DNA from: Bombyx mori
Lineage: Eukaryota; Arthropoda; Insecta; Lepidoptera; Bombycidae
Length of the DNA stretch: 64,000 bases
Assembly (NCBI RefSeq): GCF_030269925.1
Contig: NC_085135.1
Span: forward strand, 6,014,753 to 6,078,752
Reading direction: 5' to 3'
Positions 1 to 64,000 of this stretch are shown in pieces; positions within the stretch are counted from its first letter, which is position 1; each line of letters opens with the position of its first letter. The notes below the pieces were generated by a model. That model searched no databases. It was not told where the DNA came from and saw only the letters and a list, made by a program, of their open reading frames with translations. A program made the position numbers and the translations under genes.

Positions 1-1
1 A

Positions 2-2353
2 CTATGCGTAGACTACCGAAGACTGAATAAGAAGATAATAAAAGACCGGTTCCCATTACCACTGATCGAAGACCAAATAGACAAACTAAAGGAAGCGAAA
101 GTGTACTCGACGCTAGATTTGAAAAATGGATTCATGCACGTTAACGTCCATAAAGATAGCAGGAAGTATACGTCGTTTGTTACGCCTCAAGGCCAATACG
201 AATTTCTTAAAATGCCTTTCGGTCTCTACACAGCGCCATCTGTATTTCAAAGATTCATCAATAACATCTTTCAAGATCTTATCTCAAATGGCACTGTCCT
301 GGCATATCTCGATGATCTTATTGTTCCAGCAAAGTCAGAAGAAGAAGGACTGATAAAGTTAGAAAAGGTATTTAAAAGAGCTGCAGAATTTGGTTTACAA
401 TTTAATTACAAGAAATGCCATTTCATGAAAAAAGAAATAGAGTATCTGGGCTATGTCATCAAAGATAATGAGGTTCGGCCATCAAAAGAAAAGATTGCCG
501 CGGTGTCTAAATTTAAAATACCACACAATGTAAAATTACTACAATCATTTCTCGGACTCACTGGATATTTTAGAAAGTTTGTAAGAAACTACTCTTTGAT
601 CGCAAAACCATTAACGAATCTTTTGAAGAACGATGCCGAGTTCAATTTTGACGATGAATGTGAAAAGGCTTTTATTGAACTAAAGAAGATACTATGTGGA
701 TCGCCAGTTCTCCAAATTTTCAACCCCGATTATGAAACAGAAATTCATACAGACGCAAGCATGGATGGATACGGAGCTGTCCTATTACAGAAATGCCCTA
801 AAGACAATCTAATGCACCCTGTTTATTATATGAGTAAGAAAACGACTCCAGCTGAGAGGAAATACCATAGCTATTATTTAGAAATTTTAGCTATAGTTGC
901 TGCTATTAAGAAGTTCCGAGTTTACGTTTTGGGAATACATTTTAAAATAGTAACCGATTGTTCTGCCCTAACAATGACTTTGCAAAAAAAGGATCTGCCA
1001 CCGAGAGTCGCCCGTTGGGCTCTGCTCCTCGAAGAATACGATTATGAAATTGAACACAGACCAGGATCAAGAATGAAGCACGCTGACGCTTTGAGTAGAC
1101 ATCCAGTTTGTTTAATTCTCACTGAAACGATGGCTCGTTTGAGGAAAGCACAGAATGAAGATGAACGAATAAGACTAATAAAAACAATTTTAGAGAAAGA
1201 AAATTACCAAGATTACATAATACAGCAAGACATACTTTACAAAGAGAAGGAAGGAAATAGATTGATTGTTATACCTAAGAAAATGCAGTACGAGATCATT
1301 CGTAAAAACCATGAGAGAGGACACTTTGGTATTACAAAAACAGAAGAATTAATCAACAGAGAATATTATATTGAGAATTTACAAGATAAGATAAGGAAAG
1401 TTATAGATAACTGCGTTGAATGCATTCTCATATCGCACAAGAGAGGTAAAAGGGAAGGACTATTACACCCGATAGACAAAGGCAATGTTCCATTATCAAC
1501 ATACCACATTGATCATCTCGGACCTTTGACATCTACTCATAAAAATTACAAGTATATCCTCACCGTTGTTGACGCTTATACCAAATTTACCTGGATTTAC
1601 CCTGTTAAGACTCTTACCGCTCTAGAGACGGTAGAAAAGTTAAGACTGCAACAGCAAACTTTCGGGTCACCAGAAAGGATTATTACTGATCGAAACGCCG
1701 CATTTACTGCAAATGAATTTCAAGAGTATTGCCGTAATGAAAATATTACACACTATACGATTACTACAGGACAACCCAGAGGAAATGGCCAGGTCGAAAG
1801 GATTCATCAGATTATCATTGCCGTGTTGAGCAAGCTCAGCGCTGATGATCCGACCAAATGGTACCGCCGTGTGTCTGTAGTACAACGCTGTCTGAATGGT
1901 ACCTACCAAAGAAGCATAGGAATGACGCCATTTGAATTACTCTTTGGCACTAAAATAAAAGATAAAGACGATGATGAACTTAAGAAGTTAATAGAGGAAG
2001 AAGAAATACAAATGTTTAAAGAAAAAAGACAAGAGCTGAGAGAAAAAGCTAAAGAATCGCTACTGAAGATACAAGAAGAAAACATAAAAAATTATAACAG
2101 AAAGAGAAAAGAAGCGACGTCTTACAAAGTTGGCGATTTAGTTGCAATCAAGAAAACGCAGTTCTCTCAAGGCAGTAAATTATTTCCTAAGTACCTAGGA
2201 CCTTACGAAGTCTTAAAAAACAAAGGAAATGACCGATATGTTGTGAAGAAAGTTGGAAATACAGAAGATCCAATCAACACGACTTCTTCTGCTGATTTCA
2301 TGAAACCATGGGTTACGTCGGAAGAAAATTATTCATCTGGGTCAGATGATTAA
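2..2353 (+). CDS. pol: Ty3/Gypsy pol polyprotein, 5'-incomplete (RT-RNase H-integrase)
   Basis: The reading frame is already open at the window edge and runs to a TAA at 2351-2353. It begins inside reverse transcriptase (DYRRLNKK, then LDLKNGF), with the catalytic YLDD box near residue 103. RNase H follows (IHTDASMDGYGAVLLQ). Integrase starts with an HHCC zinc-binding module (HERGHFG ... NCVEC) and continues with a D,D,E core: the D of YHIDHLGPL, the D of ITDRNAAF and the E of GQVERIHQ. The C-terminal part is lysine/glutamate rich and contains a GPYEV-type integrase C-terminal motif. All expected catalytic residues are present and no internal stop is seen, so the copy could be young. Gag, protease and the 5' LTR lie outside the window. 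Order RT-RH-IN is diagnostic for Ty3/Gypsy rather than Copia. Exact lineage not assigned. Confidence 0.93.
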   Translation, partial: LCVDYRRLNKKIIKDRFPLPLIEDQIDKLKEAKVYSTLDLKNGFMHVNVHKDSRKYTSFVTPQGQYEFLKMPFGLYTAPSVFQRFINNIFQDLISNGTVLAYLDDLIVPAKSEEEGLIKLEKVFKRAAEFGLQFNYKKCHFMKKEIEYLGYVIKDNEVRPSKEKIAAVSKFKIPHNVKLLQSFLGLTGYFRKFVRNYSLIAKPLTNLLKNDAEFNFDDECEKAFIELKKILCGSPVLQIFNPDYETEIHTDASMDGYGAVLLQKCPKDNLMHPVYYMSKKTTPAERKYHSYYLEILAIVAAIKKFRVYVLGIHFKIVTDCSALTMTLQKKDLPPRVARWALLLEEYDYEIEHRPGSRMKHADALSRHPVCLILTETMARLRKAQNEDERIRLIKTILEKENYQDYIIQQDILYKEKEGNRLIVIPKKMQYEIIRKNHERGHFGITKTEELINREYYIENLQDKIRKVIDNCVECILISHKRGKREGLLHPIDKGNVPLSTYHIDHLGPLTSTHKNYKYILTVVDAYTKFTWIYPVKTLTALETVEKLRLQQQTFGSPERIITDRNAAFTANEFQEYCRNENITHYTITTGQPRGNGQVERIHQIIIAVLSKLSADDPTKWYRRVSVVQRCLNGTYQRSIGMTPFELLFGTKIKDKDDDELKKLIEEEEIQMFKEKRQELREKAKESLLKIQEENIKNYNRKRKEATSYKVGDLVAIKKTQFSQGSKLFPKYLGPYEVLKNKGNDRYVVKKVGNTEDPINTTSSADFMKPWVTSEENYSSGSDD

Positions 2354-2365
2354 CCAGGACGGCCG

Positions 2366-2572
2366 TGTGGAGTATTTTTTAGAATTTAATTTTATTTAAA
2401 TCTGATAACCCCAATTTGTGGATGGGCTGTCAAAGTCAGTAGGTAGTCAGAAAAAAAAGATTAGTGTGTGTGGTGGTGGTAAGATGTAAAAGTGATATGT
2501 TGTTGTTTCTTTGTATAAAAAATAAAAAATAAATAAGGTGAGATCCATTTCTCGTTATTCCGCCATCCTACA
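2366..2572 (+). repeat. Putative 3' LTR of the Gypsy element
   Basis: Begins TGTGGAGTA 12 bases after the pol stop and ends CCATCCTACA, so it has TG...CA ends. It contains overlapping AATAAA-type polyadenylation signals near 2519-2535. The partner 5' LTR is outside the window and no clear polypurine tract is visible before it, so the boundaries are inferred. Confidence 0.45.
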
Positions 2573-2663
2573 TATATATGAGGTATTATTTTATGTAATA
2601 CTGTTTCAGGTTAATATTTTTTAATACAGAGTCAATGTTGAATGTGTATTTGGATTGTATATG

Positions 2664-2874
2664 TAAGCTTGAGGGTAGATATTATCTTGTTGAACACCAA
2701 GTAAAACGATGTCACTTTTTGATTCCTGATTTAATCAACAATATGTTATCTTAACAATTCACTTTAACACTTGTCCAACTTTAACCAGTACGTACAACAG
2801 TCACTGAATCACACAACGTAACAAGGATATAGTAAGTGCACCAGGCAAACGCAGTCCAACGAATGTTCATTTCA
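2664..2874 (-). repeat. Gypsy leader / gag-start fragment, copy 1
   Basis: About 210 bp almost identical to 57768-57975 and 61023-61231. At 61 kb the same sequence leads, on the minus strand, into a gag-like reading frame whose ATG lies inside the repeat, so this is the untranslated leader plus first codons of a minus-strand LTR element. Here it is cut off on its gag side at 2664 and ends at the target site of the two Jockey insertions that follow. Copy 57968 (GTTCATTGCGAGG) shows the uninterrupted arrangement. Confidence 0.75.
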
Positions 2875-4220
2875 CTTTTTTTTTTTTTTTTTTTCCTACC
2901 TAAGCTGATAGCCTTGAGAGGCTATGTCAGCGTAACCCTAACTTTAGTAGGTGAGCTCACGGGGCTCAAACCTGACGATGTTGCTAACACGAACCCTAGC
3001 AAGAGCCGTGCTTCGCAGAATCTACCACCGGATCGGAAACGCGACCCACTGAGAAGATCCGGCGAGAAACTCAGTGGGTTGTGTCTGAGAGTTAATTTGC
3101 TCGTCGAGCCCTTCGTCGCAAGCGACGGGTTCGACGAGAACGGTGACCGGTGCTTGAAGTACCTAAAAGCACCGTTAGTGGATCGGGAGGATCCGAGATG
3201 ACGTGTTTTGGGCGACGTCGACTGCTTTCCATTCTGTCCGCAGGATCGGGAATGTAGTTACCGGCGGCCACGATGAGAGGGTTCTCGTGTCGTGCCGCTT
3301 TATCGAAGTGGCGCATGGACGCCGACTGCAGATACTTACTGATGGACTCTAAGTCCAGGTCGTCATGGAGGTCGACATTCCTGACGAACCACGGGGCTCC
3401 GACGGCTATCCTGCAAAAACGGGATTGAATGACTTGGAATGATTTTAAGAGTATGCGGGCCGCGTGAGCGAACACTACACTTGCATAGGTCATGACGGGG
3501 CGTATGCAAGTTTTGTAGAGTGTCACCTTATTTCTAAGGGACATTTTACTTCGCCTACATATCATCGGGTAGAGACGTCCTAGAATGAAGGCGGCACGGT
3601 CGCGTACCGTCTTGATGTGGGGGCGGAATGTCATCCTACTGTCGAGGGTGACGCCTAAGTATTTGACCTTCGGGGCCCACGGTATGGGCTGGTCGAACAT
3701 CGTGATTGGGCGAACGGCGGGGGCGGGGGTATTGACGCGCCTAGTCGGGAGGGGGATGCTCAGCGTGGTGTTCGGAGGGCGACCCCTTTTGAAGAGCACC
3801 GCTGTGCTTTTCGTGGGGTTGATGTCGATGCGCCACTTCCGGAACCACTGTCCCATGGTGGTAGCTGCGGTCTGAAGTCGTCGATGAAGCAACGCCTTCT
3901 TCCTACACGAGTAGTAGATGGCGGTGTCATCGGCGAAGAGCGCCAGATGGGTCTCCGGAGACCGGGGTATATCATTGATATACAAACTGAATAGTAACGG
4001 GGAGAGGGCGGAGCCTTGCGGGACTCCGGCTGTGACGTGACGGGGCCGGGAACGCGTTCCCTCGACTCGATATCGGAACGAACGGTTCGACAAGTAGTCT
4101 CGTATGATGAGCACGAGTCTGTCTGGCACTCCCATGTTATACAGTTTGTATATCAAACCGTTGTGCCAGACTTTGTCGAACGCCTTCGCTATATCGAAGA
4201 AGAGGGCTCCTGTCGGAATG
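2875..4220 (-). mobile_element. Jockey-type LINE, 5'-truncated, copy A
   Basis: Minus-strand element with its poly(A) tail seen as T(19) at 2876-2894. It retains the 3' UTR and the C-terminal half of the reverse transcriptase only. Flanks are GTTCATTTCA (2865-2874) and GTTCATTTAA (4221-4230), a target-site duplication. It lies immediately beside a second truncated copy that uses the same target. Confidence 0.9.
3092..4219 (-). pseudogene. Jockey ORF2 C-terminal fragment (RT fingers/palm to C-terminus)
   Basis: Open on the minus strand from the truncation point to the normal ORF2 stop. It includes FFDIAKAFDKVWHNG, GVPQGSALSPLL and the FADDTAIYY catalytic box, then the thumb and the arginine-rich tail RRTRRLRRRARRAN shared with the 960-residue ORF2 at 25161-28043. 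The endonuclease and the first part of RT are missing because of 5' truncation, so it is dead on arrival rather than mutated. No start codon of its own. Confidence 0.9.
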
Positions 4221-4230
4221 GTTCATTTAA

Positions 4231-5405
4231 TTTTTTTTTTTTTTTTTTTTTTTTTTTCCTACCTAAGCTGAGAGCCTTGAGAGGCTATATCAGCGTAACC
4301 CTAACTTTAGTAGGTGAGCTCACGGGGCTCAAACCTGATGACGTTGCTAACACGAACCCTAGCAAGAGCCGTGCTTCGCAGAATCTACCACCGGATCGGA
4401 AACGCGACCCACTGAGAAGATCCGGCGAGAAACTCAGTGGGCTGTGTCTGAGAGTTAATTTACTCGTCGAGCCCTTCGTCGCAAGCGACGGGTTCGACGA
4501 GAACGGTGACCGGTGCTTGAAGTACCTAGAAGCACCGTTAGTGGATCGGGAGGATCCGAGATGACGTGTTTTGGGCGACGTCGACTGCTTTCCATTCTGT
4601 CCGCAGGATCGGGAATGTAGTTACCGGCGGCCACGATGAGAGGGTTCTCATGTCGTGCCGCTTTATCGAAGTGGCGCATCGACGCCGACTGCATATACTT
4701 ACTGGTGGACTCTAAGTCCAGGTCGTCATGGAGGTCGACGTTCCTGACGAACCACGGGGCTCCGACGGCTATCCTGCAAAAACGGGATTGAATGATTTGG
4801 AAGGATTTTAAGTGTATGCGGGCCGCGTGAGCGAACACTACACTTGCATAGGTCATGACGGGGCGTATGCAAGTTTTGTAGAGTGTCACCTTATTTCTAA
4901 GGGACATTTTACTTCGCCTACATATCATCGGGTAGAGACGTCCTAGAATGAAGGCGGCACGGTCGCGTACCGTCTTAATGTGGGGGCGGAATGTCATCCT
5001 ACTGTCGAGGGTGACGCCTAAGTATTTGACCTTCGGGGCCCACGGTATGGGTTGGTCGAACATCGTGATTGGGCGAACGGCGGGGGCGGGGGTGTTGACG
5101 CGCCTAGTCGGGAGAGGGATGCTCAGCGTGGTGTTCGGAGGGCGACCCCTTTTGAAGAGCACCGCTGTGCTTTTCGTGGGGTTGATGTCGATGCGCCACT
5201 TCCGGAACCACTGTCCCATGGTGGTAGCTGCGGTCTGAAGTCGTCGATGAAGCAACGCCTTCTTCCTACACGAGTAGTAGATGGCGGTGTCATCGGCGAA
5301 GAGCGCCAGATGGGTCTCCGGAGGCCGGGGTATATCGTTGATATACAAACTGAATAGTAACGGGGAGAGGGCGGAGCCTTGCGGGACTCCGGCTGTGACG
5401 TGACG
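4231..5405 (-). mobile_element. Jockey-type LINE, 5'-truncated, copy B
   Basis: Second minus-strand copy of the same family, with tail T(27) at 4231-4257, truncated slightly further 3' than copy A. Flanked by GTTCATTTAA (4221-4230) and GTTCATTTCA (5406-5415). The two copies therefore sit in tandem with one copy of the target sequence before, between and after them. Confidence 0.9.
4455..5405 (-). pseudogene. Jockey ORF2 C-terminal fragment, copy B
   Basis: Same protein segment as 3092-4219 and very similar to it, beginning at VTAGVPQGSALSPLL just after the first RT motifs and keeping FADDTAIYY. The apparent in-frame ATG upstream comes from the target sequence GTTCAT read on the minus strand, not from the element. 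Confidence 0.88.
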
Positions 5406-5575
5406 GTTCATTTCAAGGCACGTTCCGCCTTTTTATACTAGCCGGCGCAGCTGGCTTATGAGTCACTTCTGTTGCAGCTGTTGTTTACGAGTGGAACGAC
5501 ACGGCCGGCGCACCTGGCTTGTGTGAGTCACTCCTATTGCACGTGCTATATAACATAAATATCGTTAACGCCGTC
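5406..5575 (-). repeat. Gypsy LTR fragment next to the leader
   Basis: About 170 bp that match 57968-58140 (CGCCTTTTTATACT, GGCCGGCGCAGCTGGCTTA, TGTGAGTCACTCCTATTGCACGTGC). Removing the two LINEs joins it to the leader at 2664-2874 in the same order as at 57768-58140, so this is one older LTR element split by LINEs. The match ends at AACGCCGTCA. The TATA-like TTTTTATACT suggests promoter sequence. Confidence 0.7.
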
Positions 5576-5585
5576 ATATATATGG

Positions 5586-7174
5586 GCGCAAACGCCACTG
5601 TTGGCAATAATTAACATAATAATATATAGTTTAATTTATTCTATGTTAATATTTATTTATTATTAGCAACAAAACTGTTATTCTACCATATTTAATAATT
5701 AGTAGACACTGTTTTGATGTGAATATGTTTAATGTTTATATTATTGTTTAAAAACACAAATGACTGTATAAATGATTAAATATGAATAAAGCATAAATAT
5801 TAATAATAATTTATATTATAATTAACAGTACTAATAATTTTATTAAGTATTGTAATTGTTATGCAATGATGTTGTTGGCGCCATCTATTATTAGGCTGGA
5901 TAATAACAATGTTAGTTAATATTACTTAAAAGTAATACATGTAAAATAAATTAAATGTGAGTCATGTAAAATCACTAAAATATGTATTTTGAATATTAAG
6001 CTATGTTTTTTGAATTGTTTCGCAGTAATTACATTTGTTTGTATAAAAGGTTGTAGTTGCTATGACCAACACAAAATGGCTAATTGTGTAAAAACCACTG
6101 AATAACTCAGGCGTGGCTTTTTGTTGTAAACAAGTAATGTTAAAGTTTTATAGAATTGTATTGTATTTTCATTGTAAAAGAACTTATGTGTGTAAATCCT
6201 GGCTTAACGCCGACATATACTATATAATTATGTTGACCAATTTAGAGATGGAATCTATGAATAGTGGAGATCTACTCTGGTGTGGGATTTTCGGCTTTTT
6301 GCAATTAATTAAGTCATTGACCTACTTTTATTTTATTAAAGAGTGTTTGTGGTTTATCCTTTTAATCTAATAGTTCTGCTATGTAGCGCGAGAGGTCTAT
6401 AATTAGTATTTGATTTTTGTATAGAATGACAAAAATCATATAAGTACATATACACACCACATATTTCTACTCAAAATCTTTCTTCTAGAACTTACGATGA
6501 GAGTACCCTACAATGGAATAAATTTTTTCAATTTGAAGTTTATATCTGCTAAATGTCTATCGTTAATAGCTAGGGATGATTTTATAACTATGTAGAAAAT
6601 GTTTCTGTTCTAAAATTATTCTACTTTTTATTTTTATTTTTAAGTGGGTATTTGCCGTACTTGCACTTTTAGTAACTTTTCGTCGAGATTCTCTGAGATT
6701 CAATGGCTTAAATGTACAATTAGCTTAAAACTACTAAAGAACCAATCATTACCTATATTAGTGCTGTGGAAATGATAATATTGATAATAAATTTTATTTA
6801 CTTCTTTGTACCGTAACAATTCCGACAGGAGGCGCAAAATCGTTTTGAAGGATCTGTGAGCCAATTTTCGTTCTACCAGCAGACGCGAGATGGCGGTATC
6901 TTTAGTCTATAATATCTTTGTATATGTCAAAATTACAAGGTTATGGGTGTAAATAAAAGGGAAAGTGTGATTTCAGTGTATGTAATTTACATGAAATACA
7001 AATGAGTAAACCGTAGCTTTAGAAGGAAAGTATGCAGAGGAATTTTACTTAATGAGAAATAAGTCATAATAATTATTTTACAACTTTTAATTATGAACAC
7101 AAGAATTTACCTAGTTGAATATTTTTAAATGCAAACAGACATAGATTGTACTTACAATGTTTCCTTTCCGAGAG
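5586..7174. other. AT-rich spacer, no recognisable gene
   Basis: About 1.6 kb of AT-rich sequence. The 85-codon frame at 6113-6370 has no recognisable domain and starts at a non-ATG codon. I see no repeat shared with the rest of the window. It could be decayed transposon or non-repetitive host DNA, and would be a good place for unique primers. Confidence 0.5.
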
Positions 7175-7340
7175 CTGTAGGCTTAGTGCGAGTTTCAAAA
7201 ATCGAATCGAATGACTCGCATCGAGTGTACGCTCTTCACGGTGAAACGTGCGGAGCTCTGTAGGCTTAGTGCGAGTTTCAAAAATCGAATCGAATGACTC
7301 GCATCGAGTGTACGCTCTTCACGGTGAAACGTGCGGAGCT
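7175..7340 (+). repeat. 83-bp direct repeat, two copies
   Basis: Two exact-period 83-bp units (7175, 7258), each beginning CTGTAGGCTTAGTGCGAG and ending GTGCGGAGCT. They form the left edge of the tandem array. Three copies of the same repeat mark the left edge of the second block at 33370. They are absent at the internal unit junctions. Confidence 0.9.
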
Positions 7341-8011
7341 CTGAGTGCGAGTTACTTGATTTGCAGGACGTTTATTCATCTTGAGAAGCGATAATTTTTT
7401 CTTTTATATTGGTAGCACGCAAGGGTTTTTTTAAGGCGTTTAATTGAAATGCCAAGCTTTCTAACGATATTTATAATTATTCGGGTAATGGGTAATGTAC
7501 CTGTGCTTAGTGCGAGTTTTTTTTTTAATTACTCAGTCGATGTTAATGATATGTTTCATTTGTGTGAGGTTGTATCCGTGCCACCTAGTGGTAAGCTTAT
7601 GAATCTCATTTTGTGGGAGAGAGAAGGTTTGTTAATGTTGCTGTCTCATGTATCGAATAGCTTTACCGAAGTGAGCCTCTCGATTATTGTATGTGCGAGT
7701 GCGAGTTGCAAATTAATGGATTTTGAGAGTATTTCTTCACTTTCAAGCAAGTTAAGTAGTCACTAAAAATTTTGCCGTGAAACCAATACAATATCAAGAT
7801 TTTTTCTTTCGTTTTTAATAATAATGTTGTTTTTTAAGGTTTTATCTATTCTAATGGTTTATACACATATCTTTTTTCGGTTAGAAAATTTTATAGACGT
7901 CTAGCTAGTTGTAAATACATATTAATTCTTTGCTTTTTCATTTAATTCTTATTAAATCATTGCTTTTTTTTAAAGAGTTGTTTGATGAGAGAGAGAGAGT
8001 AAGATAGAGTT

Positions 8012-8258
8012 GTTTTTTTTTTATTGCTTAGATGGATGGACGAGCTCACAGCCCACCTGATGTTAAGTGGTTACTGGAGCCCATAGACATCTACAACGTA
8101 AATCCGCCACCCACCTCGAGATATAAGTTCTAAGGTCTCAGTATAGTTACAACGGCTACCCCACCCTTCGAACCGAAACGCATTACTGCTTCACGGCGGA
8201 AATAGGCGGGGTGGTGGTACCTACCCGTGTGGACTTCCAAGAGGTCCTACCACCAGTG
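8012..8258 (-). repeat. Bm1 SINE, 3' fragment
   Basis: Minus-strand, 5'-truncated Bm1: T-rich tail at 8012-8022, then TGCTTAGATGGATGGACGAG through CCTACCACCAGT. Flanked by AGAGT on both sides, a short target duplication. The same insertion is present in units 4 and 5 and absent in units 2 (15330) and 3 (30260), where GAGATAGAGTATTCTTTATT is uninterrupted. Confidence 0.9.
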
Positions 8259-8425
8259 AAAGAGTAGGTATTCTTTATTGTACACAAAATGAATAAATAT
8301 TGTGAAACATTCTTTCTTGGTCTTATCGCTAAGAGTGATCTCTTCCAGACAACCATTAGATGGGCAAGAATAATTTCGAAATGAATTGCACACTGTGTAC
8401 CTATCTATTATAGAAATATATACAC

Positions 8426-8489
8426 ACACGCACATACACACGCGCACACACACACACACGCGCACACACACACACACGCGCGCGCGCAA
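8426..8489. repeat. (CA)n / (CG)n microsatellite
   Basis: Alternating CA tract interspersed with CG, present at the same place in every unit (15509, 34693, 39668) with different lengths. It generates meaningless Met-Cys-Val-Cys reading frames on the minus strand. Confidence 0.9.
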
Positions 8490-10236
8490 TATACATATTT
8501 ACAGGTACATACGTACAGATTTATATTTATAAATTATATAGAAATTTGAACAATGTAATAATAATTTTGCTTCTTTACACATTTATAAATAAGGATGGAT
8601 GCTCGTAATAATTTTAGTATATTTGGGCCACCTAATGAAGATCATCAACACTATTACCGTAAATACAATCATTTTATAAACGTTCAACGGGTAAATGATT
8701 AAACCTATGTAAAACATAATTTCTTAATTAAAAAAAGCTGAAATAATTACCTATTCCAAGATTAATTATGTTAAGTATGTCTAAATATGTAATTACAATT
8801 AAATAAATTCTATAATAAACTTCTAATTCTAATACTTCTATTAAAGTTACTAAAAAAATATGTTTATGCTGGGCAGTTTTCGTGTATTTTAAAGGTTACG
8901 CCATTACGGCAAAGTTTGTTTACGAAATTGCACCCTTAGAATGGAAGTGGTATAACTAAAAAATTTAAGATTAGTTTTATATTTCAAAACACTTATGTAT
9001 TATTATTAAGAACCTACATTTTAAGTAGGTAATACGTGAAGCAAAAATGTTGTACTCCTTTTTACGAAAATTGCGCGGACGGAGAAGTATGAAATTTCCC
9101 ACACTTATAGAAAATATAGAGAAGTAGTGCAGATTGCTAATATATTTTTTTTAATTGTGCATAAACAATAAAAAAATAAACTAAATGAATAAAAAAACCT
9201 TACACACATTACCATGTATTTGACACACACACACACACACATGCATTTATACTTTTTTTGTTTATTGATTTATCAATCTGTGGTCAAATTGAGAATAGAT
9301 TTTTTGTCTTTAATATTATTTTTCTATAATGTAGCCTTGGCGACATAGAGCAATGATTATTATAGAAATGATGATAATAGAAAGGTGACAATAGAACTAT
9401 AATAATGTTCAAACTTAAAATTTAAATAAATTATGGTCAAATTTCGACCACTGGACTACCATTAGTAGATAATAATAAAATCATTTATTGCCTTTCACAC
9501 AGATTTAGATTATTACAGGCAGCCTACAAGGAAACAACAAAAAAACAAAACACTATTATATCATTTCTAGCAAGCAGCTCAACATTTGCACTTGTATATT
9601 ATTAATAGGAATTTTATTAAGAATATTGACAATTTATGAGGAATTTGACAAGTACGGATTAGTTATAGATATATGTAGTTACATATTGTAAATTAAATTA
9701 GTTTTATAAGTGCAATAAAAAATAATTTAAATGATAAAATGATAAAGCCATACCTTTTTCCAATGTGACGATTAGAGGGTATCCTATTATTCTTTTCTAT
9801 ATTATTCTATCAGCTTATAAAATTAAACAGTCTCTTTTAGTCTAGAAAAGGACAAAGTACTCTTTCTGTCTTTTTCAAATAAAATGGCATGCCTTAAAGT
9901 GTTTAAACCGAAAAACTAAAAAAATACAATTATTGTATTACAATATTGGAGTTTACCAGAAACTAAGAATTTTTGGTTGAGCCACTTTAATTCTAAAGGT
10001 ACAAAATAGTATTGAACACGTGACATTACCCAAATAATTAGATATATAGTATAGAACGTAAACTCGATTTGATTTTGATTTATTTATTTACAATTGAACA
10101 ACTAAGAAAAAAAGGTGAAAAGATATTTTGGAGGGACCGCGAGGAGCTAAATTGTGTGAATTGTTTTATTTTGTCTATTTAATGTTTCTTAGTTTATGCG
10201 TATTTAATATTTCTTCGTGTATAAGTGTAATTTTGA

Positions 10237-10667
10237 GACCGTCCTGGCCTAAAGGTTAAGGCGTCCGGTGTATTCGTATCTTGCAATGCACCGGTGTTCT
10301 AATCCCGCCGGCGGGTATCAATTTTTCTAATGAAATACGTACTTATCAAATGTTTACGATTGACTTTCACTTTCACTGACTTTCATGTAATAAAAATCAA
10401 ACCCGCAAAATTAATTTGCGTAATTACTGGTGGTAGGACGTCTTGTGAGTCCGCACGGGTAGGTATCACCACCCTGCCTATTTTTGCCGTGAAGCAGTAA
10501 TGCGTTTCGGTTTGAAGGGTGGGACAACCGTTGTAACTATACTGAGACCTTAGAACTAATATCTCAAGGTGGGAGGCGGCATTTGCGTTGTAGATGTCTA
10601 TGGGCTCCGGTAACCACTTAAGATTAGGTGGGCCGGGAGCTCGTCCACCCATCTATGCAATAACAAA
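10237..10667 (+). repeat. Bm1 SINE, near full length (unit 1)
   Basis: Starts GACCGTCCTGGCCTAAAGG, which contains an A-box-like sequence, followed by a B-box-like GTGTTCTAATCCCG, so the head is tRNA-derived with an internal RNA polymerase III promoter. The body (TAATTACTGGTGGTAGGACG ... CTCGTCCACCCATCTATGC) and A-rich end match the known Bombyx Bm1 family as I remember it. Present at this position in all units. Confidence 0.93.
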
Positions 10668-11791
10668 GTAACGTGGGTTTATTAACTGTATAGTATCTGT
10701 GAAAGTGCAAAAATTTAAAAAAAAATAACAAAACCGCTGGACGTAGCTTCTTGAAGTCTTCGAAAAGGTCCACTGAAAAAAATCTCAGTATATAATCAGC
10801 ATTTTGCAGAGATTATCCCATATTATCCCATATTATCTGATCTCATTTCATTTCATTCCATGCCAATTGATTAATGCTTCAAATTAATCAAATCCATTTC
10901 ACTCCATATTATCATTTTTCATAAAAAAAGATTAGGCTTTATGGCATGATACTTTTGCCTCTGTAGTTGGAAAAATAGAACTACTAAAGAAATACTCGAT
11001 CGAAACGTTAAAACCCACTAATTTGTAACACGCACTCGCACAAATGTCATTCGTGGTACTCATTTCGATAAAATTACTCGGTTACGAGATCACAACGTTA
11101 ATATGAACTCGCACTCACAAAATAACACCGGGTACGTTTGCCGCTAGGGGCGCTGTTCCAATTGCATACAAATTTGAGCAAACTGGCTCGCTATCGAGAG
11201 CGTTACAAAACTCGCACTAAGCACACTGAGTGCGAGTTACTCGATTTGCAGGACGTTTATTCATCTTGAGAAGCGATATTTTTTTCTTTTATATTGGTAG
11301 CACGCAAGGTTTTTTTTAAGGCGTTTAATTGAAATGCCAAGCTTTCTAACGATATTTATAATTAGTCGGGTAATGGGTAATGTACCTGTGCTTAGTGCGA
11401 GTTTTTTTAATTACTCAGTCGATGTTAATGTTATGTTTAATTTGTGTGAGGTTGTATCAGTGCCACCTAGTGGTAAGCTTATGAATCTCATTTTGTGGGA
11501 GAGAGAAGGTTTGTTTATGTTGCTGTCTCATGTATCGAATAGCTTTGCCAAAGTGAGCCTCTCGATTATTGTATGTGCGAGTGCGAGTTGCAAATTAATG
11601 GATTTTGAGAGTATTTCTTCACTTTCAAGCAAGTTAAGTAGTCACTAAAAATTTTGCCGTGAAACCAATACAATATCAAGATTTTGTTTTTTCCTTTTTA
11701 ATAATAATGTTGTTTTTTAAGGTTTTATCTATTCTAATGGTTTATACACATATATTTTTTCGGTTAGAAAATTTTATAGACGTCTAGCTAC

Positions 11792-14700
11792 CTTTTTTTT
11801 TTTTTTTTGGTATCGATGGGGAATCCTAGTCTTTACGGATACCCTGCCGACGGGGGTCGGACCGGGTTATGTCGGACTCCGCGCCTCCGGTGGAAGAAAG
11901 AGGAAGAAGTCGCGAACCGAGGTTCGCGCCCTCAACCAATTGGTCCACGGAGACTACGCCTTTAGAAAGGCGCGCTGGGCTAAGTTCAGCTCTCGCCAAA
12001 CCCGCCCAGCTTAACGACTACCGACTAAACCCCAACGAGCTCCTCCACTCCGGCTGGGCGGGGACCCAGGTACCGCCATGTGCGCGCCATAGGCCCGCCT
12101 TCGCCGGCTCCCACCCCAATGTTACGTTGGGCGGGATCTGCCACCGGGGACTTCTTCCCCCTCTCATCTCCACGACTCGTGAGGGGCGCACTGGAGCCAC
12201 AGCGCACCACCACCCCACAGGACCTTAGTGCCGAGCACCGGGCGCGCCCGCACCCAGCAATCGACGGCCCTTGCAGGAGCCGGGTGGGGGCTTTCTGCCC
12301 GCACCACCCGCTCCGCCTTCACTGCCTACGAACCGAGGTCCACGACCTCCTCCTCACGACTTCCTCCTCGGTTCATCGGCATGCCCGGTGCTTCATAAAG
12401 CCCCGGTCTTCCTTGTGCCCGACGGAGGCTGGACGTCCATCGGAGTCGTCGTCTCGCCGAGTTGACTTCGGTCTGCAGCAACGGGTGCGGCCGCGGGTGC
12501 AGCGACGTCCTCTCTCCTCGGTTTTCTCGGGGGCCTTGCACATGCCTTGCCCCCCGAAGTGTGGTCCGCTGGTTTCCCGGCGGAGGCGCAGACGGCGCAT
12601 CGCGGTGCCAGTGTGCATCCGGATGCCACGTGGCCGGTCTGTCCGCACCGGTAGCAGTCGTGGCTGCGGTCGACCGACGACGGGCACCGCGCACCCACAT
12701 GGCCCAACGCGTGGCAGCGGAAGCATTGTAGCCTCCGGGCCTCCAGCAGGTGGACGCGAACAACGCTCCACCCGATGCGCAGCTTCGTCACTGTAAGAAT
12801 CTTCTTCGCCGCTGCTATCGGGCAACGAACGAGAACCTGGCCCATTCCTCCGGATCTGGGCTTGATAGAGCCAGCCTTGACTGCATCGATGGAGCATTCG
12901 CCGATGCGCGCAAGCTCGGTGCATATCTCCTCCTCCGTCAGCGAATCGTCAAGTCCGCTTATGCGGATTGCAGCGGTCACCATCGGTCTTGTCACCGTTA
13001 CTCTCTTGGAAGAGAGAACCTCCTTGAGCTTCTCGGCCAGCAAGTCGGCCTTCGCGATCTGGTCCTCGCCGCTCACTATGAGTATTTTGGCTCCGGTTAT
13101 TGCTGACCGGACCTTCTCGATGGGGATCCCTAAGGCTCCGGCGTCGATGCTGGCCCTCGCCTCGGCGAGCACCTCCCGGTAGGAGAGCCCCTTTTCGATG
13201 GCCTCCGGGTGCAGCCTCAGAATAACGGCCTGCGAGCGCGGAGTTCGAAGTCTCTTCTTTCTACCTTTCTTCTTAGGCTTGAGCGGGGCAGGGTTTCTGT
13301 CTCGTTGGCCTTCCGCGTTGGTCGTCGGTGCTGGCTCCTTTTCCCTTCTCGGCCGTGTTCCTCTACGCGCAACGGTCGCCCAACTGACCGTAAGGGCAGC
13401 GGGGGCCGGAGGGAATGCGCGCGGCTCGGGTGGAGCTGGCGGCTCTGGTGGAGCTGACGGCGTCGTCTTCTTGTTATTGCCCTTCTGTTTCTTGGGCTTC
13501 ACTTTCTTGTTGATCTCAAGCTGGGGCAGAGCCGCATAAGGCGGCGTCGCCTCCGACACAAGACCTGCAGTGTCTGGATCGATTTCGCTCTCTCTGCTCC
13601 TCCTTCTTGCGTCAGCGGCCAAAGGTGGTCGCAAGCGAGGCTCTGGGAGTAGACGGGCCTCCAGACCCTCGAGTCGGGCGTCCAGCATGGACCCGACTGC
13701 TCGCATGATTATCTGCAGGTGTCGCTCGTCGTCTTCGTTTGGCAGTGTTGGGGCGGGAGTGGGCTGCGCTGTCGTCTGAGCGAGGCGCACCATTTCCGCT
13801 CTTACGTCCTCTACTTCCTTCCTGAGCTGCAGGATCTCCGCCTCCTGTCTCTCGCTGAGTGCCTGCAGCCTCAGGGTTTCCTCGTTGGCCGATCTGGAAG
13901 CTAGATCTTCCGTGGCCTCCTTTATTGTTGTGGCCATCTCCTTAAGGGCTTTGATGTACGTCCCCTTCGGGTTGCGCGCTTTCGCCGCGATGGTAAGGGC
14001 CATCTGGGCGGTCTCCTGGAGCCTAGTCGCGGGATCTGCTGTTATGTTCCCGGATATTAAATGTACTGCGCGCCTCTTCTCACGCAGGTTGTGCACGCTT
14101 TCCACTGCCTCCTGTTCAGCGCGAAGCTCCAGCTCTTCACGTTGAGCTTTTAAGTATGCCTGCTTCGCCGCCGCCAATCCCACGTATTGGCCGGTCGTTG
14201 GAGGACGACCTCGGCCTCTCTTCGATGGTCTGGTCCTGGACACCAACGATCCTGACCTAGACGCCTCCGATTCGGTACTGCTGTCGGAGCTTGCGTTCTT
14301 CGAGCCTTTTGCCCTTTTGCGCGTCGTTCTCTTTGGTGATGAACAGCAGGAGCTGACCACCATGCTGTCCTCCGAGCAAACGCTGCTTTCTCTCCTCCGG
14401 TCTTCGTTTTGCACCGTTTCTCTTTCGTCCCTTGTGGACCTCTTCCTTTTCTCCCCGTCCTTCTCGGACTCTTTCCCGGAACAGCTTGTGCCCCCCCCAG
14501 AATACGAGGGGCAGCGTGCGGCCGATTTCTCGACCGCACGGAGGGATTCTCCTCCCGCAGAGCAAGAGGTACCCTCCTGGGGTAATAACTTTTTCAGGCT
14601 GGACATGCTCATGCTTTTTTATTTTTATTTACCTAGGGTGCGGTCCCCTAGGACGCCCTCGAGACTGGTCTCCCACCAGCCATTCGTCCCGTTGCCGGGC

Positions 14701-15204
14701 GTCAAAACTTGGGATTGGGTGAGAATAAAGAAAGAAAGAAGTGGAAAATATAACAAAATCTAACATAAAAATGTAACCAACAGTACAAGAGTGAAGATAG
14801 TAAACAAACAAAACACAAAGAACAAAATAATAACGAAGATAAGGACAGACAAACTCAACATAAATTAATTCAAAAATATAAAGAAAACCAAAAGACAGTA
14901 AAAACAAACTCAAAATAATAAGGAAGAAGTCGGGGGCCCGGGCATCCCCGGAAGAAACACCCTTCAACTAGGTGAAGGGCGCAGAGAGCCCAGAACCCCC
15001 CCTGCTGGTTTTGGTCCACGTCGCTCAATCTCTCCCGCCATAACACAACGAGAGAGAAGGAGCGATACCCCTGGGAGTATGACTGCTCCCAGAGGCCCGT
15101 TATCCGCCACCTACGGACGCGCCCGGTGGAAGTCCAGCAAAACTCCCCCACAGACGGAACCCACGGCACGCAGAGTGCGCATCGGGGGCCCGCCCAGGTC
15201 CCGG
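11792..15204 (-). mobile_element. R1-like LINE with ORF1 but no ORF2 (half-LINE)
   Basis: Minus-strand insertion with poly(A) tail seen as T-run from 11793 and a 13-15 bp target duplication GACGTCTAGCTACCT (11779 and 15205). It holds a GC-rich 5' UTR of about 590 bp (14613-15204), one long ORF1, then about 600 bp of 3' sequence. No endonuclease or reverse transcriptase is encoded. Because both ends and the duplication are intact, the element was inserted in this short form or lost ORF2 cleanly after insertion. Confidence 0.85.
12393..14612 (-). CDS. Gag-like ORF1 protein of R1-type LINE, 739 residues
   Basis: RNA-binding structural protein of a non-LTR retrotransposon, expected to coat element RNA. 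Start ATGAGCATGTCC at 14612. The N-terminal third is Ser/Arg/Lys rich with a GRGRPP AT-hook-like motif near residue 135, followed by a Glu/Arg-rich probable coiled coil (about 150-290), a proline-rich linker and a C-terminal zinc-knuckle array: CFRCHALGHVGARC, CYRCGQTGHVASGC and a variant CAVC...HTSGGKAC. This arrangement is typical of R1/SART/TRAS-type ORF1. It is fully open. Its stop overlaps an ATG in the sequence TTTATGAAGC, as if ORF2 once began there, but only 3' UTR follows. Confidence 0.87.
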   Translation of the reverse strand: MSMSSLKKLLPQEGTSCSAGGESLRAVEKSAARCPSYSGGGTSCSGKESEKDGEKRKRSTRDERETVQNEDRRRESSVCSEDSMVVSSCCSSPKRTTRKRAKGSKNASSDSSTESEASRSGSLVSRTRPSKRGRGRPPTTGQYVGLAAAKQAYLKAQREELELRAEQEAVESVHNLREKRRAVHLISGNITADPATRLQETAQMALTIAAKARNPKGTYIKALKEMATTIKEATEDLASRSANEETLRLQALSERQEAEILQLRKEVEDVRAEMVRLAQTTAQPTPAPTLPNEDDERHLQIIMRAVGSMLDARLEGLEARLLPEPRLRPPLAADARRRSRESEIDPDTAGLVSEATPPYAALPQLEINKKVKPKKQKGNNKKTTPSAPPEPPAPPEPRAFPPAPAALTVSWATVARRGTRPRREKEPAPTTNAEGQRDRNPAPLKPKKKGRKKRLRTPRSQAVILRLHPEAIEKGLSYREVLAEARASIDAGALGIPIEKVRSAITGAKILIVSGEDQIAKADLLAEKLKEVLSSKRVTVTRPMVTAAIRISGLDDSLTEEEICTELARIGECSIDAVKAGSIKPRSGGMGQVLVRCPIAAAKKILTVTKLRIGWSVVRVHLLEARRLQCFRCHALGHVGARCPSSVDRSHDCYRCGQTGHVASGCTLAPRCAVCASAGKPADHTSGGKACARPPRKPRREDVAAPAAAPVAADRSQLGETTTPMDVQPPSGTRKTGAL

Positions 15205-15508
15205 GACGTCTAGCTACCTAGTTGTAAATACATATTAATTATTTGCTTTTTCATTTAATTCTTATTAAATCATTGCTTTTTTTTAGAGAGTTGTTTGATG
15301 AGAGAGAGAGAGAGAGAGTGAGATAGAGTATTCTTTATTGTACACAAAATGAATAAATATTGCCAAAAATATTAATAAAAAAAAAAAGAGTACAATTCTT
15401 GGTCTTATCGCTAAGAGTGATATCTTCCAGACAACCATTAGATGGGCAAGAATAATTTCGAAATGAATTGCACACTGTGTACCTATCTATTGAAATATAT
15501 ATATGAAA

Positions 15509-15548
15509 TATACACACACAAACACACGCGCACATACACACACACACA

Positions 15549-15580
<32 letters not shown>
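15509..15580. repeat. (CA)n microsatellite of unit 2
   Basis: CA tract with interspersed AA and CG, at the same unit position as 8426 and 34693. Confidence 0.9.
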
Positions 15581-15585
<5 letters not shown>

Positions 15586-15923
15586 TTACACTACATACAT
15601 ACAGATATATATTTATAAATTATATAGAAATTTGAACAATGTAATAATAATTTTGCTTCTTTACACATTTATAAATAAGGATGGATGCTCGTAATAATTT
15701 TAGTATATTTGGGCCACCTATTTTTTTTTTTTTTTTTTTTTATGGTTGAAAGTTTACTGGTGGCCCGAAGGCCTTTCCAGTTTCACCAGGACAGGTGGGC
15801 GAGCAAAGGCTCAGCCAGGAGGGGTTGGATTTGCTAACAGCTACCCGAGCGCCTCCGAAGGAGACCTAACAACTCAAGAGTAGCTGCTTCGCGAATGAAT
15901 CTACTACCGGATCGGAATCGCGA

Positions 15924-15957
15924 CCCGCTGAGAAGATCCGGCGAGAAACTCAGCGGG
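15924..15957 (-). other. Conserved 3'-UTR stem-loop of Jockey family
   Basis: CCCGCTGAG (15924-15932) pairs with CTCAGCGGG (15949-15957) around a 16-base loop AAGATCCGGCGAGAAA. Equivalent stems occur at 3045-3078, 4408-4441, 25114-25147, 52293-52326 and 59379-59412. A possible recognition element for the element's reverse transcriptase. Confidence 0.65.
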
Positions 15958-15969
15958 CTGATGCATGGG

Positions 15970-18852
15970 TTAGGTTGCACGTCGACCTCTTTGTCGAGTT
16001 CGACGAGTACGGTTACCGTGGTCCCTAAGCCTGCCCCTAGTATTAGAGCTGAAGGCATCTAATGCAAAGGTTATTGGATCTGATGGATCCGTAAGGACGT
16101 GTCTAGGGCGTCGACGGTGACTGGCTCCTGCATGATCAGGATTCGGAGAGTAGTCAGCGGCGGCAACGATAAGGCGATTATCATGACGCATAGCCTTATC
16201 GAAGTATCGTTCCGACGCTGACTTCATGTATTTCCGAATTGATTCGAGGCCCAGGTCGTCGTGTAGGTCAACGTTCCTCACGAACCACGGAGCGCCGACA
16301 GCTAACCTGCAAAAGCGGGATTGTAGGGATTGGAGGGTGTCTATGTGTGTGCGGGCCGCGTGAGCGAACACCACACTCGCGTAAGTCATGACGGGCCTTA
16401 TGCAAGTTTTGTAAAGTGTCACCTTGTTCCGAAGGGACATTTTACTCCGCTTACAGATCATGGGGTAGAGTCTACCGAGAATAAACGCGGCACGGTCACG
16501 GACTGATTTTATATGCGGGCGGAATGTCATCGATGCATCCAGGGTAACGCCCAGGTACTTGACCTTCCTGGCCCAGGGTATGGGTTGTCTAAAGAGAGTA
16601 ATCGGGGGTGTGAGATTCCTCCTCCTAATCCGGGAGGAAATCCGTGTGGAGCTTCCCCTCTGAAATAGCACCGCAGTACTTTTCGCTGGGTTGATGTCTA
16701 TGCGCCATTTTCGGAACCACTGTCCTAGGGCTAGGGCTGCGCTCTGAAGCTTCTTCGCGATTAGGGACTTATTTCTACTAGAATAGTAAACAGTCGTGTC
16801 GTCGGCGAATAAAGCTAAATGGGTCGGCGGCGACCGGGGAATATCGTTGACGAATAAGCTAAATAGGAGGGGTGAGAGGACAGAGCCTTGCGGGACTCCA
16901 GCTGTGAGAGGTCGTGAGGAGGAGCGGGTTCCCTCGACTCGATATCGAAAAGAGCGGTTCGACAAGAAGTCCCGTATGATGAGCACGAGACTATCCGGCA
17001 CGCCCATGTTGAATAGTTTGAAAATCAAACCATTGTGCCAGACTTTGTCGAACGCTTTTGCGACGTCGAAGAAGAGAGCTCCCGTGTATAACGGTTTTGG
17101 TCGATTAAGCCCCACAAGAATGTGCTCCGTGAGGCGGTGCACCTGTTGAACGCATGAGTGATTTGTACGGAATCCGAATTGTTCATCGATGAGAATGCCC
17201 TTGGATGAGACGAAATCTCTGAGGCGCTTGTAGAGCAGACGCTCATACAGTTTGCCTAGAGACATGAGGAGGCTAATCGGGCGGTAGCTCGTCGGATGAT
17301 TTTTTGGTTTACCGGGTTTATGTATGCCGATAACGTCCGCTTCTTTCCACACCGCGGGAAAGATACAGTTCGCCATAGCGGCATTGAAAATAGATGCCAA
17401 CATCACGATGAGTTGGACGGGTAGAAGTTTAATAACGCGGTTAGATATACCGTCGGAACCGGGAGCCTTGCGAGGACGTAGGTCTTTGATCAAGTCTTTA
17501 ACTTCCATCGGGGTGACGGGTGGTTACGTATCCGAGGGTGGCAAGGAGGCTCTGCGTTCTACCTCACTGTCTACTAATTCTACATGAACAGGGTCCACGG
17601 ATTGAGTGCTGGGCGTGCACTGGGTTTGCAATGTATCGGCCAGCAGCTCTGCTTTTTCGTCATCATCAAAGGCCGCGAGTTGGCCTGAGGGGCCTACGAG
17701 GGGGGGCATAGTTACTACCGTATCCGATTTGAGAGTACGAGCTAAGCGGTAGTAAGACCTTTGGGAGGGCGCGAGTCCTTCTAAGAAATCAGACCATCTG
17801 GCATCTCGGACTTCGGCGATGCGAGACTTTACGTCGCGTTGTAGGGCACGCATTTGAATACGATTTTCCGCGGTAGGATACCTGTCGTAGGCGCGTATCG
17901 AGGCGTTCTTAGCTCTAAGGAGTTCCCTAATATCGTCGGACAATTTGAAGCGGTGAAGGAAGTCCTCCGCTACAACTTGTTTCGATGACCTATCTAATGT
18001 CGAGGTGATGTGTGATGTTAAGATGTCTATGGCTTCAGCGGTATCCTGAGGAGACGGGGTAGAGTCCGGGTTAAACGGGAGCGATGGTGGATCAGATTCA
18101 GCCAGGCTGATGCCCAGCGTGTGCCAATCCACCACAGTCCTCGTGACGGGAACGGAATCGGGAGCGCGACCGAGCTTCATGACGACGGGACGGTGGTCTG
18201 AATCTAACTCTGAAACTACTTCGATCGAGTGTAAGCGCAGAGTTACGTTTTTTAATAACGCTATGTCGAGTATATCCGGGCGATGCGCGATATTTAGCGG
18301 GTAGTGAGTCGGGGTTAACGGAGCGACGATATCGAAGGCGAGATCATCGACTAACGCGTCAAGCCGCCTGCCATTCGGGGTTGTGGTGTGTGAGTTCCAC
18401 CTGATGTGTTTACAATTTAGGTCGCCCGCCAGAATGACAGAGCTCCCCATACCGAGCAGCGCCTCAATATCGCTGCTTAGAACGATCTTATCCGGTGGAA
18501 GATAAATGGACGCGATAACGATCGGCGCGTGTCCCGTCAGTGAGATTCGGCACACTGATGCTTCGATATTAGCGAGCGCGGGAGGATCGAGCGGGACGCA
18601 ATGCAGGGCTCTTCTATAGTAAATAACGGTACCACCACCACGGGCAGAGAGCCTGTCGTTCCTGACCATGTTATAGTTCGCGATTTTAGGGTCACGGCGC
18701 GCGGGCTTAAGTAGGGTCTCCTGCACTAAGAAAATGTCAATTTGATGGTCACGCAAAAAATCACAAACCTGATCACGTTGATTTGCGAGACCGTAAGCGT
18801 TAAAAAATCCTATTGTTACGGATAAGGGTTTTATTCTACTAATGTACGCCAT
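15970..18852 (-). pseudogene. Jockey ORF2 (endonuclease-reverse transcriptase) with one nonsense codon
   Basis: About 961 codons in one frame from ATG at 18852. The endonuclease half has FFNAYGLANQRDQV, LVQETLLKP, GDLNCKHIRWN and LDSDHRPV, the metal-binding and catalytic motifs of the APE-like family. The RT half has KAPGSDGI, SYRPISLL, GVPQGSVLSPLL and FADDTTVYY. A single TAA at 17524-17526, in the linker between the two enzymes after LPPSDT, splits it. The related ORF2 at 25161 has leucine there, so TTA to TAA is the likely change. Otherwise undamaged. It would nick target DNA and prime reverse transcription if intact. Confidence 0.92.
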
Positions 18853-18855
18853 TGA

Positions 18856-20478
18856 TTACCGGCGGAGTGAGGGGAGGACGTACGTATTTAACGACGCGTA
18901 TACGTCAGCGTATTCTTGCACAACGGCGATGAAATGTTGTGCAGTGGAGGCGGCGCGAATGGCGTCACCCAAAGCGTTAACACGCTCAAAGTTGATCGAC
19001 TGAAAAAAGTCGATCGCTAGAGCGAGATTTTCGGACGCGGTCGGAGGGCAGGTCGCGGGGGAGGGACGTATCGCGGGGGTGGGACGAGTCGCGGGGGAGA
19101 GAGTTGTAGCCGTGTTCGTGTACGGCAACGGTTTAGCCCAAGCCGAGACGCTGGGCACCGACGCCGGCACGAAAGCAGGCTTAGCCTTCGGCACAGAGGG
19201 TACCGTGGCTTTGATGTCTGGGCCGGAAGCTCGGAGGCGGTTTTGACGGGCGACGCGGCGATTTATTTTTGGAGCTCGGGGGCATCCACGGTAGTTCGCG
19301 GGGTGACCTTGTGTTCGGCACAGGACACAGCTAGGCGGTTCCGTCGCGGTTTTTTGGTCGCGAGCGCAGAGGGCCGTGGCGTGATCGCCCAAACACTTAA
19401 CACATCGGGGGCGCGCGTGACAGTTACGGGAAGAGTGCCCGTACAGTTGGCAGTTATGGCACTGACTAGGAGTGCCTTTTTTATGGGGGACTTCGACGGC
19501 AATACCGGAGAGCCTACAGACGGTCCGAATGTTAAAAATTTGCTTACCCTCGGGGGTAGGCTGGAGGGCGACTAAAACCATATTGTATGGCTCCCTACCG
19601 CGGCCGGTGTGCATGCGGTGCACGGAATTTACTGGTAGGCCTTGTTCTATCAGATCTGCCTTGACGAGATCGGCATCTAGCTCCTTCGGGATTCCACGTA
19701 TGACAACGCGGAGTTCGCGCTCCTCCTGGAGCGTATAAGTGTGGAAACTTATACGCTCCTTTCGGAGGTAACTTGAGAGGGCCCTATGGTCGTCGGGTGT
19801 CGTTACTTTTATTTGAATCCCGTTGGCGAGATTACGGGCGCTGGCAAAATTAATATTTTTGGCCTTAAGGGCCAGGGAAACTCGGTCCCAAGCTGCCTTC
19901 TCTTGAAGGATAACCGGGGGAGGGGTCTGAGTTTTAGATTGCGCCACCGGTCGCGGCGACGGAGTGGCACGGGCTGGAGGCGCAACGGGAGTCTGAGGGC
20001 GGGGGCGCGACGCGTTCGCGGCTTTGCTAATTTTAGCGGCCGCGAGAGCTCGAGACTCCGCGGCACGCTTCTTACCCTTTTGTACCAGGGTGAATCCATC
20101 CGTCGATGAGGCGGGGGCGAGGTCGACCTCCATCTCCGAGTCAGAGTCGGAGGACGAGGAGGCGGGCGCAGGTGACCTACAAGCAGGAGTTTTGGAGGGC
20201 GCGACGGAGGCCGCGGATGATCGCGCTGCTGGAACGGTGGCCACGGCGGACGACGCAGTAGTTTTACTCGCCAGTATAGGCGACGCGGGAACGGCAGGCA
20301 CGACGGAGGCTGCGGTGCTCGATGTAGACGCTTTGCACGCAGGTACAGGCGACGCAGGAGCAGCGAGCACGGCGGAGTCTTCGAGAGAGCTCGCAGTGTG
20401 ATTGGCCTTGAAAGCCAGAAACTCTGAGGCGAGCTGTGGGTGACGAAGTCGGAGGAATTCCACGAATACAGCGTCCAT
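18856..20478 (-). CDS. Jockey ORF1 (gag-like nucleic-acid-binding protein)
   Basis: Start chosen at ATG 20478 (MDAVFVEFLRL) because the upstream codons (SRPGAAPPG) lie in leader sequence shared with other copies. The N-terminal half is Ala/Pro/Ser low-complexity. The C-terminal half has an RNA-binding-like region (YTLQEERELRVVIRGIPKEL), then CCHC knuckles CHNCQLYGHSSRNC and CVKCLGDHATALC and a third CVLCRTQGHPANYRGC, the classic Jockey/X-element ORF1 arrangement. Fully open. It ends four bases before the ORF2 ATG, so translation is probably coupled. Confidence 0.9.
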   Translation of the reverse strand: MDAVFVEFLRLRHPQLASEFLAFKANHTASSLEDSAVLAAPASPVPACKASTSSTAASVVPAVPASPILASKTTASSAVATVPAARSSAASVAPSKTPACRSPAPASSSSDSDSEMEVDLAPASSTDGFTLVQKGKKRAAESRALAAAKISKAANASRPRPQTPVAPPARATPSPRPVAQSKTQTPPPVILQEKAAWDRVSLALKAKNINFASARNLANGIQIKVTTPDDHRALSSYLRKERISFHTYTLQEERELRVVIRGIPKELDADLVKADLIEQGLPVNSVHRMHTGRGREPYNMVLVALQPTPEGKQIFNIRTVCRLSGIAVEVPHKKGTPSQCHNCQLYGHSSRNCHARPRCVKCLGDHATALCARDQKTATEPPSCVLCRTQGHPANYRGCPRAPKINRRVARQNRLRASGPDIKATVPSVPKAKPAFVPASVPSVSAWAKPLPYTNTATTLSPATRPTPAIRPSPATCPPTASENLALAIDFFQSINFERVNALGDAIRAASTAQHFIAVVQEYADVYASLNTYVLPSLRR

Positions 20479-20522
20479 GATCGCTGAGTACCCAGGTGGG
20501 GCGGCCCCGGGTCTTGAAAACA

Positions 20523-20538
20523 CTCGCCTTGCGGCGAG
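20523..20538 (-). other. Leader hairpin upstream of Jockey ORF1
   Basis: On the element's sense strand this reads CTCGCC-GCAA-GGCGAG, a perfect 6-bp stem capped by a GNRA-type tetraloop, about 45 bases before the ORF1 ATG. The same hairpin is at 29722-29737 and a variant with a 7-bp stem is at 56893-56910. Confidence 0.65.
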
Positions 20539-20635
20539 GCCCCAACATCTCGGACCTGAGCTGTTCTATTGAACACAGGGTGGGCCACCTAATGAAGATC
20601 ATCAACACTATTACCGTAAATATAGTCATTTATAT

Positions 20636-21815
20636 ATAGCAACCTATTAACTCTAAACATTGACAAAACCAAATTTTTAACATTTGCAAGCAGAAAATCT
20701 GTCCAACCCCCGCGTGATTCCATTACTCTCAAGGCCCATGTATGTAATGGACGATATTCCGCATGTAATTGCTCGGAGATTGCTAGGACTGATAATATCA
20801 GATACTTGGGGGTGTTGGTGGATAGCTGTTTCAATTGGTATGATCAACTGGAACTTGTGACGACGCGCATTCGAAGCTTAATTTTTATTTTTAAAAAGCT
20901 AAGAGGCTCGGCAGATAAGCAAATATTGCTTACCGTATACACTTCCCTTTGCGAGTCGCTTATAACTTATTGCATCCCTATTTGGGGATGTGCCTGCAAG
21001 ACAAAGTTTATTAATATCGAACGAGCGCAAAGGGCAGTGCTTAAGGTGATGCTGGGGAAGCCTTTTGGGTACTCTACTAGACAACTGTATCGTGACGCAG
21101 GAGTGCTGACGGTTAGACAACTGTTTATCCACAGGTCCGTTCTGCGACAGCACTCCTGCCTCCCATCAATGCCAGAAACTTCACTTTCCACGAGGAGACG
21201 AAAACCGGCCTTTGACACTATTGTTTGTAGGACGGAATTTGCCAGACGACAGATTTATTCGTCAGGTAGCAGAATTTATAATAAAGTAAATATATCTCAG
21301 CAGATAGATGGCTTAAATAGGTATGACGTTAAAAATAATCTGAAGTCTTGGCTCTTAAACTTAGACTATTTTGAAACAGAACAAGTCGTGTTGTAAAAAT
21401 GTATAATGATGTATATATAGTATGATATACTGTTGATTTATTGTAGCTAATTTTAAATTAATATTTTATATAATAATAGATAATATAATACATAATAATA
21501 TTTTATACTTTATTGTATGACACACATACACACACACACAAACACACTAACACACTAACACACATAAACTCACACACACACACACACGCACGTACTATAT
21601 TCTTACAGATCGTTCTTCCTGGTTAACTTTCTTTACCTGGTGACCTAGCACTGAACCACTGACTTTTGTAACACAGGTTTTTCCTAGCATAAAAGTCAGG
21701 GAATATTGTTATTGTATACCTCATAAAAAAGCCATGTATATTATTATACTAGTGTTAAGTATTTTTGTACGTGTTTGTATTTTAAGAGGCTTGAATAAAT
21801 ATTATTATTATTATT
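20636..21815 (+). mobile_element. LINE 3' fragment, plus strand, ATT-repeat tail
   Basis: 5'-truncated non-LTR element, the only non-LTR insertion on the plus strand. It interrupts the unit sequence between TCATTT(A)TA and TTTTATAAACGTTC. It ends in AATAAATATTATTATTATT, a microsatellite tail as in CR1-like clades instead of poly(A). Contains a CA tract at 21524-21590. Confidence 0.8.
20640..21396 (+). pseudogene. Reverse transcriptase thumb/C-terminal fragment
   Basis: Open frame from the truncation point: KTKFLTFASRKS, then NIRYLGVLVDSCFNWYDQ (the K..YLGV..D motif after the RT palm), then the helical thumb with LLTVYTSLCESLITYCIPIWG and INIERAQRAVLKVML, which is the usual C-terminal region of CR1/Jockey-group RT. 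The catalytic core lies upstream and is lost. Stop TAA at about 21397. No functional start. Confidence 0.85.
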
Positions 21816-23554
21816 ATTATTTTATAAACGTTCAACGGGTAAATGATTAAACCTATATAAAACATAATTTCTTTAATTAAAAAAAAGCTGAAATAATTAC
21901 CTATTCCAAGATTAATTATGTTAAGTACCTATGTCTAAATATATAATTACAATTAAATAAATTCTATAATAAACTTCTAATTCTAATACTTCTATTAAAG
22001 TTACTAAAAAATTATGTTTATGCTGGGCAGTTTTCGTGTATTTTAAAGGTTACGCCATTACGGCAAAGTTTGTTTACGAAATAGCACCCTTAGAATGGAA
22101 GTGGTATAACTAAAAAATTTAAGATTAGTTTTATATTTCAAAACACTTATGTATTATTATTAAGAACCTACATTTTAAATAATACGTGAAGCAAAAATGT
22201 TGTAGCCCTTTTTACGAAAATTGCGCGGACGGAGAAGTATGAAATTTCCCACACTTATAGAGAATATAGAGAAGTAGTGCAGATTGCTAATATATTTTTT
22301 TTAATAGTGCATAAACAATAAAAAAATAAACTAAATCAATAAAAAAACCTTACACACAATACCATATATTTGACACACACACACACACATGCATTTATAC
22401 TTTTTTGTTTATTGATTTATCAATCTGTGGTCAAATTGAGAATAGATTAATATTTTTTGTCTTTAATATTATTTTTCTATAATGTAGCCTTAGTGACATA
22501 GAGCAATGATTATTATAGAAATGATGATAATAGAAAGGTGACAATAGAACTATAATAATGTTCAAACTTAAAATTTAAATAAATTATGGTCTAATTTCGA
22601 CCACTGGACTACCATTAGTAGATAATAATAAAATCATTTATTGCCTTTCACACAGATTTAGATTATTACAGGCAGCCTACAAGGAAACAACAAAAAAACA
22701 AAGCACTATTATATCATTTCTGGCAAGCAGCTCAACATTTGCATTTGTATATTATTAATAGGAATTTTATTACAATTTATGAGGATTTTGACAAGTACGG
22801 ATTAGTATAGATATAGTTACATATTATTATTGTAAATTAAATTAGTTTTATAAGTGCAATAAAAAATAATTTAAATGATAAAATGATAAAGCCATACCTT
22901 TTTCCAATGTGACGATTAGATGGTATCCTATTATTCTATTCTATATTATTCTATCAGCTTATAAAATTAAACAGTCTCTTTTAGTCTAGAAAAAGACAAA
23001 GTACTCTTTCTGCCTTTTTCAAATAAAATGGCATGTCTTAAAGTGTTTAAACCGAAAAACTAAAAAAATACAATTATTGTATTACAATATTGAAGTTTAC
23101 CAGAAAATAAGAATTTTGGGTTGAGCCACTTTAATTCTAAAGGTACAAAATAGTATTGAACACGTGACATTACCCGAATAATTTTGAAAGTAGTTGGTTC
23201 CCATTAAAATACTGTTAAAATGCATTGTATTTCATTTAGACGGTCTAATGCCAAAACACCACGTGCTACCAATATACGAGAAATAATATTATTGCTACTC
23301 TCGGTGAATAAACGCCCTGCGAATCGAGTAGCATATCTCAACTCACACTCACAATTCTTCATTTTTCACCGTATAGAACGTAAACTCGATTTGATTTTGA
23401 TTTATTTATTTACAATTGAACAACTAAGAAAAAAAGGTGAAAAGATATTTTGGATATTTTTTCACTAAATTGTGTGAATTGTTTTATTTTGTCTATTTAA
23501 TGTTTCTTAGTTAATGCGTATTTAATATTTCTTTGTGTATAAGTGTAATTTTGA

Positions 23555-23989
23555 GATCGTCCTGGCCTAAAGGTTAAGGCGTCCGGTGTATTCGTAACTT
23601 GCGATGCACCGGTGTTCGAATCCCGCCGGCGGGTATCAATTTTTCTAATGAAATACGTACTTATCAAATTTTTACGATTGACTTTCACTGTAAAGGAATA
23701 GCATCATGTAATAAAAATCAAAACCGCAAAATTAATTTGCGTAATTACTGGTGGTAGGACGTCTTGTGAGTCCGCACGGGTAGGTACCACTACCCTGCCT
23801 ATTTTTGCCGTGAAACAGTAATGCGTTTCGGTTTGAAGGGTGGGACAACCATTGTAACTATGCTGAGACCTTAGAACTAATATCTCAAGGTGGGAGGCGG
23901 CATTTGCGTTGTAGATGTCTATGGGCTCCGGTAACCACTTAAGATTAGGTGGGCCGGGAGCTCGTCCACCCATCTATGCAATAACAAAA
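23555..23989 (+). repeat. Bm1 SINE, near full length (unit 2)
   Basis: Same position and orientation as 10237-10667. Its B-box region is GTGTTCGAATCCCG, closer to the tRNA consensus than the unit 1 copy. Confidence 0.93.
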
Positions 23990-24898
23990 TAACGTTGGTT
24001 TGTTAAGTATCTGTGAAAGTGCGAAAATGTAAATTTTTTTAACAAAACCGCTGGACGTAGCTTCTCGAAGTCTTCGAAAAAGTCCACTGAAATAAATCTC
24101 AGTAAATAATCAGCATTTTACAGAGATTATATTTTATCCCATATCATCTGATCTCATTGCATTTCATTCCATGCCAATCGATTAATCAAATCCATTACAC
24201 TCCATATTATAATTTTTCATAAAAAAAGATTAGGCTCTATGGCGTGATACTTTTGCCTCTCTAGTTGGAAAAATAAAACTACTAAAGAAATACTCGATCG
24301 AAACGATAAAATCCACTAATTTGTAACACGCACTCGCATAAATGTCATTCGTGGTACTCATTTCGGTAAAATTACTCGGTTACGAGATCACAACGTTAAT
24401 ATGAACTCGCACTCACAACGCGCACACCGAGTACGTTTGCCGCTAGGGGCGCTGTTTCAATTGCATACTTGAGCAAACTGGCTCGCTATCGAGAACGTTA
24501 CAAAACTCGCACTAAGCACACTGAGTGCGAGTTAGTCAATTTGCAGGACGTTTATTCATCTTGATAAGCGATATTTTTTTCTTTTATATTGGTAGCACGC
24601 AAGGTTTGTTTTTAAGGCGTTTAATTGAAATGCCAAGCTTTCTAACGATATTTATAATTAGTCGGGTAATGGGTAATGTACCTGTGCTTAGTGAGAGTTT
24701 TTTTAATTACTCAATCGATGTTAATGTTATGTTTAATTTGTGTGAGGTTGTATCAGTGCCACCTAGTGGTAAACTTATGAATCCCATTTTGTGGGAGAGA
24801 GAAAGTTTGTTTATGTTGCTGTCTCATGTATCGAATAGCTTTACCGAAGTGAGCCTCTCGATTATTGTATGTGCAAATTAATGGATTTTGAGAGTATT

Positions 24899-24966
<68 letters not shown>

Positions 24967-25113
24967 CCTACCTATGCTGATAGCCTTGAGAGGCTATTTC
25001 AGCTTCACCCTAACGTTTGTAGGTGAGCTCGCGGGGCTCAACCGGAGAGTTGCTAACACTGACCCTAGCAAGAGCAGTGCTTCGCAGAATCTACCACCGG
25101 ATCGGAAACGCGA

Positions 25114-25147
25114 CCCACTGAGAAGATCCGGCGAGAAACTCAGTGGG
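25114..25147 (-). other. Conserved 3'-UTR stem-loop of Jockey family
   Basis: CCCACTGAG (25114-25122) pairs with CTCAGTGGG (25139-25147) around the same 16-base loop as at 15924. The A-T pair here replaces the G-C pair of the second subfamily, a compensatory difference. Confidence 0.65.
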
Positions 25148-25160
25148 CTGTGTCTGTGGG

Positions 25161-28043
25161 TTAGTTCGCTCGTCGAGCCCTTCGTCGCAAGCGACGGGTT
25201 CGACGAGGACGGTGACCGGTGCTTGTGGTGCCTAAGAGCACCGTTAATGGATCAGGAGGATCCGTAATGACGTGCTTTGGGCGACGTCGACGGTTTACCA
25301 TTCGGTCTACTGGGTCGGGTATGTAATTTCCAGCGGCTACGATGAGAGGGTTCTCATGTCGTGCCGCCTTCTCAAAATGGCGCAGCGATGCCGACTGTAG
25401 ATACTTACTAAATGAGTCGAGCTCCAGGTCATCATGGAGATCCACATTCCTAAGGAACCATGGCGCTCCGACGGCTATCCTGCAGAATTGTGATTGAATA
25501 ACCTGAAGGGATTTCAAGTGGGTGCGGGCTGCGTGAGCGAACACTACGCTTGCATACGTCATGACGGGGCGTATACAAGTTTTGTAGAGAGTTACCTTAT
25601 TGCGGAGGGACAGTTTGCTTCGACTACAAAGCATTGGATAGAGTCGTCCTAGAATAAACGCGGCGCGGTCGCGTACCGTTTTTATATGGGGACGGAATGT
25701 CATCCCTCTGTCGAGGGTGACGCCTAGATATTTGACCTTCGAGACCCACGGTATGGGCTGGCCAAAGAGAATGATGGGACTAACGGCGGAGGTGTTTGCG
25801 CGCCTACTACGGAGTGGGATGCTCGAAGTGATGTTCGGAGGGCGACCCCTTTTGAAGAGCACCGCTGCGCTTTTCGTGGGGTTGATGTCAATTCGCCACT
25901 TCCGGAACCACTGTCCCATGGTGGCTACTGCGATCTGGAGTCGCCGATGAAGCAGCGACATCTTCCTACACGAGTAGTAGATAGCCGTGTCATCGGCGAA
26001 GAGCGCTAGATGGGTCTCGGGAGACCGGGGTATATCATTGATATACAAACTAAATAATAACGGGGAGAGCGCGGAGCCTTGCGGGACTCCGGCAGTCAGT
26101 TGACGGGGACGAGAACGAGTTCCCTCTACTCGATATCGAAACGAACGGTTCGACAAGAAGTCTCGTATGATGAGCACAAGTCTGTCTGGCACTCCCATGT
26201 TGTACAGTTTGTAAATTAAACCGTTGTGCCAGACTTTGTCGAACGCCTTCGCGATGTCGAAGAAGAGGGCGCCGGTCGGGATTTGTTTACGCCTATTTAG
26301 TCCTATCAGGATGTGCTCCGTGAGGCGGTGCACTTGTTGTACGCACGAGTGTTTAGAGCGGAATCCGAACTGTTCGTCTATGAGAATTTTGTTCGCGGTA
26401 ACAAAATCCCAGAGGCGTTTCCTAAGGAGCCGTTCGTAAATTTTTCCTATCGTCGGGAGGAGACTAATCGGACGGTAACTAGATGTTTCGTTTGTCGGTT
26501 TGCCCGGCTTATGTATACCGATAACGTCCGCTTCTTTCCACACCGCGGGAAAGATGCAGTGCGTCATAGCGGCATTTAAAATTGTAGCCAACATTGCTAT
26601 CAGTTGGACTGGCAAGAGTTTTAGCGCGCGGTTGCGAATGCCGTCGGAGCCGGATGCCTTCCTAGGTTGGAGATTGTGGATCGCGTCTCTAACTTCGTCA
26701 GTGGTAATGGGGGGTAACGCGTCCGAGGGCGGCAGGGAAGCTCTGCGCTCGACCTCCCTGTCGACTAACTCGGTGTGTTCGGGGTCCGCGTGTTGAGTGC
26801 TGGTGGTACACTGCTCTTGCAGTGCATCGGCCAGCAGCTCAGCCTTGTCATCGTCATCGAATGCCGGTGGTTGGCCTGAAAGGCGTACGAGGGGAGGCAT
26901 AGTAGCGGTAGTTTCGGATTTGAGAGTCCTAGCTAGTCGCCAGTATGCTTGGTGGGAGGGCGCGAGTTGTTCTAAATAACTATGCCAATTATCGTTACGC
27001 GCGTCGCTTAGGCGGGAGTGGACTTCGCGTTGTAGACGACGCATCCGAATCCGGTTTGAATGCGTGGGAAGCCGATCGTAGGCCCGGATTGCCGCGTTCC
27101 TAACTCTTAAGAGATTCCTAAGTTCGGAGGATAGTCTGATGCGGTGGAAGCTGTCCTCCACATCGACTTCTTTTGAAGATCTAATGATCGCGGAAGAAAT
27201 GTGATCGGTAATGATGTTTATGGATTCGACGGTGTCCTCGGGGGATAGATTCGAATCCAGGCCGTAAGGGAGGATTGGCGGAGCGGCTTCGGCTAGGCAC
27301 GTGCCCAGCTTATTCCAATCCACCATGGTCCTCGTAACAGTGACTGGGTTGTGAGGGCAACCGAGCTGCATAAGGACAGGTCGGTGGTCTGAGTCGAGCT
27401 CTGACAGTGCTTCGATGGAACGTAAGCGCAGAGTTACGTTCCTAAGCAATGCCAGGTCTATAGTGCTCGGACGGAGCGCGATGTTATACGGATAACATGT
27501 TGGAGTTGGGGGACCGACTACTTCAAAAGTGAGGTCGTCTATAAACGCGTCGAGACGCCTACCGTTAACGTTCGTACGATGGCAGTTCCACCTAGTGTGG
27601 TGGCAATTTAAATCGCCTGCCAGGATGACGGAGTCTCCCATGCCGAACAGTGACTCGATGTCACTGCTCAGGAGGGGCTTGTCCGGGGGGAGATAAACGG
27701 ATGCGATGACGATCGGCTGGTGTCCCGTCAGCGAGATACGGCACACTGACGCCTCGATATGTAAGAGCGAGGGAGTATCGAGAGGGACAACGTGCAGGGC
27801 CCGCCTATAGTAAATGGCAGTCCCGCCTTTGGAGGCGGTGAGTCTGTCATTCCTAACCATGACGTAATTCGCGACTTTCGGGTCACGACGCGAGGGCTTC
27901 AGACAGGTCTCCTGCACTAACAAAATATCTACAAGATTGTCGCGGAGGAATTCGAAAATTTGATCGCGTTGCCGCGCGAGTCCGTTAGCATTGTAGAATG
28001 CTAACGTAAGGGAATACGGTTTTTCTCTACCTTTTTGCGCCAT
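25161..28043 (-). CDS. Jockey ORF2, endonuclease-reverse transcriptase, 960 residues, intact
   Basis: Starts ATGGCGCAAAAAGG at 28043, 20 bases after the ORF1 stop. The N-terminal APE-like endonuclease (about 1-230) has FYNANGLARQRDQ, VQETCLKPSRRD, GDLNCHHTRWN and ELDSDHRPV. The RT (about 450-740) has KPGKP, SYRPISLLPTIGK, FDIAKAFDKVWHNG, GVPQGSALSPLL and the catalytic FADDTAIYY near residue 680, then KVKYLGVTLD. It ends in a highly basic tail RRTRRLRRRARRAN. All catalytic motifs are present, so this copy is a candidate source of active enzyme. Nuclear target-primed reverse transcription is the family role. Confidence 0.95.
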   Translation of the reverse strand: MAQKGREKPYSLTLAFYNANGLARQRDQIFEFLRDNLVDILLVQETCLKPSRRDPKVANYVMVRNDRLTASKGGTAIYYRRALHVVPLDTPSLLHIEASVCRISLTGHQPIVIASVYLPPDKPLLSSDIESLFGMGDSVILAGDLNCHHTRWNCHRTNVNGRRLDAFIDDLTFEVVGPPTPTCYPYNIALRPSTIDLALLRNVTLRLRSIEALSELDSDHRPVLMQLGCPHNPVTVTRTMVDWNKLGTCLAEAAPPILPYGLDSNLSPEDTVESINIITDHISSAIIRSSKEVDVEDSFHRIRLSSELRNLLRVRNAAIRAYDRLPTHSNRIRMRRLQREVHSRLSDARNDNWHSYLEQLAPSHQAYWRLARTLKSETTATMPPLVRLSGQPPAFDDDDKAELLADALQEQCTTSTQHADPEHTELVDREVERRASLPPSDALPPITTDEVRDAIHNLQPRKASGSDGIRNRALKLLPVQLIAMLATILNAAMTHCIFPAVWKEADVIGIHKPGKPTNETSSYRPISLLPTIGKIYERLLRKRLWDFVTANKILIDEQFGFRSKHSCVQQVHRLTEHILIGLNRRKQIPTGALFFDIAKAFDKVWHNGLIYKLYNMGVPDRLVLIIRDFLSNRSFRYRVEGTRSRPRQLTAGVPQGSALSPLLFSLYINDIPRSPETHLALFADDTAIYYSCRKMSLLHRRLQIAVATMGQWFRKWRIDINPTKSAAVLFKRGRPPNITSSIPLRSRRANTSAVSPIILFGQPIPWVSKVKYLGVTLDRGMTFRPHIKTVRDRAAFILGRLYPMLCSRSKLSLRNKVTLYKTCIRPVMTYASVVFAHAARTHLKSLQVIQSQFCRIAVGAPWFLRNVDLHDDLELDSFSKYLQSASLRHFEKAARHENPLIVAAGNYIPDPVDRMVNRRRRPKHVITDPPDPLTVLLGTTSTGHRPRRTRRLRRRARRAN

Positions 28044-28063
28044 TGATTACCGGTAAAGAATTT

Positions 28064-29669
28064 TTATAACGTGCGAGACACGGACTCGTAGACGTCCATG
28101 TGATCGAAAGCGGCCGCGAGCCGCTGTTCGGGGGTTACCGACCTACGGATAGCATCTGCGAACGATCGCAGACGGTCAAAGTTTACCGCGGTGACGAAGT
28201 CGCGCACGAGCGCGAAGTCGTTGACGACTGAGGGTTGCGGGGGGCGGTACGCGGGCGCGGGGCGAGGTGCGAGCAGGGGCTGAGGCGCGTGACGTGTCGC
28301 AGGCGGGAGCTGGGGTACGTTTTGTGTTCCCTCCTTCGTATACGGCAGCGGTTTTTTCCACGCCGAGACGGTGGGAACCGCAGCCGGTACGAAGGCTGGT
28401 TTCGGCACTGAAGGCGCCGAAGTCTTTGGGTCGACGGTTCGGGGGGCTGGGTGGTTCGGGCGTTTACGCGGAGCCCTAGGACATCCGCGGTAGTTTGCCG
28501 GGTGCCCTTGCTTAAGGCATAGGACACAGCTTGGGGGTTCCGTCGCGGTTTCCCTAACACGCGAACATTCTGTGGTTGCGTGATCGCCGAGGCATTTCAC
28601 GCAGCGGGGGCGCGCGTGGCAATTACGCGCTGAGTGGCCATAGAGCTGGCACCTGTGGCACTGCCCGGGAGTACCACGTTTATGGGGGGCTTCGATGGTG
28701 ACCCCGGAGAGGCCGCATATCGTTTTGAGACATGAGATTCTTTTCTTTGCCTCCGGGGTTGATTCTAGCGCGACGAGAATCATATTGTACGGCTGTCTGC
28801 CGCGTCCGCTGTGCATCCGGTGCACACTAATTATTGGGAGGGACTGACCGATCAGATCCTCCTTTACGTAGTCTATGTCGAGTTCCTTGGGGACTCCACG
28901 TATCACTACGCGGAGTTCGCGGTCCTCCTGAAGAGCATAGGTGTGATAACCTATGTTCTCCTTTCGGAGGTAAGCAGAGAGGGCCCTATGGTCGCCCGGC
29001 GTTGCGACCTTAATCTGAATCCCATGCGCGACGTTACGCGCATGGGTATAATTAATTTTGTTGGCCTGAAGGGCCTGGGATACGCGATTCCACGCTGACT
29101 TCTCCTGGAGTATCAGCGGGGGCGGGACAACTGTTTTAGGCGCGGGCGCGGTTTTTGGGCGCGGCGGTGGGATTACGCGGCGGGCGGAGTCCGACTCCGG
29201 CGTTACGACTACCTGCGGTCGGGAGGCGGTCGCGGACTTCGTTTGCTTCGTCATGGAGCTCCGGGACTCCACGACGCGAGTACGCTTTTTACCGCGCGTT
29301 ACAGTTTGGAACCCATCCGAGGTTCCGGGTTGAGGGCTAGTTGCGGACTCGAAGTCCATCTCCGATTCGGTATCGGAGCCTGAACTAGACGCTATTGAGG
29401 TCGCGACGGACGAAACTGACGTGATTGACGCGGGCGCGGAGGTAGCGGGTAGCGGGGGCGTTAGACGCTACGGCGGCGGCGTGCGTACGTGCGCTTGAAC
29501 ACGGACCGGCGGCGGGGCACGCGAGGCATGCCTGCGAGGCATGTTTGGCGACGGCGGCGAGAGATGCGGGGGGAGAATATTTACCAAATGAGGCCCTATA
29601 GGCTTCGAATTCGGGCGCGATTGACGGATATTTTTCCCGAATGAAGTCGATGAAAAGTTTTTCCTCCAT
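28064..29669 (-). pseudogene. Jockey ORF1 with +1 frameshift
   Basis: Start ATG at 29669 (MEEKLFIDFIREKYPS). Compared with the open copy at 55240-56850 it has one extra base in the G-rich alanine/proline stretch near 29450, which shifts the frame. The rest (28064-29359) reads normally through the RNA-binding-like domain and the knuckles CHRCQLYGHSARNC, CVKCLGDHATTEC and CVLCLKQGHPANYRGC. A single recent indel in a homopolymer-like tract could also be an assembly error. Confidence 0.88.
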
Positions 29670-29721
29670 CTTTACGTGATTTTCGCCCGGGGGGGGGGCG
29701 GCCCCGGGACTTAAACACGCG

Positions 29722-29737
29722 CTCGCCTTGCGGCGAG
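29722..29737 (-). other. Leader hairpin upstream of Jockey ORF1
   Basis: Sense strand CTCGCC-GCAA-GGCGAG, identical to 20523-20538 in a different subfamily, about 55 bases upstream of the ORF1 ATG. Confidence 0.65.
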
Positions 29738-30548
29738 GCCCCTGCGTCGGTAACACTAAATTGGCCGAAGCGATTCTAGGAATTTTAGAAATTTTAGTGA
29801 ATAGAATAAATAGAATAGAATTAGAGTGAATAGAACCACTGCACAGTTCCCGGGCGGCAATGCCTTGCAATTAGGCGCAGGTACAAATTCCGAGAAACAC
29901 TTGAGCCACAGATGTGCCACGAACAATGATCTATTATCACCGGTAGTCACTTCCGACAAAACAATGAGCACGTCCACGCGCGTCGGTTGCTCAAATCGGA
30001 ATGTTGAGTATTTCTTCACTTTCAAGCCAGTTAAGTAGTCACTAAAAATTTTTTCGTGAAACCAATACAATATCAAGATTTTTTCTTTCGTTTTTCATAA
30101 TAATATTGTTTTTTAAGGTTTTATCTATTCTAATGGTTTATACACATATATTTTTTCGGTTAGAAAATTTTATCAACGTCTAGCTAGCTGTAAATACTGC
30201 TTGTAACATTGCTTTTTTTTTTGAAAGAGTTGGTTGATGAGAGAGGGAGTGAGATAGAGTATTCTTTATTGTACACATAATGAATAAATACTGCGAACAA
30301 TATTAACCAAAAAAAAAAGAGTTCAATTCTTGGTCTTATCGCTAAGAGCGATCTCTTCCAGACAACCATTAGGTGGGCAAGAATCATTTCGAAATGAATT
30401 GCAGACGGTGTACCTATCTATTGAAATATATACATACACAAAAAAAATCAAATTTATGCTGGGCAGTTACTAAAAAATCAAATTTATGCTGGGCGGTTTT
30501 CGTGTATTTTAAAGGTTACGCCATTACGGCAAAGTTTGTTTACGAAAT

Positions 30549-31200
30549 CTCTTCTATATCGTTCCCTCACTACTGAGGATCGCGACCACATGCGATGTAC
30601 TTCCAATGCACCCGATCATGGGTGGCATGGACTGCATGGTACAGACTACCACCGAGTGCTTCTCTTGCCAGATCTGACCATCTGGCTGGTGTTCTGCCCA
30701 CGGCGCGCTTGCCTTCCATTCGACCCGTAATTATGAGCTTCTCTAATTCATGTCTGGGAGACCGCATGATGTGTCCGAAGAAGCTCATAACACGTTCCCG
30801 GCAGATGGAAGAGAGCCTTTTTCGGATGCCTAGCTGCCTTAGTATGGACTCGTTTGTTCGCATGGCAGTCCACGGTATTCGCAACATCCTCCGCCACACC
30901 CACATTTCAAAGGCATCGATCTTTTTGATATCCCGGCTTTTTATGCACCATGTCTCCGCCCCGTAGAGGAATATGGGAAAGATCAGTGCCCGCACCAAGC
31001 GCACTTTGGTTATACATCGGATGCTACGATTTTTCCATATCTTCCTGAGATTGGCCATCGCACTTTTAGCCATTCCGGATCTTCGGCGTATCTCCCCCAT
31101 GCAGCCACCCTCGGATGTTATTTGCGACCCAAGATATATGAATTCTGCTACTTAGCAGACTTACTACTTACTTACTTTAGCAGACTTACTACTTACTTAC
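30549..31200 (-). mobile_element. RTE-type LINE, 5'-truncated
   Basis: Minus-strand insertion bounded by a 10-bp target duplication TTTACGAAAT (30539-30548 and 31201-31210). The other units have the uninterrupted GTTTGTTTACGAAATAGCACC. At its 5' side lies a 29-bp duplication of TTAGCAGACTTACTAC-type sequence. Confidence 0.85.
30570..31151 (-). pseudogene. RTE reverse transcriptase C-terminal fragment
   Basis: Open from the truncation point: VAEFIYLGSQITSEGGC, then LRKIWKNRSI, LVRALIFPIFLYGAETW, WRRMLRIPWTAMRTNESIL and LGHI-like FFGHIMRSPRHELEKLI...GRTPARWSDL. This is the diagnostic C-terminal region of insect RTE/BovB-like elements. The catalytic palm is missing. Confidence 0.88.
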
Positions 31201-31705
31201 TTTACGAAATAGCACCCTTAGAATTGAAATGGTATAACTAAAAAATTTAAGATAATTAGTTTTATATTTCAAAACACTTATGTATTAGACTTAGAACTAT
31301 AATAATGTTCAAACTTAAAATTTAAATAAATTATGGTCGAATTTCAACCACTGGACTACCATTAGTAGGTAATAATAAAATAATTTATTGCCTTTCACAC
31401 AGATTTAGATTATTACAGGCAGCCTACAAGGAAACAACAAAAAAAACAAAACACTAATATATCATTTCTGGCAAGCAGCTCAACATTTGCACTTGTATAT
31501 TATTAATAGGAATTTTATTAAGAATATTGACAATTTATGAGGACTTTGACAAGTACGGATTAATATAGTTACATATTGTAAATTAAATTAGTTTTATAAG
31601 TGCAATAAAAAATAATTTTAATGATAAAATTACCATTACCATACCGTATCGTTTTCCAATGTGACGATTAGAGGGTATCCTATTATTCTTTTCTATATTA
31701 TTCTA

Positions 31706-31910
31706 TCTATACTAATATTATAAAGAGGAAAGATTTGTTTGTTTGTTTGTTTCGAATAGGCTCCGAAACGACTGGACCGATTTGAAAAATTCTTTTTCCA
31801 TTAGAAGCCGACATTGTCCCTGATGAACATAGGCTACTTTTTTTTTATTTATTTTTTTGGTTTCATGTGTGTTTTAATGTTTCCGAAGCGAAGCGAGGGC
31901 GGGTCGCTAG
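31706..31910 (+). mobile_element. Non-autonomous mini-Helitron, 205 bp
   Basis: Starts TCTATACTAATATTATAAAG and ends CGGGTCGCTAG, the terminal signatures of lepidopteran Helitrons (5' TC, 3' CTAG). A 5-bp stem AGCGA/TCGCT (31892-31908) precedes the 3' end. It lies exactly between A (31705) and T (31911). The other units have the unfilled site TTCTATCAGC, and no target duplication was made, as expected for rolling-circle transposition. No coding capacity. Confidence 0.93.
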
Positions 31911-32948
31911 TCAGCTTATAAAATTAAACAGTCACTTTTAGTCTAGAAAAGGACAAAGTACTCTTTCTGTCTTTTTCAAATAAAATGCATGCCTTAAAGT
32001 GTTTAAACCGAAAAACTAAAAAAATACAATTCTTGTATTCTAATATTGAAGTTTACCATAAAATAAGAATTTTGGGTTGAGCCACTTTAATTCTAAAGGT
32101 ACAAAATAATATTGAACACGTGACATTACCCGAATAATTTTGAAAGCAGCGTGTTCCCATTAAAATACTGTTAAAATACGTTGTATTTCATTTAGACGGT
32201 CTAATGCCAAAACACCACGCTACCAATATACGAGAAAATATATTATTGCTGCTCTCGGTGAATAAACGTCCTGCGAATCGAATAGCATATTATGTCAACT
32301 CACACTCACAATTCTTCATTTTTCACCGAGTAGAACGTAAACTCGATTTGCGCAGTTGTTATATTATTTGATGTATTTTACCAAACTCGCACTGAGAGCA
32401 CATTTGTTGAATTTTGTAAAAATGAAAAGAATCCAATATGAATTTGATTTGTTGGTAAGTTTTAAGAAAGAATGCATAATAAAGGTATTTACAAAATTTT
32501 ATGAGTTATTAAAGTAAGCTTGTGATATTTTTTGGTGTATTTGTTCACTGTCTTTGTTTTTAAAAGAACTTGCTTTCACTAACGAGCTAGAACGTTTAGA
32601 AAATCTTAAATTTGTTGATTGTTTCAATTCTTTGTATAATAACTTATGAGTCTTCTTTTCTTAAATTCGATCCAATAATATTTAATATAGGATTATTTTA
32701 AATTCAATGCTTTATACTAAGCTCGTCTTGTACTGTAGCCGTCGGGCGAGTGCATCCCCCAAGCAAAACATTGCGTGCGGCGATTTTGATTTATTCACTT
32801 ACAATTTAACAACTAGGAAAAAAGATGAAAAGACGTTTTGGAGGGACCGCGAGGAGCTAAGTTGTGTGAATTGTTTTATTTTGTCTATTTAATGTTTCTT
32901 AGTTAATGCGTTCTTAATATTTCTTCGGGTATAAGTATGAAATTTTGA

Positions 32949-33022
32949 GATCGTCCTGGCCTAAAGGTTAAGGTGTCCGGTGCATTCGTATCTTGCGATG
33001 CACCGGTGTTCTAACCCCGCCG
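32949..33022 (+). repeat. Bm1 SINE 5' part, interrupted (unit 3)
   Basis: The tRNA-like head of Bm1 to CCCCGCCG, where a DNA transposon end begins. The remainder of this SINE is represented at 50757-51122. CGCCG (33018-33022) is repeated at the other transposon end. Confidence 0.85.
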
Positions 33023-33373
33023 CACACTGTATTATTATCGAGATCTAGCAGAACTTAATTCAATCTTGCGTGAATTTATCTTTTTTTAATTTTACGTGTC
33101 ATAAAATGTTAATATTAGATGTTATTTCGTATTTCTAAATAAATAAATAACATTAATTATTAATAAAAATCATTTATTTCTTTTTCTTTAAAAATATTAT
33201 TTTTAATACTGCAACTTTGTTCTAAATACACAAGAAATATATTTTACACCCCTAAATATATTCTAGACTAAAAAAAATTCGCATAACCTTCTACCCATCT
33301 TCCTCCGTCGAGTAAGTTTCTTCTCCCATGTTCTATTTTGAACTGTTGATTTGGAAGATAGAAGTGGATCAGT
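33023..33373 (-). mobile_element. Transib-like DNA transposon, left terminal part
   Basis: Begins with a terminal inverted repeat, CACACTGTATTATTATCG and onward, 38 bp (33023-33060), identical in inverse to 46203-46240. The target duplication is CGCCG. The end heptamer CACACTG resembles the CACA/T-type Transib end and the V(D)J heptamer. It continues into the last codons of the transposase and breaks at about 33373, where block 2 starts. Confidence 0.85.
33263..33373 (-). pseudogene. Transib transposase, last 36 codons
   Basis: Minus-strand frame entering at 33373 and ending at TAG 33263-33265: TDPLLSSKSTVQNR, WEKKLTRRRKMGRR, then the stop about 200 bases before the transposon end. It joins in phase with the fragment ending at 42648 (DVLNRFLIG). 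Family proteins usually have (S/T)DP at this point, so the two pieces belong together. Identity of the terminus rests on that joining. Confidence 0.75.
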
Positions 33374-33618
33374 AGGCTTAATGCGAGTTTCAAAAAAGGA
33401 ATCGATTGACTCGCATCGAGTGTACGCTCTTCACGGTGAAGCGTGCGGAGCTCTGTAGGCTTAGTGCGAGTTTCAAAAATGGAATCGATTGACTCGCATC
33501 GAGTGTACGCTCTTCACGGTGAAACGTGCGGAGCTCTGTAGGCTTAGTGCGAGTTTCAAAAATGGAATCGATTGACTCGCATCGAGTGTACGCTCTTCAC
33601 GGTGAAACGTGCGGAGCT
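33370..33618 (+). repeat. 83-bp direct repeat, three copies
   Basis: Period exactly 83 bp (33370, 33453, 33536). The first copy starts CAGTAGGCTTAATGCGAG. Same repeat as at 7175. The copy number difference (two versus three) shows it varies between blocks. Confidence 0.9.
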
Positions 33619-34286
33619 CTGAGTGCGAGTTACTCGATTTGCAGGACGTTTATTCATCTTGAGAAGCGATATTTTTTTCTTTTATATTGGTAGCACGCAA
33701 GGTTTTTTTTAAGGCGTTTAATTGAAATGCCAAGCTTTCTAACGATATTTATAATTAGTCGGGTAATGGGTAATGTACCTGTGCTTAGTGCGAGTTTTTT
33801 TAATTACTCAGTCGATGTTAATGTTATGTTTAATTTGTGTGAGTTTGTATCAGTGCCACCTAGTGGTAAGCTTATGAATCTCATTTTGTGGGAGAGAGAA
33901 GGTTTGTTTATGTTGCTGTCTCATGTATCGAATAGCTTTACCGAAGTGAGGCTCTCGATTATTGTATGCGCGAGTGCGAGTTGCAAATTAATGGATTTTG
34001 AGAGTATTTCTTCACTTTCAAGCAAGTTAAGTAGTCACTAAAAATTTTGCCGTGAAACCAATACAATATCAAGATTTTTTCTTTCGTTTTTAATAATAAT
34101 GTTGTTTTTTAAGGTTTTATCTATTCTAATGGTTTAGACACATATATTTTTTCGGTTAGAAAATTTTATAGACGTCTAGCTAGTTGTAAATACATATTAA
34201 TTCTTTGCTTTTTCATTTAATTCTTATTAAATCATTGCTTTTTTTTAAAGAGTTGTTTGATGAGAGAGAGAGAGCGAGATAGAGTT

Positions 34287-34532
34287 GATTTTTTTTTATT
34301 GCTTAGATGGATGGACGAGCTCACAGCCCACCTGATGTTAAGTGGTTACTGGAGCCCATAGACATCTACAACGTAAATGCGCCACCCACCTCGAGATATA
34401 AGTTCTAAGGTCTCAGTATAGTTACAACGGCTACCCCACCCTTCGAACCGAAACGCATTATTGCTTCACGGTGGAAATAGGCGGGGTGGTGGTACCTACC
34501 CGTGTGGACTCCCAAGAGGTCCTACCACCAGT
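34287..34532 (-). repeat. Bm1 SINE, 3' fragment (unit 4)
   Basis: Same truncated minus-strand insertion as 8012-8258, ending CCTACCACCAGT before AGAGTATTC. Confidence 0.9.
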
Positions 34533-34692
34533 GAAAGAGTATTCTTTATTGTACACAAAATGAATAAATATTGTAAAACATTTTTTCTTGGTCTTATCGC
34601 TAAGAGTGATCTCTTCCAGACAACCATTAGATGGGCAAGAATAATTTCGAAATGAATTGCACACTGTGTATCTATCTATTATAGAAATATAT

Positions 34693-34706
34693 ACACACAC
34701 GCACAT

Positions 34707-34740
<34 letters not shown>

Positions 34741-34744
34741 GCGC
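34693..34744. repeat. (CA)n microsatellite of unit 4
   Basis: CA/CG tract at the same unit position as 8426. Confidence 0.9.
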
Positions 34745-36675
34745 AATATACATATTTACAGGTACATACGTACAGATTTATATTTATAAATTATATAGAA
34801 ATTTGAACAATGTAATAATAATTTTGCTTCTTTACACATTTATAAATAAGGATGGATGCTCGTAATAATTTTAGTATATTTGGGCCACCTAATGAAGATT
34901 ATCAACACTATTACCTTAAATACAATCATTTTATACACGTTCAACGGGTAAAAGATTAAACCTATGTAAAACATAATTTCTTTAATTAAAAAAAGCTGAA
35001 ATAATTACCTATTCCAAGATTAATTATGTTAAGTATGTCTCAATATGTAATTACAATTAAATAAATTCTATAATAAACTTCTAATTCTAATACTTCTATT
35101 AAAGTTACTAAAAAAATATGTTTATGCTGGGCAGTTTTCATGTATTTTAAAGGTTACGCCATTACGGCAAAGTTTGTTTACGAAATTGCACGCTTAGAAT
35201 GGAAGTGGTATAACTAAAAAATTTAAGATTAGTTTTATATTTCAAAACACTTATGTATTATTATTAAGAACCTACATTTTAAGTAGGTAATACGTGCAGC
35301 AAAAATGTTGGACTCCTTTTTACGAAAATTGCGCGGACGGAGAAGTATGAAATTTCCCACACTCATAGAGAATATAGAGAAGTAGTGCAGATTGCTAATT
35401 TTTTTTTTTAATTGTGCATAAACAATAAAAAAATAAACTAAATGAATAAAAAAACCTTACACACATTACCATGTATTTGACACACACACACACACATGCA
35501 TTTATACTTTTTTTGTTTATTGATTTATCAATCTGTGGTCAAATTGAGAATAGATTAATATTTTTTGTCTTTAATATTATTTTTCTATAATGTAGCCTTG
35601 GCGACATAGAGCAATGATTATTATAGAAATGATGATAATAGAAAGGTGACAATAGAACTATAATAATGTTCAAACTTAAAATTTAAATAAATTATGGTCA
35701 AATTTCGACCACTGGACTACCATTAGTAGATAATAATAAAATCATTTATTGCCTTTCACACAGATTTAGATTATTACAGGCAGCCTACAAGGAAACAACA
35801 AAAAAACAAAACACTATTATATCATTTCTGGCAAGCAGCTCAACATTTGCACTTGTATATTATTAATAGGAATTTTATTAAGAATATTGACAATTTATGA
35901 GGAATTTGACAAGTACGGATTAGTTATAGATATATGTAGTTACATATTGTAAATTAAATTAGTTTTATAAGTGCAATAAAAAATAATTTAAATGATAAAA
36001 TGATAAAGCCATACCTTTTTCCAATGTGACGATTAGAGGGTATCCTATTATTCTTTTCTATATTATTCTATCAGCTTATAAAATTAAACAGTCTCTTTTA
36101 GTCTAGAAAAGGACAAAGTACTCTTTCTGTCTTTTTCAAATAAAATGGCATGCCTTAAAGTGTTTAAACCGAAAAACTAAAAAAATACAATTATTGTATT
36201 ACAATATTGAAGTTTACCAGAAACTAAGAATTTTGGGTTGAGCCACTTTAATTCTAAAGGTACAAAATAGTATTGAACACGTGACATTACCCGAATAATT
36301 TTGAAAGTAGTTGGTTCCCATTAAAAGGCTGTTAAAATGCGTTGTATTTCATTTAGACGGTCTAATGCCAAAACATCACGTGCTACCAATATACGAGAAA
36401 TAATATTATTGCTGCTCTCGGTGAATAAACGCCCTGCGAAGCGAGTAGCATATCTCAACTCACACTCACAATTCTTCATTTTTCACCGTATAGAACGTAA
36501 ACTCGATTTGATTTTGATTTATTCATTTACAATTGAACAACTAGGAAAAAAAGGTGAAAAGACATTTTGGAGGGACCGCGAGGAGCTAAATTGTGTGAAT
36601 TGTTTTATTTTGTCTATTTAATGTTTCTTAGTTAATGCGTATTTAATATTTCTTCGTGTATAAGTGTAATTTTGA

Positions 36676-37109
36676 GACCGTCCTGGCTTAAAGGTTAAGG
36701 CGTCCGGTGTATTCGTATCTTGCAATGCACCGGTGTTCTAATCCCGCCGGCGGGTATCAATTTTTCTAATGAAATATGTACTTATCAAATGTTTACGATT
36801 GACTTTCACTGTAAAGGAATAGCATCATGTAATAAAAATCAAACCCGCAAAATTAATTTTTGTAATTACTGGTGGTAGGACGTCTTGTGAGTCCGCACGG
36901 GTAGGTATCACCACCCTGCCTATTTTTGCCGTGAAGCAGTAATGCGTTTCGGTTTGAAGGGTGGGACAACCGTTGTAACTATACTGAGACCTTAGAACTA
37001 ATATCTCAAGGTGGGAGGCGGCATTTGCGTTGTAGATGTCTATGGGCTCCGGTAACCACTTAAGATTAGGTGGGCCGGGAGCTCGTCCACCCATCTGTGC
37101 AATAACAAA
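36676..37109 (+). repeat. Bm1 SINE, near full length (unit 4)
   Basis: Full tRNA head, body and A-rich end, at the same place as in the other units. Confidence 0.93.
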
Positions 37110-37799
37110 GTAACGTGGGTTTATTAACTGTTTAGTATCTGTGAAAGTGCAAAAATTTTAAAAAATTAAACAAAACCGCTGGACGTAGCTTCTCGATGTC
37201 TTCGAAAAGGTCCACTGAAAAAAATCTCAGTATATAATCAGCATTTTGCAGAGATTATATTTTATCCCATATTATCTGATCTCATTTCATTTCATTCCAT
37301 GCCAATTGATTAATGCTTCAAATTAATCAAATCCATTTCACTCCATATTATCATTTTTCATAAAAAAAAATTAGGTTCTATGGCATGATATTTTTGCCTC
37401 TCTAGTTGGAAAAATAAAACTACTAAAGAAATACTCGATCGAAACGTTAAAATCCACTAATTTGTAACACGCACTCGCACAAATGTCATTCGTAGTACTC
37501 ATTTCGGTAAAATTACTCGGTTACGAGATCACAACGTTAATATGAACTCGCACTCACAAAATAACACCGAGTACGTTTGCCGCTAGGGGCGCTGTTCCAA
37601 TTGCATACAAATTTGAGCAAACTGGCTCGCTAGTGAGAACGTTACAAAACTCGCACTAAGCACACTGAGTGCGAGTTACTCGATTTGCAGGACGTTTATT
37701 CATGTTGAGAAGCGATATTTTTTTCTTTTATATTGGTAGCACGCAAGGGTTTTTTTTAAGGCGTTTAATTGAAATGCCAAGCTTTCTAACGATGTTTAT

Positions 37800-37980
37800 T
37801 TTGGGGAGATATATACGACAAAGGGAAGATCTTCCACCGAGCGGTGACATTGCTCGGTAGACCGACGGTCCGAATGTTGTTGTTCGGAACTTGTATATAT
37901 GCGCTTTATCTTGAAAATGTCGTAAGCGAGATTCAGGCATCTGTCAATTATCTTGCGTTGTATGATGGCTACCTGCCACA
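37800..37980 (-). repeat. TRIM 3' LTR
   Basis: Appears identical to 38540-38720 base for base as read by eye, which suggests a recent insertion. Preceded, on the element's sense strand, by the polypurine tract. Confidence 0.88.
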
Positions 37981-38539
37981 TCACTCCCCTCCGAGACTGG
38001 AGGTCGTGTCATTTTTTAGTTAGCGTTGTCCGTGCTGAGATTAGCTTGCAAGGGCCAGTGCTGCTCGAAGCCTGCGGTGAGTCGAGGCTGAGCTTGAATG
38101 CTGCGTGCGTGTCGCCAGTGCTGCTCGAAGTTTGCAGTGAGTCGAAACTGAGCTGAATGCTGCGTGATTGTCGCCAGTGCTGCTCGAAGTCTGCGGTGAG
38201 TCGAGACTGAGCTTGAATGTTGCGTGCGTGTCGTGCGTAGTCCATGTGATGCAGAGCTGCCACGCCGGAGATGTGTGACCCCAAGCGTTGATGATCCGGT
38301 CGTGGGCTGCGATGAACTGTAGCGGCGTGATGAGGCAGTGAAGTTGCGTGCCGTAGGACCAGGAAGCGCGGTGAGTCGGCTGCGATGGTCCTGTTGAGGC
38401 TGCGATGCTGGCTTGCTGTGGGACGACTGTCAATGACGTGTTTTTATCTGCGAGAATGCGGGGATTGTGGTAGCCGAAATTCTTGATGCGCTGATGATGA
38501 ATCAGAAGGTTGCGTGTTCAGATCACGTCGGGTCACCAG

Positions 38540-38720
38540 TTTGGGGAGATATATACGACAAAGGGAAGATCTTCCACCGAGCGGTGACATTGCTCGGTAG
38601 ACCGACGGTCCGAATGTTGTTGTTCGGAACTTGTATATATGCGCTTTATCTTGAAAATGTCGTAAGCGAGATTCAGGCATCTGTCAATTATCTTGCGTTG
38701 TATGATGGCTACCTGCCACA
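38540..38720 (-). repeat. TRIM 5' LTR
   Basis: Sense-strand upstream LTR, followed by the primer-binding-like site at about 38522-38538. Confidence 0.88.
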
Positions 38721-39261
38721 TTTATAATTAGTCGGGTAATGGGTAATGTACCTGTGCTTAGTGCGAGTTTTTTTAATTACTCAGTCGATGTTAATGTTAT
38801 GTTTAATTTGTGTGAGGTTGTATCAGTGCCACCTAGTGGTAAGTTTATGAATCTCATTTTGTGGGAGAGAGAAGGTTTGTTTATGTTGCTGTCTCATGTA
38901 TCGAATAGCTTTACCGAAGTGAGCCTCTCGATTAATGTATGTGCGAGTGCGAGTTGCAAATTAATGGATTTTGAGAGTATTTCTTCACTTTCAAGCAAGT
39001 TAAGTAGTCACTAAAAATTTTGCCGTGAAACCAATACAATATCAAGATTTTTTCTTTCGTTTTTAAGAATAATGTTGTTTTTTAAGGTTTTATCTATTCT
39101 AATGGTTTATACACATATCTTTTTTCGGTTAGAAAATTTTATAGACGTCTAGCTAGTTGTAAATACATATTAATTCTTTGCTTTTTCATTTAATTCTTAT
39201 TAAATCATTGCTTTTTTTTAAAGAGTTGTTTGATGAGAGAGAGAGAGAGTGAGATAGAGTT

Positions 39262-39508
39262 GTTTTTTTTTTATTGCTTAGATGGATGGACGAGCTCACA
39301 GCCCACCTGATGTTAAGTGGTTACTGGAGCCCATAGACATCTACAACGTAAATGCGCCACCCACCTCGAGATATAAGTTCTAAGGTCTCAGTATAGTTAC
39401 AACGGCTACCCCACCCTTCGAGCCGAAACGCATTACTGCTTCACGGCGGAAATAGGCGGGGTGGTGGTACCTACCCGTGTGGACTCCCAAGAGGTCCTAC
39501 CACCAGTG
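39262..39508 (-). repeat. Bm1 SINE, 3' fragment (unit 5)
   Basis: Third occurrence of the truncated minus-strand Bm1 at the same unit position. Confidence 0.9.
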
Positions 39509-39667
39509 AAAGAGTATTCTTTATTGTACACAAAATGAATAAATATTGTGAAACATTCTTTCTTGGTCTTATCGCTAAGAGTGATCTCTTCCAGACAACC
39601 ATTAGATGGGCAAGAATAATTTCGAAATGAATTGCACACTGTGTACCTATCTATTATAGAAATATAT

Positions 39668-39718
39668 ACACACATGCACATACACACGCGCACACACACA
39701 CACACACACACGCGCGCG
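39668..39718. repeat. (CA)n microsatellite of unit 5
   Basis: CA/CG tract at the position seen in the other units. Confidence 0.9.
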
Positions 39719-41655
39719 CAATATACATATTTACAGGTACATACGTACAGATTTATATTTATAAATTATATAGAAATTTGAACAATGTAATAATAATTTT
39801 GCTTCTTTACACATTTATAAATAAGGATGGATTCTCGTAATAATTTTAGTATATTTGGGCCACCTAATGAAGATCATCAACACTATTACCGTAAATACAA
39901 TCATTTCATAAACGTTCAACGGGTAAATGATTAAACCTATGTAAAACATAATTTCTTTAATTAAAAAAAGCTGAAATAATTACCTATTCCAAGATTAATT
40001 ATGTTAAGGATGTCTAAATATGTAATTACAATTAAATAAATTCTATAATAAACTTCTAATTCTAATACTTCTATTAAAGTTACTAAAAAAATATGTTTAT
40101 GCTGGGCAGTTTTCGTGTATTTTAAAGGTTACGCCATTACGGCAAAGTTTGTGTACGAAATATCACCCTTAGAATGGAAGTGGTATAACTAAAAAAATTA
40201 AGATTAGTTTTATATTTCAAAACACTTATGTATTATTATTAAGAACCTACATTTTAAGTAGGTAATACGTGAAGCAAAAATGTTGTACCACTTTTTACGA
40301 AAATTGCGCGGACGGAGAAGTATGAAATTTCCCACACTTATAGAGAATATAGAGAAGTAGTGCAGATTGCTAATTTTTTTTTTTAATTGTGCATAAACAA
40401 TAAAAAAATAAACTAAATTAATAAAAAAAACCTTACACACATTACCATGTATTTGACACACACACACACACACACATGCATTTATACTTTTTTTGTTTAT
40501 TGATTTATCAATCTGTGGTCAAATTGAGAATAGATTAATATTTTTTGTCTTTAATATTATTTTTCTATAATGTAGCCTTGGCGACATAGAGCAATGATTA
40601 TTATAGAAATGATGATAATAGAAAGGTGACAATAGAACTATAATAATGTTCAAACTTAAAATTTAAATAAATTATGGTCAAATTCGACCACTGGACTACC
40701 ATTAGTAGATAATTATAAAATCATTTATTGCCTTTCACACAGATTTAGATTATTACAGGCAGCCTACAAGGAAACAACAAAAAAACAAAACACTAATATA
40801 TCATTTCTGGCAAGCAGCTCAACATTTGCACTTGTATATTATTAATAGGAATTTTATTAAGAATATTGACAATTTATGAGGAATTTGACAAGTACGGATT
40901 AGTTATAGATATATGTAGTTACATATTGTAAATTAAATTAGTTTTATAAGTGCAATAAAAAATAATTTAAATGATAAAATGATAAAGCCATACCTTTTTC
41001 CAATGTGACGATTAGAGGGTATCCTATTATTCTTTTCTATATTATTCTATCAGCTTATAAAATTAAACAGTCTCTTTTAGTCTAGAAAAGGACAAAGTAC
41101 TCTTTCTGTCTTTTTCAAATAAAATGGCATGTCTTAAAGTGTTTAAACCGAAAAACTAAAAAAATACAATTATTGTATTACAATATTGAAGTTTACCAGA
41201 AACTAAGAATTTTGGGGTTGAGCCACTTTAATTCTAAAGGTACAAAATAGTATTGAACACGTGACATTACCCGAATAATTTTGAAAGTAGTTGGTTCCCA
41301 TTAAAATGCTGTTAAAATGCGTTGTATTTCATTTAGACGGTCTAATGCCAAAACATCACGTGCTACCAATATACGAGAAATAATATTATTGCTGCTCTCG
41401 GTGAATAAACGTCCTGCGAATCGAGTAGCATATCTCAACTCACACTTACAATTCTTCATTTTTCACCGTATAGAACGTAAACTCGATTTGATTTTGATTT
41501 ATTCATTTACAATTGAACAACTACGAAAAAAAGATAAAAAGACATTTTGGAGGGATCGCGAGAAGCTAAATCGCGGGAATTGTTTTATTTTGTTTATTTA
41601 ATGTTTCTTAGTTAATGCGTATTTAATATTTCTTCGTGTATAAGTGTAATTTTGA

Positions 41656-42092
41656 GACCGTCCTGGCCTAAAGGTTAAGGCGTCCGGTGTATTCGTATCT
41701 TGCAATGCACCGGTGTTCTAATCCCGCCGGCGGGTATCAATTTTTCTAATGAAATACGTACTTATCAAATGTTTACGATTGACTTTCACTGTAAAGGAAT
41801 AGCATCATGTAATAAAAATCAAACCCGCAAAATTAATTTGCGTAATTACTGGTGGTAGGACGTCTTGTGAGTCCGCACGGGTAGGTATCACCACCCTGCC
41901 TATTTTTGCCGTGAAGCAGTAATGCGTTTCGGTTTGAAGGGTGGGACAACCGTTATAACTATACTGAGACCTTAGAACTAATATCTCAAGGTGGGAGGCG
42001 GCATTTGCGTTGTAGATGTCTATGATGGGCTCCGGTAACCACTTAAGATTAGGTGGGCCGGGAGCTCGTCCACCCATCTATGCAATAACAAA
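41656..42092 (+). repeat. Bm1 SINE, near full length (unit 5)
   Basis: Complete copy. Its position 41725 (CGCCGG) is the left limit of the 4,516-bp duplicated segment, so this SINE took part in the recombination. Confidence 0.93.
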
Positions 42093-42647
42093 GTAACGTG
42101 GGTTTATTAACTGTTTAGTATCTGCGAAAGTGCGAAAATTTAAAAAAAATAAACAAAACCGCTGGACGTAGCTTCTCGAAGTCTTCGAAAAGGTCCACTG
42201 AAAAAAATCTCAGTATATAATCAGTATTTTGCAGAGATTATATTTTATCCCATATTATCTGATCTCATTTCATTTCATTCCATGCCAATTGATTAATGCT
42301 TCAAATTAATCAAATCCATTTCACTCCTATCATTTTTCATAAAAAAAGATTAGGCTTTATGGCATGATACTTTTGCCTCTCTAGTTGGAAAAATAGAACT
42401 ACTAAAGAAATACTCGATCGAAACGTTAAAACCCACTAATTTGTAACACGCACTCGCACAAATGTCATTCGTGGTACGGATTTCGGTAAAATTACTCGGT
42501 TACGAGATCACAACGTTAATATGAACTCGCACTCACAAAATAACACCGGGTACGTTTGCCGCTAGGGGCGCTGTTCCAATTGCATACAAATTTGAGCAAA
42601 CTGGCTCGCTATCGAGAGCGTTACAAAACTCGCACTAAGCACACTGA

Positions 42648-43014
42648 ACCTATCAGAAATCGGTTAAGTACGTCTCGATTGGTGTTAATTGTGCTTGTTT
42701 TCCTGCTGAAATACTCGCGATTCCTCCTATATTCCTTATTGTTCGCTTCTTGAGCTTCTTCTGCTAATTGGTCCAAAGGTAAAACGCATGTTTTAATTAC
42801 TTCTTTTGAGTGTGCGAGGATTTTGTGTATACTAGAAGGCATGTAGTACCAGGAATAATGTACTAAATAAAGTTTTCTTGTCTCTTCGGCATATGTCTTG
42901 TGCCTCCAAGATAACAGAAATGTTTGATTAAATCCAGATTGATCCCTGTTATTTTCGCTTACATTTCTCCCATTTAGATTGTATTTTTGCGGTAAGACTA
43001 CTTATTAACATTTG
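42648..43014 (-). pseudogene. RAG1-like Transib transposase, C-terminal catalytic fragment
   Basis: The minus-strand frame contains TYAEETRKLYLVHYSWYYMP, SSIHKILAHSKEVIK and LAEEAQEANNKEYRRNREYF, then DVLNRFLIG at the break. From known vertebrate RAG1 this aligns with the core end: FHKTLAHVPEII and [21 protein letters not shown]. The glutamate of LAEEAQEANNK corresponds to the third catalytic acidic residue. Upstream (43014-43105) another frame reads plausible coding sequence (CRNPPRSLQMLISSLTAKI), so at least one frameshift or intron boundary is present. The first two catalytic aspartates are not found. Non-functional remnant. In life the enzyme would cut and paste the element. Confidence 0.8.
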
Positions 43015-43490
43015 AAGTGATCGTGGAGGGTTTCTACAGTCCTCTATGTCATAATATTATAGTATTTTTTCAATTATAAGGTTATTTTGACCTTTTTTTT
43101 ATTACTTGGGAACCATATATTAAAAATATCACGCCTTTTCATTGCACTGAAAACAAAAAAAAATGTATGAGCGGGGCAAATAGGAGCAAGGGATTCCAAC
43201 TAAATTTCAAAGAACATTAACCGTAGAATGCTATAACAGTGATTTCCCGGTGTATACACTTGCATAAATTTTTAAAAGTCAACACTAATACAAAAAGAAT
43301 TTTTTTTTCAAGGACTACAACAAAAACGTTATTAATTAATAACATTTCAATATTATAAGGTTCAAACTTACCTTAACGTATCCTCGATGATATAACAAAC
43401 GATAAAAATGACCAATTACAGCACTTTAAACGACAAGAACAGACCTGTTCGCATTCTGCAAAAAGCAAAACTAAACAATACACTCGTGCT

Positions 43491-46056
43491 AATTATGTAG
43501 ACTACAGCCGTAGCGTTTAAAAAAAACCAAAATTCTATGAACTTATTTATTATAGAAATATAATTATAACAATTAATTAAACTAAGATGCTATTGAGTGG
43601 ACTTGGACGATGTCAGTACCGAAGTGGCGCCAGCGGGCCCCGGCCCGGGCGGCATAGCGACGCTGCAGTGTCAGCACTTGACGCCAGTCGCGTATTTTTC
43701 CATGAACATGGAATGAGGTTGCTGCGTCGACAATTTGTAGTCACGTACGCCACTGGTTGCTAATTGCGAAATCGCGAATTAGCAAAATGCATGTAACTAG
43801 GGTACGTAACACCTCCCCCCTTAGCTCGGCAACTATTTGATAATCTTGAGGGCAAATGTTGCCGGAATTCGGTCCTTCTTCTGGGGTTCTTCTGGACTCT
43901 CGTACGGGTGGAATTTTGAGGTTTCTTCGCGTGGCTTCTTTTCCAGGGTTATGTTGCAAGACTTGTGCCGATGAACAGCGATTACAACAGCTAGGACAAT
44001 TGCGCCGCAGAGTGCTCCGTAAAAAGGTATTGTCGTATGAAAGAGTGCTTGGTTCGTGACGTCACTTTGTTCCAGGTCCACAGGATGTTGTTGGATTATA
44101 TCATCTTGGATTTGGTGTATTTTCTCCAGGTTCAAGGAGGTGAGCTTGATATGAGGTCTAATGGGTCCTGTGATTTTTGCATCCTTCGGGATTTCAGTTA
44201 TTTTCAGAGGCTGTCCGTTGATCTGATCATTATTGTTTGCTAGTGTTAGTCGTCCGGTTCGCAGCTTACAATTTTGCGGAATGGTAACGAGATAACTTCC
44301 TTGAAGCGTACTGTACTCCAGGCGTTGACAATGAAGTTCGATCTTCGTGGTCTCGGGAAAAATAAGGACGTAATGCTTATCGTCTAGTTGTTCCATGGCT
44401 TCTTTAGTGAAAGAAACAGAGGTTGGCTGGCATGAAGTGTTCATGGCTTGATTGTAGATAAGATCGTGGATGCAATCAGGGTTATCTCTTGGCTGGTGAT
44501 TTATATTTTCCTCGCAGAGGTAGTACCTGTTGTACTTCGGGCATTCAGCCTCTATGTACATGAACGCTTTCTTATTTGTTGCGATGAAAGGATAAGGAGG
44601 GACGAAAGTTAATTGATGCTTATTAGGGGCAATGGTTAATTTATATAGTTCGAATTCATCCGGAGAAATTACAGGAAATTTAAAGACAATAACTATTTTC
44701 TTTCCTACATAATAATAGCCTGGTTTTATAATATTATAATATTCTCTTAAATCTACGTTTAAAATACGGTTTTCCGTATATAATTTTCTTAACCTATCTG
44801 TCATATTACTTAACGTATCTATGCTTATCATACTATGGTGTGTGCTTGATGCACGGATAAAACTTAAGATATTTTCAATCCTACATAATTCGTTATATAA
44901 ATCCTCAATATTTTCACTAATGATAGCTAGTAACTGGGCAAATTTAGCATATTTAAGCAGATTACTATCGGCATATATTTTACTGTCTAATAACCAGCTT
45001 AAGGTAACATTAATTTTTTCCTGATTCTTTGCGATTTCGGAAAGTAGCTGTGTATGTTCGGTCATCCATGCTTTGTTCAGACTAATATATTGGTTAAGCT
45101 CGGATGATAGCTGATTATCATTATTTTGCAAAATTTTAATAGCTTTACTGTAAAGTTCGGCATCTGACTGGTCTAGGTTACCTGTAATGCTTTTAACAAT
45201 TGAACCTAAGCCATCAATGAGACCTCTTTTTACACGATTGGGTTTGAGGCTGTTAATTTTAGAATTGATTTTAGTGATTTTGCTAGTTAGGTAGTTTATT
45301 TGCAGTTCATAAAGGAGATAAGTGTGTTCGTCTAGTTGGTCTTTAAAATATTTTAGTTGAGTTTGTACTGAGTCGAGTCTGTTGTCTACATCAGCTAATT
45401 CTATATATTGTAAAAAGGAATGATAGTGGGATACGAGTCTAGTCTGTCCGAGTTTAAAAGGTAAAAGTCCAGGTCCGTTCTCGAGGGTCTCAAGTTTTAT
45501 CTCGTGTGCGGTCGTCAGATGTCGGGTCAGGAGGTTCAGTAGAATCATACGATATATCATTTTGGTCTTCTCGCGTATCGATTTCCAGATACTACGCCGG
45601 CCGTGTCTTCACGATTCAGGTATTCGATAAGGGCTTGATAGCACGAGCAGCGACTATACGGAGTCGGCAGAATCAACGATTTTTGGTGTTCTTTACCGCG
45701 CCGCGCACTGCTTCGAATATCCTACCGACTGCGCCAATTATGTAGACTACAGCCGTAGCGTTTAAAAAAAACCAAAATTCTATGAACTTATTTATTATAG
45801 AAATATAATTATAACAATTAATTAAACTAAGATGCTATTGAGTGGACTTGGACGATGTCAGTACCGAAGTGGCGCCAGCGGGCCCCGGCCCGGGCGGCAT
45901 AGCGACGCTGCAGTGTCAGCACTTGACGCCAGTCGCGTATTTTTCCATGAACATGGAATGAGGTTGCTGCGTCGACAATTTGTAGTCACGTACGCCACTG
46001 GTTGCTAATTGCGAAATCGCGAATTAGCAAAATGCATGTAACTAGGGTACGTAACA
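43491..46056 (-). mobile_element. Errantivirus-like LTR element containing only env, copy 1
   Basis: Two 321-bp LTRs (43491-43811, 45736-46056) that look identical, duplication TGCT on both sides (43487, 46057). On the minus strand the 5' LTR is followed by TGGCGCAGTCGGTAGG, a tRNA-type primer-binding site of the gypsy/297 group, a 175-nt leader, the env frame, and a polypurine tract AAGGGGGGAGG (43812-43822) directly before the 3' LTR. Gag and pol are completely absent. Confidence 0.92.
43833..45560 (-). CDS. env: Errantivirus envelope (baculovirus-F-like fusion protein), 575 residues
   Basis: Open frame with an F-type fusion-protein layout. The N-terminal part is short with only a weak hydrophobic stretch (MILLNLL), so the signal peptide may be incomplete. 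A furin-type site RVKR lies at 109-112, followed by a GLIDGLGSIVKSITG fusion-peptide region. A heptad-rich segment (about 130-280) and a cysteine-containing ectodomain follow. A transmembrane helix (YGALCGAIVLAVVIAV) lies around 510-530 with a 42-residue basic cytoplasmic tail. Family knowledge: such proteins mediate membrane fusion of insect endogenous retroviruses. Both duplicate copies are uninterrupted, but with no gag-pol here this copy cannot be autonomous. Confidence 0.92.
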   Translation of the reverse strand: MIYRMILLNLLTRHLTTAHEIKLETLENGPGLLPFKLGQTRLVSHYHSFLQYIELADVDNRLDSVQTQLKYFKDQLDEHTYLLYELQINYLTSKITKINSKINSLKPNRVKRGLIDGLGSIVKSITGNLDQSDAELYSKAIKILQNNDNQLSSELNQYISLNKAWMTEHTQLLSEIAKNQEKINVTLSWLLDSKIYADSNLLKYAKFAQLLAIISENIEDLYNELCRIENILSFIRASSTHHSMISIDTLSNMTDRLRKLYTENRILNVDLREYYNIIKPGYYYVGKKIVIVFKFPVISPDEFELYKLTIAPNKHQLTFVPPYPFIATNKKAFMYIEAECPKYNRYYLCEENINHQPRDNPDCIHDLIYNQAMNTSCQPTSVSFTKEAMEQLDDKHYVLIFPETTKIELHCQRLEYSTLQGSYLVTIPQNCKLRTGRLTLANNNDQINGQPLKITEIPKDAKITGPIRPHIKLTSLNLEKIHQIQDDIIQQHPVDLEQSDVTNQALFHTTIPFYGALCGAIVLAVVIAVHRHKSCNITLEKKPREETSKFHPYESPEEPQKKDRIPATFALKIIK

Positions 46057-46240
46057 TGCTAGTACGCATAAGCTATGTTTCGAGACTTCCCCTGTGTTGT
46101 ATGGTGTTACACACTTATTAATTTTATTTAATATCGGTTATTTAGTTATACACCTGTGTAATAAAGGGAGTTTTAGGAATATTTAGAAGAGTACTATTTT
46201 TTAATTAAGTTCTGCTAGATCTCGATAATAATACAGTGTG

Positions 46241-46608
46241 CGCCGGCGGCTATCAATTTTTCTAATGAAATACGTACTTATCAAATGTTTACGATTGACT
46301 TTCACTGTAAAGGAATAGCATCATGTAATAAAAATCAAACCCGCAAAATTAATTTGCGTAATTACTGGTGGTAGGACGTCTTGTGAGTCCGCACGGGTAG
46401 GTATCACCACCCTGCCTATTTTTGCCGTGAAGCAGTAATGCGTTTCGGTTTGAAGGGTGGGACAACCGTTATAACTATACTGAGACCTTAGAACTAATAT
46501 CTCAAGGTGGGAGGCGGCATTTGCGTTGTAGATGTCTATGATGGGCTCCGGTAACCACTTAAGATTAGGTGGGCCGGGAGCTCGTCCACCCATCTATGCA
46601 ATAACAAA
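46241..46608 (+). repeat. Bm1 SINE 3' part after the Transib end, copy 1
   Basis: Starts CGCCGGCGGCTATC directly after the transposon end. The first bases match the original unit 3 SINE (GGCTATC), the rest matches unit 5 (TCTATGATGGGC), so it is a recombinant. Confidence 0.85.
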
Positions 46609-47163
46609 GTAACGTGGGTTTATTAACTGTTTAGTATCTGCGAAAGTGCGAAAATTTAAAAAAATTAAACAAAACCGCTGGACGTAGCTTCTCGAAGTCT
46701 TCGAAAAGGTCCACTGAAAAAAATCTCAGTATATAATCAGTATTTTGCAGAGATTATATTTTATCCCATATTATCTGATCTCATTTCATTTCATTCCATG
46801 CCAATTGATTAATGCTTCAAATTAATCAAATCCATTTCACTCCTATCATTTTTCATAAAAAAAGATTAGGCTTTATGGCATGATACTTTTGCCTCTCTAG
46901 TTGGAAAAATAGAACTACTAAAGAAATACTCGATCGAAACGTTAAAACCCACTAATTTGTAACACGCACTCGCACAAATGTCATTCGTGGTACGGATTTC
47001 GGTAAAATTACTCGGTTACGAGATCACAACGTTAATATGAACTCGCACTCACAAAATAACACCGGGTACGTTTGCCGCTAGGGGCGCTGTTCCAATTGCA
47101 TACAAATTTGAGCAAACTGGCTCGCTATCGAGAGCGTTACAAAACTCGCACTAAGCACACTGA

Positions 47164-47530
47164 ACCTATCAGAAATCGGTTAAGTACGTCTCGATTGGTG
47201 TTAATTGTGCTTGTTTTCCTGCTGAAATACTCGCGATTCCTCCTATATTCCTTATTGTTCGCTTCTTGAGCTTCTTCTGCTAATTGGTCCAAAGGTAAAA
47301 CGCATGTTTTAATTACTTCTTTTGAGTGTGCGAGGATTTTGTGTATACTAGAAGGCATGTAGTACCAGGAATAATGTACTAAATAAAGTTTTCTTGTCTC
47401 TTCGGCATATGTCTTGTGCCTCCAAGATAACAGAAATGTTTGATTAAATCCAGATTGATCCCTGTTATTTTCGCTTACATTTCTCCCATTTAGATTGTAT
47501 TTTTGCGGTAAGACTACTTATTAACATTTG
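47164..47530 (-). pseudogene. RAG1-like Transib transposase fragment, copy 2
   Basis: Same fragment as 42648-43014, produced by the segmental duplication rather than by transposition. Same motifs and same truncation. Confidence 0.8.
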
Positions 47531-48006
47531 AAGTGATCGTGGAGGGTTTCTACAGTCCTCTATGTCATAATATTATAGTATTTTTTCAATTATAAGGTTA
47601 TTTTGACCTTTTTTTTATTACTTGGGAACCATATATTAAAAATATCACGCCTTTTCATTGCACTGAAAACAAAAAAAAATGTATGAGCGGGGCAAATAGG
47701 AGCAAGGGATTCCAACTAAATTTCAAAGAACATTAACCGTAGAATGCTATAACAGTGATTTCCCGGTGTATACACTTGCATAATTTTTTAAAAGTCAACA
47801 CTAATACAAAAAGAATTTTTTTTTCAAGGACTACAACAAAAACGTTATTAATTAATAACATTTCAATATTATAAGGTTCAAACTTACCTTAACGTATCCT
47901 CGATGATATAACAAACGATAAAAATGACCAATTACAGCACTTTAAACGACAAGAACAGACCTGTTCGCATTCTGCAAAAAGCAAAACTAAACAATACACT
48001 CGTGCT

Positions 48007-50572
48007 AATTATGTAGACTACAGCCGTAGCGTTTAAAAAAAACCAAAATTCTATGAACTTATTTATTATAGAAATATAATTATAACAATTAATTAAACTA
48101 AGATGCTATTGAGTGGACTTGGACGATGTCAGTACCGAAGTGGCGCCAGCGGGCCCCGGCCCGGGCGGCATAGCGACGCTGCAGTGTCAGCACTTGACGC
48201 CAGTCGCGTATTTTTCCATGAACATGGAATGAGGTTGCTGCGTCGACAATTTGTAGTCACGTACGCCACTGGTTGCTAATTGCGAAATCGCGAATTAGCA
48301 AAATGCATGTAACTAGGGTACGTAACACCTCCCCCCTTAGCTCGGCAACTATTTGATAATCTTGAGGGCAAATGTTGCCGGAATTCGGTCCTTCTTCTGG
48401 GGTTCTTCTGGACTCTCGTACGGGTGGAATTTTGAGGTTTCTTCGCGTGGCTTCTTTTCCAGGGTTATGTTGCAAGACTTGTGCCGATGAACAGCGATTA
48501 CAACAGCTAGGACAATTGCGCCGCAGAGTGCTCCGTAAAAAGGTATTGTCGTATGAAAGAGTGCTTGGTTCGTGACGTCACTTTGTTCCAGGTCCACAGG
48601 ATGTTGTTGGATTATATCATCTTGGATTTGGTGTATTTTCTCCAGGTTCAAGGAGGTGAGCTTGATATGAGGTCTAATGGGTCCTGTGATTTTTGCATCC
48701 TTCGGGATTTCAGTTATTTTCAGAGGCTGTCCGTTGATCTGATCATTATTGTTTGCTAGTGTTAGTCGTCCGGTTCGCAGCTTACAATTTTGCGGAATGG
48801 TAACGAGATAACTTCCTTGAAGCGTACTGTACTCCAGGCGTTGACAATGAAGTTCGATCTTCGTGGTCTCGGGAAAAATAAGGACGTAATGCTTATCGTC
48901 TAGTTGTTCCATGGCTTCTTTAGTGAAAGAAACAGAGGTTGGCTGGCATGAAGTGTTCATGGCTTGATTGTAGATAAGATCGTGGATGCAATCAGGGTCA
49001 TCTCTTGGCTGGTGATTTATATTTTCCTCGCAGAGGTAGTACCTGTTGTACTTCGGGCATTCAGCCTCTATGTACATGAACGCTTTCTTATTTGTTGCGA
49101 TGAAAGGATAAGGAGGGACGAAAGTTAATTGATGCTTATTAGGGGCAATGGTTAATTTATATAGTTCGAATTCATCCGGAGAAATTACAGGAAATTTAAA
49201 GACAATAACTATTTTCTTTCCTACATAATAATAGCCTGGTTTTATAATATTATAATATTCTCTTAAATCTACGTTTAAAATACGGTTTTCCGTATATAAT
49301 TTTCTTAACCTATCTGTCATATTACTTAACGTATCTATGCTTATCATACTATGGTGTGTGCTTGATGCACGGATAAAACTTAAGATATTTTCAATCCTAC
49401 ATAATTCGTTATATAAATCCTCAATATTTTCACTAATGATAGCTAGTAACTGGGCAAATTTAGCATATTTAAGCAGATTACTATCGGCATATATTTTACT
49501 GTCTAATAACCAGCTTAAGGTAACATTAATTTTTTCCTGATTCTTTGCGATTTCGGAAAGTAGCTGTGTATGTTCGGTCATCCATGCTTTGTTCAGACTA
49601 ATATATTGGTTAAGCTCGGATGATAGCTGATTATCATTATTTTGCAAAATTTTAATAGCTTTACTGTAAAGTTCGGCATCTGACTGGTCTAGGTTACCTG
49701 TAATGCTTTTAACAATTGAACCTAAGCCATCAATGAGACCTCTTTTTACACGATTGGGTTTGAGGCTGTTAATTTTAGAATTGATTTTAGTGATTTTGCT
49801 AGTTAGGTAGTTTATTTGCAGTTCATAAAGGAGATAAGTGTGTTCGTCTAGTTGGTCTTTAAAATATTTTAGTTGAGTTTGTACTGAGTCGAGTCTGTTG
49901 TCTACATCAGCTAATTCTATATATTGTAAAAAGGAATGATAGTGGGATACGAGTCTAGTCTGTCCGAGTTTAAAAGGTAAAAGTCCAGGTCCGTTCTCGA
50001 GGGTCTCAAGTTTTATCTCGTGTGCGGTCGTCAGATGTCGGGTCAGGAGGTTCAGTAGAATCATACGATATATCATTTTGGTCTTCTCGCGTATCGATTT
50101 CCAGATACTACGCCGGCCGTGTCTTCACGATTCAGGTATTCGATAAGGGCTTGATAGCACGAGCAGCGACTATACGGAGTCGGCAGAATCAACGATTTTT
50201 GGTGTTCTTTACCGCGCCGCGCACTGCTTCGAATATCCTACCGACTGCGCCAATTATGTAGACTACAGCCGTAGCGTTTAAAAAAAACCAAAATTCTATG
50301 AACTTATTTATTATAGAAATATAATTATAACAATTAATTAAACTAAGATGCTATTGAGTGGACTTGGACGATGTCAGTACCGAAGTGGCGCCAGCGGGCC
50401 CCGGCCCGGGCGGCATAGCGACGCTGCAGTGTCAGCACTTGACGCCAGTCGCGTATTTTTCCATGAACATGGAATGAGGTTGCTGCGTCGACAATTTGTA
50501 GTCCCGTACGCCACTGGTTGCTAATTGCGAAATCGCGAATTAGCAAAATGCATGTAACTAGGGTACGTAACA
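48007..50572 (-). mobile_element. Errantivirus-like env-only LTR element, copy 2
   Basis: Duplicate of 43491-46056, with the same TGCT flanks (48003, 50573). LTRs 48007-48327 and 50252-50572. The outer LTR has one base change (GTAGTCCCG near 50503) relative to the other three. Confidence 0.92.
48349..50076 (-). CDS. env: Errantivirus envelope, copy 2
   Basis: 575 residues, differing from 43833-45560 by one visible replacement (QPRDD instead of QPRDN). Furin-type RVKR, fusion region and transmembrane segment are all kept. Same interpretation as copy 1. Confidence 0.92.
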   Translation of the reverse strand: MIYRMILLNLLTRHLTTAHEIKLETLENGPGLLPFKLGQTRLVSHYHSFLQYIELADVDNRLDSVQTQLKYFKDQLDEHTYLLYELQINYLTSKITKINSKINSLKPNRVKRGLIDGLGSIVKSITGNLDQSDAELYSKAIKILQNNDNQLSSELNQYISLNKAWMTEHTQLLSEIAKNQEKINVTLSWLLDSKIYADSNLLKYAKFAQLLAIISENIEDLYNELCRIENILSFIRASSTHHSMISIDTLSNMTDRLRKLYTENRILNVDLREYYNIIKPGYYYVGKKIVIVFKFPVISPDEFELYKLTIAPNKHQLTFVPPYPFIATNKKAFMYIEAECPKYNRYYLCEENINHQPRDDPDCIHDLIYNQAMNTSCQPTSVSFTKEAMEQLDDKHYVLIFPETTKIELHCQRLEYSTLQGSYLVTIPQNCKLRTGRLTLANNNDQINGQPLKITEIPKDAKITGPIRPHIKLTSLNLEKIHQIQDDIIQQHPVDLEQSDVTNQALFHTTIPFYGALCGAIVLAVVIAVHRHKSCNITLEKKPREETSKFHPYESPEEPQKKDRIPATFALKIIK

Positions 50573-50756
50573 TGCTAGTACGCATAAGCTATGTTTCGAG
50601 ACTTCCCCTGTGTTGTATGGTGTTACACACTTATTAATTTTATTTAATATCGGTTATTTAGTTATACACCTGTGTAATAAAGGGAGTTTTAGGAATATTT
50701 AGAAGAGTACTATTTTTTAATTAAGTTCTGCTAGATCTCGATAATAATACAGTGTG

Positions 50757-51122
50757 CGCCGGCGGCTATCAATTTTTCTAATGAAATACGTACTTATCAA
50801 ATGTTTACGATTGACTTTCACTGTAAAGGAATAGCATCGTGTAATAAAAATCAAACCCGCAAAATTAATTTGCGTAATTACTGGTGGTAGGACGTCTTGT
50901 GAGTCCACACGGGTAGGTATTACCACCCTACCTATTTTTGCCGTGAAGCAGTAATGCGTTTCGGTTTGAAGGGTGGGACAACCGTTGTAACTATACTGAG
51001 ACCTTAGAACTAATATCTCAAGGTGGGAGGCGGCATTTGCGTTGTAGATGTCTATGGGCTCCGGTAACCACTTAACATAAGGTGGGCCGGGAGCTCGTCC
51101 ACCCATCTATGCAATAAAAAAA
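50757..51122 (+). repeat. Bm1 SINE 3' part, original unit 3 copy
   Basis: Continues the SINE whose head is at 32949-33022. It lacks the 3-bp duplication of unit 5 and has private differences (CTTAACATAAGG). The rest of unit 3 follows to CTCGCACTAAGCACACTG at 51661. Confidence 0.85.
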
Positions 51123-51661
51123 TAACGTTGGTTTATTAACTGTTTAGTATCTGTGAAAGTGCAAAAATGTAAAAAAATTAAACAAAACCGCTGGACGTAG
51201 CTTCTCGAAGTCTTCGAAAAAGTCCACTGAAAAAATCTCAGTAAATAATCACCATTTTACTGAGATTATATTTTATCCCATATTATCTGATTTCATTTCA
51301 TTTCATTCCATGCCAATTGATTAATGCTTCAAATTAATCAAATCCATTTCACTCCATATTGCCATTTTTCATAAAAAAAGATTAGGCTCTTTTGCCTCTC
51401 TAGTTGGAAAAATAGAACTACTAAAGAAATACTCGATCGAAACGTTAAAATCCACTAATTTGTAACACGCACTCGCACAAATGTCATTCGTGGTACTCAT
51501 TTCGGTAAAATTATTCGTTTACGAGATCACAACGTTAATATGAACTCGCACTCACAAAATAACACCGGGTACGTTTGCCGCTAGGGGCGCTGTTCCAATT
51601 GCATACTTGAGCAAACTGGCTCGCTATCGAGAACGTTACAAAACTCGCACTAAGCACACTG

Positions 51662-52125
51662 GTCCCGTCTATTGTTTCTTTAAGTTTTATTACATTTAAA
51701 ATTGAAGTAAAATAACATTGAACATAACACAGCCAGCGTATTGAATAGCGAATAGAACGAAATAGAACGAAATTGAATGCTTGGTTTGGTTACTTGCTGT
51801 CACTGACTTAGATGTACATATTTAGTGCATAATAATATTAGTTTTAGTGTGAATGTGAATTACCTACATCACTGTATTACTTAGAAATTGTGGACAGTGT
51901 GTAACTGAGCGGACGTTATTGTTTTGTTTCGTTTTGTTTTTATTTTATTTTAATTTTTACTATTTTATTTTATATATTTCATATTATAATCCAGAACTGC
52001 GAGTAATTTAATTGTGTCTGTTATGTTCTAAAATAGTTTAACAGTTTGACTGCTTATTTTAGTTAGTTGGTCAATATTGGAAGCGGAATAACTTAAATTA
52101 AATCATTATAAGTAAAACCAAATAC
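51662..52125. other. AT-rich sequence right of the array, unassigned
   Basis: Starts GTCCCGTCTATTG at the array's right end and runs to the tail of the next Jockey element. It contains repeated AATAGAACGAA(AT) motifs (51746-51775). No coding region and no match to the left flank of the array at 7100-7174, so the pre-insertion site cannot be reconstructed here. Confidence 0.5.
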
Positions 52126-52339
52126 TTTTTTTTTTTTTTTTTTTCCTACCTATGCTGATAGCCTTGAGAGGCTATTTCAGCTTCACCCTAACGTGTGTAG
52201 GTGAGCTCACGGGGCTCAAACCGGAGAGTTGCTAACACTGACCCTAGCAAGAGCAGTGCTTCGCAGAATCTACCACCGGATCGGAAACGCGACCCACTGA
52301 GAAGATCCGGCGAGAAACTCAGTGGGCTGTGTCTAGGGG

Positions 52340-55222
52340 TTAAGTCGCTCGTCGAGCCCTTCGTCGCAAGCGACGGGTTCGACGAGGACGGTGACCGGTG
52401 CTTGTGGTGCCTAAAAGCACCGTTAATGGATCGGGAGGATCCGTAATGACGTGCTTTGGGCGACGTCGACTGTTTACCATTCGGTCTACAGGATCGGGTA
52501 TGTAGTTTCCAGCGGCCACGACAAGAGGGTTCTCATGTCGTGCCGCCTTCTCGAAATGGCGCAATGATGCCGACTGTAGATACTTACTGACAGAGTCGAG
52601 CTCCAGGTCATCGTGGAGATCCACGTTCCTCAGGAACCATGGTGCTCCGACGGCTATCCTGCAGAATCGGGATTGAATAACCTGAAGGGGCTTCAAGTTG
52701 GTGCGGGCTGCGTGAGCGAACACTACGCTTGCATACGTCATAACGGGGCGTATGCAAGTTTTGTAGAGAGTTACCTTATTACGGAAGGACAGTTTGCTTC
52801 GCTTGCAAAGCATAGGGTAGAGACGTCCTAATATGAAGGCGGCACGGTCGCGTACCGTTTTAATATGGGGACGGAATGTCATCCCTCTGTCGAGGGTGAC
52901 GCCTAGGTATTTGACCTGCGAGGCCCACGGTATGGGCTGGCCAAAGAGAGTGACGGGGCTAACGGCGGAGGTGTTTGCGCGCCTATTAGGGAGTGGGATG
53001 CTCGAAGTGGTATTCGGAAGGCGACCCCTTTTGAAGAGCACCGCTGTGCTTTTCGTGGAGTTGATGTCGATGCGCCACTTCCGGAACCACTGTCCCATGG
53101 TGGCTACTGCGATCTGGAGTCGCCGATGAAGCAGCGACATCTTCCTACACGAGTAGTAGATAGCCGTGTCATCGGCGAAGAGCGCTAGATGGGTCTCCGG
53201 AGACCGGGGTATATCATTGATATACAAACTAAATAATAACGGGGAGAGCGCGGAGCCTTGCGTGACTCCAGCAGTCAGATGACGGGGGCGAGAGCGAGTT
53301 CCCTCTACTCGATATCGAAACAAACGGTTCGACAAGAAGTCTCGTATGATGAGCACGAGTCTGTCTGGCACTCCCATGTTGTACAGTTTGTAGATCAAAC
53401 CGTTATGCCAGACTTTGTCGAACGCCTTCGCGATATCGAAGAAGAGGGCGCCGGTCGGGATTTTTTTACGCCTATTTAGCCCTATTAAGATGTGCTCCGT
53501 GAGGCGGTGCACTTGTTGTACGCACGAGTGCTTAGCGCGGAATCCAAACTGCTCGTCTATTAGAATTTTATTCGCGGTAACGAAGTCCCAGAGGCGTTTC
53601 CGAAGGAGCCGTTCGTAAATTTTGCCTATCATCGGGAGGAGACTAATCGGACGGTAACTAGCGGTTTCGTTTTTCGGTTTGCCCGGCTTATGTATACCGA
53701 TAACGTCCGCTTCTTTCCACACCGCGGGAAAGATGCAGTGCGTCATAGCGGCATTTAAAATGGTAGCCAACATTGCTATCAGTTGGACTGGTAAGAGTTT
53801 AAGCGCGCGGTTACGGATGCCGTCGGAGCCGGGTGCCTTCTTAGGTTGGAGGTTGTGGATCGCTTCTCTAACTTCGTCAGTGGTAATGGGGGGTAACGCG
53901 TCCGAGGGCGGTAGGGATGCTCTGCGCTCGACCTCCCTGTCGACTAACTCGGTGTGTTCGGGGTCCGCGTATTGAGTGCTGGTGGTGCACTGCTCTTGCA
54001 GTGCATCGGCCAGCAGCTCAGCCTTGTCATCGTCATCGAATGCCGGTGGTTGGCCTGAAGGGCGTACGAGGGGAGGCATAGTAGCGGTAGTTTCGGATTT
54101 GAGAGTCCTAGCTAGTCGCCAGTATGCTTGGCGGGAGGGCGCGAGTTGTTCTAAATAACTATGCCAATTTGCGTTACGGGCGTCGCTTAGGCGGGAGTGG
54201 ACTTCGCGTTGTAGACGACGCATCCGAATCCGGTTTGAATGCGTGGGAAGACGATCGTTGGCCCGGATTGCCGCGTTCCTAACTCTTAAGAGGTTCCTAA
54301 GTTCGGGGGACAGTCTGATGCGGTGGAAGCTATCCTCCACATCGACTTCTTTAGAAGATCTAATGATCGCGGAAGAGATGTGATCGGTAATGATGTTTAT
54401 GGATTCGACGGTGTCCTCGGGGGATAGATTCGAATCCGGGCCGTAAGGGAGGATTGGCGGAGCGGCTTCGGCTAAGCACGTGCCCAGCTTATTCCAATCC
54501 ACCATGGTCCTCGTAACAGTGACTGGGTTGTGAGGGCGACCGAGCTGCATAACGACAGGTCGGTGGTCTGAGTCGAGCTCTGACAGTGCTTCGATGGAAT
54601 GCAAGCGCAGAGTTATGTTCCTAAGCAATGCCAGGTCTATAGTGCTCGGACGGAGCGCGATGTTATACGGATAACATGTTGTAGTTGGGGGGCCGACTAC
54701 TTCGAAGGTGAGGTCGTCTATAAACGCGTCGAGACGCCTACCGTTGACGTTAGTACGATGGCAGTTCCACCTAGTGTGGTGGCAATTTAAATCGCCTGCC
54801 AGGATGACAGAGTCTCCCATGCCGAACAATGACTCGATGTCACTGCTCAGGAGGGGCTTGTCCGGGGGGAGATAAACGGATGCGATGACGATCGGCTGGT
54901 GTCCCGTCAGCGAGATACGGCACACTGACGTCTCGATATGTGAGAGCGAGGGAGTATCGAGAGGGACAACGTGCAGGGCCCGCCTATAGTAAATGGCAGT
55001 CCCGCCTTTGGAGGCGGTGAGTCTGTCATTCCTAACCATGACGTAATTCGCGACTTTCGGGTCACGACGCGAGGGCTTCAGGCAGGTCTCCTGCACTAAA
55101 AGAATATCTATTAGGTTGTCGCGGAGGAATTCGTATATTTGATCGCGTTGCCGCGCGAGTCCGTTAGCATTGTAGAATGCCAACTTAAGGGAATAAAGTT
55201 TTTCTCTACCGTTTCGCGCCAT
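52340..55222 (-). CDS. Jockey ORF2, endonuclease-reverse transcriptase, 960 residues
   Basis: Uninterrupted, same length as 25161-28043 and differing at scattered residues. Endonuclease motifs (VQETCLKPSRRD, GDLNCHHTRWN, LDSDHRPV) and RT box FADDTAIYY are kept. One notable change is AGVTQGSALSP in place of AGVPQGSALSP in a conserved RT motif, which may weaken the enzyme. Start ATG 55222. Confidence 0.95.
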   Translation of the reverse strand: MARNGREKLYSLKLAFYNANGLARQRDQIYEFLRDNLIDILLVQETCLKPSRRDPKVANYVMVRNDRLTASKGGTAIYYRRALHVVPLDTPSLSHIETSVCRISLTGHQPIVIASVYLPPDKPLLSSDIESLFGMGDSVILAGDLNCHHTRWNCHRTNVNGRRLDAFIDDLTFEVVGPPTTTCYPYNIALRPSTIDLALLRNITLRLHSIEALSELDSDHRPVVMQLGRPHNPVTVTRTMVDWNKLGTCLAEAAPPILPYGPDSNLSPEDTVESINIITDHISSAIIRSSKEVDVEDSFHRIRLSPELRNLLRVRNAAIRANDRLPTHSNRIRMRRLQREVHSRLSDARNANWHSYLEQLAPSRQAYWRLARTLKSETTATMPPLVRPSGQPPAFDDDDKAELLADALQEQCTTSTQYADPEHTELVDREVERRASLPPSDALPPITTDEVREAIHNLQPKKAPGSDGIRNRALKLLPVQLIAMLATILNAAMTHCIFPAVWKEADVIGIHKPGKPKNETASYRPISLLPMIGKIYERLLRKRLWDFVTANKILIDEQFGFRAKHSCVQQVHRLTEHILIGLNRRKKIPTGALFFDIAKAFDKVWHNGLIYKLYNMGVPDRLVLIIRDFLSNRLFRYRVEGTRSRPRHLTAGVTQGSALSPLLFSLYINDIPRSPETHLALFADDTAIYYSCRKMSLLHRRLQIAVATMGQWFRKWRIDINSTKSTAVLFKRGRLPNTTSSIPLPNRRANTSAVSPVTLFGQPIPWASQVKYLGVTLDRGMTFRPHIKTVRDRAAFILGRLYPMLCKRSKLSFRNKVTLYKTCIRPVMTYASVVFAHAARTNLKPLQVIQSRFCRIAVGAPWFLRNVDLHDDLELDSVSKYLQSASLRHFEKAARHENPLVVAAGNYIPDPVDRMVNSRRRPKHVITDPPDPLTVLLGTTSTGHRPRRTRRLRRRARRAT

Positions 55223-55239
55223 TGATAACCGGTAAAGAT

Positions 55240-56850
55240 TTAAAGCGTACGGGATACGGACTCATAGACGTCCATGTGATCGAAAGCGGCCGCAAGCCGC
55301 TGTTCGGGGGTTACCGACCTACGAATAGCATCTGCGAACGATCGCAGACGGTCAAAGTTTACCGCGGTGACGAAGTCGCGCACGAGCGCGAAGTCGTTGA
55401 CGGCTGAGGGTTGCGGGGGGCGGTATGCTGGCGCGGGGCGAGGTGCGAGCAGGGGCTGAGGCGCGGGACGTGTCGCAGGCGGGGGCTGGGGTACGTTTTG
55501 TGTTCCCTCCTTCGTATACGGCAGCGGTTTTTTCCACGCCGAGACGGTGGGAACCGCAGCCGGTACGAAGGCTGGTTTCGGCACTGAAGGCGCCGAAGTC
55601 TTTGGGTCAACGGTTCGGGGGGCTGGATGGTTCGGGCGTTTACGCGGAGCCCTAGGACATCCGCGGTAGTTTGCCGGGTGCCCTTGCTTAAGGCATAGGA
55701 CACAGCTTGGGGGTTCCGTCGCGGTTTCCCTAACACGCGAACATTCTGTGGTTGCGTGATCGCCGAGGCATTTCACGCAGCGGGGGCGCGCGTGGCAATT
55801 ACGCGCTGAGTGGCCATAGAGCTGGCACCTGTGGCACTGCCCGGGAGTACCACGTTTATGGGGGGCTTCGATGGTGACCCCGGAGAGGCCGCATATCGTT
55901 TTGAGACATGAGATTCTTTTCTTTGCCTCCGGGGTTGATTCTAGCGCGACGAGAATCATATTGTACGGCTGTCTGCCGCGTCCGCTGTGCATCCGGTGCA
56001 CACTAATTATTGGGAGGGACTGACCGATCAGATCCTCCTTTACGTAGTCTATGTCGAGTTCCTTGGGGACTCCACGTATCACTACGCGGAGTTCGCGGTC
56101 CTCCTGAAGAGCATAGGTGTGATAACCTATGTTCTCCTTTCGGAGGTAAGCAGAGAGGGCCCTATGGTCGCCCGGCGTTGCGACCTTAATCTGAATCCCA
56201 TGCGCGACGTTACGCGCATGGGTATAATTAATTTTGTTGGCCTGAAGGGCCTGGGATACGCGATTCCACGCTGACTTCTCCTGGAGTATCAGCGGGGGCG
56301 GGACAACTGTTTTAGGCGCGGGCGCGGTTTTTGGGCGCGGCGGTGGGGTTACGCGGCGGGCGGAGTCCGACTCCGGCGTCACGACTACCTGCGGTCGGGA
56401 GGCGGTCGCGGACTTGGTTTGCTTCGTCATGGAGCTCCGGGACTCCACGACGCGAGTACGCTTTTTACCGCGCGTTACAGTTTGGAACCCATCCGAGGTT
56501 CCGGGTTGAGGGCTAGTCGCGGACTCGAAGTCCATCTCCGATTCGGTATCGGAGCCTGAACTAGACGCTATTGAGGTCGCGACGGACGAAACTGACGTGA
56601 TTGACGCGGGCGCGGGGGTAGCGGGGGCGGGGGCGTTAGACGCTATGGCGGCGGCGTGCGTACGTGCGCTTGAACACGGACCGGCGGCGGGGCACGCGAG
56701 GCATGCCTGCGAGGCATGTTTGGCGACGGCGGCGAGAGATGCGGGGGGAGAATATTTACCAAATGAGGCCCTATAGGCTTCGAATTCGGGCGCGATTGAC
56801 GGATATTTTTCCCGAATGAAGTCGATGAAAATTTTTTCGTCCATCTTCAC
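55240..56850 (-). CDS. Jockey ORF1, 536 residues, intact
   Basis: Start MKMDEKIFIDFIREKYPS. Ala-rich region (about 40-105), acidic stretch, central RNA-binding-like region (YALQEDRELRVVIRGVPKEL), then three knuckles CHRCQLYGHSARNC, CVKCLGDHATTEC and CVLCLKQGHPANYRGC, and a Pro-rich tail. This is the reference that reveals the frameshift in the copy at 28064. It ends 17 bases before the ORF2 ATG. Expected to form RNA-protein particles with the element transcript. Confidence 0.94.
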   Translation of the reverse strand: MKMDEKIFIDFIREKYPSIAPEFEAYRASFGKYSPPASLAAVAKHASQACLACPAAGPCSSARTHAAAIASNAPAPATPAPASITSVSSVATSIASSSGSDTESEMDFESATSPQPGTSDGFQTVTRGKKRTRVVESRSSMTKQTKSATASRPQVVVTPESDSARRVTPPPRPKTAPAPKTVVPPPLILQEKSAWNRVSQALQANKINYTHARNVAHGIQIKVATPGDHRALSAYLRKENIGYHTYALQEDRELRVVIRGVPKELDIDYVKEDLIGQSLPIISVHRMHSGRGRQPYNMILVALESTPEAKKRISCLKTICGLSGVTIEAPHKRGTPGQCHRCQLYGHSARNCHARPRCVKCLGDHATTECSRVRETATEPPSCVLCLKQGHPANYRGCPRAPRKRPNHPAPRTVDPKTSAPSVPKPAFVPAAVPTVSAWKKPLPYTKEGTQNVPQPPPATRPAPQPLLAPRPAPAYRPPQPSAVNDFALVRDFVTAVNFDRLRSFADAIRRSVTPEQRLAAAFDHMDVYESVSRTL

Positions 56851-56892
56851 GTGATTTTCGCCCGGGGGGGGCGGCCCCGGGACTTTTGTTCA

Positions 56893-56910
56893 ACTCGCCG
56901 AAAGGCGAGT
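56893..56910 (-). other. Leader hairpin variant upstream of ORF1
   Basis: ACTCGCC and GGCGAGT form a 7-bp stem around GAAA on the plus strand (TTTC on the sense strand). It is at the position of the GCAA hairpins at 20523 and 29722. Two more small stems follow: GCTGT-AAAG-ACAGC near 56937 and GCCGT-GAAA-ACGGC near 56979. Confidence 0.6.
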
Positions 56911-57385
56911 CCCCTGGTTTGGGAGAACCCCCCTGTGCTGTAAAGACAGCAAGGAGCAGGGGGGGGGGGAGTGCCTATGCCGTGAAAACGGCAGTCAGCG
57001 GGGGTAAGAGAGGGTTTGGGAAGATCGCTAGCCTGTGAGAGTGCCACAGAAAGCCTGATCGTAGCGATCCTTTTTGCCTTGAAAAAGACAGTTGGTATGG
57101 ATTCACGGTCACTACACTGTCGCGCACAACTATGAGTTCCGAGACGTAGATCACAAGCGAGCAACGGATCGGAAAGCACGTCCGCACACGACCGAGTCGT
57201 GAGCGAGAATGTCCCAAATACTCACGGCGAGTGCAAGCTTTGACGAATAAAGCCGCAAGAATTCTGATAAAACTTGTAAACAACAGAATTTCGCGGCGCG
57301 CTGAGGCGATCCTTTGTTTACGAACATTCGAACGGCTACGCCGCGCGAAGCGCCATCTGTTGAGACCGCTTTCAACCCACAATAT

Positions 57386-57399
57386 ACACACACACACAC

Positions 57400-57438
<39 letters not shown>
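57386..57438. repeat. (CA)n microsatellite
   Basis: Long CA tract with one CG, at or next to the presumed 5' end of the Jockey element. Confidence 0.9.
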
Positions 57439-57439
<1 letters not shown>

Positions 57440-57767
57440 GTAAATAAATAAATAACTTCTTACCGACGTCCGACGAGTCCAGTACTCGTGTAGTCTGACG
57501 AAATCTGCAACAAAAAAAACATAGACAAACTTTTATACGCAGAGTACAGCTCCTGTAAAGTAAAATAAAATATTTAAAGAAATAGAAAGTTACATATACA
57601 TTTCAATAAGACATATCTATCTGGGTAGTACAGACAGCACGGTTTATATTTGACTGACCCTATTGGGCAAATAAACAAGCCTTTTTTGGCCGGAATAAGT
57701 GTGTTGCGACGACTTAATTATTATTAAGCTAAGTAAGACATTGACAATTATTTTTACAATATATATA
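57440..57767. other. Unassigned AT-rich spacer
   Basis: About 330 bp between the Jockey element and the decayed Gypsy leader. No recognisable gene or repeat. Confidence 0.5.
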
Positions 57768-57975
57768 TAAGCTTGAGGGTAGACATTATTTTGTTGAACA
57801 CCAAGTAACACGAAGTCACCTTTGATTTCTGATTTAATCAACAATATGTTATCTTAACAATTCACTTTAACACTTGTCCAACCTTAACCAGTACGTACAA
57901 CAGTCACTGAATCACACAACGTAACAAGGATATAGTAAGTGCACCGGGCAAACGCAGTCCAACGAATGTTCATTG
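57768..57975 (-). repeat. Gypsy leader / gag-start fragment, copy 2
   Basis: Matches 2664-2874 and 61023-61231. Here it continues directly into LTR sequence (GTTCATTGCGAGGCACG), giving the uninterrupted LTR-leader junction. Confidence 0.8.
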
Positions 57976-58740
57976 CGAGGCACGTACCGCCTTTTTATAC
58001 TGGCCGGCGCAGCTGGCTTATTTATGAGTCACTTCTGTTGCACCTGTTGTTTATGAGTCGAACAACACGGCCGGCGCACCTGGCTTGTGTGAGTCACTCC
58101 TATTGCACGTGCTAAACAGAAATATCGTTAACGCCGTCACGGCCATACTGACGTGCGCTCGTCCTCGTGCGCGCATTCTTATGGTATGTCTGTGAACAAC
58201 AAACGTGTTCGTTCATCCTGACATTAACGGATGCAACTTAAAACGTGGTCTATGATATTAACAATCTAGTACGGTTCGGTTCGCATAATTCTTCAGAAAA
58301 TCCTATACTGGCTATAAATACTGACTGCTTACATACCTGGGTCAGTTCATTTAAAACTCTTCAGGTATGTAAGTATGTCCCTTTTAACTTTATCTCTTCA
58401 GTTTTTCGAATTGGACCGAATAATGCTAGACCGGATCGCAATCCCTGTAGCTAATTGTTGTGGCTAGTCCGGATGAAAATCCCTATAGCCAAGCCATTGG
58501 ACCGGACAGACCCTTCAATGACTTCACACTTTTTTTTTTTTTTTCTTTGCTAGTCCGGATCAACATCCCTTTAGCCAAGTCGTTGGACCGGATACACCAT
58601 TCAACGACCTACATTTTTTTTTCTTTTTTTTTTTTTGCTAGTCCGGATTAACATCCCTTTAGCCAAGTCATTGGACCGGATACACCCTTCAATGACTTAC
58701 AATTCTTTTTTTTTTTTTTTCTTTTTTTTCTTTTTTTTTC
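57976..58740 (-). repeat. Gypsy LTR with internal tandem repeats
   Basis: Lies between the pol end (58753) and a leader (57975), so on the minus strand it serves as 3' LTR of one copy and 5' LTR of a second. It shares 170 bp with 5406-5575. At 58463, 58549 and 58637 a segment of about 87 bp starting GCTAGTCCGGAT and carrying paired CCGGAT motifs is repeated, each ending in a T-rich tract. A partial fourth copy starts near 58411. Outer limits are approximate. Confidence 0.65.
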
Positions 58741-58752
58741 TTTTTTTTTTTT

Positions 58753-59960
58753 TCACTCTGCGTGTACGGTAGCATTTCTTGAAACATTTCTTAGACTAGA
58801 ATATTTATACGGACTTTCTTCAGAAATAGTGCGAGACCAACCATCGTTTTCTACATTTCCAACACCTGCACCCGAGGTGCCTGACCTAACAGACATTGTA
58901 TCACCACCCACAGACATAGTATCGCTATTTGCGGATAAAAATGTCGCTTCTATTGTCAGTGGTAGAGTCGTCATCATTAAGATCAGTTTCATGAACAAGA
59001 TTACTTAACCCATCTGTGTACGCCGTCACGTCATCGTCACTATAATTTTCAGAAATTTCTAGTAGGCCTGACGAGCCTCGAGGTACTTCGCGTAAGTTTT
59101 CATGGGGAAATTTGTACACTATTAGTACCATTTACATATCTCAACTTATACCTGTCGTTTTCCAAAACTGCAGTAATGTTTTTTTTTTTTTTTTTAATGA
59201 TTGAATGATTACTGGTGGCCCGGAGGCCTTTCCAGCTTCACCAGGACGGGTGGGCGAGCAAAGGCTCAGCCAAGAGGGGTGGGATTTGCTAACAACTGCC
59301 CGAGCGCCTCCGAAGGAGACCTAACAACTCAAGAGCAATTGCTTCGCGAATGAATCTACTACCGGATCGGAATCGCGACCCACTGAGAAGATCCGTCGAG
59401 AAACTCAGCGGGCTGATGCATGAGTTTGCACGTCGACCTCTTTGTCGAGCTCGACGAGTACGGTTACCGGAGTTCCTCAGCCTGCTCCTAGTGTTAGAGC
59501 TGAAGGTATCTAATGTAAGAGTTATTGGATCTGATGGATCCGTAAGGACGTGTCTAGGGCGACGACGGTGACTTGCTCCTGCGTGATCAGGATTCGGGGT
59601 GCAGTAATGTTGAAGGGACCTTTATATTTTCGGTCTAATTTACGAAAACAAAATCCCCAGCGGAAAAGAGTTTGACCTTAGCTTTGCCTCGACTAAACCA
59701 AGCTTCTGTTTGTGCCCATTTTTTTTTTTTTTCTCAGGCCTTCGAGCGTGCTAAATCAACATCTAATTTAGAGGGATTATCACTCTGTTGAAACTTTAGA
59801 TATTTCAAGTGAACTACCCTGAACGGTAAACATCTATTCTATTGGAGTAAACCCTATTACTCGACAACGTGTACTATTAAGGGCGAGTTGAATATCCCCT
59901 AACTGCTCTTGCCATGATTGGTCCGAGTTACTTTCAGATCAAAGAGTGACTTGTTCATGA
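58753..59960 (-). pseudogene. Decayed Gypsy pol, integrase C-terminal part
   Basis: Minus-strand remnants include WQEQLGDIQLALNSTRCR (integrase core end), WAQTEAWFSRGKAK, KYKGPFNITAVLENDRYKLR (integrase C-terminal GPF motif) and an acidic tail ISENYSDDDV. Frameshifts and at least one stop break the frame, a T-rich stretch lies at 59720, and a LINE fragment sits at 59181-59599. RT and RNase H are missing. Dead element. The family resembles mdg1/412-like Gypsy elements, which is inference. Confidence 0.8.
59181..59599 (-). mobile_element. Jockey second-subfamily LINE, 3' end only
   Basis: 419-bp, extremely 5'-truncated copy related to 15721-20580, with T-tail and the 3'-UTR stem-loop (59379-59412). 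The 12-bp target duplication TGCAGTAATGTT is at 59169-59180 and 59600-59611. It interrupts the integrase remnant, whose reading continues on both sides. Confidence 0.92.
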
Positions 59961-60051
59961 AACCGCTTACCATTGAATAAATTACTATGGCTTTGTTTTA
60001 TAAGACTACATTCTGACCCTGAATGGAACATAAAGGGGAAGCCAAAACCAC

Positions 60052-61041
60052 TTATCTGTAACACACTGAAGCTCTGGAACACACGTTGACGTCTCTGGTT
60101 GGACCTGCCACAGCACCTGGAGCAGTGTCGTTTTTCTTCTTGTAGCGCATGGAACACCCAGAAGCTACATGGCTCGCATCACCGCACACGTAACAGCAGA
60201 CTTGCAGGCGAGAGCCGGGCGCCCACGGATGAGGAGGTTGTTCAGGTTTTGCTAGAATATCGAAAAAGTTTGAGAGCAGTATCTGTCGCAACACCCTTCG
60301 GCATGATACCCAGGTTTTCCGCAGAAATGGCAGCTTCCACGGAAAAAAAACTTCGAGAGCGTTTTGGTTCTTTATCAGGATCTTCGTTTTTTCTTTTGAG
60401 GGTAAAGCCACGTAATGTGCGAAATAGATGATTTTTGGTGGTAATAACGACAGAGTTCAATTCCCGACGGATTCTTTCATCACACTGCGACAGTATTGAT
60501 ATAGCAAATCTGGTGGCTATTTTCTGGCATATTAGCGTCGGGAATCTTCTTTATAAGTTGCCATAGCCGGATACCGGCTTCAGCTGGTCCCTCTTTGCTT
60601 TCCATTTCAAATTTAATAACCAGATCGAAGTGGTCTTGCATCATTAGAGAATTTTGTCAGCATCTCTTTAATAGTAGGCCAGGATATCTTACCAGGCTGT
60701 ATTTTTGTGAGGCAAGTAGCAGCTCGAGCCTTAAGCGAATGTGTGATAGTCAAAATTAAATCTACACCATCCAATTTCTTCTGTTCGATGATCATTTCGC
60801 TCAGCGTACACCAATTTACAACATCAGCCTCCGGTTCATCCGGGTCAAAATTGACCAATGTGGTTGGTGAGCTCTGGCTAGGTCGATGAACTGACATACT
60901 TTCAGTGATTCTTTGTAACATGGCTTCCATCCCAGATGAAAATAATGACATTTGTTCAAACATCATATTGTTGGCCGAATTATTTGATGACTGCAGTGGA
61001 GGTGAGTCCGACACTTCTGATATAAGCTTGAGGGTAGACAT
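60052..61041 (-). pseudogene. gag: Decayed Gypsy gag
   Basis: On the minus strand, from ATG 61041 (MSTLKLISEVSDSPP), a capsid-like stretch LVNFDPDEPEADVVNWC ... ARAATCLTKIQPGKISW is open to 60613. Further on, in other frames, zinc-knuckle motifs appear (CYVCGDASHVASGC near 60170). Frameshifts separate the pieces. Gag is joined to integrase remnants with protease, RT and RNase H missing, so a large internal deletion has occurred. Confidence 0.78.
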
Positions 61042-61231
61042 TATTTTGTTGAACACCAAGTAACACGAAGTCACCTTTGATTTCTGATTTGATCAACAAT
61101 ATGTTATCTTAACAATTCACTTTAACACTTGTCCAACCTTAACCAGTACGTACAACAGTCACTGAATCACACAACGTAACAAGGATATAGTAAGTGCACC
61201 GGGCAAACGCAGTCCAACGAATGTTCATTGC
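61023..61231 (-). repeat. Gypsy leader / gag-start fragment, copy 3
   Basis: Leader of the decayed gag above. It overlaps the first gag codons and proves the strand and identity of the other two copies. After GTTCATTGCGA the expected LTR is missing and unrelated GC-rich sequence begins. Confidence 0.82.
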
Positions 61232-61621
61232 GACGACGGAGGGTCGTCGTATCCCTTTGCAGGGGCACGGAGCGGGCCTCGGGGAAACCCCTCTGCCCGG
61301 ACATGTGACTCCCTGCCTAATAAGACAGGGGTGATGCGCTGCTGGATGGGCTATCAGGCAGGCGTGATGTTATGTGTGGGGTCGGCTTCTTTCTTCGACA
61401 CTCTTCTCTTCTCTTCTTTCTTCCTTCTTCTTCTTCTTTCTTCTGGGGCGGCTGCCTCTCTCCTCCATTTTTTTGTTTTTTTTTTCCCTGTACTATTTAC
61501 AATTTCATCTTAACCTAACTTAACATAAGATAAACCTAACTTAGTCTAACTTACATCTAAGTGACAGCAGCGCGCCGTTCCTGCACTCCGTGGAGTGCCG
61601 GGACAGCGCGCGCCGTCACGC
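61232..61621. other. GC-rich, hairpin-dense segment plus CT-rich tract
   Basis: Contains consecutive small inverted repeats (CGACGAC/GTCGTCG, CCCT/AGGG, GGGG-AAA-CCCC, CCCTG/CAGGG) at 61232-61333, a TTC-rich tract at 61385-61445, and CACTCC/GGAGTG near 61590. No coding region. Perhaps an end of an R1-type element, but not assigned. Confidence 0.45.
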
Positions 61622-64000
61622 CTTTTTTTTTTTTTTTTTTCTTTTTTTCGGGTAGAGGGTCGAACCTCCTACGAGGTCCCCGCGCAAAAGGGGCGCGCGG
61701 GGTATGTGAGACTCAACGATCTGCATGATGTTGTGAGCAGACCGCGGGCCCAAGGATTTTAGGACCCACCCACTAAACGACTCCCCTGCACTCTTACACC
61801 CGACGTCCGATCCCCTCCGAGGTCAGAACCCGGATGAGGTAGGGGGGCTACCGCGGTCAACACTACAACCAGACGGCGCGGCTCACCCCAAGGACGCCCA
61901 GCCGACGGAGCCTTCGAGGCGAATCGAAGGCTCTGAAACGTCGGCCGTCTCGGTACGGCAGCCCGTCGGGCCGCCCAGACGGTGCCGCTGGTGTCCCGGA
62001 ATACCCCGCTGGACCAGAACCAGCCTGCCGGGTCGGGACGCGATACACCGTCGACCGGTCGCTCTAATCACTCTACGGCAGCGCGCTAGAGTGCTGGTAG
62101 CGCGCCGCGCGGCCTCACCCCCTCAGGTCGCCCCTTGACCTTCACCGGGGGGAGGCCGCTACCTACAGGGGCCGGGACGTACGGGCGTATTCCCGCCTCC
62201 GGCCCCCGGCTCGACGGCGACGGATCGGTGCGGAAAGGGAAGAGCTCTCCCTCTCTCGCTCCGCCGCCTCCTTCTGCGAGATGGTGGACTCGCAGAAGTC
62301 GAGCATCGCCTTCCAGGACGCGTCGCTGCCGAGCATCGTAGCCACGACGCGCGGCAGCGAGAGGTCCTCTCCTATGACCGCGACGAGGGCGGCGCGTTGC
62401 TCGTCGAATCCAGAGCAACGCGCCAGCGTGTGTTCCGCTGTATCTTCCTCGTCGCGGTCCGCGCAGTGGTGGCACTGCGCCGTCGGTTCCCTTCCGGCTA
62501 TCTTGTGCAAGTACCGGCCGAAACAACCATGGCCGGTAAGCATCTGCGTTAGCCGGAAGGTGAAGCATCCGCGGTCGCGGCCCACCCAGTCCGCGAGAAC
62601 CGGGCGGACCGCCTCGACGGTTCGGAGGCCGGCCGACGGGTCCGCCAAGCGGCGAGACCACGCCTCCAGCACGGACCGCCGAGATTGGAGCCTCCGCGCT
62701 CGAACTACTCCTTCGCCGGGGCGCCCTTCCCCCCTAGAGCGGAGGTCGCTACGCCACCGGTAATCGGCAGCGAGCGCCTCCGCCTCCAGGTCCCAGGGTG
62801 GCGTCCCGGCGAGCAAGCACGCCGCCTCGAATGAGACGGTGCGGTATCCTCGGATCGCCCTGACCGCAATCGCGCGCTGCGGACGTCGCAGCGCCGCGAC
62901 GTTCTCGCGGGTCAGGGCGTGGCACCATACGGGAGCCCCGTATAGTGCCATCGACCGCACCACCCCCATGTAGAGGCGGCGCGCCACCTGATCGGGACCC
63001 CCGACGTTTGGAAGCAGCCGGCTCAGAGAGCCGGCCGTCGCCATCAGTCGAGGGCCCAACTTCTCAAAGTGAGCGCGGAAGTTCCACCGACCATCCAGTT
63101 CGAGGCCGAGGTACCGAAGACCGGTCACCCCGACCCCGACGCGGACGCCTCCGATCACGAGGTGGGCACCCAGAGGCGGCGCTCGTCCCGGCCCGTGAAA
63201 CATCAGGGCCTGGGTTTTGTCGAGCGCCACCTCGAGTCCCAACCGTCGGATCCTAGTGACGACGTGTGCCACGCCTGCGCACGCCAGACGGGCAGACTCC
63301 CGGTAGTCCCTCCTCGGAGCCACGACCAACGTGTCGTCGGCGTAACATATTACGCTCAGCCCGGGGAGGGGACCCCGAATGACGCCCCGCAGGACCCAGT
63401 CGTAGCCGATGTTCCACAGCAGGGGGCCCAGGACGGACCCCTGCGGAACACCGCGCTCGACGGGGAAGCGGTACATCACTCCACCGTGTCCGATGCACTG
63501 GATCGACCTGCCCTCGAGATAGGAGCCGATCAGTCGGCGGAGGTATGCGGGGACGCCGTGATACTACAGCGCCCCCGCGATCACCGACCAGGGCAGGGTG
63601 TTGAAGGCGTTCCTTACATCTAAGGATAACGCCATCGCCACCCCGCCCCGGGATACGGCTTCATCGGAGAGGGCCCGCACGCGCAGAATTGCGTCGATAG
63701 TCGAGCGGCCCTCTCTGAAGCCGTATTGCTCCGCCGAAAGATCGGGACCCGTCTCGGTCAGGTGCCGGACGATGCGGGCCGCGACGATCCTCTCGAGCAT
63801 CTTGCCCGCTTCGTCCAGCAACACGATGGGGCGATAGCCCGCGGGTGAGTCCGCGGGGCGCCCGTCCTTCCGCAGAAGGACCAGTCTGCCCGTCTTCCAT
63901 TTCGACGGGAACCGTCCCGACTCGAGGCACGCTTCGAAAAGCCCCCCGAGCCGGTCCCCTAGGGCCTCGAAGGCCAAGCTCCAGACCCGGCCGTGAACAC
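61622..64000 (-). mobile_element. R1-clade LINE, 3' part, continues beyond window
   Basis: Minus-strand element with T-rich tail at 61623-61647, about 520 bp of GC-rich 3' UTR, and ORF2 running off the right edge. Endonuclease, ORF1 and 5' end are outside. Confidence 0.85.
62163..64000 (-). pseudogene. R1-clade reverse transcriptase ORF2, 5'-incomplete, one amber codon
   Basis: One frame is open from the window edge except for a TAG at 63561-63563 (GAL, stop, YHGVPAYLRR). Upstream are FPSKWKTGRLVLLRK, GYRPIVLLDEAGK, AEQYGFREGRSTIDA and LSLDVRNAFNTLPW. Downstream are GVPQGSVLGPLLWN and the catalytic CYADDTLVV, then the thumb (LYGAPVWCHAL) and a C-terminal zinc-binding motif CHHCADRDEEDTAEHTLARC typical of R1/TRAS/SART elements. 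A single base change therefore inactivates an otherwise undamaged enzyme. Very high GC content compared with the neighbouring array. Confidence 0.92.

Follow-up and report, generated by a model that had tools for sequence, protein, structure and literature searches.

A short Transib transposon of Bombyx mori split by a CNG-duplicating transposon that holds another copy of itself in its left end

How did the two parts of one RAG1-like transposon come to lie on either side of a 9.3-kb tandem block? The original prediction held that a Transib element had inserted once into a SINE and that the block had later entered its transposase gene. We analysed the locus in a 64,000-nucleotide stretch of Bombyx mori DNA (the window, C29:6014753-6078752), whose features are collected in Table 1. 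C29 measures 11.2 Mb in an assembly of 461.7 Mb and 30 contigs. An excerpt of the report on a published silkworm assembly gives 450.3 Mb for Z plus 27 autosomes (PMC11594454). Because this figure and 11.2 Mb together come close to the assembly total, C29 is probably the W chromosome.

Table 1. Features of the locus, in window positions.
Feature	Position	Strand	Remark
Outer three-unit array of the CNG transposon	7178-51658	+	broken by LINE-like inserts and the Transib
Target-site duplication CGCCG, left	33018-33022		single copy in four empty sites
Transib transposon	33023-46240		38-bp inverted ends, each flanked by CGCCG; lies within a SINE
38-bp terminal inverted repeat, left arm	33023-33060	+	starts CACACTG
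Transib 3' part, including end of transposase remnant (DPLLSSKSTVQNRTWEKK...)	33023-33369	-
CAG, left flank of block (CNG duplication)	33370-33372
Block: CNG-duplicating DNA transposon, second copy inside its left end	33373-42643	+	9271 bp
Second transposon copy, at internal CTG of first copy	33456-37664	+	4209 bp; absent from inverted copy
Short LTR (TRIM-like) element in first-inserted unit	37800-38721		182-bp terminal repeats identical
CTG, right flank of block	42644-42646
Open frame, Transib transposase C-terminal remnant	42645-43001	-	homology to 6pqn, E 2.6e-19
TGCTA duplications of LTR element	43487-43491 (left); 46057-46061 (right)
LTR element inside Transib	43492-46056	-	2565 bp
38-bp terminal inverted repeat, right arm	46203-46240	-
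Target-site duplication CGCCG, right	46241-46245
Hybrid unit end	46241-47163	+	like block end at 54 of 56 distinguishing columns
Duplicate of 42648-46240	47164-50756	-	3/3593 bases differ
Probable original right Transib flank, end of last unit of outer array	50757-51658	+

A short family of Transib elements

The predicted ends proved exact: the 38-bp inverted repeat is perfect between its two arms, and CGCCG flanks both. A further exact copy of the right arm, at 50719-50756, is part of a 4516-bp tandem duplication. Inverted 24-mers lying 5-20 kb apart numbered 55 in the window (a count that takes in other repeats of the window too), and none of 10 order-1 resampled sequences had any. In the window, the same SINE, which we take to be Bm1, also occurs in four copies of the flanking unit that have no Transib and a single CGCCG each. 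These are empty sites, and they bear out the predicted single insertion. We conclude that the element is a Transib that was inserted once in a repeat with a 5-bp duplication.

The open frame, compared with proteins of solved structure, was matched best by 6pqn (72.9 bits, E 2.6e-19), the homology beginning at frame residue 33; its final residue is already on the block side of the split. Weaker matches were to lancelet RAG1L (E 0.0029) and RAG1 (E 0.32). We take 6pqn to be the Helicoverpa Transib transposase and 6b40 to be from a lancelet. Reading the two coding pieces as one sequence, with an X standing for the junction, raised the match to 6pqn to 82.4 bits (E 3e-22) and extended it through the SDP motif. 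Hence the RAG1-like Transib identity stands, and a match to another transposase family did not appear. The Pfam RAG1 model scored the frame at 14.8 bits, below the cut-off of 25, and found nothing over the whole genome, where its own control was equally silent. A protein search returned three short proteins without informative names, which were inspected for the conserved SDP region only. Among the frames of at least 100 aa inside 33023-46240, none was recognised as a RAG2-like partner of the ProtoRAG/RAGL kind. None of the viral contigs scanned contained the 23-base start of the Transib end.

Does the genome hold relatives with the same ends? With the 367-bp remnant as query, we found 24 places. 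Two of them lie in the window and 3 in a copy of the locus that is inverted (at 8.4 Mb on the same contig); 18 lie elsewhere and were fetched, and one is a 62-bp partial match, left unfetched. Both ends are kept in 17/18 fetched relatives (the other has lost its 3' end); the 5' ends match at 36-38 of 38 positions and the 3' ends at all 38. Intact relatives with differing ends did not turn up. The 5-bp flanks are identical in 17/17 two-ended relatives and read CGNCG in 14/17. Sixteen of these elements measure 1370-1415 bp, and the remaining one, which carries an additional insert, reaches 1753 bp; with its inserts taken out, the window element comes to 1374 bp. Mismatch between pairs of the 17 ranges over 0.1-5.2%, with a median of 3.4%.

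The element thus has a transposase related to the Transib/RAG1 core, terminal inverted repeats starting CAC (CACACTG...) and a 5-bp GC-rich duplication, which is CGCCG in the window and present in 17/17 two-ended relatives. What it lacks is a full DDE transposase: the window copy and 17/17 relatives have the C-terminal remnant alone. Since these elements are this short and keep only the transposase C-terminus, the family is non-autonomous. We conclude that the window element belongs to a short (about 1.38 kb), internally deleted Transib family. The claim of an interrupted transposase gene therefore needs amending: a remnant is indeed split, and what was split was a member of this family with no full-length gene.

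How does this family compare with known Transibs? The Transib target preference is printed as CGNCG in an extract of one source (PMC4735498). Hztransib of Helicoverpa zea, as described in part of another, is 3518 bp long, with the duplication GCTCG and a transposase of 489 aa (PMC1852546). Inverted ends and a 5-bp duplication are common to Hztransib and the window family; unlike Hztransib, the latter is 1.38 kb long, lacks most of the transposase and prefers CGNCG. BmTEdb has three Transib entries for Bombyx mori (Table 1 of PMC3722987), and the window family may be one of them. Transib in the silkworm is thus already on record, and all components of the locus are of known kinds.

Could the frame instead be a domesticated or still useful RAG1-like gene? 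It keeps open a region that would presumably correspond to the part of RAG1 with the last catalytic glutamate. However, it has about 120 residues, compared with the 489 of Hztransib, and it is interrupted in the window copy. In the three forward frames of the 17 relatives, the longest open stretch is 161 aa, and 15 of them reach 133 or fewer. We regard a useful gene as next to impossible here and treat the frame as a transposon relic.

The block as a dispersed transposon

What, then, is the block? Self-comparison showed a unit of about 4 kb in tandem within it, and the block element proved to be dispersed over many contigs, with counts that are lower bounds (40 hits scored of 122 and of 1322 candidates). 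Among the scored hits, 23 copies have both ends, and their flanking triplets are CNG in 46/46. The two flanks are identical in 19/23 copies, 17 of these being CAG or CTG, one CCG and one CGG. The four non-identical pairs comprise a copy on C5 that lies beside another copy, one at 4.2 Mb on C29 whose right side is an internal array junction, one on C28 (CTG/CCG) and one at 17.47 Mb on C11 (CAG/CTG). Ends of dispersed copies read TAGGCTTAGTGCGAG...CTCGCACTAAGCACA. We conclude that the 9.3-kb "tandem block" is a dispersed DNA transposon of about 4 kb with CNG duplications.

All 18 fetched Transib relatives read GATAGGT-TCA-GATC uninterrupted at the position of the split, and the insertion site is a CTG on the forward strand in 18/18. 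The same 18 copies carry GGT-TCA-GAT across the split, confirming that the two minus-strand pieces join in phase, and their continuity there agrees with later entry of the block into the remnant. The interruption itself therefore stands as predicted; the bounds are now 33373-42643, and the block entered not as a tandem array but as one transposon unit. One detail is contrary to a simple history: the triplets of the block differ (CAG on the left, CTG on the right), as they do in 4/23 other pairs.

Two other readings of the block were set aside. A Helitron, prompted by the tandem units, was dropped in view of the 23 copies with CNG flanks, and insertion without duplication was ruled out by the CNG triplets found beside dispersed copies. 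We saw no transposase in the block element. A 16-base piece of the block matched one viral contig. The NuwaI group of the PHIS superfamily, in the part of the source that describes it, has CWG target-site duplications and ends that usually start GGG, and no moth host is named there (PMC4482050). The block element resembles NuwaI in its duplications, which are CNG and mostly CAG or CTG, and differs in its ends, which start TAGGC/TGTGC (TAGGCTTAGTGCGAG / TGTGCTTAGTGCGAG) and not GGG. A full NuwaI member would also carry a PHIS-type transposase and a Myb/SANT protein. Judged by these sequence features as that extract gives them, it may belong to NuwaI.

The Transib region also contains events beyond those predicted, an env-only LTR insertion and the tandem duplication. 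The LTRs of the inserted element (43492-43811 and 45737-46056) are identical at 320/320 bases, and its only long frame, 43833-45608, is envelope-like (Baculo_F, 5.2e-16).

Probable self-insertion and the tandem form

If the block entered as one unit, why is it tandem? In single-unit copies a CTG lies 81-83 bp from the left end, followed by AGTGCGAG (3/3 shown). A transposon landing at this internal CTG should therefore leave two traces: one more 83-bp left piece, and a junction at which the right end is followed by CTG and AGTGCGAG. Both are present: at the 83/83 boundary 105/105 bases agree, and the three junctions agree at 57/57, 55/57 and 56/57. Array starts on C29 have 2-3 left pieces in 4/4 cases and single-unit starts have 1 in 6/6, two of them on C29. 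In the window, the second copy has both transposon ends and a CTG on each side (33453-33455 and 37665-37667). It brings two left pieces itself, like the first unit of the outer array, and for this reason the block has one left piece more than right ends (3 against 2).

The unfilled state is supplied by the inverted copy of the locus, which lies at a distance of 2.3 Mb. There the Transib left end is present at 100%, and the block inside it is a single unit with one left piece. The inverted copy follows window positions 27159-33455 (99.92% identity over 6297 bases), then resumes at 37668 (99.86% over 3608 bases); the two alignments overlap by 3 bases, the CTG, which occurs once. When joined, the window flanks of 33456-37664 equal the inverted copy at 200/200 bases. 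We conclude that the second unit either entered the first unit at its internal CTG or was precisely lost from there, and insertion in the window is simpler than precise loss in the other copy. Entry of the block as a ready-made dimer is ruled out by the single-unit block of the inverted copy.

Might rolling-circle replication or unequal crossing-over have made the CNG transposon tandem, and not insertion into its left end? Unequal crossing-over was probably active in this region. Moreover, the outer array, flanked by CTG on both sides (7175-7177 and 51659-51661), contains fewer left pieces (2) than right ends (3), and its inverted counterpart starts with 3 left pieces; this mismatch means that recombination or slippage is needed there. 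However, crossing-over between cores would not add or remove a piece bounded exactly by transposon ends, and window and inverted copy differ by precisely that piece plus one CTG. As for rolling-circle replication, no Helitron-type genes were recognised in the block, and right-end folding was near single-base shuffled values in five of six ends, the end at 37668 being about 2 sd better. We consider either route unlikely as the origin of the tandem form and favor insertion at the internal CTG.

Does the transposon target itself repeatedly? Allowing up to 2 mismatches, we counted 7 head-to-tail junctions in the genome, every one of them on C29. A 2018 study by McGurk and Barbash reportedly, to judge by its title, concerns double insertion of transposons as the seed of tandem arrays; here, by comparison, the element hits a site within its own left end. 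In a limited literature search, the general idea of double or self-insertion was found in print and the present case was not. A broader reading is that on the W the transposon repeatedly hits a fixed CTG that lies 81-83 bp in from its left end, and that such self-targeting seeds satellite-like head-to-tail arrays, with 83-bp repeats on one side, which are seen only on this non-recombining chromosome. This reading gained weight because both filled and empty states of the internal CTG were found; taken as a whole it stays tentative, and we would put it slightly below an even chance.

Duplication, assembly and a proposed order of events

To the right of the Transib, the hybrid unit end has 56 distinguishing columns. 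It resembles the true right flank at 2 of them, the first (next to the junction) and column 425, and the block end at the other 54. This pattern is as expected if the block end and the flank crossed unequally within the first 83 columns. From these markers, an unequal crossover probably duplicated the right part of the Transib, 4516 bp in all, its left side being placed by one marker. At column 425, all but one of the other units shown differ from the block end.

Could the nested arrangement be an assembly artefact, in which Transib pieces, block and env element became neighbours through a mis-join or a false duplication of repeat-rich DNA? The repeats are of a sort that assemblers confuse, a near-identical inverted copy lies 2.3 Mb off, and the tandem duplication differs at just 3/3593 and 2/923 positions. 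Nearly all boundaries, however, are transposon ends with their duplications, and the middle copy is a patterned hybrid rather than a plain repeat. The inverted copy shows both Transib/block junctions again, as well as the 4516-bp spacing, and is 99.8-99.9% like the window over the compared stretches. It also has an extra 588-bp Transib piece at a unit junction, absent from the window. A difference of one exact transposon between the two copies would hardly be produced by assembly error. We judge an artefact very improbable and take the locus as assembled.

The events can then be placed in a nested order, which we hold with high confidence as a whole. A short, non-autonomous Transib jumped into a SINE within one unit of a tandem array of the CNG transposon by the usual Transib reaction, with CAC ends and a 5-bp CGNCG duplication, the transposase presumably being supplied from elsewhere. 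Later, a single-unit CNG transposon would have entered the Transib at the CTG of its transposase remnant, and the env-only LTR element would have entered further upstream. The locus would then have given rise to an inverted copy at a distance of 2.3 Mb. At the locus in the window, another CNG transposon would next have gone into the first one, at the CTG 81-83 bp from its left end, giving the tandem look. Unequal crossover between the right end of the block and the matching unit end flanking the Transib would have duplicated the 4516 bp, which are found in both copies of the locus. Of this history, the ends, the duplications, the empty sites, the uninterrupted relatives, both states of the internal CTG and the hybrid markers are directly observed; how block, LTR and duplication events followed one another is inferred from them, as are the trans-acting transposase and the choice of insertion over precise loss.

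The locus thus records a short, CGNCG-targeting Transib family, probably the silkworm's, together with its empty site, in a layered arrangement from which the order of events is largely readable. The block illustrates a simple way in which one transposon can become a tandem array, by inserting at a subterminal target site that it carries itself, and the states before and after that self-insertion are present in one chromosome.

Env-only and other retroelements

The only long frame of the LTR element lying in the Transib, a short non-autonomous element, is envelope-like (591 aa, Baculo_F). Its LTRs are identical, while those of the second copy, carried by a tandem duplicate (47164-50756) of 42648-46240, show one difference; we also spotted a likely primer-binding site by eye. 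The element may have originated by reverse transcription of a spliced env transcript from an errantivirus-like element. The TRIM-like element contains three internal 59-bp repeats. Several of the non-LTR retrotransposon-like inserts, which break up or adjoin the outer array of the CNG transposon, have long open frames (maximum, 973 aa).

Retroelements in the window
Feature	Position	Strand	Structure
LTR element	43492-46056; duplicate, 48008-50572		LTRs; 5-bp duplication
TRIM-like short LTR element	37800-38721		182-bp ends, identical
Non-LTR retrotransposon-like inserts	11791-15213; 15721-21815; 24875-30005; 52126-56885	minus	

CNG transposon junctions and the inverted copy

Searching the genome with ≤2 mismatches allowed, we found seven head-to-tail CNG transposon junctions, all on C29, the window's contig and probably the W chromosome (4.2, 6.0 and 8.4 Mb), and none on other contigs.

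At 8.39-8.43 Mb of C29 (matched loci L002-L004, L029, L043, L096 and L097), a large inverted copy covers much of the window region. The two lie 2.3 Mb apart and are 99.8-99.9% identical over the stretches compared. At one of its unit junctions, the inverted copy has a 588-bp piece of Transib that is absent from the window. The arrangement as a whole points to ectopic exchange.
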